Source of the DNA: Xylanimonas allomyrinae
GTDB taxonomy: Bacteria; Actinomycetota; Actinomycetes; Actinomycetales; Cellulomonadaceae
Direction of reading: 5' to 3'
Length of the DNA: 64,000 nucleotides
Assembly: GCF_004135345.1 (NCBI RefSeq)
Contig: NZ_CP035495.1
Coordinates: forward strand, 2,108,001 to 2,172,000
Shown here: piece by piece, positions 1 through 64,000 of the stretch
How positions within the stretch are numbered: position 1 is the first letter of the stretch
Layout: every line of letters starts with the position of its first letter
The notes under the pieces: generated by a model
The model's input: only the letters and a program-made list of their open reading frames with translations
What the model was told of the DNA's origin: nothing
The model's database searches: none
Translations under genes and position numbers: made by a program

Positions 1-1
1 G

Positions 2-1459
2 CTCGTCCACGGCGAGCGCCGCCTGACCTACCGCGACCTCGACGACGGCGCCCGGCGTGCCGCCGCCGTGTTCCGCGACGCGGGCGTGCGGCCGGGTGAC
101 CGCGTCGCCGTCGTGACCTACAACACGCCCGGGTTCGTCCTCGCCGCGTTCGGCCTGTGGCGCGCCGGCGCCGTGCTCGTCCCCGTCAACCACAAGCTCC
201 AGGCACCCGAGGTGGCCCGGCTCGTAACCCACTGCGGGGCCGTGCTCGGCATCGCCGACGCCGCGCTGGCCGACGTGGTGCGCGCGGGCGCGCCCGACCT
301 GCGCTGGCTGTGGACCGAGGGGCAGGACGGCGGCGGCTTCGACGGCCTCGTCGCGTCCGCGCAGCCGTGGGACGGCGTCGCACCCGACCACGACGCCGTG
401 GCCCAGATCCTGTACACCTCGGGCACGACGTCAGCCCCCAAGGGCTGCCTGCACACGCACCGTGGCCTGGCGTCCGTGGCGGCCTACACGACGGCCGCGG
501 TGGGGCTGCGCCACGACGACCGGTTCCTGCTCGCGATGCCGATCTGGCACGCGTCGCCGCTCAACAACTGGCTGATGTCGATGGTCTTCCTGGGCGGCAC
601 CGTCGTGCTCCAGCGCGAGTACCACCCGGTGGAGTTCCTGCGGACCGTCGCGGCCGAGCGCACCACGGCGTTCTTCGGGGCGCCGATCGCGTACGTCGCC
701 CCGCTCCAGGTCGCGCGCGCCCAGGGCCTGGACCTCGCCTCGTTCGACCTGTCGAGCGCACGGCTGTGGCTCGCGGGCGGCGCACCCGTGGGCGCCGAGG
801 TCGTGGCGCAGATCGCGGACTTCTACCCCGGCGAGTTCCACCAGGTCTATGGCATGAGCGAGATGGGCCCGGTCGGCACGACGCTCGGTCCCGCGCACCA
901 GGAGGTCAAGGCGGGGTCGATCGGCCACGCGGGCATGCCCGGCGTCGACGTGCGCGTCGTCGACCTCGACGGCAACGACGTCGCCCCGGGCGGCACGGGA
1001 GAGATCTGGTTGCGCTCGGACACCCGGATGCTCGGCTACCTCGACGACGAGGAGGCGACGCGGGCGGCCTTCGTCGGCGACTGGTACCGCTCGGGCGACG
1101 TGGCGCACGTCGACGAGGACGGGTTCTTGTTCATCGTCGACCGGCTCAAGGACGTCATCATCACGGGCGGCGAGAACGTCTACTCGCAGGAGGTCGAGGA
1201 GGCGCTGCGCGGGCACCCGGAGGTCGCCGACGTCGCCGTGGTGGGGCGCCCGCACGCCGACTGGGGCGAGTCGGTGGTCGCGTACATCGTCCCGGTGCTC
1301 GGCGCCGAGCCGACGCTGGGCTCGGTGCGCGACTTCCTGTCCGGCCGGATGGCGCGCTACAAGGCGCCCCGCCACGTCGTCCTCCTCGAAACCCTCCCCC
1401 GCAACCCCTCGGGAAAGCTCACCAAACACGTCCTCCGCAGCCACGCCGCGGAAATCTGA
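2..1459 (+). CDS. Acyl-CoA synthetase / AMP-dependent ligase, 5' end outside window
   Basis: Adenylate-forming enzyme that activates a carboxylic acid to the acyl-AMP and then the CoA thioester. The reading frame is open from base 2, so the start lies upstream of the window. Visible motifs are the phosphate-binding loop LYTSGTTSAPKG (about base 412), GMSEMGPVG (about 854), the YRSGDVAHVDEDGFLFIVDR hinge (about 1085) and the C-terminal PRNPSGKLTK with the catalytic lysine (about 1400). This order is that of the ANL superfamily. The acyl chain specificity cannot be read from the sequence; medium- or long-chain acyl-CoA ligase is the usual annotation. It is followed by a strong hairpin. Confidence 0.9.
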   Translation, partial: LVHGERRLTYRDLDDGARRAAAVFRDAGVRPGDRVAVVTYNTPGFVLAAFGLWRAGAVLVPVNHKLQAPEVARLVTHCGAVLGIADAALADVVRAGAPDLRWLWTEGQDGGGFDGLVASAQPWDGVAPDHDAVAQILYTSGTTSAPKGCLHTHRGLASVAAYTTAAVGLRHDDRFLLAMPIWHASPLNNWLMSMVFLGGTVVLQREYHPVEFLRTVAAERTTAFFGAPIAYVAPLQVARAQGLDLASFDLSSARLWLAGGAPVGAEVVAQIADFYPGEFHQVYGMSEMGPVGTTLGPAHQEVKAGSIGHAGMPGVDVRVVDLDGNDVAPGGTGEIWLRSDTRMLGYLDDEEATRAAFVGDWYRSGDVAHVDEDGFLFIVDRLKDVIITGGENVYSQEVEEALRGHPEVADVAVVGRPHADWGESVVAYIVPVLGAEPTLGSVRDFLSGRMARYKAPRHVVLLETLPRNPSGKLTKHVLRSHAAEI

Positions 1460-1465
1460 CCACAT

Positions 1466-1533
1466 TCACCGCGGCAGTTCGTCGTCACCTCGCCTCCCCG
1501 GGCGCACGAGGTGACGACGAACTGCCGCGGTGA
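1466..1533. repeat. 27-bp perfect inverted repeat, REP-like hairpin
   Basis: Arms 1466-1492 and 1507-1533 are exactly complementary and separated by a 14-base loop (CCTCCCCGGGCGCA). The arm core reads GGCAGTTCGTCGTCACCTCG. It lies directly after the AMP-ligase stop codon. There is no T-run, so a classical intrinsic terminator is not proven. A transcript through it would form a very stable stem, so termination or 3' end protection is plausible. The sequence style resembles extragenic palindromes that recur in related genomes, but copy number cannot be judged here. Confidence 0.8.
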
Positions 1534-1638
1534 CTCCCTGCGCGACACGCGGCCTCCGCGCGGCGCACGGTGGCGGCGCGGGCGGGGACGGCGCAGTAGG
1601 TTGCCGGAGAGGGCTCGCGTGCGGGAAGAGGGGGTCGG

Positions 1639-2028
1639 GTGGACGTCGGACTCTGGGTCGTCGCCGGGCTGCTGGCGGCCGTCTACCTCGCCGTCGGCTG
1701 CATCAAGCTGCTGCGCGGCGGCACCCTGGCGGACAGGATGCCGTGGGTGGGCGCCTTTCCCGACCCGGTGGTCCGCTTCATCGGCCTGTGCGAGGTCGCG
1801 GGCGCGCTGGGGCTCGTGCTCCCCCAGGCCACGGGCAAGCTCGTCTGGCTGACCCCGCTCGCCGCGTCCGGCCTGGCCCTGCTCCAGCTCCTGGCGATCC
1901 TCGTCCACACGCGACGCCAGGAGACGCAGCAGCTCGCGGTCAACGTGGTGCTGCTCATCCTCGCGCTCGTCGTCGCCGTCGGCCGGTTCGCGCAGTGGTC
2001 GGCGACGGCCGCGCCGCCCACCCCCTAG
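1639..2028 (+). CDS. DoxX-like integral membrane protein
   Basis: A 129-residue protein with four hydrophobic segments (about residues 5-25, 50-68, 72-92 and 98-118), the topology of the DoxX-like family. The motif VYLAVGCIKLL near the N terminus is typical of the first helix. The family is associated with quinone and redox balance in membranes, but this member's role is unknown. The GTG start is preceded by the purine-rich stretch GGGAAGAGGGGG. Its stop codon TAG overlaps the stop of the convergent DUF779 gene within the palindrome CTAG. Confidence 0.75.
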   Translation: MDVGLWVVAGLLAAVYLAVGCIKLLRGGTLADRMPWVGAFPDPVVRFIGLCEVAGALGLVLPQATGKLVWLTPLAASGLALLQLLAILVHTRRQETQQLAVNVVLLILALVVAVGRFAQWSATAAPPTP

Positions 2029-2411
2029 CCCGCCAGCGCTCGTGCCTCCTCGTCGGTGAGCAGCCGCGAGCGCACCAGGAACCGCAGCCCCTCGGGCGCC
2101 TCGAGGCTGAACCCGGCGCCGCGCCCCGGCACGACGTCGATCGTCAGGTGCGTGTGCTTCCAGTACTCGAACTGCGCGCGACTCATCCACACCGGCACCG
2201 TGAACGGCTCGCCCTCGGCGGGCGCGACCGCCAGGTCGCCGAGATGGACGTCGGCGTCCCCCGTGAGGAAGTCGCCCTGGGCGTAGCACATGGGGCTCGA
2301 CCCGTCGCAGCACCCTCCGGACTGGTGGAACATCAGCTCCCCGTGCCGTGCCCGCAAGGTCGCCAGCAGCGCGCCCGCCGCCTCGGTGACGTCGACCCGC
2401 TGTCCCGTCAT
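2025..2411 (-). CDS. DUF779 family protein, partner of aldehyde dehydrogenase
   Basis: A 128-residue soluble protein of the DUF779 family, recognised by HQSGGCCDGSSPMCY near residues 29-43 and the aromatic-rich WKHTHLTIDVVPGRGAGFSLE. The clustered cysteines suggest metal or redox chemistry, but the biochemical role is not established. DUF779 genes are regularly found beside ExaC/AdhA-type aldehyde dehydrogenases, as here. It starts 86 bases downstream of the dehydrogenase stop, with a 16-bp hairpin between them, so its expression may be uncoupled from the dehydrogenase. Confidence 0.85.
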   Translation of the reverse strand: MTGQRVDVTEAAGALLATLRARHGELMFHQSGGCCDGSSPMCYAQGDFLTGDADVHLGDLAVAPAEGEPFTVPVWMSRAQFEYWKHTHLTIDVVPGRGAGFSLEAPEGLRFLVRSRLLTDEEARALAG

Positions 2412-2429
2412 GACTCCTCCAAGCGTGGG

Positions 2430-2485
2430 GAGCGGCCCCGGACGCCTGCCGCCGCGCCGTCAGGTGCACGCGTCCGGGGCCGCTC
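2430..2485 (-). terminator. 16-bp perfect hairpin between aldehyde dehydrogenase and DUF779 genes
   Basis: Arms GAGCGGCCCCGGACGC (2430-2445) and its exact complement (2470-2485) are separated by 24 bases. It sits 12 bases after the dehydrogenase stop and 19 bases before the DUF779 start on the same strand. No U-tract follows, so partial termination or an mRNA processing/stability barrier within the operon is as likely as full termination. Confidence 0.6.
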
Positions 2486-2497
2486 GGCTGCGGTGGG

Positions 2498-4019
2498 CTA
2501 GAAGAAGCCCAGCTTCTTCGGGCTGTAGCTGACCAGCAGGTTCTTCGTCTGCTGGTAGTGGGCGAGCATCATCTTGTGGTTCTCGCGGCCGACGCCGCTG
2601 CCCTTGTACCCGCCGAAGGCCGCCGCCGCGGGTACGCGTGATAGTTGTTCGTCCACACGCGCCCGGCCTCGATCTGGCGGCCGGCCCGGTAGGCCGTCTC
2701 GATGCTGCGCGACCAGACGCCCGCACCCAGCCCGTAGAGCGTGTCGTTGGCGATCTTGATCGCGTCGTCGAAGTCGCTGAACCTCGCGACCGCGACGACG
2801 GGGCCGAAGATCTCCTCCTGGAAGATCCGCATCGAGTTCTGGCCCTGGAAGACGGTCGGCGTCACGTAGTAGCCGCCCGCGAGGTCGCCGTCGAGCTCGG
2901 CGCGGGTGCCGCCGGTGAGCACCGTGGCGCCCTCGGCCTTGCCGATGTCGATGTAGCTGAGGATCTTCTCGAGCTGGTCGTTGCTGGCCTGCGCGCCCAC
3001 CATCGTCTCGGTGTCGAGCGGGTTGCCCTGCTTGACGGCCTTGGTGCGTTCGAGCGCGTCGGCGAGGAAGTCGTCGTAGATCGAGCCCTGGATGAGCGCG
3101 CGCGACGGGCAGGTGCACACCTCGCCCTGGTTGAGCGCGAACATCGTGAACCCTTCGAGCGCCTTGTCGTAGAAGTCGTCGCGTGCCGCGGCGACGTCCT
3201 CGAAGAAGATGTTCGGGCTCTTGCCGCCCAGCTCCAGCGTGACCGGGATGATGTTCTGGCTCGCGTACTGCATGATCAGGCGGCCCGTGGTGGTCTCGCC
3301 GGTGAACGCGATCTTGCGGATGCGCGGCGAGGACGCGAGCGGCTTGCCCGCCTCGGCACCGAACCCGTTGACCACGTTGACGACGCCCGGCGGCAGCAGG
3401 TCCGCGAGCAGCTCCATCAGGTACAGGATCGACGCGGGCGTCTGCTCGGCGGGCTTGAGCACGACGGCGTTGCCGGCCGCGAGCGCCGGGGCGAGCTTCC
3501 AGGTGGCCATGAGGATCGGGAAGTTCCACGGGATGATCTGGCCGACCACGCCCAGGGGCTCGTGGAAGTGGTAGGCGATCGTGTCGCCGTCGATCTCGCT
3601 GAGGGAGCCCTCCTGGGCGCGGATGGCGCCCGCGAAGTAGCGGAAGTGGTCGATGGCGAGGGGGATGTCGGCGGCGAGCGTCTCCCGGACGGGCTTGCCG
3701 TTCTCCCACGTCTCGGCGACGGCGAGCTGTTCGAGGTGGGCCTCCATGCGGTCGGCGATCTTGTTGAGGATGTTGGCGCGCTCGGTGGCCGTGGTCCGCC
3801 CCCACGCGCGGGCGGCGCCGTGCGCGGCGTCGAGCGCCCGGTCGATGTCGGCGGCGTTGCCGCGCGCCACCTCGGTGAAGGTCTGCCCGGTGACGGGGGT
3901 CGGGTTCTCGAAGTACTCGCCGCTCGACGGCGGCACGTACTCGCCCCGATCCAGTGGTCGTAGCGGGGCTGGTACTGCGCGACGGCCCCGGTCTGGCCGG
4001 GGGCTGCGTAGACGGTCAT
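2498..4019 (-). pseudogene. NAD-dependent aldehyde dehydrogenase (ExaC/AdhA type), two frameshifts
   Basis: Oxidises acetaldehyde or other short aldehydes to the acid. It starts [20 protein letters not shown] (RBS GGAGG-type upstream of ATG 4019) and ends SPKKLGFF. The central part is intact: IIPWNFPI, the substrate loop [16 protein letters not shown], the catalytic region [14 protein letters not shown] with its cysteine, and [10 protein letters not shown]. One base is missing near 3944-3948 (between DHWIG and EYVPP) and one near 2619-2633 (between NNYHAYP and [10 protein letters not shown]). Restoring two bases gives about 507 residues, the normal family length. Either a recent pseudogene or sequencing error. 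It forms a unit with the GAF regulator and DUF779. Confidence 0.85.
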
Positions 4020-4088
4020 GCTTCCTGCCTCCCTGCAGCGGTCTCACGGCACGGCTTCGTGCCGCCGCGGGCACGGTAGGCCGCCGCT

Positions 4089-4108
4089 CGTTGCATCTGC
4101 GTTGCATC
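4089..4108. promoter_or_regulatory. Direct repeat CGTTGCATC x2, candidate operator
   Basis: The nonamer CGTTGCATC occurs at 4089-4097 and again at 4100-4108, a spacing of 11 bases or about one helical turn. It lies 70 bases upstream of the aldehyde dehydrogenase start, between it and its likely regulator. Same-face repeats at this position fit an activator binding site. That the neighbouring GAF-type regulator binds it is inference. Confidence 0.4.
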
Positions 4109-4131
4109 CGCCCTGCACCCGCGCCGACACG

Positions 4132-4185
4132 GGCACCGGCACCAGCACCGGCACCGGCACCGGCACCGGCACCGGCACCGGCACG
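4132..4185. repeat. Hexanucleotide repeat (GGCACC), nine tandem units
   Basis: Nine consecutive six-base units of GGCACC, the third being AGCACC and the last GGCACG. It is intergenic, between the end of the GAF-type regulator (4223) and the aldehyde dehydrogenase start (4019). Such short repeats change length by slippage; here that would alter promoter-to-gene spacing rather than a reading frame. Confidence 0.85.
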
Positions 4186-4222
4186 ACGTGCATCGCCATA
4201 CCGGGACCGGCGTGCGCCGCGT

Positions 4223-5567
4223 TCACCGCAGCAGGTGGTCGAGGACGTTCAGGTGGGCGCGGGCCCGTGCCGCGAGCGGCCCTCCGGCGGGTGCGAGCGC
4301 GGCGAGCCGCGTCCAGGCGGCGTGGTCGTCGGCGCCCTCCGGCGTCGAGACCCATGCCGCGAGGGCGTCGGTGCCGGCGTCGAGCACCGCGGTGCGCAGC
4401 TCGGCGGTCAGCTCGGCGCGCAGCCGCTCGACGCCGGGTGCTGCCGAGCGCGGCAGCACGGGCCCCCCGTAGGCGGCGAGCGCGCCGACGGCGTCGCCTG
4501 CCGCGAGGCGTTCGCGCACGACGTCGACGTCGGTGCGCAGGGGCGTGCGAGCCGGTAGGGGCGTGAGCCCACGAGCAGCGGGCCGACGGTGCGTCGCAGC
4601 CGGGACACCTCGGCGCGCACGGCGACGTCGGAGAGGTCGCCGGGGTGCAGCAGCACGGCGAGCTCGTCGGCGCCGAGCCCGCCGGGGTGGTCGCCGAGCA
4701 GCAGCAGGATCTCCGCGTGCCGCAGCGGTACGGGCAGCGGGCCGGCGGGTCCGGTGAGCACAGGGCGCGGGCCGAGCACGGACAGGTCGAGGTCGGCACC
4801 GCCCCGCGCCGGGTCGCCGCTGCCGGCCGCGGGTGCCGCGTCGAGGGGGCCGGCCGGTCGCGTCCTCGCGCGGGCGGGCCGGCGGGCACGGTGTCGCGGC
4901 GGGCGATCTCGGCCTCGACGCTCGCGGCGGTCGCCCGTACGAGCGCGAGGACGACCTGGGACCCGGCGGCGGGCCCGCCGGTCACGTCGAGCACGCCGAG
5001 CACGGCCCCTGTGCGCAGGTCCCGGATGGGGACGGCGGCGCAGCTCAGCTCCTGCACGGGCCGCGAGAAGTGCTCGGCGCCCAGCACCCGCACCGCGCGC
5101 CGGGTCGCCAGCGCGGTGCCGGGCGCGTTGGTGCCGACGGCGTCCTCGCGCCACACGGCCCCCTCGACGAACCCGACGCGGTCGGCGGCGGCGCGGGTCC
5201 GCCCGGTCCCTTCGACCCACAGGAGCCGGCCCGCGTCGTCGGACACGGCGACGACCAGCCCGTCGGCGACGGCGGACTCGACGAGCAGGGCGCGCGCGAC
5301 GGGCAGGCCCGCGGCGAGCGGGTGGTCGCGGCGGTAGGCGTCGAGGTCGGCGGGTGCGAGGTCGAGGCCGGGGCGCGGGTCGTCCGGGTCGACGCCCGAG
5401 CGGCGGCTGCGCAGCCACGACGCGGCGACGACGGGGTCGAGCCCCGCGGGCAGGCTGCCGGTGGCGAGGAACCGTTCGTGTGCGGCCCGGACCCAGCGTG
5501 GCCCGCGACGGGAGGAGGCGGCCGGGCTGAGCGGGATCCCGGGGCTGGGGATGGTGCGCGCTCGCAT
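4223..5567 (-). pseudogene. GAF-domain transcriptional regulator of aldehyde dehydrogenase, two frameshifts
   Basis: The N-terminal half is a sensor of the AcoR/acetoin-activator type: WVRAAHERFLATGSLPAGLDPVVAASWLRSRRSGVDPD, then a GAF-like domain with FVEGAVWREDAVGTNAPGTA and HFSRPVQELSCAAVPIRD (about residues 20-230). The C-terminal part, spread over two other frames, is helical and DNA-binding-like (LRHAEILLLLGDHPGGLGADELAVLLHPGDLSDVAVRAEVSRLRR, then VRERLAAGDAVGALAAYGG). Two missing bases (between 4825 and 4875, and near 4541-4548) separate the frames; restoring them gives about 448 residues. No sigma-54 AAA domain is present, the usual actinobacterial form. It likely controls the neighbouring dehydrogenase. 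Confidence 0.7.
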
Positions 5568-5614
5568 GCTGCCTCCGACGTCGTCGTCCGGGACCGGTGA
5601 GCCAGTCTAGGCAC

Positions 5615-5630
5615 GGTGACGTGGATCACA
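5615..5630. promoter_or_regulatory. CRP/GlxR-like palindrome
   Basis: GTGA (5616-5619), six bases, TCAC (5626-5629), followed by A. This fits the GTGA-N6-TCAC core of CRP/GlxR sites. It is in the divergent intergenic space between the GAF regulator and the sulfurtransferase gene, 48 bases upstream of the regulator start. cAMP-dependent control of the aldehyde locus would make sense but is untested. Confidence 0.4.
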
Positions 5631-5797
5631 CAGCCCCCTGTGGGCGGGCGGCGGCCAGACGCCGCCCTGGACCGGGGTCCCACATGCCGAGATGTGGCAA
5701 CGGCCGGGGCCGCGCCGGCCCCGGCCCGTGGTTCGGTGGAGTCCTGCGCCCGGCCCCGGACACCGGGACGCACCGCCCACGACCTTCCGGAGGAGTC

Positions 5798-6694
5798 ATG
5801 CCCGCCCCGCTCGACCCGTCGCCCAAGTTCGCCGAGTACGCCCGCCCCGAGCGCCTGGTCTCCACGGCGTGGCTCGCCGAGCAGATCGCGGCGGGCACCA
5901 CCGACCTCGTCGTGGTCGAGTCCGACGAGGACGTGCTGCTGTACGAGACGGGGCACATCCCCGGAGCCGTCAAGGTCGACTGGCACACCGACCTGCTGCA
6001 CCCCGTGGTGCGCGACTACCTCGACGGCGCGGGCTTCGCCGCCCTGCTCGGCTCCCGCGGCATCGGCCGCGACACGACCGTCGTGCTCTACGGCGACAAG
6101 AACAACTGGTGGGCGGCGTACTCGGCCTGGGTGTTCACGCTGTTCGGGCACGAGGACGTGCGGCTGCTCGACGGCGGCCGCAACCTGTGGGTCGCCGAGG
6201 GCCGCGAGCTGACCACCGACGTCCCGGCGCCCACCGCCGCGGACTACCCCGTCGTCGAGCGCGACGACGTCACCTACCGGGCGTTCAAGGAGGACGTGCT
6301 CGCCCACCTCGGTCACGGGCCGCTGGTCGACATCCGCTCCCCGCAGGAGTACACGGGCGAGCGCCTGCACATCCCCGACTACCCGGAGGAGGGCGTGCTG
6401 CGCGGCGGGCACATCCCGAGCGCGCGCAACGTCCCGTGGGCGACGGCGGTGGCCGAGGACGGCACGTACAAGCCGCGCGCCGAGCTCGAGGCGATCTACC
6501 GCGACGGCGGCCTGGGCCTGCGGCCCGACGACGACGTGATCACCTACTGCCGCATCGGCGAACGGTCGAGCCACACCTGGTTCGCCCTGCGCCACCTGCT
6601 CGGCCTGCCCAACGTGCGCAACTACGACGGGAGCTGGACCGAGTGGGGCAACGCCGTCCGCGTCCCGATCGCGACGGGCCCGGACCCGTCCTGA
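5798..6694 (+). CDS. sseA: Thiosulfate/3-mercaptopyruvate sulfurtransferase (rhodanese)
   Basis: Transfers sulfane sulfur from thiosulfate or mercaptopyruvate to an acceptor. It has 298 residues with two rhodanese domains. The N-terminal domain has [21 protein letters not shown] and [12 protein letters not shown]; the catalytic C-terminal domain has VDIRSPQEY and the active cysteine C251 in [12 protein letters not shown]. The ATG at 5798 was chosen for its RBS CCGGAGGAG and because the product then starts exactly at the domain boundary; the open frame upstream has no family similarity. It is followed after 44 bases by sufE, which fits a sulfur-transfer pair. The symbol is by family resemblance. 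Confidence 0.9.
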
Positions 6695-6738
6695 GCGACG
6701 CGTCGCCCACCGGCTCGCGGACCCGGGATGATGGACGG

Positions 6739-7182
6739 ATGAGCGTCGACGAGGTCGGTGGGGTGCTGGGCGAGATCCGGGACGAGTTCCTCGCCGTCGG
6801 GGAACGCGAGCGGCTGCAGCTGCTGCTGGAGCTCTCGCGCGAGCTGCCCGAGCTGCCCGAGCGGTACGCCGCCAGCCCCGCGCTGCTCGAACGGGTCGAG
6901 GAGTGCCAGTCGCCCGTGCGGGCGTTCGCCGAGGTCGAGGCCGACGGCGTGCACTTCTACGCGACGGCGCCGCAGGAGGCGCCGACGACGCGCGGCTTCG
7001 CCTCGATCCTCGCGCAGGGCCTGACGGGCCTGACCCCCGAGCAGGTGCTCGCGGTGCCGGACGACTACCCGATGATGCTGGGCCTGGCCCGGGCGGTGAG
7101 CCCGCTGCGCCTGGGCGGCATGGCCGGCATGCTCGGGCGCGCCAAGCGGCAGGTGCGCGAGCAGCTCGCCGAGGGTGCCTGA
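6739..7182 (+). CDS. sufE: SufE family cysteine desulfuration protein
   Basis: A 147-residue SufE-like protein that accepts persulfide from a cysteine desulfurase for Fe-S assembly. The sulfur-accepting cysteine is C56 in RVEECQSPVRAF. The surrounding pattern LLLELSRELPELPERY and the later ARGFASILAQGLTGLTPEQVL correspond to the family fold. It is adjacent to the rhodanese gene, an arrangement often seen in actinobacteria and suggesting a shared sulfur-trafficking role. No suf operon genes are in the window. Confidence 0.9.
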   Translation: MSVDEVGGVLGEIRDEFLAVGERERLQLLLELSRELPELPERYAASPALLERVEECQSPVRAFAEVEADGVHFYATAPQEAPTTRGFASILAQGLTGLTPEQVLAVPDDYPMMLGLARAVSPLRLGGMAGMLGRAKRQVREQLAEGA

Positions 7183-7261
7183 GCGCCACGCCTCGTAGCG
7201 GGACCCCGTCGTCGACGGGGTGGCGACCGCCGCCAGGACGTCGTCGACGCCCGGCGGGGCC

Positions 7262-8245
7262 TCAGCGCTCCCGCAACGCCAGGCGCCGCGCCAGCACCGA
7301 GCACACGACGAGCTGGAGCTGGTGGAACGCCACCACGGGCACGACGACGGAGCCCAGCACGGCCGCCGGCAGCAGCACGCCCGCCATGGGCAGGCCGGTC
7401 GCGAGGGACTTCGTCGACCCGCACTGCAGGAGCGCGATGCGGTCGGGCACGTCGAGTCCGAGCGCCCGCCCACCCCACCAGGTCGCGGCGAGCACGGCGC
7501 CCAGCAGCACGGCGCACACGCCGACCAGGGCGAGCACGTCCCACACCGAGACGCCCGCCCACGTCCCGGCGGCCGTCGCGCCCGCGACGGCGCCGAGCAC
7601 GACGACGAGGATCGTGCCCCGGTCGACGGCGAGGGTCAGCGGGCGGTGCGCGCGCACCCACCCACCGGCCCAGGGCTGGACGAGCTGCCCGACGACGAAC
7701 GGGGCGAGCAGCCCGAGCAGCACGTCGCCCAGGCGCGACAGGCCCACGGTCGCGGCCCCGGTGCCGCCCGCTGCGGCGTCGTGCAGGAGGCCGAGCACGA
7801 GCAGCGGCGTGAGCAGCATGCCGAGCACGTTGGAGACGGTGGCGCCGCAGATCGCCCCGGCGACGTTGCCGCGCGCGATCGACACGAACGCGACCGACGA
7901 CTGCACCGTCGAGGGCAGCAGCGACACGTAGGCCACGCCGATCGCGAAGGCGCTGCCGATCCACGGCTCGACGGCGCGCGCGAGCACGAGCCCGACGAGG
8001 GGGAACAGCACGAACGTGGCCGTGAAGATCCCGCCCTGCAGGCGCCAGTGCGCCAGCCCGCGCCAGACCTCGCGCGTCGACAGCCGCGCGCCGTAGAGCA
8101 GGAACAGCAGCGCGACCGCGCCGCGCCCGACGACGCCGAGCACGCGCAGCACGCCGTCCCCGAGCGGCACGACCAGCCCGAACGCCAGGACCGCGAGCAG
8201 CGCGCCGATGAACGGATCCACCCACTGCCCCAGTACCCGTCGCAT
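7262..8245 (-). CDS. Bile acid:sodium symporter family transporter (YfeH-like)
   Basis: A 327-residue membrane protein with nine to ten hydrophobic segments. Family signs are FIGALLAVLAFGLVVPL at the N terminus, LLFLLYGARLSTREV, and AYVSLLPSTVQSSVAFVSIARGNVAGAICGATVSN in the middle; the last carries the conserved crossing-helix sequence of SBF-like proteins. The substrate is unknown; the YfeH group is not known to take bile acids. It is monocistronic, convergent with sufE, and its promoter region abuts the kdgK terminator. Confidence 0.85.
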   Translation of the reverse strand: MRRVLGQWVDPFIGALLAVLAFGLVVPLGDGVLRVLGVVGRGAVALLFLLYGARLSTREVWRGLAHWRLQGGIFTATFVLFPLVGLVLARAVEPWIGSAFAIGVAYVSLLPSTVQSSVAFVSIARGNVAGAICGATVSNVLGMLLTPLLVLGLLHDAAAGGTGAATVGLSRLGDVLLGLLAPFVVGQLVQPWAGGWVRAHRPLTLAVDRGTILVVVLGAVAGATAAGTWAGVSVWDVLALVGVCAVLLGAVLAATWWGGRALGLDVPDRIALLQCGSTKSLATGLPMAGVLLPAAVLGSVVVPVVAFHQLQLVVCSVLARRLALRER

Positions 8246-8330
8246 CCCGCGACCCTACCGACCCGGCTCCCCGATCCCACGGCTCACCGCGCACGGAGGG
8301 GCGCCCACGAGGCGCCCGACGTGCCCGCGC

Positions 8331-8380
8331 TCCGCGAGGGGCGCCCTCCCGGCGTGCGAGCCGGGAGCACCCCTCGCGGA
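8331..8380 (-). terminator. Terminator hairpin of kdgK-eda operon
   Basis: Outer arms TCCGCGAGGGG (8331-8341) and CCCCTCGCGGA (8370-8380) and inner arms CTCCCGGC / GCCGGGAG (to 8367) form a long interrupted stem with a six-base loop (GTGCGA). It begins four bases after the kdgK stop codon. A second small hairpin (GGGCGCC, five bases, GGCGCCC) lies about 30 bases further on. Confidence 0.65.
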
Positions 8381-8383
8381 AGG

Positions 8384-9487
8384 TCAGCGCTGGACGCGGG
8401 CGCTGCCGCCTGCGGCAAGCTTGGCGACCTCGGACAGCGTCGCCGTCGTGGTGTCGCCCGGCGTCGTCATCGCGAGGGCGCCGTGGGCGGCACCGTACTC
8501 GACCGCCTCCTGGAGCGTGGTCAGCTCCAGGAGGCCGTAGGCCAGGCCCGAGGCGAACGAGTCGCCGCCGCCGACGCGGTCGTAGATCTCCAGGTCGGGG
8601 CGGTGCGTCGCCTCGACGAAGCCCTCGGCGCGCGACCAGGCGATGGCACCCCAGTCGTTGCGGGTCGCCGAGCGGACGCCGCGCAGCGTCGTCGCGATGA
8701 CCTGGAAGTTCGGGTACGCCTGCGAGGCCGCGCCGATCATGGAGCGGAACGCCGCCGTGGACAGGTCGGTGAGGTCGTCGGTGACGCCCTCGACCTCGAA
8801 GCCGAGCGAGGCGGTGAAGTCCTCCTCGTTGCCGATCATGACGTCGACGAGCGAGGCGAGGCGCTTGTTGACCTCCTGCGCGCGCGCCGGGCCGCCGATA
8901 CCCTTCCACAGCGAGGGGCGGTAGTTGAGGTCGTAGGAGACCACGGTGCCGTGTGCGCGCGCGGCCGTCATCGCGGCCTCGGCGACGTCGGCCGCCGACT
9001 CGGACAGCGCGGCGAAGATGCCGCCGGTGTGCAGCCAGCGCACGCCCTGGGAGAACAGGGCGTCCCAGTCGACGTCGCCCGGCTTCATCTGCGCGACGGC
9101 GGTGTTGCCGCGGTCGGACAGGCCGACGGCGCCGCGCACCCCGAAGCCGCGCTCGGTGAAGTTGAGCCCGTTGCGCACGGTGCGGCCGATGCCGTCGTAG
9201 TCGCGCCACTGGATCCAGGAGGTGTCGAGGCCCCCGGTGAGGATGAAGTCCTCGACCAGGCGGCCGACCTCGTTGTCCGCGAGCGCCGTCACGACGGCGC
9301 CGCGCAGCCCGAAGGCGCGGCGCAGGCCGCGGGCCACGTTGTACTCGCCGCCGCCCTCCCACACGTCGAACGTGCGGGTGGTGCGGATGCGCCGGTCGCC
9401 GGGGTCGAGGCGCAGCATGACCTCGCCGAGCGAGACGACGTCGTAGCGGCACTCGGCGGCCGGGCGGGTGGTGATCGAGGTGCTCAC
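8384..9487 (-). CDS. kdgK: 2-keto-3-deoxygluconate kinase (PfkB family)
   Basis: Phosphorylates 2-keto-3-deoxygluconate to KDPG, the substrate of the next gene. It has 367 residues with the ribokinase fold: an N-terminal SLGEVMLRLDPGDRRIR, a substrate region with GGGEYNVARGLRRAFG, and the C-terminal ATP/anion-hole motif GGGDSFASGL with catalytic D309. The GTG start at 9487 leaves two bases to the stop of the preceding eda gene, so the two are translationally linked. Sugar specificity is inferred from the pairing with eda and the IclR regulator. Confidence 0.88.
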   Translation of the reverse strand: MSTSITTRPAAECRYDVVSLGEVMLRLDPGDRRIRTTRTFDVWEGGGEYNVARGLRRAFGLRGAVVTALADNEVGRLVEDFILTGGLDTSWIQWRDYDGIGRTVRNGLNFTERGFGVRGAVGLSDRGNTAVAQMKPGDVDWDALFSQGVRWLHTGGIFAALSESAADVAEAAMTAARAHGTVVSYDLNYRPSLWKGIGGPARAQEVNKRLASLVDVMIGNEEDFTASLGFEVEGVTDDLTDLSTAAFRSMIGAASQAYPNFQVIATTLRGVRSATRNDWGAIAWSRAEGFVEATHRPDLEIYDRVGGGDSFASGLAYGLLELTTLQEAVEYGAAHGALAMTTPGDTTTATLSEVAKLAAGGSARVQR

Positions 9488-9489
9488 GG

Positions 9490-10134
9490 TCAGTCCTCCG
9501 TCGTCGGCGCGGCGAGCGCGACGGCCTCGGCCGCGCGCCGGGAGATCTCGGCCCAGTCGCCGGCGGTGACCAGCGGCCGCTCGACCATCCACGAGCCGCC
9601 CGCGGCGATGACCGAGGGCAGGTCGAGGTAGTCGTGCAGGTTGGCGGCGTTGACGCCGCCGGTGGGCATGAACCGCACCTGCGGGAAGGGGGCGGACAGG
9701 GCCTTGATCGCGGCCGGCCCGCCCGCGACGGAGGCCGGGAACAGCTTGACGGTGCGTACGCCCAGGTCGAGGGCGCGCATCACGTCCGACGCCGTCGCGA
9801 CGCCGGGCAGGATCGGCACGTCGCGCTCCTGCGCGCGGCGGATCACGGGTTCGAACGTGCCGGGCGAGACGACGAAGCGCGCTCCGGCGTCGACGACCTC
9901 GTCGACCTGGGCGGCGGTGAGGACGGTGCCCGCGCCGACGAGCACGTCGGGCTGCTCGGCGGCGACGGCGCGCAGGGCGGCGAGGGCGTTCGGCAGCCGC
10001 AGCGTGATCTCGGCGACGGGCAGGCCGCCCGCCATGAGGGCGTCGGCGAGGCGCGCGCCCTCGTCCGCGCCGTCGACGACGACGACGGGGACGATGCGCA
10101 GCGCGGCGATCCGGTCGAGGACAGTGGCGTCCAT
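9490..10134 (-). CDS. eda: KDPG/KHG aldolase
   Basis: Cleaves 2-keto-3-deoxy-6-phosphogluconate into pyruvate and glyceraldehyde-3-phosphate. It has 214 residues. The class I aldolase residues are visible: catalytic E42 in VAEITLR and the Schiff-base lysine K130 in RTVKLFPAS; VGAGTVLT and FMPTGGVNAANL line the phosphate site. The start ATG at 10134 was chosen because family similarity begins at MDATVLDRIAALRIVPVV. It is first in a two-gene operon with kdgK, which handles keto-deoxy sugar acids from uronates such as pectin or alginate. Confidence 0.93.
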   Translation of the reverse strand: MDATVLDRIAALRIVPVVVVDGADEGARLADALMAGGLPVAEITLRLPNALAALRAVAAEQPDVLVGAGTVLTAAQVDEVVDAGARFVVSPGTFEPVIRRAQERDVPILPGVATASDVMRALDLGVRTVKLFPASVAGGPAAIKALSAPFPQVRFMPTGGVNAANLHDYLDLPSVIAAGGSWMVERPLVTAGDWAEISRRAAEAVALAAPTTED

Positions 10135-10271
10135 CGGGGCTCCGTTCCTGGTGTCCGGGCGCGTTCGCGGAGGCGTCTGGACGAGCCGGTCGAGCGGGGC
10201 TCGGCTCGCCGTTTCGTGATAGCGAACGCGAGTTGTATCCTGTGCAACGTACGCTACCCGAAGGAGGGGCC
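10135..10271. promoter_or_regulatory. Divergent promoter/operator region of eda-kdgK and iclR
   Basis: 137 bases between the eda start and the IclR start. The AT-richest part, at 10215-10260, contains GATAGCGAACGCGAG and TTGTATCCTGTGCAA, an imperfect TTG-N9-CAA dyad that is a candidate IclR operator. The IclR RBS AAGGAGG is at 10261-10267. The dyad is weak, so the exact operator is uncertain. Confidence 0.4.
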
Positions 10272-11039
10272 ATGCCCGCACCGAGCCCGATCGGCGCCGT
10301 CGACAAGGCGCTCCTCGCACTCGACGCCCTCGCCCGCGCCGGTGCCGGCGGCGCACAGCTCGCCGAGCTCGCCGCCGAGGTCGGCGTCCACAAGACGACC
10401 CTGCACCGCACCCTGGCCGCGCTGCGCCACCGCGGGTACGCCGAGCAGACGCCCGACGGCGCCTACCGGCTGGGCGCCGCGGCGCTCGCCCTGGGCAGCA
10501 CCTTCCTCAGCGAGGAGAACCTGCCCGGCCTGCTGCACCACGCCCTCGCCACCCTCAGCCGCGAGGTCGACGAGCTCGTCCACCTCGGCGCGCTCGCCGG
10601 GCGCGAGATCGTCTACCTCGACAAGGTCGAGCCGCAGCGCGCCGTGCGCGTGTGGTCCGCCGTCGGGAGGCACCGCCCCGCGGCGACGACCGCGCTCGGA
10701 CGCGCCTGGCTCGCGGCCGCCGAGGACGCGGGCGACACGCTCGACGACGCCGCGCTCACCCGGCTCGCGGGCGACGACGCCGACCCGGCGACGCTGCGCC
10801 GCGCGATCGACGCGGCCCGCGCCCGCGGCTACGCCGAGGAGAACGAGGAGAACGAACCCGGCATCGCGTGCGTCGCCGTCGCCGTCCTGCGCGCAGGGCG
10901 GCCCGTCGCGGCCGTGAGCATCACGGCCCCCGCCGAGCGGCTCACCGGCACCACGCGCCGCGAGCGCGTCAGCGCACTCAGAGAGTCTTTGCCCGGGTGG
11001 CTTCCCGCCGGACTGGGCGTGCCCGCGGCGATCGCGTGA
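10272..11039 (+). CDS. IclR family transcriptional regulator (KdgR-like)
   Basis: A 255-residue regulator. The N-terminal winged helix-turn-helix (about residues 10-70: LAELAAEVGVHKTTLHRTLAALRHRGY) is followed by the IclR effector domain (VDELVHLGALAGREIVYLDKVE, then ENEPGIACVAVAVL). It is divergent from eda-kdgK, so a repressor sensing 2-keto-3-deoxygluconate is likely; this is inferred from position. ATG 10272 was chosen for the strong RBS AAGGAGG four bases upstream. Confidence 0.88.
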   Translation: MPAPSPIGAVDKALLALDALARAGAGGAQLAELAAEVGVHKTTLHRTLAALRHRGYAEQTPDGAYRLGAAALALGSTFLSEENLPGLLHHALATLSREVDELVHLGALAGREIVYLDKVEPQRAVRVWSAVGRHRPAATTALGRAWLAAAEDAGDTLDDAALTRLAGDDADPATLRRAIDAARARGYAEENEENEPGIACVAVAVLRAGRPVAAVSITAPAERLTGTTRRERVSALRESLPGWLPAGLGVPAAIA

Positions 11040-11052
11040 GAAGGTGGTGAAC

Positions 11053-11436
11053 ATGACGGTGCTCGTGGCGTGCAACGACTCCCCTCACGGCGTGGCGGCG
11101 CTGCGCGCCGGCGCTTCCGAGGCAGCCCGACGACGCCTCCCCCTCGCGGTGCTGGTGCTCAACCCCGGCACCCAGCCGCCCGCGACCCTGGCCACGGCGC
11201 TCGCGGCCCTCCCGCCCGGCGTCGCCGCCCCCGCCGTCACCTACCGTCCCGCGGACGCCGAGCCCAGCGACGCGATCCTCGACACCGCCGAGGCGGTCCA
11301 CGCGACGCTGGTGGCCATCGGCACCCGCAACCGGTCGAGCGAGGGCACGTTCGTGCTGGGGACGACGACGCAACGCGTGCTGCTCGACGCACCGGTACCG
11401 GTGCTCGTGGTCAAGGCGACCTACACGACGCCCTGA
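11053..11436 (+). CDS. Universal stress protein (UspA domain)
   Basis: A single-domain UspA protein of 127 residues: TVLVACNDSPHGVAALRAGASEAARR at the N terminus, AVHATLVAIGTRNRS in the middle and the nucleotide-loop region VLGTTTQRVLLDAPVPVLVVK at the C terminus. The ATP-binding G-2x-G-9x-G(S/T) motif is not well kept, so ATP binding is doubtful. ATG 11053 is preferred over GTG 11044 because AAGGTGG then forms the RBS. It starts 13 bases after the IclR stop and may be co-transcribed with it. Confidence 0.82.
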   Translation: MTVLVACNDSPHGVAALRAGASEAARRRLPLAVLVLNPGTQPPATLATALAALPPGVAAPAVTYRPADAEPSDAILDTAEAVHATLVAIGTRNRSSEGTFVLGTTTQRVLLDAPVPVLVVKATYTTP

Positions 11437-11507
11437 GCGGTCACGGAGGACCTGCGCATTCCGGACGCGCGCTAGCCTGGCACCGAACGCGACCCCGGGG
11501 AGTTCTT

Positions 11508-12170
11508 GTGACCATCACGCCCGCCACCGTGTCCGACGAGGCGCCCGACGACGTCCTCGGCGAACCGCGGCCGACCGGCTTCTTCCACTCGCGGCGCTGG
11601 CTGTTCGGCGAGATGCTCGTCGGCGCGCTGATCTCGTTGTTCGCTGCCTTCAAGCTCTCGTCGGAGGCCGTGACGCTCGCAGCCAACCCCGACGCGGTCC
11701 TCTCGTGCGACATCAGCACGGTGGTGTCCTGCTCGACGGTCGCGCTGTCGTGGCAGGCGTCGCTCTTCGGGTTCCCCAACGCGTTCCTCGGCCTGGCCGC
11801 CGAGCCCGTCGTCATCACGATCGCCGTGCTGGGTCTGGCGGGGACGCGGTTCCCGAAGTGGTTCATGATCGCCGCGCAGACGATCTACCTGTTCGGGTTC
11901 GTGTTCGCCTACTGGCTCTTCTTCGAGGCCGTCTTCCAGATCCACGCGCTGTGCCCGTGGTGCCTGACGGTGCAGCTGGCGACCACCGTCGTCTTCTTCT
12001 CGATGCTGCACCTCAACATCCTCGACAACAACCTGCACTGGCCGCCGAGAGTCCAGCGCGCAGCGATGGCGGTGGTGCGCAGCGGCGGGCTGGGCTTCCT
12101 GCTGTCGGCGTGGCTCCTCGCGACGCTCGCCGTCGTCGTCCTCAAGTACGGCGCCGCTCTGCTCGGCTGA
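11508..12170 (+). CDS. Vitamin K epoxide reductase (VKOR) family protein
   Basis: An integral membrane thiol oxidase of 220 residues that regenerates disulfide-forming partners using menaquinone. Both redox pairs are visible: the loop pair C67/C75 in SCDISTVVSC and the active CPWC motif C149-C152 at the membrane face. Five hydrophobic segments are present. The GTG start at 11508 follows the purine-rich CCCCGGGGAG. No DsbA-like partner is adjacent. In actinobacteria VKOR replaces DsbB for folding of secreted proteins. Confidence 0.92.
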   Translation: MTITPATVSDEAPDDVLGEPRPTGFFHSRRWLFGEMLVGALISLFAAFKLSSEAVTLAANPDAVLSCDISTVVSCSTVALSWQASLFGFPNAFLGLAAEPVVITIAVLGLAGTRFPKWFMIAAQTIYLFGFVFAYWLFFEAVFQIHALCPWCLTVQLATTVVFFSMLHLNILDNNLHWPPRVQRAAMAVVRSGGLGFLLSAWLLATLAVVVLKYGAALLG

Positions 12171-12203
12171 CGCGCGCCGCCAGACGCACGCCAGCCGGCG
12201 CGG

Positions 12204-12692
12204 TCAGGCGTGGACGTGCCCGTGCACTCCGGTCTGGGCCGCGATGTCGTGCTCGGCCTGACCGAGCAGGGTGTCGGCCAGGCGCCGCAGCGCCCGCCCG
12301 GCGGCGATCTCGTCGCCGACGACGGCGACCTCCACGTCGGCCGGGTCCTTCTGCGCACGTCCGACGGCACGCAGCCTGCCGACGTCGCCTGCCACGAGCG
12401 TCGCCTCCGCCGTCGTGCTCGGGCCCGACTCGACCATCGTCACCTGCACGTGCCACGTGCGGCTGCGCGGGTGCGCGACGGTCGCGTCCGCCTGCTCGGC
12501 GTGCTCCGCGGCCGGCTGGACCAGGCAGTCGCCGCCGGGGAACACCAGCGACTCCTCGTCCGTGTCCGACCAGCGCACCGTGTAGGGCGGGCCACCGCCC
12601 TCGCCGCGCACCGCCGTGACGACGCCGTCGCGCACCGCGCCGTCGACCCGGCCCGACGCCCGTACGATCCGGTCTCCCACTGTCGCCCTCAT
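12204..12692 (-). CDS. DUF1918 - DUF1876 two-domain protein
   Basis: 162 residues. The N-terminal DUF1918 domain (about 1-60) reads MRATVGDRIVRASGRVDGAVRDG and later VRWSDTDEESLVFPGGDCLV, a small beta-barrel also found in SH3-like proteins. The C-terminal DUF1876 (dsRBD-like) domain starts at TWHVQVTMVESGPSTTAEATL and ends in RALRRLADTLLGQAEHDIAA. In most actinobacteria the two domains are separate proteins; here they are joined. The function is unknown. The RBS GAGGAGG precedes the ATG at 12692. It is divergent from the reductase gene. Confidence 0.75.
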   Translation of the reverse strand: MRATVGDRIVRASGRVDGAVRDGVVTAVRGEGGGPPYTVRWSDTDEESLVFPGGDCLVQPAAEHAEQADATVAHPRSRTWHVQVTMVESGPSTTAEATLVAGDVGRLRAVGRAQKDPADVEVAVVGDEIAAGRALRRLADTLLGQAEHDIAAQTGVHGHVHA

Positions 12693-12764
12693 GGTCGTCC
12701 TCCTCGTCGTCGAGTGGTGCCTTCCATCATGCGCCGCGAGGCTGGTCCTCGGGAGGTCGGCACC

Positions 12765-13361
12765 ATGGGAACGGTCACCGTCTACGAGCACATCACACTC
12801 GACGGCGTCATGCAGGCGCCGTGGCGAGCCGACACCGACGTGCGCGGCGGGTTCGCCCACGGCGGCTGGGCCACCGGGTACGACGACGACGTGCTCGCGC
12901 AGATCACGGCGACGATGCTGGCGTCGAGCACGGGCCTGCTGCTGGGGATCCGCACCTATGAGGACCTGCTGCGGCACGCCACGACCGACGCGCCGGGGCC
13001 GCCCCCGCAGGAGCTCCTGGACACGCCCAAGCACGTCGTCAGCCGCGACCCCTCGACGCCGCTGCCGTACCCGAACAGCGAGCTGCACGCGGGCGACGCC
13101 CACCTGACCGTGCGGCGCCTGAAGGAGTCGTGGGACGGGACGCTCACCGTGCTCGGCAGCGGCGAGCTGGTGCAGGCGCTCGACGCAGCCGGGCTGGTCG
13201 ACGAGTACGTGCTGCTGATCTACCCGATCCTGCTGGGCTCCGGCCACCGCCTGTTCGCCGAGGAGCACCACAAGGACCTGCGCCTGCTCGACGCGACACC
13301 GACGACGACGGGCGTGCTCGCCTGCCGCTACGCCGTCGGGCGGCTCACGACGGCTCGCTGA
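12765..13361 (+). CDS. Dihydrofolate reductase-like (RibD C-terminal) family protein
   Basis: 198 residues of the RibD C-terminal/DHFR-like fold. MGTVTVYEHITLDGVMQAP begins the first strand, GLLLGIRTYEDLL and KHVVSRDPS follow, and LTVLGSGELVQALDAAGLVDEYVLLIYPILLGSGHRLF is the classic C-terminal signature. This is the YyaP/YwjB-like group, NADPH-dependent reductases of unknown substrate and not the folate enzyme. ATG 12765 has the RBS GGGAGG. Confidence 0.87.
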   Translation: MGTVTVYEHITLDGVMQAPWRADTDVRGGFAHGGWATGYDDDVLAQITATMLASSTGLLLGIRTYEDLLRHATTDAPGPPPQELLDTPKHVVSRDPSTPLPYPNSELHAGDAHLTVRRLKESWDGTLTVLGSGELVQALDAAGLVDEYVLLIYPILLGSGHRLFAEEHHKDLRLLDATPTTTGVLACRYAVGRLTTAR

Positions 13362-13421
13362 GCGCGGCCGACGTGGACCGTCCCCGGCCGCGCGCCGGTG
13401 CCGGCAGCCCCCGCCGGCGGC

Positions 13422-13476
13422 GTCTCGGCCGCGTCTCGGCCGCGTCTCGGCCGCGTCTCAGCGGCGTCTCAGCGGC
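13422..13476. repeat. 11-bp tandem repeat, five copies, across the bioY stop codon
   Basis: Three units of GTCTCGGCCGC (13422-13454) are followed by two of GTCTCAGCGGC (13455-13476). The array covers the bioY stop codon and continues into the intergenic space. The period is not a multiple of three. A length change downstream of the stop would be silent, whereas one upstream would alter the C terminus. Confidence 0.85.
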
Positions 13477-14089
13477 GCGCGGAGACGAACCGCTGCGCCG
13501 CCCACAGCGTCGGCAGCACGCCCGCGACGACCGCGGCCTTGACGGCGTCGCCCGCGAGGAAGGGCAGCACGCCCGCGGCGAGCGTCTCGCCGAGCGAGAG
13601 GTGCGCGTACACGGCCAGCCACGGCGCACCCACGGCGTAGACCAGGGCGCTGGCGCCGGCGGCCCCGGCGAAGGTGCGCCACACGGAGCGGTCGCGCCCG
13701 GTCCGCGCGAGCCATCCCATCAGGACGGCGGCCGGCAGGTAGCCGAGGACGTAGCCGAACGACGCGAAGGCCCAGCCGCTCGTGCCGCCTGCGAAGGCCG
13801 GCAGGCCGCTCACGCCCGCGACGACCAGCAGGCCGATCGACGCCGCGGCCAGCCGCGGGCCGAGCGCGGCTCCCACACCGAGCACGGCGAGCGTGCCCAG
13901 CGACAGCGGGACGGGGGTGAAGGGCAACGGCACGGCGACCTGCCCCAGCACGGCGACGGCGACGGCACCGAGCACGACGGCGGTGACGGTGCGCACGCGT
14001 CCGGCGGGCAGGATCTCGACGAGGGTGCGGGCAGGCGCGACGGCGATGGTCTGTGACACGAGTGACCACTGTTCCAGACCGGGCAGCAT
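13469..14089 (-). CDS. bioY: BioY biotin transporter substrate-binding subunit
   Basis: Membrane S-component of an ECF biotin transporter, 206 residues with five to six hydrophobic helices. Family signs are VAVPLPFTPVPLSLGTLAVLGVGAALGPRLAAASIGLL, GLPAFAGGTSGWAFASFGYVLGYLPAAVLMGWLA, and the C-terminal FLAGDAVKAAVVAGVLPTLW. No BioM/BioN partners are nearby, so it must use shared ECF subunits or work alone. The start is uncertain: ATG 14089 is given, GTG 14059 is the alternative, and neither has a clear RBS. The 3' end lies in a tandem repeat. Confidence 0.9.
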   Translation of the reverse strand: MLPGLEQWSLVSQTIAVAPARTLVEILPAGRVRTVTAVVLGAVAVAVLGQVAVPLPFTPVPLSLGTLAVLGVGAALGPRLAAASIGLLVVAGVSGLPAFAGGTSGWAFASFGYVLGYLPAAVLMGWLARTGRDRSVWRTFAGAAGASALVYAVGAPWLAVYAHLSLGETLAAGVLPFLAGDAVKAAVVAGVLPTLWAAQRFVSARR

Positions 14090-14283
14090 CCGGGAAGCCA
14101 CGTCCACCGTCCGGGCGCGTCCGCGCACACCGCGGCGACCGGTCACGACCCGCCGCCGGCGGGCACCGATGCGCGACGAGGGGCGCTGGGGCGCCGCGCC
14201 GCCGCCTAGGGTCGGGTGGACCCAAGGCGCCGCGACCGCGAGACACGCCCGACCGCCAGTCCCGAAACGTACGGAGCGAAGTG

Positions 14284-16173
14284 ATGGGCCACCCGACCGA
14301 GCGCGAGCCCGCGCCCGCGCAGCCGACCCCTGCCCCGGTGACCCCCGCACCCGCGAGCCCTGCACCCGCGAGCCCCGCACCCGCGAGCCCTGCACCCGCG
14401 AGCCCTGCACCCGCGACACAGGCCGCCGTGGCCACGCTCTCGCTGCCCGTCGTCCCCGTGCCGGGCGACGACGCCCCCCGGCGGCGGCGCCTGCGCACCG
14501 TCGCCGTGGCGGCTGCGGGCCTGGCGCTCGTGGCAGGCACGTACGCCGGCGCCCAGTGGCTGCTCACCGGGCGCGTCCCGGCCGGGACCTCCGTCGCGGG
14601 CGTCGACGTCGGCGGGCTCGGGCACGACGACGCCGTCGCGCGGCTCGACGCCGGGCTCGCGGGGGTCACCGGCGATCCGGTCGAGGTGGCGACTGCGGCG
14701 GCGTCGGCATGGGCCGACCCGGCCGACGCGGGCCTGGGCTTCGACGCCGAGGCGACGGTCGACGCGCTCACCGGGTTCTCGCTGGACCCGCTGCGCCTGT
14801 GGGCGCACCTGACCGGCGGCGGCGAGGCCGCCCCGGTCGTCCGCGTGGACGACGAGCGGCTCGCGTCGGCCGCGCAGGACCTCGCCGGCCTGCTCGCGGT
14901 CGAGCCCGTCGACGGCACCGTCGGCTTCACGGACGGGGAGCCCGTGGCCACCGCCGCGCAGGACGGCTCGCGCGTGCAGCCCGAGGACGTGGCCCTGGCG
15001 CTGCGCTCGCGGTGGCTGGTCGAGGACGGCCCGCTCGACGTGCCCGCCGAGACCGTCGCGCCCGCGATCCCCCAGGAGGCGACCGACGCCGCCTACGCGC
15101 AGGCCCGCCTGATCGTCTCCGCTCCCGTGACCGTCGAGGTCGGCGGGCAGGTCCCCGAGCTGCCCGCCGACGTCCTCGCGTCCGCCGCGACCTTCACGCC
15201 GCGCGGCGGCGAGCTCGTGGCCGGGTTCGACGGCGACGCGCTGCGCGACGCCGTCGTCGAGCGCACGACGGACCTGCTGACGCACGCCGAGGACGCCCGG
15301 TTCGTGTTCGCCGACGGGCGGCCGCAGGTCGCCGGAGGCGCGCCCGGGACGACACTCGACGCCGCCGCACTGGCCGAGGCCGTCCGCACGGCCGCGCTCG
15401 GCGACGCGAGGGTCGCTCAGGCCGGTCTCGTGGACCAGGAGCCCGAGCAGACGCGTGCCTCGCTCGAGGCCCTCGGCGTGCGCGAGGTCGTGTCGAGCTT
15501 CTCGACGGCGATCACCAACGACGTCGTCCGCACGAACAACCTGCGGCGTGGCGCCGAGCTGCTGACCGGGACGCTCGTGCGGCCCGGGGAGACGTTCTCG
15601 CTGCTGGACGCGCTGGGTCCGATCACACCCGCGCGAGGGTTCGGCAACGCTCCGGTCATCGTCGGCGGGCAGCTCCAGCCGGGGCTCGGCGGCGGGCTCT
15701 CGCAGATGGCCACCAACGTGTACAACGCGGCGCACTTCGCGGGGTTCGAGATCGTCGAGAGGCAGCCGCACTCGATGTGGATCCCGCGCTACCCGGCGGG
15801 CCGTGAGGCGACGATCGCCACCGGGTCGATCGACCTGCGGTTCCGCAACAACACACCGCACGGCGCCGTGCTGCGCTCGTGGGTCGGAGGCGGGCAGCTC
15901 CACGTCGAGGTGTGGGGCACCGAGCACTTCCGCGTCGAGTCCACGGCCGGGCCCAAGCGCAACGTCCAGCCGGCCCGGGCGACGCCGTCGGCCGACCCGG
16001 GCTGCACCCCGCGCGCGCCCGGGCAGGACGGGTTCACCATCACCAACCACCGCCGCGTGTTCCTCGGCAGCACGCTGGTGAGCGAGAACTCGCACACGTG
16101 GACCTACCGGCCCGACCACGGGGTCTCCTGCACGTACCGGCCCGCGGAGGACGCCGAGCCGGAGGCGTCCTGA
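14284..16173 (+). CDS. VanW-like cell-surface protein with peptidoglycan-binding repeats
   Basis: 629 residues. A proline/alanine-rich cytoplasmic N terminus with PASPA repeats (about 15-45) is followed by one membrane helix (about 75-95, VAVAAAGLALVAGTYAGAQWL) and an extracellular part. Two YoaR/PG-binding-4-like domains come next (VAGVDVGGLGHDDAVARLDAGLAG; later VAGFDGDALRDAVVE), and the C-terminal VanW domain is clear from FSTAITNDVVRTNNLRRGAELLTGTLV, GETFSLLDALGPIT and GGGLSQMATNVYNAAHFAG. Vancomycin resistance is not implied; most such proteins are wall-associated of unknown role. ATG 14284 was chosen, with GGAGCGAAGTG upstream. Confidence 0.88.
   Translation: MGHPTEREPAPAQPTPAPVTPAPASPAPASPAPASPAPASPAPATQAAVATLSLPVVPVPGDDAPRRRRLRTVAVAAAGLALVAGTYAGAQWLLTGRVPAGTSVAGVDVGGLGHDDAVARLDAGLAGVTGDPVEVATAAASAWADPADAGLGFDAEATVDALTGFSLDPLRLWAHLTGGGEAAPVVRVDDERLASAAQDLAGLLAVEPVDGTVGFTDGEPVATAAQDGSRVQPEDVALALRSRWLVEDGPLDVPAETVAPAIPQEATDAAYAQARLIVSAPVTVEVGGQVPELPADVLASAATFTPRGGELVAGFDGDALRDAVVERTTDLLTHAEDARFVFADGRPQVAGGAPGTTLDAAALAEAVRTAALGDARVAQAGLVDQEPEQTRASLEALGVREVVSSFSTAITNDVVRTNNLRRGAELLTGTLVRPGETFSLLDALGPITPARGFGNAPVIVGGQLQPGLGGGLSQMATNVYNAAHFAGFEIVERQPHSMWIPRYPAGREATIATGSIDLRFRNNTPHGAVLRSWVGGGQLHVEVWGTEHFRVESTAGPKRNVQPARATPSADPGCTPRAPGQDGFTITNHRRVFLGSTLVSENSHTWTYRPDHGVSCTYRPAEDAEPEAS
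14347..14416 (+). repeat. 15-bp tandem repeat encoding (A/S)PAPA in VanW-like protein
   Basis: Four full units and one partial unit of GCACCCGCGAGCCC(C/T). In frame they encode repeating APASP residues in the cytoplasmic N-terminal linker. Because the unit is a multiple of three, length changes keep the frame. Confidence 0.9.
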
Positions 16174-16314
16174 CGGACCGCTGCGGGCCTGGGGCCCGAG
16201 CCTGCACGCCGGGGCAAACGGCGAACGCTCTGGGTCAACCACCACCGCGGCCTCCTTCGAGACGCTGGGCGTGATCGCGCGACGTCGCGCCGCCACGCCC
16301 GAGGAGGAGACCCG

Positions 16315-18402
16315 ATGCCGCACGCCGGCTTGACCACGACCCGTCCGACGACCCGCCACCCGCTGTCGACGCTCACGGCCGAGGAGATCACCGCGGCGTC
16401 CGCCGTCGTCTCGGCGGCCGGGCTGGTGGCCGCGACGACCCGCTTCGCCTACGTGGGCCTGCTGGACGCGCCCAAGGCCGACGTCCTGGCGTGGGAGGCG
16501 GGCACGGGCGACCTGCCCGCACGGCAGGTGCGCGTGCAGCTGCTGGACCTGGAGAGCGGCGTCCAGCACGACGTCGTCGTCGACGTGACCGCGGGCGTCG
16601 TCGTGAGCGACGAGGTGCTCCAGAGCGCCGAGGTGGGGCAGCTGCCGATCCTCGACGCCGAGTTCGACCTCGTGCCGCAGATCGTCGCCGCCTCGCCCGA
16701 GTGGGTCGCGGCGCTGGCCAAGCGTGACCTGACCCCCGAACAGGTCGTGACCGTGCCGCTGTCGGCCGGGGAGTTCGGGATCGAGGGTGAGGCCGGCCGG
16801 CGCATGGCCCGCGTCTTCGGGTTCCGGCAGGACTTCCCGACCGACCACCCGTGGGCGCACCCCGTCGACGGCCTGGTCGCCTACGTCGACCTCACGCGCC
16901 GCCAGGTCACGCGCGTCATCGACCACGCGACGATGCCGGTGCCCGAGCCGCACGGCAACTACCTCGACCCCGAGGTCGCCGGGCCGCCGCGCACCACGCT
17001 CAAGCCCATCGAGATCACCCAGCCGCAGGGCCCGTCGTTCACCGTGGACGACGACGGCCTGATGACCTGGGAGGGCTGGCAGGTGCGTGTGGCCTTCGAC
17101 GCGCGCGAGGGCCTGGTGCTGCACCGCATGTCGATCGCCGACGGCGACGAGCAGCGCTCGGTGGTCTACCGCGCCTCGATCTCCGAGATGGTGGTGCCCT
17201 ACGGCGACCCGTCGCCCACGCGGTTCTGGCAGAACTACTTCGACACCGGCGAGTACCTGTTCGGGCGGTACGTGAACTCGCTCGAGCTGGGCTGCGACTG
17301 CCTGGGCGAGATCCACTACCTGGACGTCACGCTCGCCGACGAGTCGGGCAACCCGCGCGTGGTCAAGAACGGCATCTGCATGCACGAGGAGGACTACGGC
17401 GTCCTGTGGAAGCACTCCGACGGCTTCACCGGGGTGGCGGCGACGCGCCGCCAGCGGCGCATGGTCATCTCGTTCTTCACCACCGTCGGCAACTACGACT
17501 ACGGCTTCTACTGGTACCTGTACCTCGACGGCACCATCGAGTGCGAGGCCAAGCTCACCGGCATCCTGTTCCCGTCGGCCTACCCCGGCGACGGCCCCGA
17601 CGGCGAGCCGTACCCGTACGCGACGCTCGTCTCCCCGGGCGTGGGCGCCCCGGTCCACCAGCACCTGTTCTCGGCCCGGCTCGACCTCGACATCGACGGC
17701 ACGCCCAACGCGGTCGACGAGGTCGACGGCGTGCGCCTGCCGATCAGCGAGACCAACCCCCACGGCAACGCGTTCACCAACCGCCGCACCCGCCTGACGT
17801 CGGAGGGCCACGCCGCGCGCGAGGCCGACGGCGCCGTGGGCCGCACGTGGCACATCAGCTCGACCGAGCGCACCAACGGCCTCGGCCGCCCGACGGCGTA
17901 CGTGCTGTTCGCCGAGCACACCCCCACGCTGCTGGCCGCCGACGACTCGCCCATCGCGCGGCGCGCCGCGTTCGCCACCAAGCACGTGTGGGTCACGCGG
18001 TTCGCCGACGACGAGCGCTACGCGGCGGGCACGCACATCAACCAGCACGCCGGCGGCGACGGGCTCGCCGCGTGGCGGGCCAAGGACCGCCCGATCGACG
18101 GCGAGGACGTCGTGCTGTGGCACACGTTCGGGCTCACGCACTTCCCCCGCCCCGAGGACTGGCCGATCATGCCGACCGACTACGCGCGGTTCACGCTCAA
18201 GCCGTACGGGTTCTTCGACCGCAACCCCACGCTCGACGTGCCGGACAACGCGTCGGCGCACTGCGCCACGCCCGCTCAGCACAACGGCACTGGGCACAAC
18301 GGCACTGGGCACAACGGCACCGGACCCAACGGCACCGGACCCAACGGCACTGGGCACGACTGCGCAGGGCACAACGGCACGCAGCACCACCAGCACGGCT
18401 GA
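16315..18402 (+). CDS. Copper amine oxidase (primary amine/tyramine oxidase)
   Basis: Oxidises primary amines to aldehyde, ammonia and H2O2 using a self-made topaquinone. It has 695 residues. The topaquinone precursor is Y394 in TTVGNYDYGFYW and the catalytic base is D310 in NYFDTGEYLFG; their spacing equals that of the Arthrobacter enzyme. Copper ligands are expected from HQHLFSARLDLDIDG (about 450) and the later HFPRPEDWPIMP region. The last about 40 residues are an unusual NGTGH repeat followed by QHHQHG. The RBS GAGGAGGAG precedes ATG 16315. The next gene starts two bases after the stop. Confidence 0.95.
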   Translation: MPHAGLTTTRPTTRHPLSTLTAEEITAASAVVSAAGLVAATTRFAYVGLLDAPKADVLAWEAGTGDLPARQVRVQLLDLESGVQHDVVVDVTAGVVVSDEVLQSAEVGQLPILDAEFDLVPQIVAASPEWVAALAKRDLTPEQVVTVPLSAGEFGIEGEAGRRMARVFGFRQDFPTDHPWAHPVDGLVAYVDLTRRQVTRVIDHATMPVPEPHGNYLDPEVAGPPRTTLKPIEITQPQGPSFTVDDDGLMTWEGWQVRVAFDAREGLVLHRMSIADGDEQRSVVYRASISEMVVPYGDPSPTRFWQNYFDTGEYLFGRYVNSLELGCDCLGEIHYLDVTLADESGNPRVVKNGICMHEEDYGVLWKHSDGFTGVAATRRQRRMVISFFTTVGNYDYGFYWYLYLDGTIECEAKLTGILFPSAYPGDGPDGEPYPYATLVSPGVGAPVHQHLFSARLDLDIDGTPNAVDEVDGVRLPISETNPHGNAFTNRRTRLTSEGHAAREADGAVGRTWHISSTERTNGLGRPTAYVLFAEHTPTLLAADDSPIARRAAFATKHVWVTRFADDERYAAGTHINQHAGGDGLAAWRAKDRPIDGEDVVLWHTFGLTHFPRPEDWPIMPTDYARFTLKPYGFFDRNPTLDVPDNASAHCATPAQHNGTGHNGTGHNGTGPNGTGPNGTGHDCAGHNGTQHHQHG
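18280..18384 (+). repeat. 15-bp tandem repeat encoding HNGTG units at the amine oxidase C terminus
   Basis: Units of CACAACGGCAC(T/C)GGG, with variants in which His is replaced by Pro or Asp-Cys-Ala. They encode five to six copies of NGTGH/NGTGP and run to within 18 bases of the stop. The unit is a multiple of three, so copy number can vary without breaking the gene. Confidence 0.9.
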
Positions 18403-18404
18403 GC

Positions 18405-18911
18405 ATGACCGGCCACGCCGCACTGCACGCGGTCGCCCTGGTCCCGGCCCTGGTCGCGGTCGCGTGCGCCGCGGCCCGGCCGGCCGGGGCCGGGCGCGCG
18501 GTCGCCGTCGGGACCGGCGTGGTGATGGTGGCGGGCATGGCCGACCTGGCGCTGGTGCCGGGCGGGCTGCCCGCGCTGGCGTGGTCCGTCGTCCTGCTCG
18601 TGGCCGCCGTCGCGGCAGCGGCCACGGGCAGGCGCGGCGGGCACCGGCCGCTGCACCTGCTGCACGTCTCCTGCCTGCTCGCGATGGCGGTGCTCACCGC
18701 GGCGAGCGCGCACGACGGCGCGCGCGCCGCGACGGCGGGGCATCACGGGGGCGGCGACCCGCTGCTGGTGCTCGGGCTCGGCGGTGCGGCGGCGTTCGTC
18801 GCCGCGAGCGCCGTCGTGGCGGCCGGGGCGCGGCAGCGGGCGGTGGCCCGCGTCGAGGTGGCGGCGGGCGCCGTCGCGGTGGGCTTCATGGCGGCCGCGG
18901 CGCTCGGCTGA
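18405..18911 (+). CDS. Small His-rich integral membrane protein, unknown family
   Basis: 168 residues with about five hydrophobic segments and many small residues. Histidines cluster in the loops: RRGGHRPLHLLHVSCLL and the loop SAHDGARAATAGHHGGGDP, plus methionines in GVVMVAGMADLAL. That pattern resembles small copper-handling membrane proteins of the DUF5134 kind, but I cannot assign the family firmly. It starts two bases after the copper amine oxidase, so a role in copper supply to that enzyme is plausible by context only. Confidence 0.6.
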   Translation: MTGHAALHAVALVPALVAVACAAARPAGAGRAVAVGTGVVMVAGMADLALVPGGLPALAWSVVLLVAAVAAAATGRRGGHRPLHLLHVSCLLAMAVLTAASAHDGARAATAGHHGGGDPLLVLGLGGAAAFVAASAVVAAGARQRAVARVEVAAGAVAVGFMAAAALG

Positions 18912-18931
18912 GGCAGTCATACGCTGAGCCC

Positions 18932-19474
18932 GTGACCGCCATCTCCAACCGCACCGCGCTGCTGCGGGCGACGATCGCCGTCGTCGCCCGTTCTGGTCTG
19001 CGCGCGCTGACCTACCGCGCGGTCGCGGCCGAGGCCGGTGTGTCGCACGGCTTGGTGCGGCACCACTTCGGCTCGCGCGACGCGCTGATCGCGGCGGCGC
19101 TGGCGTACGCCGTCGAGCGCAGCCTCGCCGAGTCGACGCCGCAGCCGCGCACCGCGGAGGAGTTCGCGCTGGGTCTCGAGGACCTCGCCGACCGGGAGCG
19201 TGAGGCGTTCCAGTACGAGCTGGCGCTCGAGTCGACGCGCCGCCCCGAGCTGCGCGAGGCGGTCCGGCGCTACTACGAGACCTACCGGGACTCGATCGCG
19301 GACCGGCTGCGTGCGCTCGGGATCGAGGACGACGACCTGATCGACGTCGTGTGGCTCGCGCTCGACGGGCTGGTGTTCAAGCAGGTGGTCATGGGTGACG
19401 TGCCGGAGGCCGCGCCCGTGCTGGACCGGATCCGGCGGATCGTCGTGGCCGCGGGCCGGGCCCCGGCCGCGTGA
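18932..19474 (+). CDS. TetR family transcriptional regulator
   Basis: 180 residues. The helix-turn-helix is at about residues 20-55 (GLRALTYRAVAAEAGVSHGLVRHHFGSRDALIAAAL), followed by an all-helical ligand domain (EEFALGLEDLADREREAFQYELALESTRRPELREAV). The GTG start at 18932 is 20 bases after the membrane-protein stop, so it may belong to the amine oxidase operon and autoregulate it. A palindrome lies just downstream, in front of the next gene. Confidence 0.85.
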   Translation: MTAISNRTALLRATIAVVARSGLRALTYRAVAAEAGVSHGLVRHHFGSRDALIAAALAYAVERSLAESTPQPRTAEEFALGLEDLADREREAFQYELALESTRRPELREAVRRYYETYRDSIADRLRALGIEDDDLIDVVWLALDGLVFKQVVMGDVPEAAPVLDRIRRIVVAAGRAPAA

Positions 19475-19481
19475 GGGCGCC

Positions 19482-19511
19482 TTGACTATCCAGATGGACA
19501 GTCCGTAGTGT
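19482..19511 (+). promoter_or_regulatory. Promoter with overlapping 20-bp palindrome upstream of AraC regulator
   Basis: TTGACT (19482-19487) and TAGTGT (19506-19511), 18 bases apart, form a recognisable promoter for the AraC gene starting at 19584. Inside it lies the dyad GACTATCCA (19484-19492) / TGGACAGTC (19495-19503), which matches except for one base per arm. A repressor bound here would block RNA polymerase. Either the TetR protein just upstream or the AraC protein itself could be the binder. Confidence 0.5.
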
Positions 19512-19583
19512 GACGCGGACCACTGCCGGCTCTCGCGACCGCAACGGTGCGGACCGCGGCCCGGCCCGTCGCCAAGGGCCTAG

Positions 19584-20525
19584 ATGACGCAGGTCGCGAC
19601 ACTCCGTCCACCGGTTCGCCGCGCCTTCGACCACTTCCGTCAGTCGGTGTCCTCGTCGTTCGTGCCGCTGCGCACGACGTCCGACAGGCCCGACACGTTC
19701 GACGGACGCATCAGCACCGCGCTCGCCGACGACGTCCACATCGCGATCGTGGAGGCGGGCCGGCACACCGCGGAACGCACCCCGCAGCTCATCGACTCCT
19801 CGCCCCGCCACTACTACAAGCTCCAGATGCTCCTGGCGGGCTCCGGCATGCTCGTCCAGCACGGGCGCGACGTCGTCATGCGACCCGGCGAGATCACGCT
19901 GTACGACACGGCGCACCCGTACACGCTCGACTTCGCGGGCGACCTGCGCTGCATCGTCGTCATGTTCCCCTCGTCCATGGCCGACCTGCCGCCTGCCGAC
20001 GTGCTGCAGCTCGTGGCCACGCCGCTGCGCGGCTCCGCGGGCATGGGCTCGCTCGTGGCGCCCTTCCTGCGCAGCCTCGCCGACAACCTCCCGCAGGTCG
20101 AGTCGCGCAGCGGGGTGCGGCTGGCGCACGCGACGGTCGACCTGACCCTGACCATGCTCGCGCGCGAGTTGGAGCTCACGCGCGGCGGCCTGGAGCACCG
20201 CGACCGGACCTTCCAGGACATCGTCCAGCACATCGAGGACAACCTCGGCTCGACCGACCTGTCGCCGACGACGATCGCCGCGGCCTCCTACGTCTCGGTG
20301 CGTCACCTGCACGCCCTCTTCCACGACCGCGGCACGACGGTCTCGGCGTGGGTCCGGCGGCGGCGCCTCGAGCAGTGTCGGCGCCGGCTGACCGACCCGA
20401 CGCTCGCCGACCAGTCGATCATGACGATCGCGAGCCGGTGGGGGTTCGTCGACGCCGCGCACTTCTCGCGCGCGTTCCGGGCCGAGTTCGGCATGTCCCC
20501 GAGCGAGGCGCGCCGCCGCGGGTGA
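19584..20525 (+). CDS. AraC family transcriptional regulator
   Basis: 313 residues. The N-terminal part (about 30-200) resembles the AraC_binding_2 domain found in NphR/FeaR-like activators (YYKLQMLLAGSGMLVQHGRDVVMRPGEITLYDTAHPYTLDF). The C-terminal double helix-turn-helix (about 215-312) is complete: YVSVRHLHALFHDRGTTVSAWVRRRRLEQCRRRL and IMTIASRWGFVDAAHFSRAFRAEFGMSPSEARRR. FeaR-type proteins control amine oxidase genes, so it may regulate the copper amine oxidase about 1 kb upstream; that is inference. Confidence 0.9.
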   Translation: MTQVATLRPPVRRAFDHFRQSVSSSFVPLRTTSDRPDTFDGRISTALADDVHIAIVEAGRHTAERTPQLIDSSPRHYYKLQMLLAGSGMLVQHGRDVVMRPGEITLYDTAHPYTLDFAGDLRCIVVMFPSSMADLPPADVLQLVATPLRGSAGMGSLVAPFLRSLADNLPQVESRSGVRLAHATVDLTLTMLARELELTRGGLEHRDRTFQDIVQHIEDNLGSTDLSPTTIAAASYVSVRHLHALFHDRGTTVSAWVRRRRLEQCRRRLTDPTLADQSIMTIASRWGFVDAAHFSRAFRAEFGMSPSEARRRG

Positions 20526-20543
20526 GCACCGGGAGCGCCGCCC

Positions 20544-20558
20544 AAAGATCGGATGTCT
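20544..20558 (+). promoter_or_regulatory. GntR/FadR operator (AAAGATCGGATGTCT)
   Basis: Matches 14 of 15 bases of the site at 28102-28116 in the catabolic promoter; the match continues into GC, giving ATCGGATGTCTGC at both places. It lies 18 bases upstream of the GTG start of the FadR-type regulator, where autoregulation would occur. Confidence 0.65.
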
Positions 20559-20575
20559 GCCCGTAGACTCGTGCT

Positions 20576-21259
20576 GTGGCCGTGACCGACGAGGCGATCC
20601 TCAAGATCAAGGAGATGCTCCTGGCGGGCGAGCTGCGCCCGGGCGACCGGCTTCCCCCCGAGAAGGAGCTGAGCGAGCGGCTCGGCCTGTCCCGCTCCTC
20701 GCTGCGCGAGGCGGTCAAGGCGCTCGAGGTGATCCGCGTCCTCGACGTGCGCCGCGGTGACGGCACCTACGTCACGAGCCTCGAACCGCGCCTGCTGCTC
20801 GAGGCCATCGGGTTCGTCGTCGACCTGCACCACGACGGCACGATCCTCGAGCTGTTCGAGGTGCGCCGCATCCTCGAGCCCGCCGCCGCCGCCCTCGCCA
20901 CCCGCCGCGCGACACGCGAGGCGCTCGCGGAGCTCGGCGCGCTTGTCGCGGCCGTCGACCCGCACACGTCGGTCGAGAACCTCGTCGAGCACGACCTCGC
21001 GTTCCACCGCCGGATCGCCGACCTGTCGGGCAACTCCTACCTCAGCGGCATCCTCGACCAGCTCTCCAGCAGCACCCACCGCGCACGCATCTGGCGCGGG
21101 CTCACCGAGGCGGGCGCCGTCGGGCGCACGCTCGAGGAGCACCAGGCCATCCTCGACGCGATGCTCACGGGCGACTCCGACCTGGTGCGCTCACGCCTGA
21201 CCACGCACATCGCGGGCGTCGAGACCTGGCTGGCCCGCGCCGCGGAACGCCCGGCCTGA
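20576..21259 (+). CDS. GntR family (FadR subfamily) regulator of L-fucose cluster
   Basis: 227 residues. The winged helix at residues 5-70 (AILKIKEMLLAGELRPGDRLPPEKELSERLGLSRSSLREAVKALEVIRVLDVRRGDGTYV) is followed by the helical FCD effector domain (LFEVRRILEPAAAALA, VEHDLAFHRRIADLSGNSYL, HQAILDAMLTGD), whose Asp/His residues usually hold a metal. It is convergent with the sugar importer and shares an operator with the catabolic promoter at 28.1 kb, so it is the likely local repressor. GTG 20576; ATG is not available nearby. Confidence 0.9.
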   Translation: MAVTDEAILKIKEMLLAGELRPGDRLPPEKELSERLGLSRSSLREAVKALEVIRVLDVRRGDGTYVTSLEPRLLLEAIGFVVDLHHDGTILELFEVRRILEPAAAALATRRATREALAELGALVAAVDPHTSVENLVEHDLAFHRRIADLSGNSYLSGILDQLSSSTHRARIWRGLTEAGAVGRTLEEHQAILDAMLTGDSDLVRSRLTTHIAGVETWLARAAERPA

Positions 21260-21275
21260 CGGCGCGGGACCCGAC

Positions 21276-21303
21276 GGCGCCGGGCGGCCGCCCGCCCGGC
21301 GCC
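21276..21303. terminator. Bidirectional terminator between gntR and ABC importer
   Basis: A perfect 12-bp stem GGCGCCGGGCGG / CCGCCCGGCGCC with a four-base loop, between the convergent stops of the GntR gene (21259) and the substrate-binding protein gene (21312). It is GC-only without a T-run, as is common in this kind of genome. Confidence 0.75.
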
Positions 21304-21311
21304 GCGGCCCG

Positions 21312-22271
21312 CTACTCGTACAGCACCGCGTCGATCTTCGGGTCGTCGATGTTGGACTTGTCGTACCAGTAGAACCCGGTGTCGATCGACGGCGGCAGGT
21401 CCTCGCCGTCGATCGCCTTGACGGCCGCCTTGACGAGCTCGGCGCCCATGCCGACCGGGTCCTGGGTGATCGCACCCGCCTCGAGCCCGCTCCGGATGGC
21501 GTCGATCTGCGCCTGCCCCGAGTCGAACCCGACGACGACGACCCCCGTCGTCCCGCTCTCCTGGATGCCCTTGACGATGCCGATCGCCGTCCCCTCGTTC
21601 GACCCGTAGATCCCGGCGATGTCGGGGTGGGCCTGGAGGATCGACTTGGTGATGTCGGCCGACTTCCCCTGGTCGCTCCCCCCGTACTGCACGGGCAGGA
21701 GCGTGATGCCGGGCGCGTTGGCCTTCATCCACTCGGCGAAGCCGTCGCGGCGGTCGGTGCCCGACTGGCTCGTCTGGTCGTGGACGACCATCGCGACGGT
21801 GCCCTTGCCGCCCACGAGGTCCGCCAGGTGCTTGGCGGCCTCGGCGGCGGCGGCCTTGTTGTCGGTCGCCGCGATGGTCAGCGGGATGTCGCTGTCGACG
21901 CCCGAGTCGAACGCGATGACCGGGATGCCCGCGCCCTTGGCCTGTTCGAGCAGGGGCGCGGCGGCGTTGGAGTCGATGGCGGCGAACCCGAGGGCGTCGG
22001 GCTTCTTCGTGATCGCGTTGCCGAGGATGTCGATCTGCCCCTCGATGTCGGTCTCGTCCGCCGGGCCGTCGAAGGTGATGCGGACGTTCTGCCGCTCCGC
22101 CTCCTCCTGCGCCCCTTGCTTGACGGCCTGCCAGAACTGGTGCTGGAAACCCTTCGAGACGATGGCGATGTACGGCGTGTCCTCCTCGGCGCCGGCACCG
22201 CTGCTGCAGGCCGCGAGCCCGAGCGCAAGGGCCAGCGCGGCCACGGCCGCTCCCGCACGTCGGATCTTCAT
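21312..22271 (-). CDS. Sugar ABC transporter substrate-binding lipoprotein
   Basis: 319 residues with a lipoprotein signal ending in GLAAC (C22). The mature part is a periplasmic-binding-protein-like domain of the ribose/galactose group (PBP_4 type): YIAIVSKGFQHQFWQAVKQGAQEEAERQ, ALGFAAIDSNAAAPLLEQAKGAGIPVIAFDSG, ITKSILQAHPDIAGIYGSNEGTAIGI. It delivers the sugar to the permease encoded next. L-fucose as ligand is inferred from the cluster. It lies 101 bases after the permease gene, the last gene of the operon, which allows extra mRNA processing for high expression. Confidence 0.9.
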   Translation of the reverse strand: MKIRRAGAAVAALALALGLAACSSGAGAEEDTPYIAIVSKGFQHQFWQAVKQGAQEEAERQNVRITFDGPADETDIEGQIDILGNAITKKPDALGFAAIDSNAAAPLLEQAKGAGIPVIAFDSGVDSDIPLTIAATDNKAAAAEAAKHLADLVGGKGTVAMVVHDQTSQSGTDRRDGFAEWMKANAPGITLLPVQYGGSDQGKSADITKSILQAHPDIAGIYGSNEGTAIGIVKGIQESGTTGVVVVGFDSGQAQIDAIRSGLEAGAITQDPVGMGAELVKAAVKAIDGEDLPPSIDTGFYWYDKSNIDDPKIDAVLYE

Positions 22272-22372
22272 CTGTCACTCCTTCATGAGTTGGTGCTGGG
22301 GCTGGAGCCGCCGCGACCGGTCGGCAGCGATGGTGCACCGCGCGCTCGCACGCCAGGGCGAGCGCGGGTCGT

Positions 22373-23371
22373 CTACGCCTCCCGCTTGCGGATGATGTCG
22401 GCGTACACGGCGACGAGGATCACGGCGCCGAGGATGACGTTCTGCCACTCCTGCGGGATCGACATGATCTGCAGGCCGTTGTTGAGCACGGAGATGATGA
22501 GCGCTCCGATGAGCGTCCCGACGATCGATCCCTTGCCGCCCGCGAGCGACGTGCCCCCGATGACGACGGCGGCGATGGCCTGCAGCTCGTAGCCCTGCCC
22601 CCCGGAGGGCTGCGCCGAGGCCAGCCGCGCGGAGATCATGACGCCGGCAAGACCGGTGAACACCCCGGCGAGCGTGTAGATCGCGATCTTCCAGCGGCGC
22701 ACGTCGATGCCCGACAGCGCCGTCGCCTCCTCGTTGCTGCCGATGGCGTACGTGTACCGGCCCAGGAGCGTCGTGTTGAGCACGACGGCGCTGCCGACCG
22801 TGACGACCAGGAGCACGAGCACGGCGTTGGGGAAATCGAACCCCAGCAGGCTGCCGGTCGAGATCTTCGTGTAGCCCGGCGCGTCCTTGAAGTAGATGGG
22901 CGTGGTGTGCGAGACGACGAGCGCGAGCCCCTGGGCCACGAGCATCATCGCGAGCGTGGCGATGAACGGCGGGATCCGCAGCAGCGCCACGGTGACGCCG
23001 TTGAGCATGCCGATGAGCGCCCCGAACGCCAGCGTGCCGAGCACGCCCAACCAGACCGGAGCGCCCGCGTTCGTGATGAAGACGCCCGCCATCACCGCGC
23101 ACAGCGTCATGCCGGTGCCGATCGACAGGTCGATGCCGCCCGCGATGATGACGAACGTCGTCCCCAGGGCGAGCGTGCCGATCACGACCGTCGAGAACAG
23201 GATGTTCGTGACGTTGCCGTAGGTGAAGAACGCCGGGTTCGCGAAGGAGAAGAACGCGACGATCACGATCAGGCTCGCGAAGGCCAGCAGCTGCTGGACG
23301 CGTTCGCGCAGGCGTGGGGTCCAGCCCGCCGCGGCGGCGCCGCGCGGGGCGATGTCGGTGACGGTGCTCAT
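22373..23371 (-). CDS. Sugar ABC transporter permease (RbsC-like)
   Basis: 332 residues with eight to ten hydrophobic helices. Hallmarks are NVTNILFSTVVIGTLALGTTFVIIAGGIDLSIGTGMTLCAV and, near the C terminus, GYELQAIAAVVIGGTSLAGGKGSIVGTLIGALIISVLNNGL, the conserved cytoplasmic loop that contacts the ATPase. The ATG at 23371 overlaps the ATPase stop as ATGA, showing translational coupling. It forms a homodimeric pore with the following ATPase and binding protein. Confidence 0.93.
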   Translation of the reverse strand: MSTVTDIAPRGAAAAGWTPRLRERVQQLLAFASLIVIVAFFSFANPAFFTYGNVTNILFSTVVIGTLALGTTFVIIAGGIDLSIGTGMTLCAVMAGVFITNAGAPVWLGVLGTLAFGALIGMLNGVTVALLRIPPFIATLAMMLVAQGLALVVSHTTPIYFKDAPGYTKISTGSLLGFDFPNAVLVLLVVTVGSAVVLNTTLLGRYTYAIGSNEEATALSGIDVRRWKIAIYTLAGVFTGLAGVMISARLASAQPSGGQGYELQAIAAVVIGGTSLAGGKGSIVGTLIGALIISVLNNGLQIMSIPQEWQNVILGAVILVAVYADIIRKREA

Positions 23372-24900
23372 CGATGGTCCACCTTCGGGCGGTCGTCGGG
23401 AACGGTGCCGGGCCGGAGCGTCGCCAGGTGCATGACGCTCTCCTGGGTGGCGTCGGCGCGATCGAGCACGCCGGTGACGCGGCCCTCGGCCATGACGACG
23501 ACGCGGTGCGCCAGGCGCAGCACCTCGGGCAGCTCGCTGGAGATCATGACGATCGAGGCGCCCTGCGCCGCGAGGTCCTGGAGCAACGCGTAGATCTCCT
23601 CCTTGGCCCCCACGTCGATCCCCCGCGTCGGCTCGTCGACGATCAGGACGTCGCAGCTCTTGAGGAGCCACCTGGCGATGACGACCTTCTGCTGGTTGCC
23701 GCCCGAGAGGTTCTTCACGCGCTGCGTCAGCGAGGGCGTGCGGATCGAGAGCGTCTCGACGAGCTCCCCGGCCCGCCGCCGGACGTCCGCCGCGCGCACG
23801 AGGCCGAGGCGGGTGAACCGCTCGGCGAGCGCGCTCAGGCCGATGTTCGTGGTCACGTCGTGATCGAGCAGCAGGCCCAGGCCCTTGCGGTCCTCCGACA
23901 GGTACCCGATGCGGTGCCGCGCGGCGTCGGCGGGGCTCGCGATCCGCACCGCCCGCCCCCGCAGCCGCACGGTCCCGGCGGTCGTCCGGTCGGCGCCGAC
24001 GACGGCGCGCGCCACCTCGGTGCGACCCGCCCCCATGAGCCCCGCGACCGCGAGGATCTCGCCCTCGCGCACGTCGAAGCTCACGTCCCGCAGGAGGTCC
24101 CGGGTCGTCAGGCCCTCGACCTGGAGCACGACCGGCCGGTCCGCGCGCACGTCGCGCGGCTGCGCGTCCACGTCGATCGTGCGGCCGACCATGAGCGAGA
24201 TGACCTCGCGCAGCGTCGTCGTGCGCGTGTCGAGCGTGTCGACGTAGCGGCCGTCGCGGATCACGGTGATGCGGTCGCTGACGGCCGTGAGCTCGTCCAT
24301 GCGGTGCGAGATGTAGATGACGCCCGTCTCGGGGCTCGTGAAGCGCCGGATCAGGCCGTGCAGCGTCTCGACCTCGGCGTCGTTCAGGGCCGCGGTGGGC
24401 TCGTCCATGATGAGCACCCTCGCGTCGTACGACAGCGCCTTGGCGATCTCCACCATCTGCTGCTTCGCGACCGTCAGGCCCCCGACGACGGCCCGCACGT
24501 CGAGCGGCAGGCCCAGGCGCTCGACCAGCTCACCGGCCTGGCGCACGAGCGCCCGCTCGGACACGAACGGGCCCGTGCGCGGCTCCCGCCCGATCAGGAT
24601 GTTCTGCGCCACCGTCAGATGCGGCAGCAGGTTGAACTCCTGGAAGATGATGCTGATGCCCTGCTGGAGCGCGTCCCGCGGGCCCGAGACCGTCAGCGGC
24701 TCCCCGCGCAGGCGGAACGTGCCGGCGTCGGGCGCGTGCACGCCCGACAAGAGCTTCATGAGCGTCGACTTGCCGGCCCCGTTCTCGCCCACCAGGGCGA
24801 GCACCTCCCCGTACCGCAGCGCCAGGTGCATGCCGTCGAGCGCGCGCACGCCGGGGAACCCCTTGCTGACGCCCTCGACCTCCAGCAGGTAGCCGCTCAT
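23368..24900 (-). CDS. Sugar ABC transporter ATP-binding protein (RbsA-like, tandem)
   Basis: 510 residues with two nucleotide-binding domains. The first has Walker A GENGAGKSTLMK, Q-loop FQEFNLLPHLTV and Walker B VLIMDEPTAAL; its signature region GGLTVAKQQMVEIAKAL is degenerate, as usual in this family. The second has GLMGAGRTEVAR (degenerate Walker A), the signature LSGGNQQKVVIARWL and VLIVDEPTRGIDVG. It powers import of a monosaccharide. It overlaps its upstream and downstream genes by four bases each. Confidence 0.95.
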   Translation of the reverse strand: MSGYLLEVEGVSKGFPGVRALDGMHLALRYGEVLALVGENGAGKSTLMKLLSGVHAPDAGTFRLRGEPLTVSGPRDALQQGISIIFQEFNLLPHLTVAQNILIGREPRTGPFVSERALVRQAGELVERLGLPLDVRAVVGGLTVAKQQMVEIAKALSYDARVLIMDEPTAALNDAEVETLHGLIRRFTSPETGVIYISHRMDELTAVSDRITVIRDGRYVDTLDTRTTTLREVISLMVGRTIDVDAQPRDVRADRPVVLQVEGLTTRDLLRDVSFDVREGEILAVAGLMGAGRTEVARAVVGADRTTAGTVRLRGRAVRIASPADAARHRIGYLSEDRKGLGLLLDHDVTTNIGLSALAERFTRLGLVRAADVRRRAGELVETLSIRTPSLTQRVKNLSGGNQQKVVIARWLLKSCDVLIVDEPTRGIDVGAKEEIYALLQDLAAQGASIVMISSELPEVLRLAHRVVVMAEGRVTGVLDRADATQESVMHLATLRPGTVPDDRPKVDHR

Positions 24901-25742
24901 CGCCCCTCCCCGGGGCCGGCGTCGAGCCCGTAGGCGCGCACCGCCGCACCGGCCAGCACCTGCGCCCGCTCGTCCGGCGCGAGCTCCGCGACCAGCCCGC
25001 GCACCACCGCCCAGTGCGGCCCGTACCCGCCGTCGGGCACCGTCATGGGCCAGTCGCCGCCGTACAGCAGCCGGGCAGGGCCGAACACGTCGAGCGCCAC
25101 GTCCCACACGGGGCGCAGGGCCGCCGCGGTGAACGGCTGCCCGGCCTGCTGCAGCCCCGACACCTTGGCCACGGTGCCCGGCCGCGCCGCCACCTCGCGC
25201 AGCGCCCGCTCCCACTCCGCCATGGCTCCGGTGCCGCGCGGCGGCTTGCCCAGATGGTCGACGACGACGGTCAGCCCCGGCACCGCATCGGCGAGCGCCG
25301 CCACCGCGCCCAGGTGCCGCGGCCACGCGTCGGGCACGTCGAACGCCAGGCCGGCCTCGGCCACCAGCCGCAGGCTCGCCCGCACGGACGGCAGGGCGAG
25401 GAAGTCGCGCGGGTCGTCGTGGACCAGATGGCGCACCCCGCACAGGCGCTCGCCGTACGCCGCGAGCTGGGCGGCCGCCGTCGGCGGGTCGTCGAGCCGC
25501 ACCCAGCCGACGACGCCCGCGACGACGCCGCCGCCGACCGGGTCGTCCGCCGCCGCGAGCATGGCGCGCGTGTCGGCCGTCGAGTCCTCGGCCTGGACCA
25601 GCACGGCCGCGTCGACACCGGCCGCGGTGAGCTCGGCACGCGCCTCCCCCACCGTGAACGTCCGGTCCAGCGGCCCCGGCGGGATCCACGCGTAGGCGCT
25701 CGCGGACCGGTCCCACAGGTGCAGGTGGCTGTCGAGGATCAC
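24897..25742 (-). CDS. Amidohydrolase 2 family protein, probable L-fuconolactonase
   Basis: 281 residues with a TIM-barrel metal-dependent hydrolase fold. Its start [11 protein letters not shown] holds the HxH metal site. LCGVRHLVHDDPRDFL, TVVVDHLGKPP and LLYGGDWPM carry further histidines and the C-terminal aspartate. This is the COG3618 lactonase family, which opens L-fucono-1,5-lactone or similar lactones to the acid. The GTG at 25742 overlaps the aldo/keto reductase stop (GTGA). Its place between the sugar dehydrogenase and fuconate dehydratase genes fits the second pathway step. Confidence 0.82.
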   Translation of the reverse strand: MILDSHLHLWDRSASAYAWIPPGPLDRTFTVGEARAELTAAGVDAAVLVQAEDSTADTRAMLAAADDPVGGGVVAGVVGWVRLDDPPTAAAQLAAYGERLCGVRHLVHDDPRDFLALPSVRASLRLVAEAGLAFDVPDAWPRHLGAVAALADAVPGLTVVVDHLGKPPRGTGAMAEWERALREVAARPGTVAKVSGLQQAGQPFTAAALRPVWDVALDVFGPARLLYGGDWPMTVPDGGYGPHWAVVRGLVAELAPDERAQVLAGAAVRAYGLDAGPGEGR

Positions 25743-26776
25743 ACCGCCAGCCCTTCGCTCGCGAGCGCCGCCCACAGGGCCTCGGGCACGGGCCGGGCGA
25801 GGCGGGCGGCGTTCTGCCGCACCTGCTCGGGCCGCCCCCCGCCGACGACGACGGACGCGACGACGTCGGCGCGCAGCGGGTACTGCACGGCCGCGACGGG
25901 CAGGTCGACGTCGTGCTCACGACACACGGCGGCGATGCGTCGCACACGGGCCAGGAGCTCGGGGGCGGCCGGGCCGTAGTCGAAGCGCGCGTCGTCGGGC
26001 GGCTCGGAGCGGGCCGTGAGGCCCGAGTTGAACACGGCGGCGGCGACGACCCGCACGCCGTGGCGGCGGCAGGCGGGCAGCACCTGGGCCGCGGCGGAGG
26101 GGTCGGCGAGCGTGAACCGCCCGGCGATCATGAGCAGGTCGACGAGCCCCGAGCGTGCCGCGCGCAGCAGCGCCTCGTCGACCATCGACCCGACGCCGAC
26201 CGCGCGCACCAGCCCGGCGTCGCGCAGCGCCGCCACGGCGGGCAGGCCCTCGCCCAGCCCGCGGTCGAGGTCGAACCGCTCGGGGTCGTGCAGGTAGACG
26301 ACGTCGACGGCGTCCAGGCCGAGCCGCGCGAGCGACTCCTCGAGGCTGCGGCGCACGCCCGCCGCGGTCACGTCCCACTCGCGGCGCACGTCCGCGGGCA
26401 CCGCGAAGCCCTCGGCCAGGTCGAGCGTGCCCGCGCCGGCGGGGTGGGGCACCAGGAGCCGCCCGACCTTGGTCGACACGACGTACTGGTCGCGCGGCTT
26501 GGTGCGCAGGAACGCTCCGAGCCGGCGCTCGGACAGGCCCAGCCCGTAGTGCGGTGCGGTGTCGAAGTGGCGGATGCCGGCGTCCCACGCAGCCTGGAGG
26601 ATCGCGTGGGCGTCGTCGTCGGTCATGGCCCGGTAGAGGTTGCCCACGTTGGCGGCGCCGTAGCCGAGGCGCCCCGGGCCGGACAGGAAGCCGGTCAGCG
26701 CTGCGGCGCCCGGGCGCGCGGGCGGCGCGAGGTCGTCGTCCCGCGCGCCGGGGTCGGGCGCGGCGGGCTCAGGCAT
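25739..26776 (-). CDS. Aldo/keto reductase, probable L-fucose 1-dehydrogenase
   Basis: 345 residues of the AKR superfamily. [51 protein letters not shown] contains the catalytic Asp and Tyr; the Lys is in STKVGRLL and the His in [10 protein letters not shown]. The sequence resembles the D-threo-aldose 1-dehydrogenase/L-fucose dehydrogenase group, which oxidises the sugar to its lactone with NAD(P). Its ATG (26776) lies inside the end of the dehydratase gene (8-base overlap). Confidence 0.82.
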
Positions 26777-28046
26777 GGCGGTACGCCTCGATCGAGTCCG
26801 CGAGCATCTGCGCCCCGCTGCCCGGCGCGGTGGGCGTCTGGTAGCGGCCGCGCGTGACGACGGCGGGGGTCACGAAGTGCTCGTGCAGGTGGTCGACGTA
26901 CTCGACCATGCGCCCCGCGGTCGTGCCCGAGACGGCGACGTAGTCGAACATCGACAGGTGCTGGACCACCTCGCACAGCCCGACGCCGCCCGCGTGGGGG
27001 CACACGCGCACGCCGAACTTGGCGGCCAGCAGGAGGTTCGCGACGTTCTCGTTGACGCCCGCGACGCGGCACCAGTCGAGCTGGAGCACGTCGATCGCCT
27101 GCGCCTGGAGGAGTTGCTTGAACACCACCCGGTTGGCGACGTGCTCGCCGGTGGCGACGGGGATCGGGCTGACCGCGCGCGCGATCGCCGCGTGGCCCAG
27201 CACGTCGTCGGGGCTCGTGGGCTCCTCGATCCAGGCGACGTCGTAGGGGGCCAGCGCGGCCATCCACTCGACGGCCTCGGCGACGTCCCACCGCTGGTTG
27301 GCGTCGACGGCGATGGCGACGCCGGGGCCGACGGCGTCGCGCGCGAGCGCGAGGCGCCGCACGTCGTCCGCGCGGTCGGCGCCCACCTTGAGCTTGATCT
27401 GGGTGAACCCGTCGGCGACCGCCTCGCGGCACAGGCGGACGAGCTTGGCGTCGTCGTAGCCGAGCCAGCCGGGCGTCGTGGTGTAGGCCGGGTAGCCGGT
27501 GGCCAGCAGGTCGGCCTCGCGCTCGGCGCGTCCGGGGAGCGCCTTCTCCAGCAGGTCGATCGCCTCGGCCGGCGTCAGGGCGTCGGACAGGTAGCGGAAG
27601 TCGACCAGGTCGACGATCTCGGCGGGGCTGAGCAAGGCGAGGACCTGCCACAGGGGCCGCCCCTCGCGCTTGGCGCGCAGGTCCCAGGCGGCGTTGACGA
27701 CGGCGCCGATCGCCATGTGCGCGATGCCCTTCTCGGGGCCGAGCCAGCGCAGCTGGGAGTCGTGGACGAGCTCGCGCCACAGGCCGCCGAGGTCGGCGAG
27801 CGTCTCTTCGACGTCGCGGCCCAGGATGCGCTCGCGCAGCAGGTCGATGGCGGCGACCTGGACGTCGTTGCCGCGGCCGATGGTGAACACGAACCCGTGC
27901 CCCGTCAGGCCGTCGCCGGCGTCGGTGCCCAGCCGCAGGTAGGCGGCCGAGTAGTCGGGGTCGGGGTTCATGGCGTCGGAGCCGTCGAGCGACAGCGACG
28001 TCGGGAAGCGCACGTCGTCGGTGGCGAACGTGGTGAAACGACTCAC
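26769..28046 (-). CDS. L-fuconate dehydratase (enolase superfamily)
   Basis: Dehydrates L-fuconate to 2-keto-3-deoxy-L-fuconate. It has 425 residues. Counting from the GTG at 28046, the catalytic set falls at K218/K220 (IKLKVG), D248-N250 (AVDANQRW), E274 (IEEPT), E301 (TGEH) and H351 (VCPHAGG). These positions agree with the biochemically defined Xanthomonas FucD enzyme, which makes this the firmest functional anchor of the cluster. It is first gene of the leftward operon; RBS AAGGAT. Its promoter carries two GATGT-type operators. Confidence 0.92.
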
Positions 28047-28101
28047 GGTGATCCTTCGGGCTTGGCGTGCACGTCGTGGGTGGTGAGAGACGTCACACGA
28101 T

Positions 28102-28116
28102 AAACATCGGATGTCT
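28102..28116. promoter_or_regulatory. GntR/FadR operator 1 (ACATC-G-GATGT)
   Basis: An 11-bp perfect palindrome ACATCGGATGT at 28104-28114, flanked so that the 15-mer 28102-28116 matches the site before the GntR gene in 14 of 15 bases. It lies in the 180-base divergent region between the fuconate dehydratase and the FAH hydrolase genes, where one repressor could control both arms. Confidence 0.65.
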
Positions 28117-28127
28117 GCGCCGTCAAC

Positions 28128-28140
28128 GAGATGACATCTC
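28128..28140. promoter_or_regulatory. Perfect 13-bp palindrome GAGATGACATCTC, probable operator 2
   Basis: GAGATG-A-CATCTC is fully symmetrical and shares the GATG/CATC half-site with operator 1, centred 25 bases away. Two sites at this distance suit cooperative repressor binding across the divergent promoters. A further half-site, GACATCAGA, follows at about 28168. Confidence 0.55.
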
Positions 28141-28226
28141 CGTTCTTGCTCGCCTAGGCTGGCCGAGACATCAGACCCACTCGTTCGTCCTGAGGCGCAG
28201 CGGCCTCGCGGCGTGAACGGAGCAGC

Positions 28227-29129
28227 ATGCGATTCGCCCGACTCGGCCCGCGCGGCGCCGAACGTCCCGCGCTCGTCCACGACGGGACCACCTACGACCT
28301 GTCCGGCATCACCCCCGACATCGACGGCGCCTTCCTGTCGGACGACGGGCCGCGGCGCGCCGCCGCAGCCCTCGCCGCCGGCCTGCTCCCGCGCCTCGAC
28401 ACCACCGGGCTGCGCACGGGCGCCCCGATCGCCCGGCCCGGCGCCGTCATCTGTGTGGGCCTCAACTACGCGGCGCACGCCGCCGAGTCCGGGGTCGCGC
28501 CCCCGGACGCACCGGTCATGTTCCTCAAGACGCCCTCGACCGTCGTCGGCCCCGACGACGACGTCGTCATCCCGCGCGGCAGCGTCGCGACCGACTGGGA
28601 GGTCGAGCTCGGCGTCGTCATCGGCCGGCATGCGAGCTACCTCGACTCCCCCGGCCAGGCGCTCGCGCACGTCGCCGGGTTCGTGCTCGCCAACGACCTG
28701 TCGGAGCGCACCTTCCAGCTCCAGGACTCGGGCGGGCAGTGGAGCAAGGGCAAGTGCGCGCCCGGTTTCAACCCGACCGGCCCGTGGCTCGTCACCCCCG
28801 ACGAGCTCGACCACCGCGCGCTGCGCCTGCGCAGCTGGGTCAACGGCGAGCCCCGCCAGGACTCGACGACGGCCGACATGATCTTCGGCGTCGAGCACCT
28901 CGTGCACCACCTGTCGCAGTACCTGGCGCTCGAACCCGGCGACCTCGTCCTGACCGGCACCCCGGAGGGCGTCGCGCTCAGCGGGCGGTTCCCCTACCTC
29001 GCCCCCGGCGACGTCGTCGAGCTGGAGATCGACGGCCTCGGCCGCCAACGCCAGGAGGTCCGCGCCTGGTCGCCGCCCGAGGGCGGGCGCACGGTCGGCG
29101 CGGCAGCCACCGCGGGGCGGGCACGATGA
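28227..29129 (+). CDS. Fumarylacetoacetate hydrolase family, 2,4-diketo-3-deoxy-L-fuconate hydrolase
   Basis: 300 residues. The FAH catalytic domain starts at about residue 70: [46 protein letters not shown] (metal-binding glutamates), NDLSERTFQ and [12 protein letters not shown]. In the non-phosphorylating L-fucose route this enzyme splits the diketo acid into pyruvate and L-lactate, which fits the downstream lutABC. The ATG at 28227 is preceded by GGAGCAGC. It overlaps the following SDR gene by four bases. Confidence 0.9.
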
Positions 29130-29881
29130 GCGCCGACCTCGACGGCCTGGTCGCCGTCGTCACGGGCGGCGCGAGCGGCATCGGCGCCGCCGTCGCCACC
29201 ACGCTCCAGCGTCGCGGCGCGCGCGTCGCCGTGCTCGACCGAGACCCCGCCGGCGCCCCCGCCGGCACGCTCGCCGTGCGCGCCGACGTCTCCGACGACG
29301 CCTCGGTGCGCGACGCCGTCGCGACGGTCGTGCGCGAGCTGGGCCGGCTCGACATCCTCGTCAACAACGCCGGCGTCGGCGCGCAGGGCACCGTGGCCGA
29401 CAACCCCGACGACGAATGGCGGCGCGTGCTCGACGTCAACGTGCTCGGCGCCGTGCGCGTCAGCCGCGCCGCGCTCCCCCACCTGCGGCGCTCGCCGTCG
29501 GCCGCCATCGTCAACACGGGGTCGATCGCCGCGACCGCGGGCCTGCCGCAGCGTGCGCTGTACAGCGCCAGCAAGGGCGCGGTGCTCGCGCTGACCCGCG
29601 CGATGGCCGCCGACCACCTGCCCGAGGGCGTCCGCGTCAACTGCGTCAACCCCGGCACCGCGGACACCCCGTGGATCGGGCGGCTGCTCGCGCACGCCGA
29701 CGACCCGGCCGCCGAGCGCGCCGCGCTCGAGGCACGCCAGCCGCACGGGCGCCTCGTCGACCCGCAGGAGGTCGCCGACGCCGTCGCCTACCTCGCGAGC
29801 CCCGCCGCGGGCTCGACCACCGGAACCGCCCTGGCCGTCGACGGCGGGATGAACGACCTGCGGCTGCGGCCGCGAACCTGA
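29126..29881 (+). CDS. SDR oxidoreductase, probable 2-keto-3-deoxy-L-fuconate dehydrogenase
   Basis: 251 residues of the classical short-chain dehydrogenase fold: the nucleotide loop TGGASGIG (13-20), NNAGVG (80-85) and the catalytic triad S133, Y146, K150 (YSASK). The acidic residue D38 at the end of strand 2 (VLDRD) points to NAD rather than NADP. It oxidises the 2-keto-3-deoxy acid to the 2,4-diketo acid that the FAH enzyme then cleaves. The ATG overlaps the FAH stop (ATGA). Confidence 0.88.
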
Positions 29882-29896
29882 ACGGGAGGGTCCGGC

Positions 29897-30637
29897 ATGC
29901 GCGTCGCCCTGTTCGCCACCTGCTACAACGACACGGTGTGGCCGCAGACGCCCCAGGCCGTGGTGACCGTGCTCGAGCGCCTCGGCTGCACCGTCGAGTT
30001 CCCGCTCGGTCAGACGTGCTGCGGCCAGATGCTCACCAACACCGGGTACGGCCGCGAGGCGCTGCCCCTGGTCGAGCGGTTCGCGGACGTGTTCGAGGGG
30101 TACGACGCCGTCGTGGCGCCGTCGGGCTCGTGCGTCGGCTCGGTGCGCCACCAGCACGCGACCGTGGCACGCCGGTGCGGTCAGCACGCGCTCGCCGAGC
30201 GCGCGACGGCGCGGGCCCGCACCGTCTTCGAGCTCAGCGAGTTCCTGGTCGACGTGCTCGGCGTGACCGACGTCGGGGCGGCGTTCCCGCACCGCGTCAC
30301 CTACCACCCGACGTGCCACTCGCTGCGCATGCTGGGCGTGGGCGACCGGCCGCTGCGGCTGCTGCGGGCCGTGCGGGGCATCGACCTCGTCGAGCTGCCG
30401 GCGGCCGAGGAGTGCTGCGGGTTCGGCGGGACGTTCGCCGTCAAGAACGCCGCGGTGTCGGTCGCGATGGGCGCCGACAAGGCCCGGCACGTGCGCGAGA
30501 CCGGCGCGGAGGTGCTGGTCGCGGGCGACAACTCCTGCCTGGCCCACATCGGCGGGCTGCTCGGCCGCCAGCGCGCCGGGGTACGCGTCATGCACCTGGC
30601 CGAGGTGCTGGCCGCCACCGAGGAGGTGGCCGCGTGA
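29897..30637 (+). CDS. lutA: L-lactate utilization protein LutA ((Fe-S)-binding)
   Basis: 246 residues with two cysteine-rich CCG domains: CYNDTVW with TCCGQMLTNTGY in the first, and HPTCHSLRML with EECCGFGGTFAVKN in the second. It belongs to the LutABC complex that oxidises L-lactate to pyruvate in the cytoplasm. It starts 15 bases after the SDR stop with its own RBS GGGAGG, and overlaps lutB by four bases. Here it would consume the L-lactate released by the preceding FAH reaction. Confidence 0.95.
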   Translation: MRVALFATCYNDTVWPQTPQAVVTVLERLGCTVEFPLGQTCCGQMLTNTGYGREALPLVERFADVFEGYDAVVAPSGSCVGSVRHQHATVARRCGQHALAERATARARTVFELSEFLVDVLGVTDVGAAFPHRVTYHPTCHSLRMLGVGDRPLRLLRAVRGIDLVELPAAEECCGFGGTFAVKNAAVSVAMGADKARHVRETGAEVLVAGDNSCLAHIGGLLGRQRAGVRVMHLAEVLAATEEVAA

Positions 30638-32079
30638 CGGGCACCTTCGTCGGGATGCCGGCGTTCCCCACGGCCGCGCGGCGGGCCCTCGACGACGCCC
30701 AGCTACGCCGCAACCTGCACCACGCCACGCACACCATCCGCGCGAAGCGGGCCCGCGCCGTCGCCGAGGTCGACCAGTGGGAGCGGCTGCGCAGCAACGG
30801 CGCGGCGATCAAGGACCACACGCTCACCCACCTCGACACCTACCTCACCCAGCTCGAGGAGTCGCTGACGCGAGCCGGGGCGAGCGTGCACTGGGCGCGC
30901 GACGCCGAGGAGGCCAACCGGATCGTGACGGGCCTGGTCCGCGCCACGGGCACCGACGAGGTCGTCAAGGTCAAGTCGATGGCGACGCAGGAGATCGAGC
31001 TCAACCAGGCGCTCGAGCAGGCCGGGATCCGGGCGTGGGAGACGGACCTGGCCGAGCTCATCGTGCAGCTCGGCCACGACCAGCCCAGCCACATCCTCGT
31101 CCCGGCGATCCACCGCAACCGGGCCGAGATCCGCGAGATCTTCCTGCGCGAGATGGGCCAGGTCGGGGTGGGCGCACCCGCCGACCTGACGTCCGAGCCC
31201 GCCCGGCTCGCCGAGGCCGCGCGGGGCCACCTGCGCGAGAAGTTCCTGCGGGCGAAGGTCGCGGTGTGCGGGGCGAACTTCGCCGTGGCGCAGACCGGCA
31301 CGCTCGTCGTCGTGGAGTCCGAGGGCAACGGGCGCATGTGCCTCACGCTGCCCGAGACGCTCATCGCCGTCGTCGGCATCGAGAAGGTGGTGCCCACGTT
31401 CGCCGACCTCGACGTGTTCCTCCAGCTCCTGCCGCGCAGCTCGACCGGGGAACGCATGAACCCGTACACCTCGATGTGGACGGGGGTCACGCCCGGCGAC
31501 GGCCCGCAGGCCGTCCACGTCGTGCTGCTCGACAACGGCCGCACCGACGCGCTCGCCGACGACCTCGGGCGCCAGGCGCTGCGGTGCATCCGCTGCTCGG
31601 CGTGCCTCAACGTCTGCCCCGTGTACGAACGGGTGGGCGGGCACGCCTACGGCTCGGTGTACCCCGGGCCGATCGGCGCCGTGCTCAACCCCCTGATCCG
31701 CGGCACGACGTCGGCGGTGGACAGGGCGCTGCCCTCGGCGTCGTCGCTGTGCGGCGCCTGCTTCGACGCCTGCCCGGTGCGGATCGAGATCCCCGACCTA
31801 CTGGTGCGGCTGCGCACCCGCGTGGTAGACGAGAAGCGTGGCGGCCTGCCGACCCCTGAGGCGCTGGCGATGAAGGCTACGGCCTGGACCCTCGCGTCGC
31901 CCGCGCGCCTGGAGGGCGCCCAGCGAGTGAGCGCGCTCGCCGGGCGTGCGCTGCGCGGGCGCGAGCGGATCGGCAGGCTGCCCGGACCACTGGCCGCCTG
32001 GAGCGACGCGCGCGACGCGCCCGTGCCGGCTCCCGAGACGTTCCGGTCGTGGTGGAAGCGCGAGAGGGGCGAGCGATGA
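30634..32079 (+). CDS. lutB: L-lactate utilization iron-sulfur protein LutB
   Basis: 481 residues. The large N-terminal LUD domain (about 60-300: TVAQTGT-type motif AVAQTGTLVVVESEGNGRMC) is followed by two ferredoxin-type clusters, CIRCSACLNVCPVY and CGACFDACPVRIE (about 315-380), and a C-terminal helical region. It is the core electron-transfer subunit of LutABC. The GTG at 30634 overlaps the lutA stop (GTGA). Confidence 0.95.
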   Translation: MTGTFVGMPAFPTAARRALDDAQLRRNLHHATHTIRAKRARAVAEVDQWERLRSNGAAIKDHTLTHLDTYLTQLEESLTRAGASVHWARDAEEANRIVTGLVRATGTDEVVKVKSMATQEIELNQALEQAGIRAWETDLAELIVQLGHDQPSHILVPAIHRNRAEIREIFLREMGQVGVGAPADLTSEPARLAEAARGHLREKFLRAKVAVCGANFAVAQTGTLVVVESEGNGRMCLTLPETLIAVVGIEKVVPTFADLDVFLQLLPRSSTGERMNPYTSMWTGVTPGDGPQAVHVVLLDNGRTDALADDLGRQALRCIRCSACLNVCPVYERVGGHAYGSVYPGPIGAVLNPLIRGTTSAVDRALPSASSLCGACFDACPVRIEIPDLLVRLRTRVVDEKRGGLPTPEALAMKATAWTLASPARLEGAQRVSALAGRALRGRERIGRLPGPLAAWSDARDAPVPAPETFRSWWKRERGER

Positions 32080-32723
32080 GCGCGCGCGACGACGTCCTGG
32101 GCCGGGTGCGGGCGGCACTGCGCACCGCGGACCGACTGCCGGCGCCCGACCGGAGTGACGGCGCGGGAGACGACACGGGAGACGACACGGGAGACGACGC
32201 GGTCGCGGGCGCGGCCGACGTCGCCGCGCTGTTCACCGCGCGGGTCGAGGACTACCGCGCGACCGTCGTCCGCGTGGCTCCCGCCGACGTCGCGGCGGCC
32301 GTGCGGGACGCGCTCGGGGCGGCGCGGCGCGTCGTCGTGCCGCCGGGCCTGCCGCCCGCATGGCTGGGGGACGTCGCTGCCGACGTCGACGACGACGCCG
32401 ACGCCGCCGCGCTCGACCGCGTCGACGCGGTCGTCACGGGCGCGACGCTGGGCATCGCAGTGACGGGCACGATCGTGCTCGACCACGGGCCGGGCCAGGG
32501 GCGGCGCGCGCTGAGCCTGGTGCCCGACCTGCACGTGTGCGTGGTGCGCGAGGCCGATCTGGTGCCGGACGTCCCCGAGGCCGTCGCCCGCCTGGCGGCG
32601 CCCGTGCGCGCGGGGCGCCCGCTGACGTGGATCAGCGGGCCGTCCGCGACGAGCGACATCGAGCTGGAGCGTGTCGAGGGAGTGCACGGGCCGCGCACCC
32701 TGCGCGTCGTCCTGATAAAGTGA
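32076..32723 (+). CDS. lutC: L-lactate utilization protein LutC
   Basis: 215 residues with a LUD domain: ARVEDYRATVVRV, then VTGATLGIAVTGTIVLDHGPGQGRRALSLVPDLHVCVV, and TWISGPSATSDIELERVEGVHGPR, the standard family end. Near residue 30 is a short GDDTGDDTGDD linker, encoded by a 12-bp repeat, that is not a family feature. It overlaps lutB (ATGA) and ends the catabolic operon; its stop lies inside the palindrome of the next gene's promoter. Confidence 0.94.
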   Translation: MSARDDVLGRVRAALRTADRLPAPDRSDGAGDDTGDDTGDDAVAGAADVAALFTARVEDYRATVVRVAPADVAAAVRDALGAARRVVVPPGLPPAWLGDVAADVDDDADAAALDRVDAVVTGATLGIAVTGTIVLDHGPGQGRRALSLVPDLHVCVVREADLVPDVPEAVARLAAPVRAGRPLTWISGPSATSDIELERVEGVHGPRTLRVVLIK

Positions 32724-32740
32724 TATCAGTTTGGTATCAC
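32720..32740. promoter_or_regulatory. Imperfect palindrome upstream of SPFH-RHH pair
   Basis: GTGATATCA (32720-32728), spacer GTT, TGGTATCAC (32732-32740): the arms agree in eight of nine bases. It stands out as AT-rich in a GC-rich setting and lies 23 bases before the SPFH start. As the operon encodes a ribbon-helix-helix protein, autoregulation through this site is a reasonable guess. Confidence 0.5.
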
Positions 32741-32762
32741 AGGATGACGAAGAGGGAGACCG

Positions 32763-33695
32763 ATGTCCGACATCAGCGTTGCCGCCCACCCCGTAGGCCA
32801 CCAGGGCGTGCGCGTCGACGTCGACGAGCGCCCCGCCTGGACGCTCGGCACCGGCCCGGCCGCCGCGGCCCTCCTCCTGGCCCTCGGCGGCCTCGTGCTG
32901 GCCGTCGTCCTGTGGGTCCGCGCCGACGCCGACGGCAGCGCGGCGCTCGGCTCGCTCGGCGCCGTCGTCTTCCTGGCCGCCCTCGTGCTGTGCTCCGGGA
33001 TCACCGTCATCAGCCCGGGCAGCACCCGCGTCGTGCAGTTCTTCGGCAGGTACGTCGGGACGATCCGGCACACCGGCCTGCTGTACACCGTGCCGCTGTC
33101 GCTGCGCCGGCGCGTGTCCGTCCGCGTGCGCAACTTCGAGACCAGCGAGCTGAAGGTCAACGACGCCGACGGCAACCCGATCAACATCGCGGCCATCGTC
33201 GTCTGGCAGGTCGCCGACACCGCCAAGGCGGTCTTCGGCGTCGAGGACTACCAGGACTTCGTGCGCGTCCAGTCGGAGTCCGCGCTGCGGCACATGGCCA
33301 TGGCCCACCCCTACGACGAGCCCGAGGCCGGCGAGAGCTCGCTGCGCGGGGCCACCGACGTCGTCTCGGGAGAGATCGCGGCCGAGGTCGCCGCCCGCAT
33401 CGGCCTCGCCGGCGTCGAGGTCATCGAGGCCCGCATCTCCAACCTCGCCTACGCCCCCGAGATCGCCCAAGCCATGCTGCAGCGCCAGCAGGCCGGGGCG
33501 ATCATCGCCGCCCGGCACCGCATCGTCGAGGGCGCCGTCTCCATGGTCGAGGACGCCCTCGCACGCCTCGAACGCGACTCCGTCGTCACCCTCGACGACG
33601 AACGCCGGGCCACCATGGTGTCCAACCTGCTCGTCGTGCTGTGCGGCGACAGTCGCGTCAGCCCTGTCATCAACACGGGGTCGCTCTACCAGTGA
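32763..33695 (+). CDS. SPFH domain (stomatin/prohibitin-like) membrane protein
   Basis: 310 residues. Two hydrophobic helices (about 32-55 and 60-80) are followed by an SPFH domain: GITVISPGSTRVVQFFGRYVGTIRHTGLLYTVPL, VRVRNFETSELKVNDADGNPINIAAIVVWQVADT, IGLAGVEVIEARISNLAYAPEIAQAMLQRQQA. SPFH proteins assemble into membrane rings or microdomains. This short bacterial type is regularly paired with a small Arc-like protein, as here. The stop overlaps the next start (GTGA). RBS GAGGGAG. Confidence 0.92.
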   Translation: MSDISVAAHPVGHQGVRVDVDERPAWTLGTGPAAAALLLALGGLVLAVVLWVRADADGSAALGSLGAVVFLAALVLCSGITVISPGSTRVVQFFGRYVGTIRHTGLLYTVPLSLRRRVSVRVRNFETSELKVNDADGNPINIAAIVVWQVADTAKAVFGVEDYQDFVRVQSESALRHMAMAHPYDEPEAGESSLRGATDVVSGEIAAEVAARIGLAGVEVIEARISNLAYAPEIAQAMLQRQQAGAIIAARHRIVEGAVSMVEDALARLERDSVVTLDDERRATMVSNLLVVLCGDSRVSPVINTGSLYQ

Positions 33696-33961
33696 CCGCC
33701 CCGGACGAACCGCGCGACGAGCCCCCGCAGGCATCCGCCCGCGAGCGCAAGGCCGTCCTGCTGCGGCTCGACCCCGCCGTCCACGGCGCGCTCGCGCGCT
33801 GGGCCGCCGACGACCTGCGCAGCCTCAACGCCCAGATCGACTGGGTGCTGCGCGACGCGCTCGCGCGCGCGGGCCGCACGCCTGCCGGGCTGCGGCCCGC
33901 GCGGCGGCGCGGGCGTCCTCCGGCGGACGACCCGCCGCCCGCTGACCGCGCCACCCGCTGA
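33692..33961 (+). CDS. Arc-like ribbon-helix-helix protein paired with SPFH
   Basis: 89 residues. The core KAVLLRLDPAVHGALARWAADDLRSLNAQIDWVLRDALARAG (about 20-62) is a ribbon-helix-helix fold; the motif SLNAQIDWVLRDAL is typical of Arc/HicB-like DNA-binding dimers. The C-terminal tail is arginine- and proline-rich and runs into a 13-bp repeat. It is translationally coupled to the SPFH gene. It could act as repressor of the operon or as a partner of the membrane complex. Confidence 0.8.
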   Translation: MTAPDEPRDEPPQASARERKAVLLRLDPAVHGALARWAADDLRSLNAQIDWVLRDALARAGRTPAGLRPARRRGRPPADDPPPADRATR

Positions 33962-33981
33962 CCGCGCCCGCTGACCGCGCC
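33940..33981. repeat. 13-bp repeat CGCTGACCGCGCC, three copies
   Basis: Copies at 33940-33952, 33956-33968 and 33969-33981. The array spans the stop codon of the ribbon-helix-helix gene. The remaining intergenic space to 34073 is GC-rich with no other clear element. Confidence 0.8.
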
Positions 33982-34073
33982 GCCCCCGGACCCGCACACG
34001 ACGGCGTCGCGCGACGACCGGCCACCGACACGCGACGCACGGGACGCGACGCCCGCCCCTACGCTCGGGTGCC

Positions 34074-34853
34074 ATGGCACGACGACGACCCGGGTGGGTG
34101 CCACACCAGCACGGCGCGTGGGCCATGCTCGCGCTGCCGTTCGCCGTCGGCGCCTGGCGCGGCATCGCCGCCCACGGCCCGCGCCCCGCGCTGGTCGCGC
34201 TGCTGGTGACGTGGTTCGTCGGCTACTTCGCCTACGACGCCGTCGGGCTGTGGCTCAAGTCGCGGCGCAAGGCACGCTACGCGCGGCCCGCGCAGGTGTA
34301 CGCCGTGGCGGCCGCGGCGACGGGCCTGACGACCGTCGCGCTCGACGCGCGCCTGCTGTGGTGGGCGCCCTGGTTCGTGCCCCTGCTCGCGGTGGGCCTG
34401 TGGGCGTCGGCGCACCGTTCGGAGCGGACGGTGCTGGCCGGCGGAGCGCTGGTCGCGGCAGCCTCGCTCATGACGCTCGTCGCCGCCGCGGCCTGCCTCC
34501 CGCCCGCCGCACCGGCCGGCTGGGACGCGTCGCTCGTGCCCGTGGCCGGCGCGGCGGGGTTCGTGCTGGCGTACCTGTTCGGCACCGTGCTGTACGTCAA
34601 GTCGATGATCCGCGAGCGCGGCGTGCGCTCCTACGCCGTCGCCTCGGTCGCCTACCACGCCGTGGTCTGCGCGGTGGCGGGCGTGTCGGCCGTGCTGCAC
34701 GACCTGACGTGGTGGTGGGCGACGGCGCTGCTCGCGGTGCTGACGGTGCGCGCGTGGGCGGTGCTCGGCCGCGCCGTGACCCCGCTCGCGCTGGGCCTCG
34801 GCGAGGTCGCCGCGTCCGCGGCGGTGCTCGCGGTGGCCGTGGCGCTGCACTGA
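34074..34853 (+). CDS. YwiC-like family membrane protein
   Basis: 259 residues with about eight hydrophobic helices. The start GWVPHQHGAWAMLALPFAVGAWRG is the hallmark of the YwiC-like family (an H-x-H-G-A-W motif), and YLFGTVLYVKSMIRERG in the middle is another conserved stretch. The sequence resembles UbiA-type prenyltransferases in topology but lacks their Asp-rich motifs. The function is unknown. It is monocistronic and convergent with the YibE/F gene, only 16 bases between stops. Confidence 0.85.
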   Translation: MARRRPGWVPHQHGAWAMLALPFAVGAWRGIAAHGPRPALVALLVTWFVGYFAYDAVGLWLKSRRKARYARPAQVYAVAAAATGLTTVALDARLLWWAPWFVPLLAVGLWASAHRSERTVLAGGALVAAASLMTLVAAAACLPPAAPAGWDASLVPVAGAAGFVLAYLFGTVLYVKSMIRERGVRSYAVASVAYHAVVCAVAGVSAVLHDLTWWWATALLAVLTVRAWAVLGRAVTPLALGLGEVAASAAVLAVAVALH

Positions 34854-34869
34854 CGGCGCAGCAGCGGCC

Positions 34870-36056
34870 CTACGCGGGTGCGCCGGTGAGATCGGCCTCC
34901 CGCGGCGCCGGCACGCCGCCCGCCTCCCCCGCCCCGTGCCCCGGCACGACGAGCGCGGCGATCGCCGTCGTGATCGGGATGGCGAGCACGAGGCCGATCG
35001 AGGCGACGAGCGTCCGCACCACCTCGTCGGCGATCTGCCCCGACCCGACCGCGTTGAGCACCGGCTGGTCCATGAGCCACAGGTTCATCAGCACCGCGAG
35101 CGCCGCGCCCACGTACGCGAAGGCCATGGTGTAGACGGTCGAGGCGATGTGGTCGCGGCCGATGCGCATCGCGCGGGCGAACAGCACCCGCCGCGGGGTG
35201 TGCGGCGCGGCCTCGCGCAGCTCCCACACGGCCGACGCCTGCGTGATGGTCACGTCGTTGAGCACGCCCATGCCGGCCAGCACGAGCCCGCACAGCGCGA
35301 TCTGCGGCAGCGTCACGCCGGGCGCGATCTGCGGCAGCCACATGGCCTCCTCGCTGGTCGCGCCGGTCAGCCGGGCGGCACCGACCGCCCACACCCCGAT
35401 GCCCGAGGTGAGCCCGAGCCCGACGAGCGTGCCCAGCAGCGCCGTCGTCGTGCGTGCCGAGAACCCGTGCGCGAGGAACATGACGACGAACATGACGGCC
35501 GACGACGTCACGAGCGCCACGAGGAGGGCGTTCTGCGCGGCGAGCAGCGCGGGGATCGTGAACCCCACCACGACGGCGAACGCGATTGCCAGGCCCGCGA
35601 GCGCGGCCAGGCCGCGCCATCGCGCGACGGCGAGCACGACCGCGACGAACGCGGCGACCAGCAGCCCGAGCGGCGCCTTGCGCTCGAAGTCGATGAACAC
35701 GTACGGGTCGCTCTGGCCGGCCTGGGCGACGAACAGGGCCGTCACCCGGTCCCCCGGCTCGATGAGGATCCACCGGTCGGGCGACTGCAGGGTCGACTCG
35801 CTGCCGTCCGCGGCGCGGATCGGGAACGACCCGGTCACCTCGTCGCGCGGGCCGGTGACGGTCACGGTCTCGAACCACGTGCCCTCGGCCGTGACGGGCG
35901 CACGCTCGGGACGGCGTCCCGGTCGGGCCAGAGCGCGACCATGCCCCACACGGTCGCGAGCATCGCCGGCAGGAGGATCAGGGCGAGCACGAGACGGGTG
36001 CGGGACGGAACGGGGGTTGCCGGCCCGTGGGCGTGCGGGTGTCGTGCCTCAGCCAT
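34870..36056 (-). pseudogene. YibE/F family membrane protein, one frameshift
   Basis: Reconstructed length about 395 residues. The N-terminal part (MAEARHPHAHGPATPVPSRT plus one helix) is in one frame. The rest is in another: a soluble domain TFETVTV-like (WFETVTVTGPRDEVTG), then about eight helices with ALLGTLVGLGLTSGIGVWAVG, GMGVLNDVTITQASAVWELR and MGRDHIASTVYTMAFAYVGAALAVL-type sequence, all typical of YibE/F. One base is missing near 35905-35912 (GTCCCGAGCG where GTCCCGGAGCG is expected). The role is unknown. If the loss is a consensus error, the gene is intact. Confidence 0.82.
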
Positions 36057-36119
36057 GCGGCCCAGGCTGGCATCGCGGCCCGGCCGCGCCGCCGAGGCGC
36101 GCGGGGCTGGCGGCGGGTG

Positions 36120-36242
36120 TCAGCCCTGGCGGGCCTTGATCCGCGGGTTCTGCTTGTTGATGACGTAGAGCTTGCCGCGGCGTCGCACGACCTTCGAGCC
36201 GGGCACCTTCTTGAGTGCGCGCAGCGAACGACGGACCTTCAT
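36120..36242 (-). CDS. rpmJ: 50S ribosomal protein L36, zinc-free type
   Basis: 40 residues: [20 protein letters not shown] and then [20 protein letters not shown]. The normal L36 zinc ribbon has three Cys and one His; here none of these cysteines is present, so this is the C-minus paralog (YkgO type) made under zinc limitation in many bacteria. ATG 36242 was chosen from the RBS GGGAGG and the exact family length. No clear AT-rich Zur box is seen upstream. It is too short for most length cut-offs. Confidence 0.92.
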
Positions 36243-36422
36243 CGCGGGCCTCCCTTGGCGTCGTGCGGGTGTCCATCTTCGTGTCCCGTCCTCGGGGCGA
36301 GGACGCTCGCATGCGGCGCGGCCGGCCACGCCCGAGGTCCGTGTCAACGAAGGACGGCCCCCTGCGATTCCCGAGAGCCGCCGCAGGCCCTCCCCGGGAT
36401 CCGCGGCAAGGCCGTCGCCGGC

Positions 36423-36881
36423 CTACTGCACCGGCCGCGGCGGACGGTTGCCGTCCTCGACCAGGACGAGGATGCCGGAGATCAGGCCGCAGAAGATCAG
36501 CGTGCACACGCCGAGCGCCGTGTGCTTGTACGGGTCTTTCGCCGCCTTGTGGAGACTGATCGTCATCGGGACGAACCAGGCGGCGGCGATCACACCGAAC
36601 CCCAACGTGAAGACGATCGTGATGCCCAGCATCGCCCAGTTGATGATGGCGGCCGCGAGGTAGAGGCCGCTACCGGTGTAGGCGAGGCCGCCACCGGTGT
36701 ACGCGGGCTGCTGGTACGGCGACGGCTGCTGGTACGAGGGAGCGGGCTGCTGGTGGACGAGGGCAGCCGTCGGATCCGCGTAGGGCACCGGATCGGACGT
36801 GGGCACACCGTACGGTTCAGGCGGTACCGGCGACGACGACGCGGACGGGTTGCTCGGGGGCTGGTCTGGTGGCGTGGTCAT
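36423..36881 (-). CDS. Proline/glutamine-rich two-helix membrane protein, unknown
   Basis: 152 residues. The first about 70 are low-complexity Pro/Ser/Gln/Tyr (YQQPSPYQQPAYTGGG), followed by two hydrophobic helices (about 75-103 and 122-142) and a short charged tail. This design, an unstructured cytoplasmic N terminus plus paired helices, is shared by the DUF4190/DUF4870-like and interferon-induced transmembrane-like proteins of actinobacteria; I cannot name the family. ATG 36881 is the only start that makes sense of the N terminus. It is divergent from the DUF2510 gene. Confidence 0.65.
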   Translation of the reverse strand: MTTPPDQPPSNPSASSSPVPPEPYGVPTSDPVPYADPTAALVHQQPAPSYQQPSPYQQPAYTGGGLAYTGSGLYLAAAIINWAMLGITIVFTLGFGVIAAAWFVPMTISLHKAAKDPYKHTALGVCTLIFCGLISGILVLVEDGNRPPRPVQ

Positions 36882-37118
36882 GAGCCGCACCGTATCGGGA
36901 CGACGACGAGTCGTAGTGCCCGGAGTCCGCAACCTACGAACCCCGTCCAGCCGGCTGTACACATCGTCCCGGTGGTGCCTGCGACCTGGCGCCGCGACCG
37001 GGCCGCCACCGATCGGTGCCGGACGACGGCGCGCGCGGGACACGGTCGCCCGTGGGAGGCTCAGAGCCGACTGCCCGCCCTCTTTCACGGCGGCGCCCCG
37101 ACGACGAGGAGCGGCACG

Positions 37119-37505
37119 ATGACCGATGCGAAGCCCGGCTGGTACGACGACGGGACCGGCACCCAGCGCTGGTGGGACGGGCAGCAGTGGACCGACCAGA
37201 CGCAGCAGGCGCTACCCGCCGAGGGTCTCGGCGGGGTCATCGACCGGATCCAGGCGGAGGCCACCTCGGGCGCCCGCCCGCGGCAGGCGGGCGCCGGGAT
37301 GAGCTACGTCGTCCTCCAGGTCATCCTCAAAGAGAAGATGTGGGGAACCGGCTCGGGCAACCTCACGGAGCTGGAGCAGGCGATCAACAGCCAGGCCGCG
37401 CTCGGGTACCGGTTGCACACGATCACCACCGCGTCGTCGGGCAGCAAGGGCCTCGGCGGCGGCGACCGGATCCAGGCGACGCTGGTCTTCGAGAAGCTCG
37501 TCTGA
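37119..37505 (+). CDS. DUF2510 and DUF4177-like small protein
   Basis: 128 residues. The N-terminal DUF2510 domain has the standard PGWYDDGTGTQRWWDGQQWTD (residues 6-26). The C-terminal half (YVVLQVILKEKMWGTGSGNLTELEQAINSQAALGYRLHTITTA) resembles DUF4177, a small fold with a conserved W/L-E-x-x-x-N pattern. It has no membrane helix, so it is probably cytoplasmic. The ATG is preceded by GAGGAGCGG. It is divergent from the Pro/Gln-rich membrane protein. Confidence 0.75.
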   Translation: MTDAKPGWYDDGTGTQRWWDGQQWTDQTQQALPAEGLGGVIDRIQAEATSGARPRQAGAGMSYVVLQVILKEKMWGTGSGNLTELEQAINSQAALGYRLHTITTASSGSKGLGGGDRIQATLVFEKLV

Positions 37506-37938
37506 GCGCCGGCGGACGCCGACGCCGCATGTGACGTCACCGACATCGCCGCGGCCCGGCGCTCGTGCCGCGGCTGGTCGCCGCGCCCGGTCCGGGGCGA
37601 CCCGGCCGGCAGGCCCGCGCAGGGGCGCGCGGGCCGCTCCACCCTGCGTCACCTGCGCGCGCGCCACGCCTGGCGTGCTGCCCGGGCGACGAGCCGGCGG
37701 CTGACCACCTTCGCCGCACGTGGCGGTCGCATCGCCGGGACGTGACGATCTTGGGGGCCAGACCCCGACGTCACCCGCTCGCGACCGGGGGCTACACTCC
37801 ACCGCGGCGCCGCACCGCGCGCCACGAGTTAAACCTTTTCGCGCCATCGGCGCCCTGTCCGCCCTCCGGGCGTGCTAGGGCGCCGAGCGGTGTCGCGAGG
37901 AGTGCCGCGAGAAGAGCCATGGACCAGGGGGTGGATCA
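37506..37938. other. Intergenic region upstream of the tad cluster
   Basis: 433 bases without a supported gene. Most is above 75% GC. A short AT-richer patch, GAGTTAAACCTTTTCGCG at about 37827-37844, is the only promoter-like stretch and lies about 95 bases before the first gene of the cluster. I see no riboswitch fold or terminator with confidence. Confidence 0.5.
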
Positions 37939-38751
37939 GTGGCGGCCAGCCTACTGGTGTGCGTCGTCGGCGAACGTGGTCGAGGCCTCGACGACGACGT
38001 TCTCGCCGGGGCCGCCGTGCTGCCGCGCACCGGCGCCGACATCGACGCCACCCTGCGGTCGCACGCCGCACCGCACGTCGTCGTCCTCGCCGAGCGGCGC
38101 GACGAGGCGCTCGCCCTGCGCCTGGGGGCCGCCATGACCGACCGCGGCCGCAGCGTCGCGGTGCGCGTCCTGCCCCACGGTCCCGCCGCCGTCCTCGTCC
38201 TCGCCCTCAACGCGGCGCGGCTGGAGTGCGACGCCGGCCAGGTCGTCGGCTGGCTCGACGCGGCGGCGCCCCGCACGTGGAGCGGCGCCTGGGTCCCCTC
38301 GGTCGCCAACCTGGAGGACCCGGCGCCGAGCGTCGCCGAGCACCTACGGGGATACCTGCCCGCGGGCCCGGGCTTCGTCGTCGGCCTCGCGGGTCACGAC
38401 GGCCGCGCCATCGTCAAGGCCTCCGCCGTGCCCGCCCCCGCCGGCCGGGAGCCACGCCCCCACGTGTTCGTCACCGCTGCGACGTCCGACGCCGTCGCGC
38501 GAGCGCTGCTGGGCGCGTCGGGTGCCGCGAACCTCGCTCCGCTGCCGTTCGGCGCCGACGCCGCGGCACGGCGTTTCGGTCACCGTGCCGCCGTCGAGGG
38601 CGTCGCGCTGCCGGCCGACCCGCTGACCCTCGTGCCGCACGTGCGCGAGACCTGCCGCGTGTGCGGGGCGGCGGTCGCCACCGCCTACTGCTCGTTCTGC
38701 CGTGTGCGGCCCGTGTCGCTCGGCTCGCTCGTCCCCGGAGGTGCCCTGTGA
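37939..38751 (+). CDS. Tad-cluster leader protein with C-terminal CxxC pairs, unknown
   Basis: 270 residues (GTG start). No known family is recognised. The N-terminal two thirds alternate hydrophobic strands and helices like a Rossmann-type fold (MAASLLVCVVGERGRGLDDDVLAGAAVLP; PHVVVLAERRDEALALRLGAAM). The end carries a zinc-ribbon-like CRVCGAAVATAYCSFC (about 248-263). It is coupled to cpaB by a GTGA overlap and opens the operon, so it probably acts in pilus assembly or its control. Confidence 0.7.
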   Translation: MAASLLVCVVGERGRGLDDDVLAGAAVLPRTGADIDATLRSHAAPHVVVLAERRDEALALRLGAAMTDRGRSVAVRVLPHGPAAVLVLALNAARLECDAGQVVGWLDAAAPRTWSGAWVPSVANLEDPAPSVAEHLRGYLPAGPGFVVGLAGHDGRAIVKASAVPAPAGREPRPHVFVTAATSDAVARALLGASGAANLAPLPFGADAAARRFGHRAAVEGVALPADPLTLVPHVRETCRVCGAAVATAYCSFCRVRPVSLGSLVPGGAL

Positions 38752-39476
38752 ACCCGCGCCAACGACGCGGCGTCGTCTTCGTGAGCCTGGCGGGCGTGAT
38801 GGCGCTCGTCGTGTTCGTCGCGGTCGCGCTCTTCGTCGCCAGCGTCAACAGCAAGGTCGGTGACCTGGTCACGGTCTACCGCGCCGCGGACGACCTGCCC
38901 GCGTACGCCGAGATCACCGAGGGCTCGGTGACCGGCGAGGAGGTCCCCCGCCGCTGGGTCTCGGACAACGCCGTCGTCCGGCCCGAGGACCTCGTGGGCC
39001 GCCGCGTCGCGTTCAACGTGGCCGGGGGCACGATGCTCAGCGACGACATGCTCGTCCCGGCGTCGGACCTCGCGCCCGACGAGCGCGAGATCGCGGTCAA
39101 CGTCGACTCCGTCACCGGGATCGCCGACCGCGTCGCCCCCGGCGACCGGGTGGACATCTACGCCGTGTTCGCGGACGTGCCCGGCCTGCCCAAGCAGGTG
39201 CGCGTGCTCGTGCGCGACGTGCGGGTCGTCTCGGTGCGCGGCTCGCAGGTCGCGGTCGACGAGGACAGCCCCACGGGCCAGTCGAGCGTCATCCCCGTGA
39301 CCCTGGCGCTCTCGCCGAACGACGCGCTCGCCGTCACGTACGCCGCGTCGTTCGCGGCCGAGGTGCGGCTCGTGGGCCTGCCGGTCGGATCGAGCGAGGA
39401 CCGCGCCGGCGAGAACGGCGACTTCGACGCCGGGGACCTCGGCGGCCAGGCGATTCCGGAAGGGGGCCGGGGCTGA
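38748..39476 (+). CDS. cpaB: Flp pilus assembly protein CpaB/RcpC (SAF domain)
   Basis: 242 residues: one N-terminal membrane helix (VVFVSLAGVMALVVFVAVALFVASV) and an SAF domain (VYRAADDLPAYAEITEGSVTGEEVPRRW, VGRRVAFNVAGGTMLSDDMLV), then the RcpC-type part GIADRVAPGDRVDIYAVFADV with LALSPNDALAVTYAASFAAEVRL. In Gram-negatives CpaB sits in the periplasm near the secretin; in actinobacteria it is anchored on the outer face of the membrane. The GTG at 38748 overlaps the previous stop, and its own stop overlaps the next ATG (TGATG). Confidence 0.87.
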   Translation: MNPRQRRGVVFVSLAGVMALVVFVAVALFVASVNSKVGDLVTVYRAADDLPAYAEITEGSVTGEEVPRRWVSDNAVVRPEDLVGRRVAFNVAGGTMLSDDMLVPASDLAPDEREIAVNVDSVTGIADRVAPGDRVDIYAVFADVPGLPKQVRVLVRDVRVVSVRGSQVAVDEDSPTGQSSVIPVTLALSPNDALAVTYAASFAAEVRLVGLPVGSSEDRAGENGDFDAGDLGGQAIPEGGRG

Positions 39477-41116
39477 TGGCCGGTTCGATCGTCATCGGCT
39501 GCGTGGACCAGACGCTCGCCTACGAGCTGCGCGCGCAGCTGGCCGAGCTCGCCGACGTCGAGATCGTCGGCATCGCCGAGTCGACCAGCGAGCTCGCCGA
39601 GCTCGTCGTCGCGCTCGAACCGAACGTCGTGCTCGTCCACGACCAGCTCGGGCCGGCCCGCGCGCACCAGGTGGTGCGCGACCTCGGTCTGCGCAGGCCG
39701 GGCACCGTGGCCGTCGTCGTGTCGGGCGACCCCGACGCCGAGGCGCTGGCCGCGGCGATGGACGCGGGCGCGCGCGGCGTGCTGACCTACCCGCTCTCGT
39801 TCGAGGCCGTCCAGCAACGCGTCACCAACGCCCTCGAGTGGTCGCGCCAGATCCAGGGCATGCTCACCGCGGCGGGCGACGGCGAGGTGAGCGCGCGCGG
39901 GCGTGCGACCGTCCTGGGGGTGACCGGGTCGAAGGGCGGCGTCGGCACCTCGTCGATCGTCACCCACCTGGCCTGGGACCTGCGCCGCCGCACGCCCGAC
40001 CTGAAGATCGTCGTCGTCGACGCCGACCTCGAGAAGGGCGACGTCACCAGCTACCTCGCCGCCAGCGCCCGCACCTCGCTCGCCGACCTCGCCAAGGTCG
40101 CCGACGACCTCTCGCCGCGCACCGTGGAGGACGCCGTCTACGAGCACGAGTCGGGCCTGCACCTGCTCCTGCCGCCCGACGACGTGCGTGACGTGGAGTG
40201 GATCACGCCCCAGGCCGTCCGCCAGGTCCTGTTCCTGCTGCGCCAGCTCTACGACGTCGTGATCGTCGACGCGGGCGCGCACGTCACGCCCGTCCAGGCG
40301 GCCGTCGTGGAGGTCGCCGACGAGGTCGTCCAGGTCGTCACGCCGGACCTGGTGAGCCTGCGGGCGCTGCGCCGCAACCTGGGCTGGTGGGAGTCGCTCG
40401 GCGTGCGCAAGACGGAGTCGGTCCACGTCCTGGTCAACCGTCGCACGACGTCGGACGAGGTCCAGCTCGAGGCGATCACCCAGCTCGCGCCCGCCGCCGT
40501 CATGACGACGTCGGTGCCGCACGTGGGTCGCCGCCTCGAGACGGCGACGAACTCCCGGGCGCCGCACCTGGCGGACTCGGACGAGTGGTGGAACGCGCTG
40601 CGCGCGGTCGGCGACGAGCTCCACCTGCTGCGGGCGGTCGCCGCTCCCGCCGCCACCGGGTCCGGCCGCCGGTGGGCTCGCTCCGACGAGAGCGCGCCGA
40701 CGACGTCGGCCGGCGCCGCCGCACCCCGCCGGTCGCGCAAGGCGCTGCGAGAGAGCGAGACGGGCGCGGTGTCGCTCGAGCTCCTCGGCGTGCTCCCGGT
40801 CCTCGTCGTGCTCCTGCTGCTGCTCGCACAGGTCGCCGCGACCAGCCTGACCTACGTGTGGGCCGGGCACGGCGCCGCGGCCGCCGCGCACGCCGCCGCC
40901 GTCGACCACCTGAACACGGCCGAGGTGACGGCTCAGGCCCGTGATGCGGTCCCGGCCGGGCTGCGCGACGACGTCGACGTCACGGTCGGCGCGTACGACG
41001 CGGCGGCCGGGGCCGTCGAGGTCACCGTCACCGCGCCCGTGCCGCTGTTCGTCCCCGGCGCGGCGGGCACGCCCTGGGACGTGACGGTGCGCCGGCAGGT
41101 GGTGACCGAGCCGTGA
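39476..41116 (+). CDS. cpaE: CpaE-like ATPase fused to a TadE-like pseudopilin
   Basis: 546 residues with three parts. Residues 1-120 form a receiver-like domain (IVIGCVDQTLAYELRAQLAEL; VAVVVSGDPDAEALAAAMDAGARGVLTYP). Residues 140-400 are a MinD/ParA-type ATPase with deviant Walker A SKGGVGTSS and VVVDADLEKGDV. From about residue 424 follows a TadE-like end: ETGAVSLELLGVLPVLVVLLLLLAQ, a class-III prepilin site with Glu five residues after the cut, then a short external domain. CpaE normally ends before this, so the protein is a fusion. No internal RBS/start is evident for a separate TadE. Confidence 0.88.
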   Translation: MAGSIVIGCVDQTLAYELRAQLAELADVEIVGIAESTSELAELVVALEPNVVLVHDQLGPARAHQVVRDLGLRRPGTVAVVVSGDPDAEALAAAMDAGARGVLTYPLSFEAVQQRVTNALEWSRQIQGMLTAAGDGEVSARGRATVLGVTGSKGGVGTSSIVTHLAWDLRRRTPDLKIVVVDADLEKGDVTSYLAASARTSLADLAKVADDLSPRTVEDAVYEHESGLHLLLPPDDVRDVEWITPQAVRQVLFLLRQLYDVVIVDAGAHVTPVQAAVVEVADEVVQVVTPDLVSLRALRRNLGWWESLGVRKTESVHVLVNRRTTSDEVQLEAITQLAPAAVMTTSVPHVGRRLETATNSRAPHLADSDEWWNALRAVGDELHLLRAVAAPAATGSGRRWARSDESAPTTSAGAAAPRRSRKALRESETGAVSLELLGVLPVLVVLLLLLAQVAATSLTYVWAGHGAAAAAHAAAVDHLNTAEVTAQARDAVPAGLRDDVDVTVGAYDAAAGAVEVTVTAPVPLFVPGAAGTPWDVTVRRQVVTEP

Positions 41117-41457
41117 AGCAGCCAGACGACGAGCGCGGCGCCAGCACGATCGAGGTGCTCGGCGCGATCCCGGCGGTCGTCCTCGTGATCCTCGTCGTGG
41201 TCCAGGTGTGCGCGTTCGTGTGGACCGTCACCGCGGCCGACCAGGCCGTGCGCGACGGCGCCCGCGCGCTGTCCCTCGGCGGGTCTCCCGCGCAGGTCGC
41301 CGCCGCCGTCGAGCGCTCGCTGCCGGGCGGGCTCGATGCCCGGTCCCTGGACGTCGTCGGCGAGCGGGTCATGCTCCAGGTGGACGTGCCCCGGTTGCCC
41401 GTGGTCCCGGCCATGACCATCACGCGTGACGCCTCGATGCCGAGGACGGCGCGATGA
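41113..41457 (+). CDS. TadE-like pseudopilin
   Basis: 114 residues. RGASTIEVLGAIPAVVLVILVVVQVCAFVW is a prepilin-type segment: predicted cut G9/A10 with E14 at position +5, then one helix. A short extracellular domain follows (AADQAVRDGARALSLGGSPAQVAAAVERSLPGG). It is a minor pseudopilin of the Flp pilus. GTG overlaps the previous stop (GTGA). Confidence 0.87.
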   Translation: MKQPDDERGASTIEVLGAIPAVVLVILVVVQVCAFVWTVTAADQAVRDGARALSLGGSPAQVAAAVERSLPGGLDARSLDVVGERVMLQVDVPRLPVVPAMTITRDASMPRTAR

Positions 41458-42803
41458 GGGGGTTCTCGGAGTGGGCGCCGGCCCGGCCGGTGGCGCAGGC
41501 GTCGTCCGCCATCCACCGCAGCGATCTCGACGAGGGGTTGGTTGCGCTGTTCCGGCGCAAGCTGCTCGAGGAGGTCGATCTGCATGAGCTGGCGCGTCTG
41601 GACGCGGGCCAGCGGCGTGTGCGCCTGGAGCGGGTCGTGGCGCACCTGGTCTCGACCGAGGGCGTCATCCTCACGACGCGTGAGCGCAACGCGCTCATCC
41701 GCCGTGTGGTCGACGAGGCGGTGGGACTGGGCGTGCTCGAACCGCTGCTCGCGGACGAGACGGTCTCGGAGATCATGATCAACGGGCACCAGACGATCTA
41801 CGTGGAACGCTTCGGCCAGGTCGAACGCGTCCCGACGGCGTTCGCCTCCGAGGAACAGCTGCGCCAGACGATCGACCGCATCGTCTCGACCGTCAACCGG
41901 CGTGTGGACGAGTCCAGCCCGATGGTCGACGCCCGCCTGCCCGCCGACGACCGCATGCCACGCGGCGCCCGCGTGCACGTGGTGCTCCCACCGCTGGCCC
42001 TGGGCGGACCGACCGTGACGATCCGCCTGTTCCCCAAGGCGTACGGCCTGGACGAGCTGCTCAACCGGCGCAGCCTCGACCAGACCACGGCCGAGCTCCT
42101 GGCGGCGTGCGTGCGGGCGCGGCTCAACATCATCGTCTCGGGCGGCACCTCGTCAGGCAAGACGACGCTGCTCAACGCACTGTCGGCGTTCATCCAGCCG
42201 CGTCAACGCATCATCACCATCGAGGACGCCGCCGAGCTCTCACTCTCCCAGGAGCACGTGGTGCGCCTGGAGACACGCCCGGCCAACGTCGAGGGCCGCG
42301 GCCAGGTCACGATCCGTGACCTGGTCCGCAACGCGCTGCGCATGCGCCCCGACCGGGTCATCGTCGGGGAGGTCCGTGGCGGTGAGGCCCTCGACATGCT
42401 CCAGGCCATGAACACCGGCCACGAGGGCTCGCTCGCGACCGTGCACGCCAACACCACGGTCGACGCGCTGATCCGCCTGGAGACGCTCGCGTCGATGAGT
42501 GACGTCGAGGTCCCCTTCACCGCCCTGCGCGACCAGGTCAACGGCGCGGTCGACATCGTCGTCCAGCTCCTGCGCGGCTCGGACGGCGCCCGCCGGGTCG
42601 TCGCCGTCGACTGGGTCTCCTCACGACACCGCGAGGACTTCCGCGTCGACCACCTCATGCACTGGGACCCCGAAGGCATCGGCGAGTCCGGCACACGCGG
42701 ACGCTTCGTCGTCCACCCACTACCCCCACCCCTGCTCGACCGCCTCCGCATCGCCGGGGAGCCGCTGGGGACGCCGCTGGCCAGCCAGGGAGCGGTCTCA
42801 TGA
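41454..42803 (+). CDS. tadA: Pilus assembly/secretion ATPase TadA (CpaF)
   Basis: 449 residues of the type II/IV secretion ATPase family. The N-terminal domain includes [25 protein letters not shown]; the ATPase core has Walker [11 protein letters not shown] (about 229-238), the Asp box [12 protein letters not shown], Walker B with [38 protein letters not shown] including the His box. It energises Flp pilus assembly at the inner face of the membrane. ATGA overlaps with both neighbours. Confidence 0.96.
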
Positions 42804-43726
42804 TCCTCGCGCTCGTCCTCGCCGGGTCGGTGCTGCTGTGCGCCTTCCTGGTCGCCGGGCTCGTCGAGCTCGCGACCGTCGCCCAGCGCCGCCGCGACCT
42901 GGTGCGCGCACTGGAGTCGGAGGACGACACCACGTTCGCCCACCGGCTCACCCGCTGGGACCGGTCCTTCCGCCGCACCCGGCCGGGGCACTGGGTCGAG
43001 CGGCAGCTCGTGCTCGCCGGCGAGGAGCACCGCCGTCCGCTCGTCGTCGTCGCCGTCGCCGTCGCGGGCGGCCTCGCACTGGGCTGGGTCCTCGCGGTCA
43101 CGCTCGCGCCGGCCTTCGGCGCCGTCGGCCTGGTCGCCATCGTCATCGGGACTCGTTGGTACCTCGATCGCGGGCGTGAGCGGCGTCGCGAGCAGTTCGT
43201 CGCGCAGATGCCCGAGCTCGCACGGGTCCTGTCGAACGCGACGAGCGCGGGCCTGTCGATCACCGGTGCGATCGGCGTCGCCGCGTCCGAGCTCGCCGCG
43301 CCGGCCGGGGCCGAGCTGGCCCGCGTCTCGTCGCGTCTGCGGTTCGGGGCCGGGCTGGAGGACGCAATGAAGGAGCTCGAGGAGCGCCTGCCCTCGCGCG
43401 AGGTCGCGGTGCTCGTCTCCACCCTGCTGGTCAGTGCCCGCAGCGGCGGCTCCCTGGTCACGGCGTTGCGGGACATCGCCGACACGCTCGAGGAGCGCAA
43501 GGAGGTGCGCCGCGAGATCCGCACCACGCTCGCCGAGTCCACCTCGACCGGCTACCTCGTCATCCTGCTCGGGTTCGGCCTGCTGTTCCTCCTCAACACC
43601 ATCCAGCCCGGCACCGTCCAGGCCATGACGACCCACTGGGTGGGCCAGCTCGCCCTCCTGGTCTCCGGCTCCATGTTCGCGGGCGGGTTCCTGCTCATCC
43701 GCCGCATGACGAGGCTCGAGCCGTGA
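42800..43726 (+). CDS. tadB: Tad pilus inner-membrane protein TadB
   Basis: 308 residues: an N-terminal helix, two central helices (about 85-120), a GspF-type cytoplasmic domain ([81 protein letters not shown]) and C-terminal helices. With TadC it forms the membrane platform on which TadA works. It overlaps tadA and tadC by four bases. Confidence 0.93.
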
Positions 43727-44637
43727 CGCCGCTGCTGCTCATGGTCGTCGGCGGCGCGGCGGCCGCGGCCGCGACCGTGCTGCTGCTCGTCGGCCTGCGC
43801 TGGGCGCGCTCGGACGCGCTGGACATCCTGGAGGTCGACGACCTCACGCTGCTGCGCAAGGAGCAGCGGCGCCGGGCCGAGGGTGAGGGCCTGATCTCGC
43901 GGCTCGCGCGCGCCCAGGTGCCCCGGCTTCGCCGCTTGCTCGGCCCGGCTCGCATCGCGAGCCTGCAGCGGCGGATCGACGAGGCCGGCCGCCCCGACGG
44001 GCTGACCGTCGACCTGTTCCTGCAGCAGTGCGCGTTCTGGGCGGTGCTCGTGCTGCCGATCGTGTTCCTGTTCCTCGTCCAGGGGAACTTCCTCATGATC
44101 CCGCTGTGCGCCGTCGTCCCCGTGCTGCTGCCCCTGGTGCGGGTGGCGGCCGAGCAGCGCAAGCGGCGCGAGCGCATGGAGCGCGACCTGCCCGACTTCC
44201 TCGACGTGCTCGCCGTGACCGTCATGGCCGGTGTGACGTTCCGCGCGGCGCTCGCCCGCGTGGCCGCCCGCTTCGACGGACCCCTCTCGGAGGAGGTCAC
44301 CCTGACGCTGCACCAGATCGCCAACGGCGCCTCGGTGCGCGAGGCGTTCGACGACATGCGGCGCCGCTCCTCCTCGGAGCCGGTGTCGCAGTTCGTGGGC
44401 GCTCTGCTCCAGTCCCAGGAGCTCGGCGCGCCGTTGGCCGAGTCTCTCGGGCAGATCGCCGAGGACATCCGGCGCGACTCGGCGCAGCGGCAGAAGCAGG
44501 CGGCCGCCAAGATGTCGCCCCGGGTGACGCTGGTCAGCTCGATGATCCTGCTGCCCGCGGCCCTGATCCTGGTGCTGGTGGGCCTCGTGCTGGGCCTGGA
44601 CGTCGACTTCGGCGCCCTGCTGGGCGGCCTGGGATGA
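43723..44637 (+). CDS. tadC: Tad pilus inner-membrane protein TadC
   Basis: 304 residues, a GspF-type protein paired with TadB. Segments: an N-terminal helix, two helices at about 100-140, the domain [109 protein letters not shown], and the last helix. It is coupled to the following histidine kinase gene by an ATGA overlap. Confidence 0.93.
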
Positions 44638-45809
44638 CGACGCACGTGGTGGCGAGCGACGCCGACGAATACACCCGCCGGTTCGTCGGGGTGAGCATGC
44701 TCGTGCGCCTGCTGGCGATCCTCGTCGCGTTCGTCGGGCTCGTCGGCCAGACGATGACGCTGCCGGTGCTCGCGTGCGCCGTCGCGCTCACCGCGAGCGG
44801 CCTGGCGGTGCTGATGTCCGAGCGGGTCGCGGCGTTCCTCGCCGAGCACCCGTTCGCGTTCGTCGCCGACGTGCTGGTCACGCTCGCCGTCATCGCCGTC
44901 CTCGGCACCGAGACCCCGTTCGTCCTGGTCACGATCTCGACGGCGATCGTCGTCGGCTTCCTGCTGCAGCCCGCGCTCGCCGCGCTGTGCGCCGTCGTGC
45001 TGGTGGCCGGCTACCTGCTCGTCGAGACGCTCCAGCCGCCCGCGGTCGCAGGGTTCATGCTCACCGCAGGGGTCCCCGCTCTGTACGTCGGCGCGGTCGC
45101 CGTCGGCGGAGCCGCGCGCCACGCCCACCGGGCGCACGTCGCGGCGTCCCGCCAGGCGGGCGAGGCTCTGCTGGCCGCCGCCGCGGCCGAGGAGCGCGCC
45201 CGGCTCGCCCGCGAGATGCACGACTCGCTGGGCAAGACGCTGCACGGGATCGCGCTGGGCGCCCAGGCGCTGCCCCGCGTCGTGGAGCGTGACCCCGCCC
45301 GGGCTCAGGGCTTCGCCGCCGAGCTGGCCCAGGGCGCGAACCGCGCGGCGCTCGAGGCCCGCCAGCTCCTGGCCCGCATGCGCGCGGACCAGCCCGACCG
45401 GCCGCTCGCCGAGGTGCTGCGCAGCCAGTGCGACGCCTGGCAGCGGGAGTCGGGCGTGCCCTGCCACTTCCGCACCGACGGCGCCGTCGACCTGTCGACC
45501 TCCGCGCGCTACGAGCTCCTGGCGATCGTGGCCGAGGCCCTGGAGAACGCCCGCCGCCACGCAAACGCACGGCTCGTCACCGTCCGTCTCACGGGCCACG
45601 CCGACGGCGGCCTGGAAGCCGTCGTGACCGACGACGGCGCCGGCTTCGTCGTCGGCCCGCGCGCCCGGAGCCCGCACGGGCACTTCGGCCTCACAGGCAT
45701 GGCCGAGCGAGCGGCCTTCGCCGGGCTCTCGCTCCAGGTGCGTTCGACCCCCGCAGGCGGCACCACCGTGGTCGTCTCCCACCCCGGGCACGCAAGGGAG
45801 GCCGCATGA
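44634..45809 (+). CDS. Sensor histidine kinase (NarL/LiaS type) of the tad cluster
   Basis: 391 residues. Six hydrophobic helices fill residues 20-160, with no large external domain, so it probably senses the membrane. The HisKA_3 dimerisation domain has LAREMHDSLGKTLHGIALGAQ with phospho-acceptor H196; the ATPase domain has IVAEALENARRHANA and VTDDGAGF, GHFGLTGMAERA. It is placed between tadC and the pilin and coupled to the response regulator (ATGA). It likely adjusts pilus expression. Confidence 0.92.
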   Translation: MTTHVVASDADEYTRRFVGVSMLVRLLAILVAFVGLVGQTMTLPVLACAVALTASGLAVLMSERVAAFLAEHPFAFVADVLVTLAVIAVLGTETPFVLVTISTAIVVGFLLQPALAALCAVVLVAGYLLVETLQPPAVAGFMLTAGVPALYVGAVAVGGAARHAHRAHVAASRQAGEALLAAAAAEERARLAREMHDSLGKTLHGIALGAQALPRVVERDPARAQGFAAELAQGANRAALEARQLLARMRADQPDRPLAEVLRSQCDAWQRESGVPCHFRTDGAVDLSTSARYELLAIVAEALENARRHANARLVTVRLTGHADGGLEAVVTDDGAGFVVGPRARSPHGHFGLTGMAERAAFAGLSLQVRSTPAGGTTVVVSHPGHAREAA

Positions 45810-46543
45810 CGACGGGCACCGTCGGCGTCGTGATCGTCGACGACAACGCCGTGATCCGCATGGGCCTGCGGGCGCTGCTGGGCACCTCGGACCGCGTCGA
45901 GGTCGTCGGCGAGGCGCAGGACGGCGAGGAGGCGGTGCGGGTCGTCACGGAGCTGAGCCCCGACGTGACGCTGCTCGACGTCCGGCTGCCCGGTGGCCGC
46001 GACGGGGTCCAGGTGCTGTCCGCCATCCGCGACCGCACGCGCGTCCTCATGCTCACGTCCTCCGAGTCCCCCGACGTCGTCCATGCGGCGCTGACGGGCG
46101 GCGCTCACGGGTACCTCGTCCACGGCCACTTCGCGGCCGAGGAGCTCGAGCAGGCCGTGCGGACGGTCGCCGCAGGCGGGATGCTGCTCGCCGGCCCCGC
46201 CGCCGAGCTGGTACGCCGGGGCCTGCCGGCGCCGACCCCGCCCCATGCCCCGCGCGTGGGAGCGCAGGCCCTCGGGCTGTCGGTGCGCGAGGTCGAGGTG
46301 ATGGACCTCATCGCCGACGGCCTGGACAACCGCACCATCTCCACCGTGCTGTTCGTGTCCGAGAAGACGGTGAAGAACCACGTCAACCACATCTTTGCCA
46401 AGCTCCGCGTCCAGACGCGAGCGGAGGCGATCGTGGCCTGGCTGGGCCCGGAAGTGGGCCCGGAGGTGGGCCCGGACATGAGCCCAGGCATGAGCCCAGG
46501 CATGAGCCCACGGACCCGCGACGGGCACGACCAGGCTCGTTAA
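45806..46543 (+). CDS. LuxR-type response regulator of the tad cluster
   Basis: 245 residues. A receiver domain (VVIVDDNAVIRMGLRALLG; phospho-acceptor D58 in TLLDVRLPG) and a C-terminal LuxR helix-turn-helix (LGLSVREVEVMDLIADGLDNRTISTVLFVSEKTVKNHVNHIFAKL, about 165-215). The last 30 residues are odd: GPEVGPEVGPDMSPGMSPGM, from a 12-bp DNA repeat at 46444-46508. It probably acts on the promoter in front of the Flp pilin (66-base gap downstream). Confidence 0.92.
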   Translation: MTTGTVGVVIVDDNAVIRMGLRALLGTSDRVEVVGEAQDGEEAVRVVTELSPDVTLLDVRLPGGRDGVQVLSAIRDRTRVLMLTSSESPDVVHAALTGGAHGYLVHGHFAAEELEQAVRTVAAGGMLLAGPAAELVRRGLPAPTPPHAPRVGAQALGLSVREVEVMDLIADGLDNRTISTVLFVSEKTVKNHVNHIFAKLRVQTRAEAIVAWLGPEVGPEVGPDMSPGMSPGMSPRTRDGHDQAR

Positions 46544-46608
46544 GTTCCTCCACGTCACGAAGGAAGCCGGTCATCGCGTCGGCGCCGAAACCCTGAAAGG
46601 GACCCACC

Positions 46609-46809
46609 ATGACCCGCACGTTCCTCACCGCAAAGGCTCGTCTCCAGGCTGCGCTCGCCGGGCGCGAGCGAGGCGCCAGCACCATCGAGTACTTCGGCGT
46701 CATCGTCGTCGCGGTCATCCTCATCGTCGCGCTCATCGGCGCGTTCACCACGTTCGACCTCGGCGGCAAGGTCTCCACCGAGCTTGCGAAGATCCAGTCG
46801 GGTTCGTGA
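46609..46809 (+). CDS. flp: Flp-type major pilin
   Basis: 66 residues. A basic leader to G22, then ASTIEYFGVIVVAVILIVALIGAF: predicted prepilin-peptidase cut between G22 and A23, with the conserved Glu-Tyr pair at positions +5/+6. The mature 44-residue subunit is one long helix with a short tail, the standard Flp size. The RBS AAAGGG lies ten bases before the ATG. It has its own gap upstream, fitting separate strong expression. The GTGA stop/start links it to the TadG-like gene. Confidence 0.94.
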   Translation: MTRTFLTAKARLQAALAGRERGASTIEYFGVIVVAVILIVALIGAFTTFDLGGKVSTELAKIQSGS

Positions 46810-47549
46810 TCCGAGCGACGGACGACGAGGGCGCGGCCAGCAGCGGAACGCTGGCCGTCGCCCTCGTCGGCGTCGTCGTCCTGCTGTTCGTGGCGACGAT
46901 CCCGCTGCTGAGCGGGATCGACCAGTCCGCCCGCGGGCGGACGATGGCGGAGTCGGCGGCGCTCGCCGGTGCCGAGTCGATCCGCACCGACCTCCTCACG
47001 ACCCTCGACGACGTCCGGCAGGGCTGGCTCGTCGGGGACAGCGACGTGCACCAGCACTGGCAGCCCGACGGGATCTTCGCCCTGTCCGGCTACGGAGCGG
47101 CCTCGAGCTACGCCGCACGGAACGACGGCGAGCTCCCGGCCGACTGGTACCGGTTCGACGTCGGCCACGGAATCGTGGACGTCCGCGCACGCCTGACCGA
47201 GGCGGCCCCCTCGGGCGGACACACCGAGTCCACGGCCAGGGCCCGGCTCGGGGTCGACCCCACGTCGTGCCGGTTCCGGGCGGACCGGACGGTGACGTGG
47301 GTGACCCCACCGCCGCCGAGCCCGACGCCCACCCCGACCCCGACCCCGACCGAGACGTCGACGCCCACGCCCTCGCCCACCCCGACGGAGACCCCGGAGC
47401 CTCCGCCGCCGTACGCGGTGTACTCGCCCTGGGTGTTCAGCTTCGGGTGCGAAGGGACGCCGACGGTCAGCGGCGGCGACTTCACCGAGGTCCGGGACGA
47501 CGCGATCGACCTGCTGCGGGACGCGGCCCGACCGCGCCTGATCGACTGA
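46806..47549 (+). CDS. TadG-like pilus accessory protein with Pro/Thr-rich linker
   Basis: 247 residues. The N terminus EGAASSGTLAVALVGVVVLLFVATIPLL is a prepilin-like helix lacking the +5 glutamate. The external part starts with ARGRTMAESAALAGAESIR, as in TadE/TadG proteins. Residues about 170-205 are PTPTPTPTPTETSTPTPSPTPTE-like, a glycosylation-prone or wall-crossing linker, before a small C-terminal domain with CEGTPTVSG. Cotranslated with flp. Confidence 0.75.
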   Translation: MIRATDDEGAASSGTLAVALVGVVVLLFVATIPLLSGIDQSARGRTMAESAALAGAESIRTDLLTTLDDVRQGWLVGDSDVHQHWQPDGIFALSGYGAASSYAARNDGELPADWYRFDVGHGIVDVRARLTEAAPSGGHTESTARARLGVDPTSCRFRADRTVTWVTPPPPSPTPTPTPTPTETSTPTPSPTPTETPEPPPPYAVYSPWVFSFGCEGTPTVSGGDFTEVRDDAIDLLRDAARPRLID

Positions 47550-47614
47550 GACCAGCCCCACCCCCGTCCCGCGGACGGGGAACGCGTCACCGGACGCCGG
47601 AAGGAATCGACACG

Positions 47615-49192
47615 ATGACGGGACGACACAGGCTCGCCGCCATGGCGCTGCTGGCCGGGGCAGCCCTGCTCCTGGGGGCGTGCACGGCCGAGGAGACCCC
47701 CGGCGGCGACGCGACGGACGCCACGACGAGCGGTGCCGCCTCCGGGCCGAGCGCCGCGCCGAGCGACCCCGAGTCCGTGGTCGAGTCCTTCCCGTTCGTC
47801 GCCGGCGGCGGCGAGGCGCGGGTGGACGTCCACCCCCTGGTGCACACGGGCGACCACCTCGTGCTGACCCTCGACATCACGCCCACCGCCACACCCGGCG
47901 GAGGGGACGACCTGGCGCTGCTCGACGTGCTCTACGACGACGTCACCTCGCGCCCCGCCGCCGGGGGCGCGATCCGCCTCGTCGACCTCGCGGGTGGGAC
48001 CGTCGCCCTGCCCGCGGTCGACGCCGACGGCCGCGCCGTCGGCGCTCCCGCAGATCTCATGACCGTCCCCGGCGACGGCGTGCGCGTCCAGCGCGCCTAC
48101 GCGGCGCCGGCGGGCGACCCCCCGTCGCTCGGCCTGCTCTTCCCCGGCCACTACGTGCCCGAGGTCCCCGTGATCGACGCCGGCCCGCCGCCCGCGTCGC
48201 TCACCGACGACGGCGCCCCCGAGATCGACCTCACGGCCGTCGCCGACGCACCCCACCCCGAGCTCAACCGGTACACGGCCGAGCTGGACGGCGCCGTCCA
48301 GGTGCTCGAGTCGACCGAGACCGTCACGGTCAGCCTCGGCGGCGACGTGCTGTTCGCGTCCGGCTCGGCCGACCTCGGCCCGCAGGCGCAGGCGGCGCTC
48401 GAGGCCGCGGTGACCCACCTGTCGGGCCGTGCCGGTGGCGTGATCGACGTCGTGGGCCACACCGACGACGTCGGCGACGACGCCTCCAACCAGGACCTGT
48501 CCGAGCGCCGTGCCGCCGCCGTCGCCGCGGCGCTCGGAGGCCTGGTCGACACCGGCACGTTCTCGCTCCGGCCCTCGGGCCGCGGCGAGACCGAGCCGTT
48601 CGTCGCCAACGACACCGACGCCCACAGACAGCTCAACCGCCGCGTCGTCCTCACGCTCACGTCCCAGGTCACCACCCCATCGACGGTGACCGCCCAGGGC
48701 GAGCTGCCGCCGTTCGAGGGCGGCCCCGTCGCCACCGGCGCCGAGGGCGTCGAGGTGGGAGCCAACCGTCGCTTCCGCATCACGGTCCCCGAGGCGACCC
48801 GCGTCGGCGACTCGCTCCTGGTGGTCGTGCGGGCCGAGGCCCTCGACACGGAGGTGGGTTCCGACTTCGGCGTCGGCGGGCTGACCGGCGTCGGCTCCTA
48901 CCGGGGCGACACGACCGTCCTGCCGCAGCACGCGCTGAGCGTCGCCGTCGTCAGCGGCTCGACGGCGGTCTACCCGTACGACTACACGCTCGGGACGAAC
49001 CCGGGCGGGCTCGACGTGTGGCGCCCGCTCGCCGACCTCGACACGCTGCGCCGCATCGACGGCGGTCAGACGCTCACTTTCGTGGGCCTCTACCCAGGGA
49101 TCGCCGACACCGACACCATCGCCGTGCAGGTGCGGCAGGCCCTCGGCACCGACGCCTTCCGGCTGACCGACATCCCCGTGTCCGGGAGCTGA
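47615..49192 (+). CDS. OmpA-domain lipoprotein in the tad cluster
   Basis: 525 residues. A lipoprotein signal ends at LLLGAC (C23). A beta-rich domain follows (about 60-230), then an OmpA-like peptidoglycan-binding domain (about 236-350: VTVSLGGDVLFASGSADLGPQAQAAL, IDVVGHTDDVGDDASNQDLSERRAAAV, RPSGRGETEPFVANDTD, NRRVVLTL), and a last beta domain. The lipid anchor and wall-binding domain would tie the pilus machine to membrane and peptidoglycan. The RBS GGAAGGAA precedes ATG 47615. Confidence 0.88.
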   Translation: MTGRHRLAAMALLAGAALLLGACTAEETPGGDATDATTSGAASGPSAAPSDPESVVESFPFVAGGGEARVDVHPLVHTGDHLVLTLDITPTATPGGGDDLALLDVLYDDVTSRPAAGGAIRLVDLAGGTVALPAVDADGRAVGAPADLMTVPGDGVRVQRAYAAPAGDPPSLGLLFPGHYVPEVPVIDAGPPPASLTDDGAPEIDLTAVADAPHPELNRYTAELDGAVQVLESTETVTVSLGGDVLFASGSADLGPQAQAALEAAVTHLSGRAGGVIDVVGHTDDVGDDASNQDLSERRAAAVAAALGGLVDTGTFSLRPSGRGETEPFVANDTDAHRQLNRRVVLTLTSQVTTPSTVTAQGELPPFEGGPVATGAEGVEVGANRRFRITVPEATRVGDSLLVVVRAEALDTEVGSDFGVGGLTGVGSYRGDTTVLPQHALSVAVVSGSTAVYPYDYTLGTNPGGLDVWRPLADLDTLRRIDGGQTLTFVGLYPGIADTDTIAVQVRQALGTDAFRLTDIPVSGS

Positions 49193-49196
49193 TCAC

Positions 49197-50579
49197 GTGC
49201 CCGTCCCCGATCACGCAGCGCGCCGAGTCCACGCGGGCGAGCGCGGCGCCGCCTCCATCGAGTCGCTCGGCGCGATGACCGTCGCCGTCGTCCTGGTCAT
49301 CGCGCTGACCGTGAGCTTCCTGGCCTTCGACCTCGGCCCGAAGATCGCGGAGCAGCTGTGCCGCATCGGCGCGGCCGTCTCGGGCTCCAGCGCCGCCGCG
49401 TGCGGCGACGACCGCTCCCCGGCCCGCTCGGCGGAGGACTACGTCCCGCCTGCGCCTTGCGTCGTCACGGGAGACGGCAGCGCCGTCAACGCCTCGGTCG
49501 CGGTCGCCGTCCAGGTCGACATGGACACGTCGTTCCTGGTCGAACAGCTCAACGACGGCCAGATGCGGATCACCGTGCAGAACTCCTCGGGAGTCGGGGC
49601 CGAGGTCGGCGTCGGCTTCGACGTCTCGGCCACCGTCGACGACAACCGCTACGGTGCCGCGGCCTCCGCGGGCGCGACGGCAGGCATCACCAGCCGGATG
49701 GGCGACGTGTACTACGCGTCCACCCCGGACGAGGTCGACGACGTCATCTCGGCGCTCATGACCGACGCGACGAAAGACGCCATCGCCGGCAGCTCCGGGC
49801 CCGTCCGCGCCGTCGTGGACTGGGGTGCCGGGCTGTTCGGCGCGGACCCCCGTGAACCCGACGCGACGTTCCAGGTGGCCGGTGTCGACGCCGCCGGTTC
49901 CGCGGCGGTGACGCTCGTGACCATGGACGCGAGCGCAGCCGTGGAGGCGGGCATCTACGAGGGTCGCACCACCTACAAGGACGGCCGCACGACCGACGTC
50001 TACACGGCCTCCGCCTCGGGATCGGCGCGCGCCTCGGGCCTCCTCGGCAACGGCCTCGAGACCGACGACGTGTCGGCCGTCGCGTCGTTCTCGGGCACCA
50101 TCACCGTCGAGATCGACAGGGATGAGGACGACAACCCGGTGGCGATGCGGCTCGTCCGCAACGGCATGGCCGCAGCAGACGTGTCCGCGTGGTCGAACGA
50201 GAAGGTCCCCCCGCGCTACACCGAGACGACCTGGCAGGTGCCGCTGGACTCCACGTCGGACAAGCAGACCGCGGCCCGGGTTCTGTGGGGTCTGGGCATC
50301 GACGCCGCCGGCGTCAACGACTCGCTGGGCCCGATCGACCTGAGCGGCCTCAACTACGCTGCGTCCTGGCAAGACCTCCACGACCTGGCCAAGGCGGACG
50401 GCTACGACTGGACGCAGGAGTACGTGAGCGACTCCTCGACCTACGGCGGCACCTTCGATGCGAAGTGGCTGCTCGAGGCAGGGCTCTCAGGCGGGTACAC
50501 GACGACGAGCCGGTCGGCCACCGGCTACACCTACTGGAACGGCGTCGAGTATGTCTCGCGCCCTGCGTGCGTCGCCTGA
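49197..50579 (+). CDS. Large protein with Flp-type prepilin N terminus, unknown ectodomain
   Basis: 460 residues. HAGERGAASIESLGAMTVAV is a class-III prepilin signal: cut G17/A18 with E22 at +5, followed by one helix ending FLAFDLGPKIAEQL, nearly the same pattern as the 66-residue pilin. The other about 415 residues are an external domain of unknown fold, rich in Ser/Thr/Asp and beta-strand-like (VAVAVQVDMDTSFLVEQLNDGQMRITVQNSSG). Cys pairs at about 55-88 may form disulfides. It may be a pilus tip or adhesin subunit. GTG start. Confidence 0.8.
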   Translation: MPVPDHAARRVHAGERGAASIESLGAMTVAVVLVIALTVSFLAFDLGPKIAEQLCRIGAAVSGSSAAACGDDRSPARSAEDYVPPAPCVVTGDGSAVNASVAVAVQVDMDTSFLVEQLNDGQMRITVQNSSGVGAEVGVGFDVSATVDDNRYGAAASAGATAGITSRMGDVYYASTPDEVDDVISALMTDATKDAIAGSSGPVRAVVDWGAGLFGADPREPDATFQVAGVDAAGSAAVTLVTMDASAAVEAGIYEGRTTYKDGRTTDVYTASASGSARASGLLGNGLETDDVSAVASFSGTITVEIDRDEDDNPVAMRLVRNGMAAADVSAWSNEKVPPRYTETTWQVPLDSTSDKQTAARVLWGLGIDAAGVNDSLGPIDLSGLNYAASWQDLHDLAKADGYDWTQEYVSDSSTYGGTFDAKWLLEAGLSGGYTTTSRSATGYTYWNGVEYVSRPACVA

Positions 50580-50598
50580 CATGAAGGGGCAAACGAAG

Positions 50599-51213
50599 AT
50601 GAGGACGTCGATCCTGCGGGGGGCCGCGACGCGGTCGACCGCGCTGATGTCGGCCGCCGTGCTGTCGACCACGCTGCTGCTGACCACGCTGCTGCTGACC
50701 GCCTGCGGCGGGGGCAGCCCCGAAGCCGCACCCGTCCCGGACGACTGGCAGACGTTCACCGCGGGGCGCGTGGTGGTCAAGGCCCCGCCCACGTGGCGGA
50801 AGCTCGACGCACCGTCGGCCGGCGACGGCACCACGACGACGACCTTCGGCCTGCCCGACGACGGCAGCATGGTGCGCCCCGGCGTCAGCGTCACGTCCGT
50901 GCCGCATCCGGACCGTGACGCGGCGGACGAAGCGTCCGCCCTGGTCACACGCGAGAAGGCCACCAACGGGGCCAAGGACGTGACGACCACGGAGGTCGAG
51001 CGGGCCGGCGCGACATCGGCCGTCGAGGTCACCTTCTGGCAGGAGTTGCGATCCGCCGAGGGCCCCGTCGAGGTTGCCCACCACTGGCTCGTCGCCGACC
51101 TCGACGACGGCAGCCAGGTGCTCGTCGGCGCCCTGGGCGCTCGCGCGGACTTCGAGGAGCTTCCGCTCGACGAGGCGATCGCGGCCGTCGACCTGCGCGG
51201 CGGCGACTCGTGA
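50599..51213 (+). CDS. Lipoprotein of the tad cluster, LpqN-like size
   Basis: 204 residues from ATG 50599 (an alternative ATG 50581 adds six residues; AAGGGG upstream of 50599 favours the later start). The signal has the repeat TTLLLTTLLLT before the lipobox cysteine (LLTACGGG). The mature part begins VPDDWQTFTAGRVVVKAPPTWRKL and resembles small actinobacterial PsbP/LpqN-type lipoproteins in length and strand pattern, but I cannot confirm the family. Coupled to the next gene by GTGA. Confidence 0.72.
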   Translation: MRTSILRGAATRSTALMSAAVLSTTLLLTTLLLTACGGGSPEAAPVPDDWQTFTAGRVVVKAPPTWRKLDAPSAGDGTTTTTFGLPDDGSMVRPGVSVTSVPHPDRDAADEASALVTREKATNGAKDVTTTEVERAGATSAVEVTFWQELRSAEGPVEVAHHWLVADLDDGSQVLVGALGARADFEELPLDEAIAAVDLRGGDS

Positions 51214-51728
51214 CCCCCGGCCCTCGGGTCCCGCTGCGCGCGTCCGGCTACCTCGCCATGCTGGCCGTGGTCCTGTTCGCCGTCGTCGGCACGATCATGC
51301 TGGTCTCCGGGGACACGCCTCGGGGCCCGTTCCGCGACGCGCTCGTGGTGGCCGGTGGCCGTGACCCGGTGCCCGCGGGAACCCAGAGGGTGGTCTGGGG
51401 CGTCGGCGCGGCGCTGGTCCCCGCCGACGTCGTCTGCACGGTCACCCTGGCGACGGGCGAGACGCGCGACGTCGACACCACGGCGCTCGGTCCCGACCGG
51501 CCGACGGCGCAGGTCGCCGGGTTCGGGACGGCGACCCAGCTCGGCGTGACCATGCGGACCCGCGACGGCGACCTGTCCTGCGCGGGCGGCGGGCTCGAAC
51601 GGTTCGCCACCGCCGACAGACGTGGCGGCCCGCCGGGTGCCGTCCTGGCCGTGTTCTTCTACGTCCTGGCGGCCGTGGCCGCGCTGTGGGCGCTGGCCAC
51701 CCTCGGGCTCCGGCGGTCGGCACGATGA
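51210..51728 (+). CDS. Two-helix membrane protein of the tad cluster, unknown
   Basis: 172 residues: helix at about 12-33 (YLAMLAVVLFAVVGTIMLV), an external domain of about 105 residues with two cysteines (ADVVCTVTLATGE; GDLSCAGGG) likely joined, and a C-terminal helix (AVLAVFFYVLAAVAALWALATLGL). No family is recognised. It is coupled to both neighbours by four-base overlaps, so it is part of the pilus operon. Confidence 0.7.
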   Translation: MTPGPRVPLRASGYLAMLAVVLFAVVGTIMLVSGDTPRGPFRDALVVAGGRDPVPAGTQRVVWGVGAALVPADVVCTVTLATGETRDVDTTALGPDRPTAQVAGFGTATQLGVTMRTRDGDLSCAGGGLERFATADRRGGPPGAVLAVFFYVLAAVAALWALATLGLRRSAR

Positions 51729-52132
51729 GGCGAGACGCCTCGGCCGCCCGCCTCATCGCCTCCGGGGCGGGGATCGTGCTGTCGTACGCGGTCGTCCCCT
51801 TCGCGATCCTTGTCGTCATCGCGGTCCTCACCCGCTCGACCAGCGACCTCGACGGGGTCCTCGCGCTCAAAGCCGTCGCGATCACCGCATCGCTCGTCGC
51901 GATCACCATGGCTACGGACCGCCGCTGGCACCCCGCCGTCCTGCTCGGCCTCGCGGCCGCAGGGCTCGCGGCGAACCCCTCCACGTGGGCCGCACGGACC
52001 TACCTGGCCCAGCTGTGGGTCGAGCCGGGTCCCACGGCGATCATCATCGACGCGATCGCGTGGCTGGCCGTCGTCGGGCTCGTCGTCGCCGTCCGGCGCC
52101 GGCATGCGGCGCGGGTTCGCGCGCGCTGCTGA
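51725..52132 (+). CDS. Small membrane protein ending the tad cluster, unknown
   Basis: 135 residues with four hydrophobic helices (about 12-35, 45-62, 70-85 and 105-122) and an arginine-rich tail (VRRRHAARVRARC). ATG 51725 overlaps the previous stop. No family is recognised. It is the last gene before the accessory region; the next 40 bases lead into a conjugation-gene remnant. Confidence 0.7.
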   Translation: MRRDASAARLIASGAGIVLSYAVVPFAILVVIAVLTRSTSDLDGVLALKAVAITASLVAITMATDRRWHPAVLLGLAAAGLAANPSTWAARTYLAQLWVEPGPTAIIIDAIAWLAVVGLVVAVRRRHAARVRARC

Positions 52133-52175
52133 CCCGCGTCACTGTCATGCTGAGTCCCGCGCCGTCCCGCTCCGC

Positions 52176-52512
52176 GTGGGCGCGCAGCACGGCACAGACC
52201 GGCTCCTCGCGCTCGACGAGATCGGCAACCTCGCGCCCCTGCCTGCTCTCCCCCACCTCCTGTCCGACGGCGGAGGCTCCGGCATCACCAGAATGCCCGT
52301 CCTGCAGTCCATAGCCCAGGCTCGATCGGAGGGGCGTCGACGACGCCGGGACGATCTGGGACTCCTCGATCGTGAAGGTGCTGCTCGGCGGCTGGTCGGT
52401 TGCCAAAGGCCTCCAGGACGTCTCGGCGCTGAGTGGCGAGCGCGACGAGAGCGCAGACACGGTTCTCAAAGCTCACACCTCGCAGCTGACCGAGGTGCGC
52501 GCCTGGCGGTGA
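52176..52512 (+). pseudogene. Remnant of conjugative coupling protein (VirD4/TraG, TraM-recognition domain)
   Basis: Only the C-terminal part remains, in two frames. The first frame gives LLALDEIGNLAPLPALPHLLSDGGGSGITRMPVLQSIAQAR (Walker B DEIGN region); after a shift near 52325 the second gives AGTIWDSSIVKVLLGGWSVAKGLQDVSALSGERDESADTVL and ends EVRAWR at 52512. The sequence is characteristic of type IV secretion coupling proteins of actinobacterial integrative elements. The N-terminal 300 or more residues are missing. Confidence 0.8.
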
Positions 52513-52618
52513 TTCATGCGATCGAGGCGCCACGGAGGGCACCTGGGCCGGGCGGCCGGCCCACACATCAACAAGAAATCGATGCCTGGCGCGGCCTCTG
52601 AATTGAAGCTGTACGGTC

Positions 52619-53152
52619 ATGGGCATGACGCCCAGAACTCCGAAAAGAATGGCGCCCCTGATTGCGCTGACCTCTGTGCTCGTCGCTTGTCTCAGCCTCA
52701 CGGCTTGCTCGAGCGGCGGCAGTGACGACGCTGCGGCGGACTCGACGGCCGCCACCACGACGGTGCCCACCGATGGCACGACCGCTGGGAGCATCGACGC
52801 CGAGGCTCCTGCGGGCGACGCACCAGTGGATCTCAGCGGGGAGTGGAAGCAGACTAACTCGAACGCTGACGATTCATGGCAAGCCGCGACGATCACCGAC
52901 GCGACCATCCAGATCAACTGGGTCAGCGACAACGGCGACACGAAGTCGCTCTACTGGGCTGGAACCTTTGAGGTCCCGGCGGACTCAGCCGACTCGTTCA
53001 CCGTCGTGTCGACAAACGACCACGAGCAGACTGACGCCGCAATGCTCGCTTCATCGGACGACACGAAGGACTTCACATACAAGGACGGCGAAATCTCCTA
53101 TGAGGTCTCGGCGCTCGGCACGACGACGACGGTGAGGCTCCAGCGCCAGTGA
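52619..53152 (+). CDS. Small lipoprotein, unknown
   Basis: 177 residues (ATG 52619; ATG 52625 is also possible). The lipobox LSLTACSSGG gives the acylated cysteine. A Thr/Asp/Ala-rich linker follows, then a compact beta-rich domain (VDLSGEWKQTNSNADDSWQAATITDATIQINWVSDNGDTKSLYWAG) of lipocalin-like strand pattern. The base composition is clearly less GC-rich than the tad genes, suggesting recent acquisition. No family is recognised. Confidence 0.75.
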   Translation: MGMTPRTPKRMAPLIALTSVLVACLSLTACSSGGSDDAAADSTAATTTVPTDGTTAGSIDAEAPAGDAPVDLSGEWKQTNSNADDSWQAATITDATIQINWVSDNGDTKSLYWAGTFEVPADSADSFTVVSTNDHEQTDAAMLASSDDTKDFTYKDGEISYEVSALGTTTTVRLQRQ

Positions 53153-53323
53153 GGAACTCTTTGACGCGGTACCGCAGGACACGCACGTCCAGGGCCACCC
53201 ACGTCACAGCCCCTTCCTCCATGCGCCCAATCGCCTCGCGTTGCTTCACGGTGGACTCGCCGGCCGAGACGAGCCCTTGATCGAGCATCGGCGTGAGCCG
53301 GGCAGGCGCGGCGGGCATGAGCT

Positions 53324-53757
53324 TCAGCGTCGCCGCGCGACGATGAGTCCGTCCCAGCCCTTGACGCCGACGGTGTGAACTGCGGTGGCGTCGAGTTCGG
53401 GGTGGGCGGCGATTTCGCCTGCGACGGCGCGCACTTCCACCCTCGGATCGCCGCTGTCCGGTCGTGTCACTGCGCCGTCGCGCACGACATTGTCGATGAT
53501 GATGACCGCGCCGCGGGTGGTGAGTTTGAGCGCTGCGTCGAGGTAGGCGGGGTTGTTCGGCTTGTCAGCGTCGATGAAGACGAGGTCGAAGGGCTCCGTC
53601 TGGCTGCGGATGAGTTGTTGTGCTGAGTCTGCGGCGGGGCCGACGAGCACATCGATGCGGTTCGCCTAACCTGCGCGCTCGAAGTTTGCTCGCGCGACTT
53701 GTGCGTTCTCTTCTGCCAGTTCGAGCGTCACAACGTGACCGTCCGCGCGAGCAGCCT
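53324..53757 (-). pseudogene. Truncated class I O-methyltransferase with in-frame stop
   Basis: The C-terminal half is clear: ADSAQQLIRSQTEPFDLVFIDADKPNN with AVIIIDNVVRDGAV, the Methyltransf_3 family. Upstream ADGHVVTLELAEENAQVARANFERAG continues in the same frame but ends in TAG at about 53667-53669, where a leucine codon (TTG) is expected before ANRIDVLVG. The SAM-binding N terminus (DIGTYTGYSAL-type motif) is missing, replaced by the fragment described next. Non-functional. Confidence 0.75.
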
Positions 53758-53890
53758 CGAGGCGGTCCGCGCCTCGCATCCGCGTCTGGATGTGCTGCAC
53801 CCGCACGCCCGCCGCGGACTCTTCGGCGCGCGCCGCGTTCACGGCTCCGATGGCCGCCAGTGCGAGAGGAATCAGAACGATCTCGATGCT
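53757..53890 (-). pseudogene. Remnant of the gene downstream of Ycf46-type ATPase (Ycf35/DUF1257-like)
   Basis: Directly after the ATPase stop the frame reads TSIEIVLIPLALAAIGAVNA, then VRVQHIQTRMRGADRLEAA before passing without a break into the methyltransferase remnant. A short N-terminal hydrophobic stretch plus the VQTRMRD-type pattern is what follows Ycf46-like ATPase genes elsewhere (Ycf35/DUF1257-like). There is no start codon (ACG at the expected place). The family call is tentative. Confidence 0.4.
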
Positions 53891-53892
53891 CG

Positions 53893-55571
53893 TCAGAAGT
53901 CGACCCTTCGGCCGCCACGTGCCAACGGTTCAGCAGGGCTCGGAGTGGGAGTGGACGCTGGCGGCTCCTCCGTTGCCTCGTACCCCGATCGATCTTCCGT
54001 CGCCGTTGCCGCGACCGCACGGGTTGCCGCCCACGCCCGGACCGCGGCGATCTGCTCGGCCTGGGTCACGCCGAGGGGGACCATGCTCTCGACCGCGTGC
54101 ACGACGTCGGCCTCCGCCAACGGCCGCCGGTCGGCGTACGCCTCGAAGAGTGCCGCAACGACTGCCTGCTCGATCTCGGCGCCCGAGTACCCCTCGGACG
54201 CCGCTGCGAAACGCGCGCAGAGCGGTTCGTCCACCAGCAGCGCACCACCCGCCACGCTGTTCGCCAGCCGCTTCGACAGGTGCAGCGACCAGATGTCCTC
54301 GCGCTCCTGCTGGGTAGGCAGGTCGACGAAGAAGATCTCGTCGAACCGGCCCTTGCGGAGGAACTCGGGGGAAGCCGGTCGACGCTGTTCGCCGTCGCGA
54401 TGACGAACACCGGCGCAGACTTCTCCTGCATCCAGGTGAGGAAAGACCCGAACACCCGGCTCGAGGTTCCCGAGTCGCCGTCTCCCGACACTCCGGAGAA
54501 CCCCTTCTCGATCTCGTCGAGCCAAAGAATGCAGGGGGCAGCCGCTTCAGCCGTGCGCAGCGCGGACCGCATGTTCTGCTCGCTCGACCCGACCAGGCCA
54601 GCGAACACCTTACCGATGTCGAGCCGCAGCAGCGGGAGCTGCCAGGCCGCCGCGATCGCCTTGGCCGTCAGCGACTTGCCACAGCCCGGGACGCCAGTCA
54701 TGAGCACGCCCTTGGGCACGGGGAGCCCATAGGCGGCCGCTTCGTCGAGCCACGACCCGTTCCGCTTTGCCAGCCACCGCTTGAGGTTCTGAAGCCCACC
54801 GACGTCGTCGAGGTCGAGATCCGCGTTGACGTACTCCAGCAGGCCAGCCTTACGGACCGTCTGACGCTTCTCCTCCATGACGACGTGGACGTCGTCGGCG
54901 ACGAGCCTGCCGTCGTTCACCATCGCCCGCGCGAAGGCGTTCGAAGCCTCGTTGAGCGTCAGGCCGAGGGCCGCCTTGGCGAGCCGCTCGCGCCCGGCAT
55001 CATCGAGGTCGATGTTGATGCGTCCCGAACGGTTCGCGTCGATCATCCCGTCAAGGACTCGGCGGATCTCCTGCTCGGTCGGCAGCGGGAAGTCGACAAG
55101 CGTGATGTCCTTCTCCAGCTCGGGCGGGATGCGGAGCAGGGGCGAGACGATCACGAGCGCACGAGCATCGAGGCCCGCCTGGAACGCACCCACGACATCC
55201 CTCAGCGCGCGAACGAGCTGCGGGTCGGCCGGACGTCGCTCATCGCCGAGGTGGGCGTGCAGGTCGAGCATCACGTAGACGCCGGCACCCGGCTGGCGCT
55301 GCATCCACCGGACTGCCTGCGCGGGGTCTGTGGTGTTCCCCGCGACAGACCCGTCCGGTGCCATGAACCCCTGCGTCGCGCTCCACACGTAGACGGGTCT
55401 CACGGTCCTCATCTGCGCCTGGTCGCCGGCAACAGCCCGCACCTCGGCCAGGACCCGAGGTTCTTCGAACGACTCGACGTAGAGCACGGGAAAACGCGCG
55501 CGGAAGAGAAGCGCAAGGCTCTCCCTGAACGAAGGGGACTGCGTGGCCACGAGACTCCCATCCCTGCTCAT
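53893..55571 (-). pseudogene. AAA family ATPase (Ycf46 type), one frameshift
   Basis: Reconstructed length about 559 residues. The N-terminal degenerate domain includes FPVLYVESFEEPRVLAEVRAVAGD and ALVIVSPLLRIPPELEKDITLVDFPLPTEQEI. The active AAA domain has Walker A MTGVPGCGKSLTAKAIA, Walker B CILWLDEIEKGFSG and sensor VFVIATANSVDRLPP. One base is missing in the C-run at 54367-54371 (between RLPP and EFLRKGRFDEIFFVDLP). The end is a Pro/Thr-rich tail. Start ATG 55571. The role of bacterial Ycf46 proteins is not established. Confidence 0.85.
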
Positions 55572-55816
55572 CGGGCACCTTGGGCTGATCTTGCCAGCGC
55601 ACCCCCGTCGAACGACGCCCTGAGCAACGACGCGCTGCCAACCGGTCGTCGATCTGGCGAGCTTTGAGCAGCCATGCGCCGCAATGCGGTCCGACACAAC
55701 ACCCCGCCACCACACGGTTCTGCCTTGCGTCCAACGACGATGGCGGCGGACTGCACGCCGCACCCGAGTACGGATGCGGCGATGGCTGGAGCTGCCGCCC
55801 GTTCGAAGGGGCGGAA

Positions 55817-56194
55817 TGCCCGACCCGATCCCGACCCGCCTGGGTCGCGTGGCTGCGCAAGGCGCTCGGCCTGCCGCACACCCTCGTCCCGCCGCTGTGG
55901 CACCGGCACGACGAGCTCGTCTGGGAGCTCTCCGCCCTGCACACCCACTGGCTCGTCTGCTACGACCCCGACGCCTCACCGTCGGCGCCGATCACGTGGA
56001 TGCGCGACGTCGCCGACGCGCTCGCCGCCCGCGACCACCTCACCGACCCCGCCCTGGACACCCACGAACTGGTCGCCGCCCAGATCTGGCGCACCATCAA
56101 GGCCCTCGGCCACCGGGGCGGGCACGTCCTGACCACTGGCGACAACAGCGCAACCCTCCTCGGCCTCCCCCGCGCGACCGGGCCGCGACACGGC
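55817..56194 (+). pseudogene. DUF4913-like mobile-element protein fragment
   Basis: The frame gives AWVAWLRKALGLPHTLVPPLWHRHDELVWELSALHTHWLVCYD followed by ITWMRDVADALAARDHLTD, then IWRTIKALGHRGGHVL. The spacing of W-x-RH-x-EL, L-x-AL-x-x-x-W and W-x-RD-x-AD matches DUF4913 proteins that sit beside coupling-protein genes in actinobacterial integrative elements. Start and end are not defined; the frame shifts near 55816 relative to the only good ATG. It is probably a decayed piece of the same element as the VirD4 remnant. Confidence 0.5.
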
Positions 56195-56202
56195 TCCCTC
56201 AC

Positions 56203-56400
56203 CGCGCACCTCTTGGGCCGACGCTCCGCCGCGCGGGCTCGCTCATCGAGCCACGCCCAGACGTCCGCCTCGTCGAGCATGAGGTGCCGTCCGATCGGAT
56301 TCGCCATGGGCGCCGTCCCGCGCTTGCGCCACGAGTGGACGGCAACGCGGGTCGTGTGGCGCCTCTCGCACAGCTCGTCGAAGCGTCCAGGGCCACTAAC
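56203..56400 (-). pseudogene. Excisionase-like helix-turn-helix fragment
   Basis: On the minus strand: FDELCERRHTTRVAVHSWRKRGTAPM then NPIGRHLMLDEADVWAWLDERARA. The W-R-K-R-G-T-A-P and D-E-A-D-V-x-A-W-L patterns are those of MerR-like excisionase/HTH proteins of phage and integrative elements. No convincing start codon is in frame; a frameshift near 56390 may separate VALDASTS from this frame. It lies next to the tRNA-like att sequence, a usual place for an excisionase. Confidence 0.45.
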
Positions 56401-56454
56401 CCTCAGACGGCCCCCAAGATGGCCCCCAAGGCCACCGCACCCCCGACATGACGA

Positions 56455-56483
56455 AGGCCCGGAATCGGCGGGATTCCGGGCCT
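56455..56483 (-). terminator. Hairpin terminator downstream of tRNA fragment
   Basis: AGGCCCGGAATC (56455-56466), loop GGCGG, GATTCCGGGCCT (56472-56483): a perfect 12-bp stem. On the minus strand it starts seven bases after the CCA end of the tRNA fragment, the normal place of a tRNA terminator. Confidence 0.7.
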
Positions 56484-56489
56484 GTCACC

Positions 56490-56527
56490 TGGTGGAGCTA
56501 GGGGGATTCGAACCCCCGACCTTCTCA
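56490..56527 (-). other. 3' fragment of a tRNA gene (Ala-like), putative att site
   Basis: On the minus strand: variable loop AGGTC, the T-arm GGGGG-TTCGAAT-CCCCC, the 3' acceptor strand TAGCTCC, then A and CCA. The acceptor has T at position 70, which would pair as the G3-U70 identity element of tRNA-Ala. Going upstream there is no D-arm, anticodon arm or 5' acceptor strand, so this is not a whole gene. Such 3' ends are left at attachment sites of tRNA-integrating elements. Confidence 0.7.
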
Positions 56528-56941
56528 TGGCGGGTCATGCGACCCAGCGCTCCCGAAGTCCGTTGCTTCGATCGTCGACCGTCAACACCGCGACCGCCAG
56601 AATCGGCGGAATCTCGGCGATCCACAGGCCAACTCCACCAGGCTGGCACCGTCCGCCGGTGACAGTCAAACCTGGGCACCCTCCGTGCGACAGCCCGTGG
56701 AACTCGCGTGCAACCGGCACCTCGCGTGGAACTCGCGTGGAACCCATAACCGCGTTGGCCACGGCGTCCGGAGCAGATTCGGTCGGCATGGCGCGGAGAC
56801 CGTCATCCTGGGTCCACAACCGGGCCTCGACCCACGGGGACTCCGACGACGAGCGAGTGGTTGTCGATGAGGGTCAGGGCGCACGGCGGAGGGGTCCTCC
56901 GGACGACCTGTCGAACGCGAGCTCGGATGTCGCATTCTTCG
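56528..56941. other. Intergenic region between att-like site and AbiTii gene
   Basis: 414 bases without a supported gene. It contains direct repeats of CTCGCGTGGAAC (about 56696-56748, three partial copies) and a small hairpin GGGTC-GCAT-GACCC (56532-56545). These could be integrase-arm or att-flanking sequences, but no integrase remnant is recognisable. Confidence 0.45.
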
Positions 56942-57880
56942 CTACGGCTCCCCGAGAGTCAACAGTTCGCCGAGAGCAACGTACGTCTGCAGGAAGATGA
57001 ACCGGGCCTCGGCGACACCAACCTCGGCGTGGGTGCCCGCCGAGCACCTCTCGTAGAGGTCCGACAGTGTGCGGCGCAGCCTGTCGCGTCGGCTCTTCGG
57101 GGCGCCCGTCGAGTGAGCGTGAGCTTGCAGGCGGTTGAGGACGTTAGGCGACCCGACCGCCAACTGCACACCGTCCCCGATGTCGTACTTCTCGGGCCGG
57201 GCAGCAAAGAGATGCTCTGCGCAGGAGTCGATCAGGCGCCTGCACGTGGTCAGCGCCTGGCTCACAGACTCCGGGTCCGCGTCACGGAGCCGGTCAGACA
57301 CCCGTTCGATCTTCTCGAGCGCGCTCCCGCTGGCCTCCGCGAGGGCTCCGTCCACCCGGCTCTGCGTGTCGCCGAAGAGGGTCGCCTGCAGCTCGCTGAA
57401 CAGCAACTCGTGATAGATCTCGACGACCGCCGTGTACACGGTTGCAACGACCTGTCCGGTGATCCCGGAGAACGTCGCGATCGCTCGTGCGTGCGCGCCG
57501 ACCTTCTGGTCGTGCTCCCGCGCCGCGATCACGACAGACTCGCCCGAGTAGTTGCCGCCACCACGGAGCGTCTGCAGCGCCTCGCGCGACGCATCGAGCA
57601 TCCCCTCCACCTTCGCTAGGGGCATCGGATAGAACTTCCCGTCGTCGGCGTCAGCCCAGCGGCCCGCCCGACCGATCCACATGTTCGCAGCCGCGCCAGC
57701 GCCTGAGTACCCGTCCCGCTCGAGCCTGAGGAACTCCATCAGCTCTTCATGGTTGACCAACCGTGCGAGCCGGCTGGCCTTCAGCGCGATCTCCGATGCC
57801 TTGAGCCGCTGCATCTCGATGTCAGCTAGCAGGTCCTCGGCCAACTGCCGCGCCTCATCCGTCCTGTTCACGACGCCCAT
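56942..57880 (-). CDS. AbiTii-type abortive-infection protein with HEPN-like C terminus
   Basis: 312 residues. The first about 75 (ARQLAEDLLADIEMQRLKASEIALKASRLARLVNHEELMEFLRLERDGYS) follow the AbiTii domain pattern, a helical module ending in a short conserved NxExxGY-like turn. The C-terminal helical part has R278-CSAGT-H284, an R-x5-H motif as in HEPN RNases, inside LRRTLSDLYERCSAGTHAEVGVAEARFIFLQTYVALGELL. Together this predicts an RNA-cleaving phage-defence factor. The gene stands alone on the minus strand, ATG 57880. Confidence 0.6.
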   Translation of the reverse strand: MGVVNRTDEARQLAEDLLADIEMQRLKASEIALKASRLARLVNHEELMEFLRLERDGYSGAGAAANMWIGRAGRWADADDGKFYPMPLAKVEGMLDASREALQTLRGGGNYSGESVVIAAREHDQKVGAHARAIATFSGITGQVVATVYTAVVEIYHELLFSELQATLFGDTQSRVDGALAEASGSALEKIERVSDRLRDADPESVSQALTTCRRLIDSCAEHLFAARPEKYDIGDGVQLAVGSPNVLNRLQAHAHSTGAPKSRRDRLRRTLSDLYERCSAGTHAEVGVAEARFIFLQTYVALGELLTLGEP

Positions 57881-58019
57881 GACAGCACAGCGACAGAGGC
57901 ATGCGTGTCATAGAGACGTCCAGACGGCCATGACGGTGGCGGTCCCCGGAGGGACGCTCGCCACACCCGGGCAGACAGACCGTGCCGGCGTCGAGGGCGC
58001 CGTGGCGTGGAGCTTCGCC

Positions 58020-58029
58020 CTACCCGAGG
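58020..58029. repeat. Target-site duplication, left copy
   Basis: CTACCCGAGG immediately outside the left end of the IS; the same ten bases occur outside the right end at 59347-59356. Confidence 0.9.
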
Positions 58030-59346
58030 CAGGGCTCCGGCAAAGTCGCCGGTAGTTGGCTGGCGGGCGTGTGACCTGCGTCTTTGCAGGTGGGATGGGT
58101 GTGCGTGGGCGTGCTCGCCTCGGTTGGATCGGTAGTTCCTACACTGCCCGTCCGCCCGAGGGAACACACCCACGCGATGTCATCGTCTCCTGTCCCCGCG
58201 CCTTCGTCCAAGCCCGTCTCGCGTCAGGCGCTGCTGCTGGAGATGCTCTCTGGGGTGGAGGACCCGCGTGATCGTCGCGGGCGGCGGCACACCGTCGGCG
58301 CGCTGCTTGCGGTGGGGGTCTGTGCGGTGTTGACCGGGGCGCGCGGCTTCACAGCGATCGCGCAGTGGGCCCAGGACGCCGGCCCGGCCCGGCTGTCCGC
58401 CCTCGGCATGAACCGGGTGGCGGACGAGTCGACGTTCCGGCGCGTGTTCGCCCGCCTGGACGCCGACGCCCTCGACCAGATCCTCGGCGCCTGGGCTGTG
58501 ACCCGCGCCCGGACGGTAGGCGGACGCCGGGTGCTCGCGATCGACGGCAAAGCGGTCCGCGGGGCACGCAAACGCGGGGCTGGCGTCTCGTTTCTCGTCG
58601 CGGCGCTCGACCACACCACCGGTGTCGTGGCCGGACAGATCGGCATCGACGACAAGAGCTCGGAGATCATCGCGGCGCGCACCCTGATCGAGCGGCTCGA
58701 CCTGCACGGAGCGGTCGTGACGATGGATGCCCTGCACACCCAGCGCGAGACGGCCGCGAAGATCCGCGCCGCGGGCGCGGACTTCGTCCTCGTGGCGAAG
58801 GCCAACCAGAAGACGTTGCACGCCCGGCTCAAGGCGCTGCCTTGGAAGGACGTCCCCGCGTTGACCACCACCCAGCGCGGGCACGGGCGCCGCGCCACCC
58901 GCACGATCAAGGTCATCCAGGCACCCCGGTGGATCGAGTTCGCAGGCACCGTGCAGGTCGCCCAGTTGCGCCGCACCGTCACGGTCAAGGGCAAGAAGAG
59001 CGTCGAGGTCTGCTACGTAATCACCTCCGCCGACGCCCACGCCGCGGACCCGGCGACCCTCGCCGCCTGGGTCCAAGGCCACTGGACGGTCGAAGACCGC
59101 CTCCACTGGGTCCGCGACGTGACGTTCGACGAGGACCGCTCCCAAGCCGCGACCGGCGCGGCCCCGCAGGTCATGGCATCCATCAGGAACACCGGCATCG
59201 CGATCTTGCGCCTCGCCGGAGCGACGAACATCGCCCACGCCCTACGACATCACGCCCACGACCTCGACAGGCCCATCCGCGCCCTCCTCGCCGCATAACA
59301 TCGCCGCAGGTCACAGGCCTAGACGACCGAGAATGCCGGAGCCCTG
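58030..59346 (+). mobile_element. Complete ISAs1-family insertion sequence, 1317 bp
   Basis: Both ends begin CAGGGCTCCGGCA (left 58030-58042; right, on the other strand, 59346-59334), a 13-bp perfect terminal inverted repeat. A second inverted pair, TGTGACCTGCG, lies inside at 58070-58080 and 59305-59315. The element is flanked by a 10-bp direct repeat. It carries one intact transposase gene. The intact ends and identical target copies suggest a fairly recent insertion. Confidence 0.95.
58177..59298 (+). CDS. ISAs1 family transposase
   Basis: 373 residues of the DDE transposase group with the H-repeat-like N-terminal domain (LEMLSGVEDPRDRRGRRHTVGALLAVGVCAVLTGARGFTAIAQWAQD). The acidic triad is visible as AIDGKAVRG (first Asp), VVTMDALHTQ (second Asp) and WTVEDRLHWVRDVTFDEDRSQ (Glu region). 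MGSIRNTGI-like MASIRNTGIAILRLAG ends the family domain. ATG 58177 was chosen because similarity starts there; the frame is open further upstream. The reading frame is intact, so it is probably active. Confidence 0.95.
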   Translation: MSSSPVPAPSSKPVSRQALLLEMLSGVEDPRDRRGRRHTVGALLAVGVCAVLTGARGFTAIAQWAQDAGPARLSALGMNRVADESTFRRVFARLDADALDQILGAWAVTRARTVGGRRVLAIDGKAVRGARKRGAGVSFLVAALDHTTGVVAGQIGIDDKSSEIIAARTLIERLDLHGAVVTMDALHTQRETAAKIRAAGADFVLVAKANQKTLHARLKALPWKDVPALTTTQRGHGRRATRTIKVIQAPRWIEFAGTVQVAQLRRTVTVKGKKSVEVCYVITSADAHAADPATLAAWVQGHWTVEDRLHWVRDVTFDEDRSQAATGAAPQVMASIRNTGIAILRLAGATNIAHALRHHAHDLDRPIRALLAA

Positions 59347-59356
59347 CTACCCGAGG
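59347..59356. repeat. Target-site duplication, right copy
   Basis: CTACCCGAGG immediately outside the right end of the IS, identical to 58020-58029. The 10-bp length is within the range for this IS family. Confidence 0.9.
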
Positions 59357-59396
59357 GAGTCGACAGTGTCGACCAGCTCAACCGCGACGACTGATT

Positions 59397-59755
59397 GACC
59401 TCATCGACGCCTGCGACTGCACCATTCTTCGCGCTCTATCCCGTCGGCGGCGATCTCGGAGTGGCCCTTCGCCGCCTCCAGGAACAGCAGCGCGTTCGGC
59501 GGCTTCGAGCTCTGCCGATACGCCCCCTCAAGGGCGCGCACATCATCACCACTGCGGCCGAGCCGAACGCCATCGCCGACTCTCCTGGACCAGCCATCGC
59601 TAGCCCGTGCCGAAACAAGCCGATGGGGAGGCATGCCCGGGCACGGCACCCACGACGGCGTCCAGCCATGCGGATCGCACGAGCCGACACCACGGTCGCC
59701 CTGACCAGCGCCGCCCGATTAGCTTCGCCAGGCGGGAGCTGCGAAGCTCACGCCC
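59397..59755. other. Region without recognised gene between IS and nuclease-like gene
   Basis: 359 bases. The minus strand has an 82-codon frame (59401-59649) reading DDVRALEGAYRQSSKPPNALLFLEAAKGHSE that has protein-like composition but no family I recognise and no RBS; it may be the tail of a decayed gene. Nothing else is seen. Confidence 0.4.
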
Positions 59756-60289
59756 GTGGATGGCTACTCGCGGCAGGTAAAGGCGGTCGTTCCGCCCGAG
59801 CTCGCCAGCGAACTGGCCATAGTCGACGGCCTGGCACTCCAGCTGGTCGAGCACATCGCAGCAACGCGGAACGTGATCGCAACCCTCCACATCCACGGCG
59901 CCTCGAGCCTGGCGATCCAGAACCACATCGCCGAACTCCTCCGGGTGAAACTCGGATTCGGTGAGGAAGTCGTCCTGACACCACAGACCGGCTTCGTCAC
60001 CCAAGCCCGACCCGACTTCTTCTACCGACTGGCACCGGGCCGGGGCATCATCGCGGAAGTCGAACGTGGCGGCACGACGACGAACAACCACGACCTGAAG
60101 GACGTCTGGAAAGCGCACATCGCGCCAGACGCCCACCACCTTTTCCTGGTCGTGCCGAGGAACAACTGGAAGGCCGACGGGACACCCCGCGAGAGACCGT
60201 TCCAGCTGGTCTCGCGCCGGCTCGGGGCATTCTTCGGTGAACCACGACGGGAGATCGACGTCCTAAGCGCGCACGTCTTCGCCTACTAG
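59756..60289 (+). CDS. PD-(D/E)XK nuclease-like small protein
   Basis: 177 residues (GTG start). The centre has P86-D87 in QARPDFFYRL, and 13 residues later E101-V-E103-R in GIIAEVERGGTTTNNHDLKDVWKAHIA, the strand-strand-acid arrangement of a PD-(D/E)XK nuclease core, here with ExE in place of ExK. DAHHLFLVVPRNNW follows as the next core strand. The family is unnamed as far as I can tell. It stands alone between an IS and an ABC-3C-type system, so a defence role is plausible. Confidence 0.55.
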   Translation: MDGYSRQVKAVVPPELASELAIVDGLALQLVEHIAATRNVIATLHIHGASSLAIQNHIAELLRVKLGFGEEVVLTPQTGFVTQARPDFFYRLAPGRGIIAEVERGGTTTNNHDLKDVWKAHIAPDAHHLFLVVPRNNWKADGTPRERPFQLVSRRLGAFFGEPRREIDVLSAHVFAY

Positions 60290-60571
60290 ACTCCGTGGCG
60301 TCCCACCCCGACGTCCAACTCCTCGAGCAGGTTCCATCCCAGCCCGTCACCAACGCGGTCTGCTGTGCGCCACCCCGACGGCGTCGGGTGCGCGTGGGGC
60401 GGCAGACGCGGCTGGGACGCCGCTGCCGCCGAGTGATCCGCAAGCAACCTCAGCACGAAGGTCGGACTCAGCGCGGCACCGTGCGCATGCGCCCGCGACG
60501 AGTGGCGTCACTCATCGAGTCTCCCAGCGACCGCGAACGGTCGTTGTTGAGCTCCGACACCGTACGTCGAC

Positions 60572-62445
60572 TCAACCTTCGTTCGCTAGGGAGCCGGCTG
60601 GCCCGGCGTCGGCGACGGCGGGCATGAAGCCATACCTTCCAACGTTCACGCGCTTCGTGAAGCGGATGTCGAGGGCGTCGGGTGCAAGAGGGTCCAGTGG
60701 ATCGGTGTTCTCCATGACGATGACCTGACCGCCGAAGCCATCCTGGATGTCGCGGTAGAAGGCCCGGACGACTTCCTCTGGTGGCTCGTCGCCAGCCTCT
60801 GCGGCCTGGTCTGGCGGCCGGTAGGTGACGAGGGGCGAGTCGAGCACGACGAACCCAGGGTGCGGCAATTCTCGGTCAATGCAGAATTGGGCGAGGGCGA
60901 GCGCAAATGCGGCGTGCAGGACCGCGCGCACGCCCTTGCCGTGAGCCGAGCGCCGTTGGTCGCCAGCGATGATGTCGAGTTCGTTGCGGTCGTAGCGGAC
61001 GGACGCTGCGGACGGGTAGCCCCATTCTGCGAGACGCTTGGAGATCTCTGCCGAGAACTCTCGTACGGCGGTGAGGCTCAGTCCCGCGACCGCTGTTGCG
61101 ACTTCTGCTTCAGTCTCGTCGGCGATCCGCCGAATCATACCCTCTAGGGTCGTGACTTGCTCATAGAGTCCGAGGTGCTTCTCTATCTCGCTGCGCTTGG
61201 CGAGAAGATCACGAAGGTTCCCCTTCTCGGGGTCATCGTCGCGTCGAGTTCACCTATGCTCTTCTGTAGCACAAATGCGTCTCGACGGGTCTTTCTGATC
61301 GATGCGCGAAGGACCTCTATTCGCGCGTCCAGGCTCTCGATCGTGACGCGAAGATCGTCGAGGAGGCCCCGCGTCTTTCGAGTCTCGGAGTCGACAGAGA
61401 CGCCGAAGCTGGTCGTGTCTTCTCCGCAGTCCATGTTGTGGTGCTGGCTGGACGGCTCCGCGCCGCAGAATACACACGTGCCGCGCCGGAAGTATCCGAG
61501 AAGACTCCCAGCTTCCCGGATCATTCCAAGGCGTGCCAGATCGCTCTCGTACTGCTTCTGCAAGAGTGCGAATCGCTGCCGGAGCGCCGTTGCATCCGAG
61601 TACTCCGATCGCAGGGCGCTGTCTGCCGATTGGATACGATTGTGCTGCTGCAGCAGTTGACCGCGCTGTTCCGTGAGGCTCCCGATCACGGTGCTGTACT
61701 CGTCAATCGTACGGCTGAGCCTGCCGAGCTGCGAAGTGAGCACTGCTGGCTCGGCAACGTCTTGGAGCTGCGACTCAAGTTGGCCGAGCATCCTCTCGAC
61801 GACTTCCTGCCGGGCGCCTCTTAGCCGCTTCTGCTCTTGCGCCGAGGGCACAGCAGTCAATGCGGAGTCATCCTCGCCTGACAGCAAGAGTTTGAGGACT
61901 GAGACCTCCTTTGTCTTGTTGACCGGGTTTCCGCTGAGGCCAGGGGCTTCCTCGGCCTGCATCTCTGTCTCGCCGATGAGGCACAGGCGAGTCAGGTCGC
62001 GAAAGCTGAGCATGTGGGTCTCGTTGCGCGCGTTCTTCCTCACCTGCTTCTCGTCGAGGCCGACTTGGTCGAGAAGGAATCGGGAGACATTCTTGGTGTT
62101 CGCGGCGCTGTGCTTCGCAGCGAGCGTATCGTCTGCAGGGGACGATGGCGCGACGCGGATGTCGGCTCGATAGAGGGAGATCCCGCCGCCATCCACCGAG
62201 CGTGCAAGCGTGATGGGTTCACCGGTGGGGAGCTCAATTCCAAGCAGTACGCGGCTGTACCCCGCTCGTTCGGGGATCTCCTTAAGTTCCTTGGCGCCAA
62301 GAACGAAGTCGATCGCGTCGACGATGAAGGACTTGCCCGTGTCTGAGGGGCCGTGGATGACGGTGACGTGTGGGCTGAAGTCGACCGACGCTGGAGCGGC
62401 ATTGGTGCCAGTTAGCGTCAGGTGTGAAAGCTTGAGTCGACCCAT
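60572..62445 (-). pseudogene. ABC-3C/DUF3732-type ABC ATPase with zinc-hook CxxC, one frameshift
   Basis: Reconstructed length 624 residues. The N terminus has Walker A GPSDTGKS (32-39) after HVTVIHG. A central coiled-coil region carries GTCVFCGAEP (about 320-328), a Rad50-like zinc hook. The C-terminal lobe has the signature-like QRRSAHGKGVRAVLHAAFALALAQ and Walker B GFVVLDSPLVTYRPP, in which Ser follows the Asp, as in DUF3732 ATPases. One base is missing near 61239-61243 (between GELDA and DDPEKGNLRDLLAKR). It is the ATPase of a three-gene conflict system; one-base overlap with the middle component. Confidence 0.8.
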
Positions 62446-62924
62446 CAGATGTCGTTCCCGCTCTCGTGCTGCATGACCTCGAACTCTTCCGACCAGTGTG
62501 AGGAGATCTCCCTCATGCGCTCCCGCAGGAGCGCGTCATCAACGGCGCCGAGTTCTTCAACAACCCAGCGGGCTCGGTCGTGCAAGGCGTGCGCGTAGTC
62601 GCTTTCGAACAGCGCCAGAAAACTCTCAGAAGTCTCGTTGGCCCAGAACTCGATACCACTGTCCTCGGCCGACATCTGAACGAGGCCTGCCCGAATCATG
62701 ACTTGGAGTCCGTCTTCGATGTGCTGTCGCTTCACTCCGAGTTCGCCGACTCGTACCGGGATCGGCGGGTGGAGGCTCTCAGGACCGTCTAGGTCCGCAC
62801 TGTGCAGTAGTCCGTGGTCGAGAAGAACCAGGCGATTGATATCGAGATGTGCGGGGAAGGCTTCAACCAGGATCATCAGAACGCGCATCCCCACTTCGAG
62901 AGGCCCATTGAGGGGGTTACTCAT
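62445..62924 (-). CDS. ABC-3C-type middle component
   Basis: 159 residues, helical. LEVGMRVLMILVEAFPAHLDINRLVLLDHGLLHSADLDGPESLHPPIPVR is the usual beginning of middle components of ABC three-component systems, followed by a winged-helix-like VGELGVKRQHIEDGLQVMIRAGLVQM and a charged C-terminal helix. It is thought to bridge the ATPase and the effector. It overlaps the effector gene by eight bases and the ATPase gene by one (TGATG), so all three are co-translated. Confidence 0.72.
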   Translation of the reverse strand: MSNPLNGPLEVGMRVLMILVEAFPAHLDINRLVLLDHGLLHSADLDGPESLHPPIPVRVGELGVKRQHIEDGLQVMIRAGLVQMSAEDSGIEFWANETSESFLALFESDYAHALHDRARWVVEELGAVDDALLRERMREISSHWSEEFEVMQHESGNDI

Positions 62925-63999
62925 CAGCGGCTACCCACGTCAGTTTGTCGGCGTTGGCTAGCTGATGGCAGATGCCTTGACGATCTTGGAGCTTTGAGAC
63001 CGATATGAGCGCATGGGCGCCAAGATCGAGTTGACCTGACTGCGCGAGAACAGCTCGAAGTCGATCGAGCCCACTGTCGTGGTTCGCATCCGCCGTATCA
63101 ATCACTCCGGTGTAGACGTCGTCTTGGAGCAGTTCGTACGTACCGTCGGGCACGGAGTCCCTCGCGTATAGGCGCAGCGCCTCAGCGGAGTAGAACGCCT
63201 CTCGCTGCCTCTGGAGGTGCGGACCGTACTTGGCGTGTGCGGCAACTGAGCTAGAATCGAAGCAGGATGTGGGATCCTGTTCTTCGTACACGTCTACCAG
63301 TTTTTTGACATAGGTCGCTTCGCCTGGCGCGGGATGCTCCGGGGCACGTCCAACGGGAGGCCGGGCCGGGAGTGCTGTTCCGAACCTTGCGGCGTAGTAT
63401 GGAGTCTTGCGGTGTACGTCGAGCATCTCGTTGAGCTCGAGTGACTGGAACATTGAGAAGTTCAAAGCTTCGGCAAGTTCACGGATGGACTGCAACGCTT
63501 GCTCGTCGTATAGCCGCGTGGCGGCGCCTCTGGCATCGAGTAGTTCGAGGAACTTCTTTCGAAGCTCCGTCGGCTTGCTCAGGAGACGATTGAGCGTCGG
63601 GCCGCACCCCCGTGGCGCGACGAACACGTATCGGTCAGGAAGACGATAGAAGGCGTCCACAACGCCGTGGAAGATCTTCAACATTTCGGGAAATGCGTCG
63701 GATAGAGTGAGCGATCCGTCGTAATGCTTGGCTTGGAAGCAGTCCCATGCGCCTTCAAGGCCCTGGTCGGTCTTGAACGCGGCGACGTCCACTCCCCGGT
63801 CTCCGGAGCCTCCGAGTTGCTTGATTTGCCTATATGAGACGGCGACTCCGGTTGCCCACTCAGTGATGAAGATCTCCCATTCGTCCGGCGAATAGAAGTA
63901 GATGCGGTGCGCCGGGGGCACGGGCGGCCCAGGGAGTGCCGAGTCTGGGGAGCCCGCTGCTGGGGGGACGGGAAAGTCGACAAGATCAGGGGCGCCGTT
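62917..63999 (-). CDS. ABC-3C-type effector with N-terminal restriction-nuclease-like domain, 5' end open
   Basis: At least 334 residues from GTG 63921; the frame stays open to the window edge through a Pro/Ala-rich stretch, so the true start may be outside. The N-terminal domain (FITEWATGVAVSYRQIKQLGGSGDRGVDVAAFK then WDCFQAKHYDG) has the Mrr-like pattern G-D-x-G-x-D (D45) and Q-A-K (63-65) of PD-(D/E)XK nucleases. The C-terminal about 150 residues (YYAARFGTALPARPP, VYEEQDPTSCFDSSSVAAHAKYGPHLQRQREAFYSAEALRLYARD) is the ABC-3C effector-side domain. It is predicted to cut DNA once triggered by the ATPase. Confidence 0.75.
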   Translation of the reverse strand, partial: NGAPDLVDFPVPPAAGSPDSALPGPPVPPAHRIYFYSPDEWEIFITEWATGVAVSYRQIKQLGGSGDRGVDVAAFKTDQGLEGAWDCFQAKHYDGSLTLSDAFPEMLKIFHGVVDAFYRLPDRYVFVAPRGCGPTLNRLLSKPTELRKKFLELLDARGAATRLYDEQALQSIRELAEALNFSMFQSLELNEMLDVHRKTPYYAARFGTALPARPPVGRAPEHPAPGEATYVKKLVDVYEEQDPTSCFDSSSVAAHAKYGPHLQRQREAFYSAEALRLYARDSVPDGTYELLQDDVYTGVIDTADANHDSGLDRLRAVLAQSGQLDLGAHALISVSKLQDRQGICHQLANADKLTWVAADE

Positions 64000-64000
64000 G

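Follow-up and report, generated by a model that had tools for sequence, protein, structure and literature searches.

The stretch of DNA analysed here, 64,000 nucleotides of Xylanimonas allomyrinae (the window), contains a gene for a 460-residue protein which begins like a short Flp pilin and continues into a large ectodomain. What does such a protein contribute to the Tad machine beside which it is encoded? The features that bear on this question are collected in Table 1.

Table 1. Features of the window and, in the lower rows, other proteins headed by the same type of stem.
Feature	Position or locus	Strand	Basis or remark
CpaB/RcpC, CpaE (TadE-like C-terminal extension), TadE	37872..41457	+	PF16976, SAF, ParA-like, PF07811
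TadA ATPase	41454..42803	+	PF00437, E 5e-66
TadB (42800-43726), TadC (43723-44637)	42800..44637	+	PF00482
Histidine kinase, LuxR-type response regulator (within the operon)	44634..46543	+	Domain matches
Short Flp pilin, 66 aa, no Cys	46609..46809	+	Weak DUF4244 / Flp_Fap matches, E 0.01 / 0.045
TadG-like membrane protein	46806..47549	+	Position and N-terminal helix; no Pfam match; homologue in second locus
OmpA-family lipoprotein	47615..49192	+	PF00691, E 2.5e-13; conserved in other tad loci
GGGAG, Shine-Dalgarno-like	49184..49188	+	Sequence; 8 nt 5′ of GTG start
Large-ectodomain Flp-type prepilin gene	49197..50579	+	460 aa; GTG start 49197, stop 50577-50579
Leader peptide, 17 aa, ending in Gly17	49197..49247	+	Predicted prepilin-peptidase cut before Ala18
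Hydrophobic pilin helix, residues 18-43, Glu at +5	49248..49325	+	Model (low pLDDT here); invariance
Cys hairpin C55...C69 after the helix	49359..49403	+	Sequence; C55/C69 pairing putative
Ectodomain, predicted β-barrel	49458..50573	+	AlphaFold2 model; Foldseek, VIA-align; C88 and C458 invariant
Partner lipoprotein, predicted PsbP/Mog1 fold	50581..51213	+	Lipobox LTAC; model pLDDT 86; Z 15.7 to 3lyd
Third module gene, membrane protein with external domain	51210..51728	+	Homologues after lipoprotein in L005, L037, L039, L041
Calpain-like stem proteins	L067, L068, L070, L073, L092, L125		
Metallopeptidase-like stem proteins	L069, L071, L072, L075, L078		
GDSL-like stem proteins	L084, L085, L088, L089, L091		
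RHS stem proteins	L077, L079, L080, L135		
HINT stem proteins	L087, L130, L131		
EndoU stem protein	L128		
Tox-REase-5 stem protein	L083		

The open reading frame shows the same coding pattern as its neighbours (G+C by codon position 0.66/0.54/0.93) and homologues align with it over the full length, so the gene is real. Its N-terminus, ERG(17)|AASIE(22), with Gly at -1, Glu at +5 and a hydrophobic stretch following, is the class III signal of type IV prepilins. An earlier note on this DNA had reported this signal and a likeness to the Flp pilin. The signal was found where it had been placed, and the likeness proved measurable, with 43% identity over residues 13-61 to the 66-residue Flp (E 2e-7 in a whole-genome search); the Flp gene, located 2.4 kb upstream, encodes the closest short protein to this N-terminus. 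With 460 residues and a β-rich ectodomain the protein is not a Flp major pilin, which would have about 50-80 residues and be fully helical. Its build, a pilin stem with a separate large module, is that of a modular minor pilin. The range of 100-200 residues given earlier as usual for minor Tad pseudopilins does not hold for all of them, since CpaL and KilN4 have been described as large minor pilins (PMC12607857, PMC12075869).

No match to the 460-residue protein was found among Pfam, NCBIfam or PDB sequences, and the PDB gave nothing usable, whether queried with the single sequence or with profiles. A match of the helix to an NCBIfam photosystem peptide was taken as a chance hit. No RNA family was detected when positions 36000-53500 were scanned with Rfam. 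The prepilin peptidase family (PF01478) has two matches in the genome (G000:C1:3433126-3433452 and 2224272-2224511), one of them just upstream of a second tad locus and none inside the window.

We then looked at the distribution of the protein. A whole-genome search detected homologues in 26 of the 222 genomes of the same family; carriers include Cellulomonas, Actinotalea and Antribacter and, more distantly, Aeromicrobium. In profile searches full-length relatives also came from the rest of the order and from other classes; two wider searches gave long matches in roughly 16 of 34 and 10-12 of 38 genomes, the others being stem-only. As nine of the ten other genomes of the same genus that were searched showed no homologue and one (G002) has a distant one, the pilin is dispensable. 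The protein belongs to a phylum-wide family that has no Pfam or NCBIfam name, and the class of large actinobacterial pilins postulated in the earlier note is supported by these homologues. The family was not described in the open-access papers searched.

Using a profile of the ectodomain, which is blind to the stem, 57 open reading frames were retrieved. The G-x4-E motif and a hydrophobic helix were present in all 56 that have a visible N-terminal region, that of the remaining one being cut off by the end of the DNA examined; the resemblance to Flp is therefore beyond chance. Homologues lacking the prepilin motif, which had been named as evidence against a pilin, were looked for and none was seen among these 56. 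Gly17 and Glu22 are invariant in all three alignments (A1, A2 and A3), and down to about 20% identity so are Gly25, C55, C88 and C458. The invariance at -1 and +5 supports export by the prepilin route, as proposed earlier from this motif. Exactly four mature cysteines are conserved in all members of A2 (27/27), and weak DUF4244 matches occur in eight of these 27 homologues (best E 0.0012). In one subfamily (L008, L024-L028) several in-frame hydrophobic helices precede the prepilin motif, as if a membrane domain had been fused, and the family gene of L021 appears to be frameshifted near its 3′ end, where two overlapping open reading frames match.

The operon around the gene is a complete tad locus, with the order CpaB/RcpC, CpaE, TadE, TadA, TadB, TadC, kinase, LuxR-type regulator, Flp, TadG-like protein, OmpA-family lipoprotein, pilin, lipoprotein and membrane protein. 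At 3.43-3.45 Mb this genome has a second tad locus, paralogous to the first and identical in gene order, which encodes a 438-residue paralogue, 48% identical to the 460-residue protein, again followed by the lipoprotein. Comparison of the two loci gave identities of 97% for TadA, 84% for TadB, 83% for TadC, 70% for Flp, 61% for the OmpA-family lipoprotein, 48% for the large pilin, 43% for the TadG-like protein and 39% for the membrane protein. The surface parts thus diverge fastest, while TadA of the machine is nearly identical. In both loci CpaE appears to continue in frame into a pseudopilin segment of TadE type (GAVSLELLG and a helix; 39476-41116 in the window, 3944-4888 in L005). In the second locus CpaE (L005 3237-4438) and the lipoprotein (14379-14902) are each split over two frames, which may reflect decay or sequencing error.

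Linkage to tad genes was also observed in other genomes. Because 195 of the 198 genomes of the phylum have a T2SSF match (TadB/TadC), presence of T2SSF was dropped as a co-occurrence test and the distance to tadBC was used as the measure. The earlier note had suggested looking for homologues beside other actinobacterial tad loci, and for 42 of the 59 family genes the same contig had a T2SSF match at a distance of 3-16 kb (29 of 40 genomes), which is a lower bound as contigs are broken. As is typical of a Tad minor pilin, the gene in the window is encoded with the tad machinery; some copies of the family stand alone. Copies outside tad loci were seen in L037, L038 and L041, and those of L037 and L041 are stand-alone cassettes of pilin, lipoprotein and membrane protein, which recall the several separate tip clusters of Myxococcus (PMC12075869).

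Structure prediction had likewise been suggested as a check. The AlphaFold2 model of the protein, built on an alignment of only 18 sequences and of low confidence in the helix region, has a pLDDT of 77 and a pTM of 0.73. It consists of two helices and, after them, a series of twelve long antiparallel strands into which two helical segments are inserted, giving a β-barrel-like ectodomain. The closest PDB folds found with VIA-align were outer-membrane β-barrels: the autotransporter domains of EspP and Hbp (Z 14.9, 210-217 residues, rmsd 4.6) and CymA (Z 13.9). Outer-membrane β-barrels were also the top matches in Foldseek (E 3e-8), but with low TM-scores (0.13-0.28). An up-and-down antiparallel β-barrel is thus a property of the model (Z 14.9, 217 residues, rmsd 4.6), and because of the low TM-scores we grade a barrel ectodomain as likely and not as proven. 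The host family is Gram-positive and has no outer membrane, so that an outer-membrane role in the producing cell would be unexpected.

In the model the twelve strands are located between C88 and C458, which bracket the first and the last strand; this is where a barrel-closing disulfide would be placed, and such a bond is predicted. The strands have one hydrophobic face (A, V, G, L) and one polar face. Conservation was similar on the inner and outer side of the barrel (entropy 2.07 vs 2.00, p 0.73) and did not separate the two. Pfam gave no vWA match in the protein or its homologues, so it is not a vWA pilin of the CpaL/PilB type, and no toxin family matched the ectodomain. When the model was compared with a library of viral structures, weak β-rich matches were obtained, mostly to ssRNA phage maturation proteins, and these were rejected.

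The lipoprotein encoded directly downstream has no Pfam match. Its model superimposes on 3lyd (Z 15.7, 139 residues, rmsd 2.6), which points to a PsbP/Mog1 fold, and also matches MTC28, LpqN, DcrB, the Eag chaperones and the T6SS immunity proteins Tsi3 and Tli4 (Z 8.5-15.7). In 24 genomes we found 33 confident matches to this lipoprotein, corresponding to 32 genes as one is split over two frames. All 32 are located within 550 bp downstream of a family gene on the same strand, and there is no orphan among them, with the limit that divergent orphans could escape the profile. A confident lipoprotein match follows 32 of the 40 family genes in the same genomes. The other eight comprise the gene of G002 and seven whose neighbours were checked; six of these seven precede a lipoprotein-like open reading frame too divergent for the profile, and none was seen after the gene of L024. 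An adjoining lipoprotein was also present in distant relatives (L056 and L058-L061); the lipobox scan, being based on a regular expression, gives too low a count of divergent lipoproteins. We conclude that the lipoprotein is an obligate partner of the pilin with the predicted barrel. In L038 the homologue of the third gene of the module comes directly after the pilin.

The stem is not confined to this family. Profile matches restricted to the stem head long proteins of other actinobacteria with unrelated ectodomains: a calpain-like protease, a DUF6782 metallopeptidase, a GDSL lipase and an alpha/beta hydrolase, and, of toxin type, RHS, PT-HINT, PT-HINT with a CdiA-CT RNase A, EndoU and Tox-REase-5. 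These domains were confirmed with Pfam on representatives and assigned by eye for the others. The G-x4-E motif is present in 87 of 87 distinct stems, although the search profile itself favours it, and the long stems share the Cys hairpin, which the short Flp pilins inspected lack. Each of the four stem-protein loci examined (L136-L139) contains tad genes within the stretch covered (CpaB, CpaE, TadA/B/C, kinase, regulator, Flp). In L138 an RHS protein occupies the slot after Flp, where the window has the group of the 460-residue protein. In L136 a HINT-RNase A protein is followed by a family member and its lipoprotein, this module being separated from the tad genes by a few kb that contain housekeeping genes.

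For the stem at large this is the pattern of polymorphic toxins, a constant N-terminal part with varied toxin C-termini; the ectodomain in the window has no toxin match. We tentatively suggest that the Flp-type stem (G-x4-E helix and Cys hairpin) may be a general carrier, with which actinobacterial Tad machines would display or deliver cargo including polymorphic toxins, proteases and lipases. The pair in the window would then be one non-enzymatic module, possibly an effector and its protector.

A rival explanation would make the protein an antagonistic effector, with the stem as trafficking domain, the barrel as a toxin that acts on membranes and is taken along or delivered by the Tad machine, and the lipoprotein as immunity protein. 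A Tad-like machine of Myxococcus does kill by contact (PMC12075869). Toxin-type proteins with the same stem adjoin tad operons in several cases, divergent pilin-lipoprotein pairs occur in tandem, a genome having as many as three or four, and the fold predicted for the lipoprotein is that of two T6SS immunity families. The company of the stem and the existence of PsbP/Mog1-fold immunity proteins keep this explanation alive. However, polymorphic toxin systems usually include orphan immunity genes, and the 24 genomes yielded none. The ectodomain is one conserved fold throughout the phylum, with neither a swapped catalytic tail nor a toxin family match, and no enzyme-type stem protein was seen to have this lipoprotein. 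The missing orphans and the single fold weaken a toxin-immunity pair to the point that we consider it rather unlikely.

Less probable still is a purely structural protein that initiates or caps the Tad pilus and binds no ligand, its barrel being a plug or a priming scaffold. The position of the gene inside the operon would suit such a role, and minor pilins prime the assembly of type IV pili (PMC10191384). A general assembly factor is nevertheless hard to reconcile with homologues in 26 of 222 family genomes as against T2SSF in 195 of 198 phylum genomes, with several divergent copies per genome and with copies outside tad loci. An ordinary surface protein, with the helix as a type II signal anchor and an incidental likeness to Flp, could account for copies away from tad genes and for the upstream helices of the L008 and L024-L028 subfamily, and processing is deduced from sequence, but an anchor needs neither Gly at -1 nor Glu at +5, both invariant at about 20% overall identity and present in 56/56 homologues, and the strong clustering with tadBC makes this explanation very improbable.

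Taken together, the 460-residue protein is probably a modular minor pilin of the Flp type, belonging to a Tad (type IVc) machine and forming part of a contact device. This is supported by the stem motif in all 56 homologues found by the ectodomain, the embedding in a tad operon twice in one genome and the linkage of 42 of 59 genes to tadBC, as well as by the four cysteines (27/27), the barrel model, the pairing with the lipoprotein, the divergence of the surface parts and the peptidase genes. A prepilin peptidase would remove the leader of 17 residues, and the helix would then pack into the inner membrane and the Flp filament. Outside the cell a disulfide-bonded hairpin and the predicted twelve-stranded β-barrel would be displayed, the ends of the barrel being stitched by C88-C458. 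Display is most likely at the pilus tip, since to judge from its size such bulk would not fit the pilus shaft. The lipoprotein most likely chaperones or anchors the pilin during assembly. This arrangement has precedents in large modular minor pilins located at the tips of Tad pili (PMC12075869, PMC12607857) and in pilins with grafted modules (PMC8179133). The module would act in cell contact, which may mean adhesion or antagonism. A purely adhesive or structural role is made less probable by the toxin-type domains that the same stem carries elsewhere, and the tip adhesin of the earlier note is further complicated by the obligate lipoprotein and the predicted β-barrel.

Modular pilins are known already; the surveys found in the literature start from T4P motifs or from pilins of the TadG/KilN type and do not cover actinobacterial proteins with a Flp stem. 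The roles of Tad pili in Gram-positive bacteria are little known, and a family with a fixed lipoprotein and a predicted β-barrel is a defined and testable surface component. Tad pili may display or deliver more than adhesins. Since RHS, HINT and nuclease domains headed by the stem occur next to tad operons, it can be tested in culturable relatives of Cellulomonas whether Tad pili carry toxins. If the stem is indeed a general carrier, Gram-positive bacteria would have a route for delivering polymorphic toxins by means of pili.

Several known systems resemble single parts of the module. Polymorphic toxin systems also combine one trafficking-like N-terminal stem with many toxin-type C-termini, and the portion of the survey PMC3482391 consulted does not mention pilin, prepilin or Flp. 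Autotransporter translocators and other outer-membrane β-barrels (3slj, 3aeh, 4d5b; Z up to 14.9) are closest to the modelled ectodomain, which differs in having no sequence relationship to them and another exporter. LpqN, MTC28, DcrB, the Eag chaperones and Tsi3/Tli4 have the fold modelled for the partner lipoprotein, whereas the partner has no Pfam match and a fixed pairing with a pilin gene. In the modular type IV pilins, such as PilB of the monoderm Streptococcus sanguinis, a module is also grafted on a pilin stem, and a survey keyed on the T4P motif IPR012902 counted 1,200 such proteins in 264 architectures (PMC8179133). In contrast to these, the protein in the window has a Flp-type stem, a different module and no Pfam family match. 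CpaL of Caulobacter (PMC12607857) is likewise a large Tad minor-pilin-like protein with a class III signal, but has a vWA domain with MIDAS, which Pfam did not detect in the window protein. The KilN/TadG-type minor pilins at the Tad tip of Myxococcus (PMC12075869) differ in phylum, the window protein belonging to the Actinomycetota. Its pilin part is a Flp-type helix without the β-stranded pilin head, the domain added to it is predicted to be a β-barrel and is paired with a lipoprotein of PsbP/Mog1 fold, and no KilLM-like trimer was identified for it. The Kil system nevertheless shares with the module the prepilin motif, the large extra domain, the Tad machine, several paralogous modules per genome, some of them off the main tad locus, and a proposed location at the tip.
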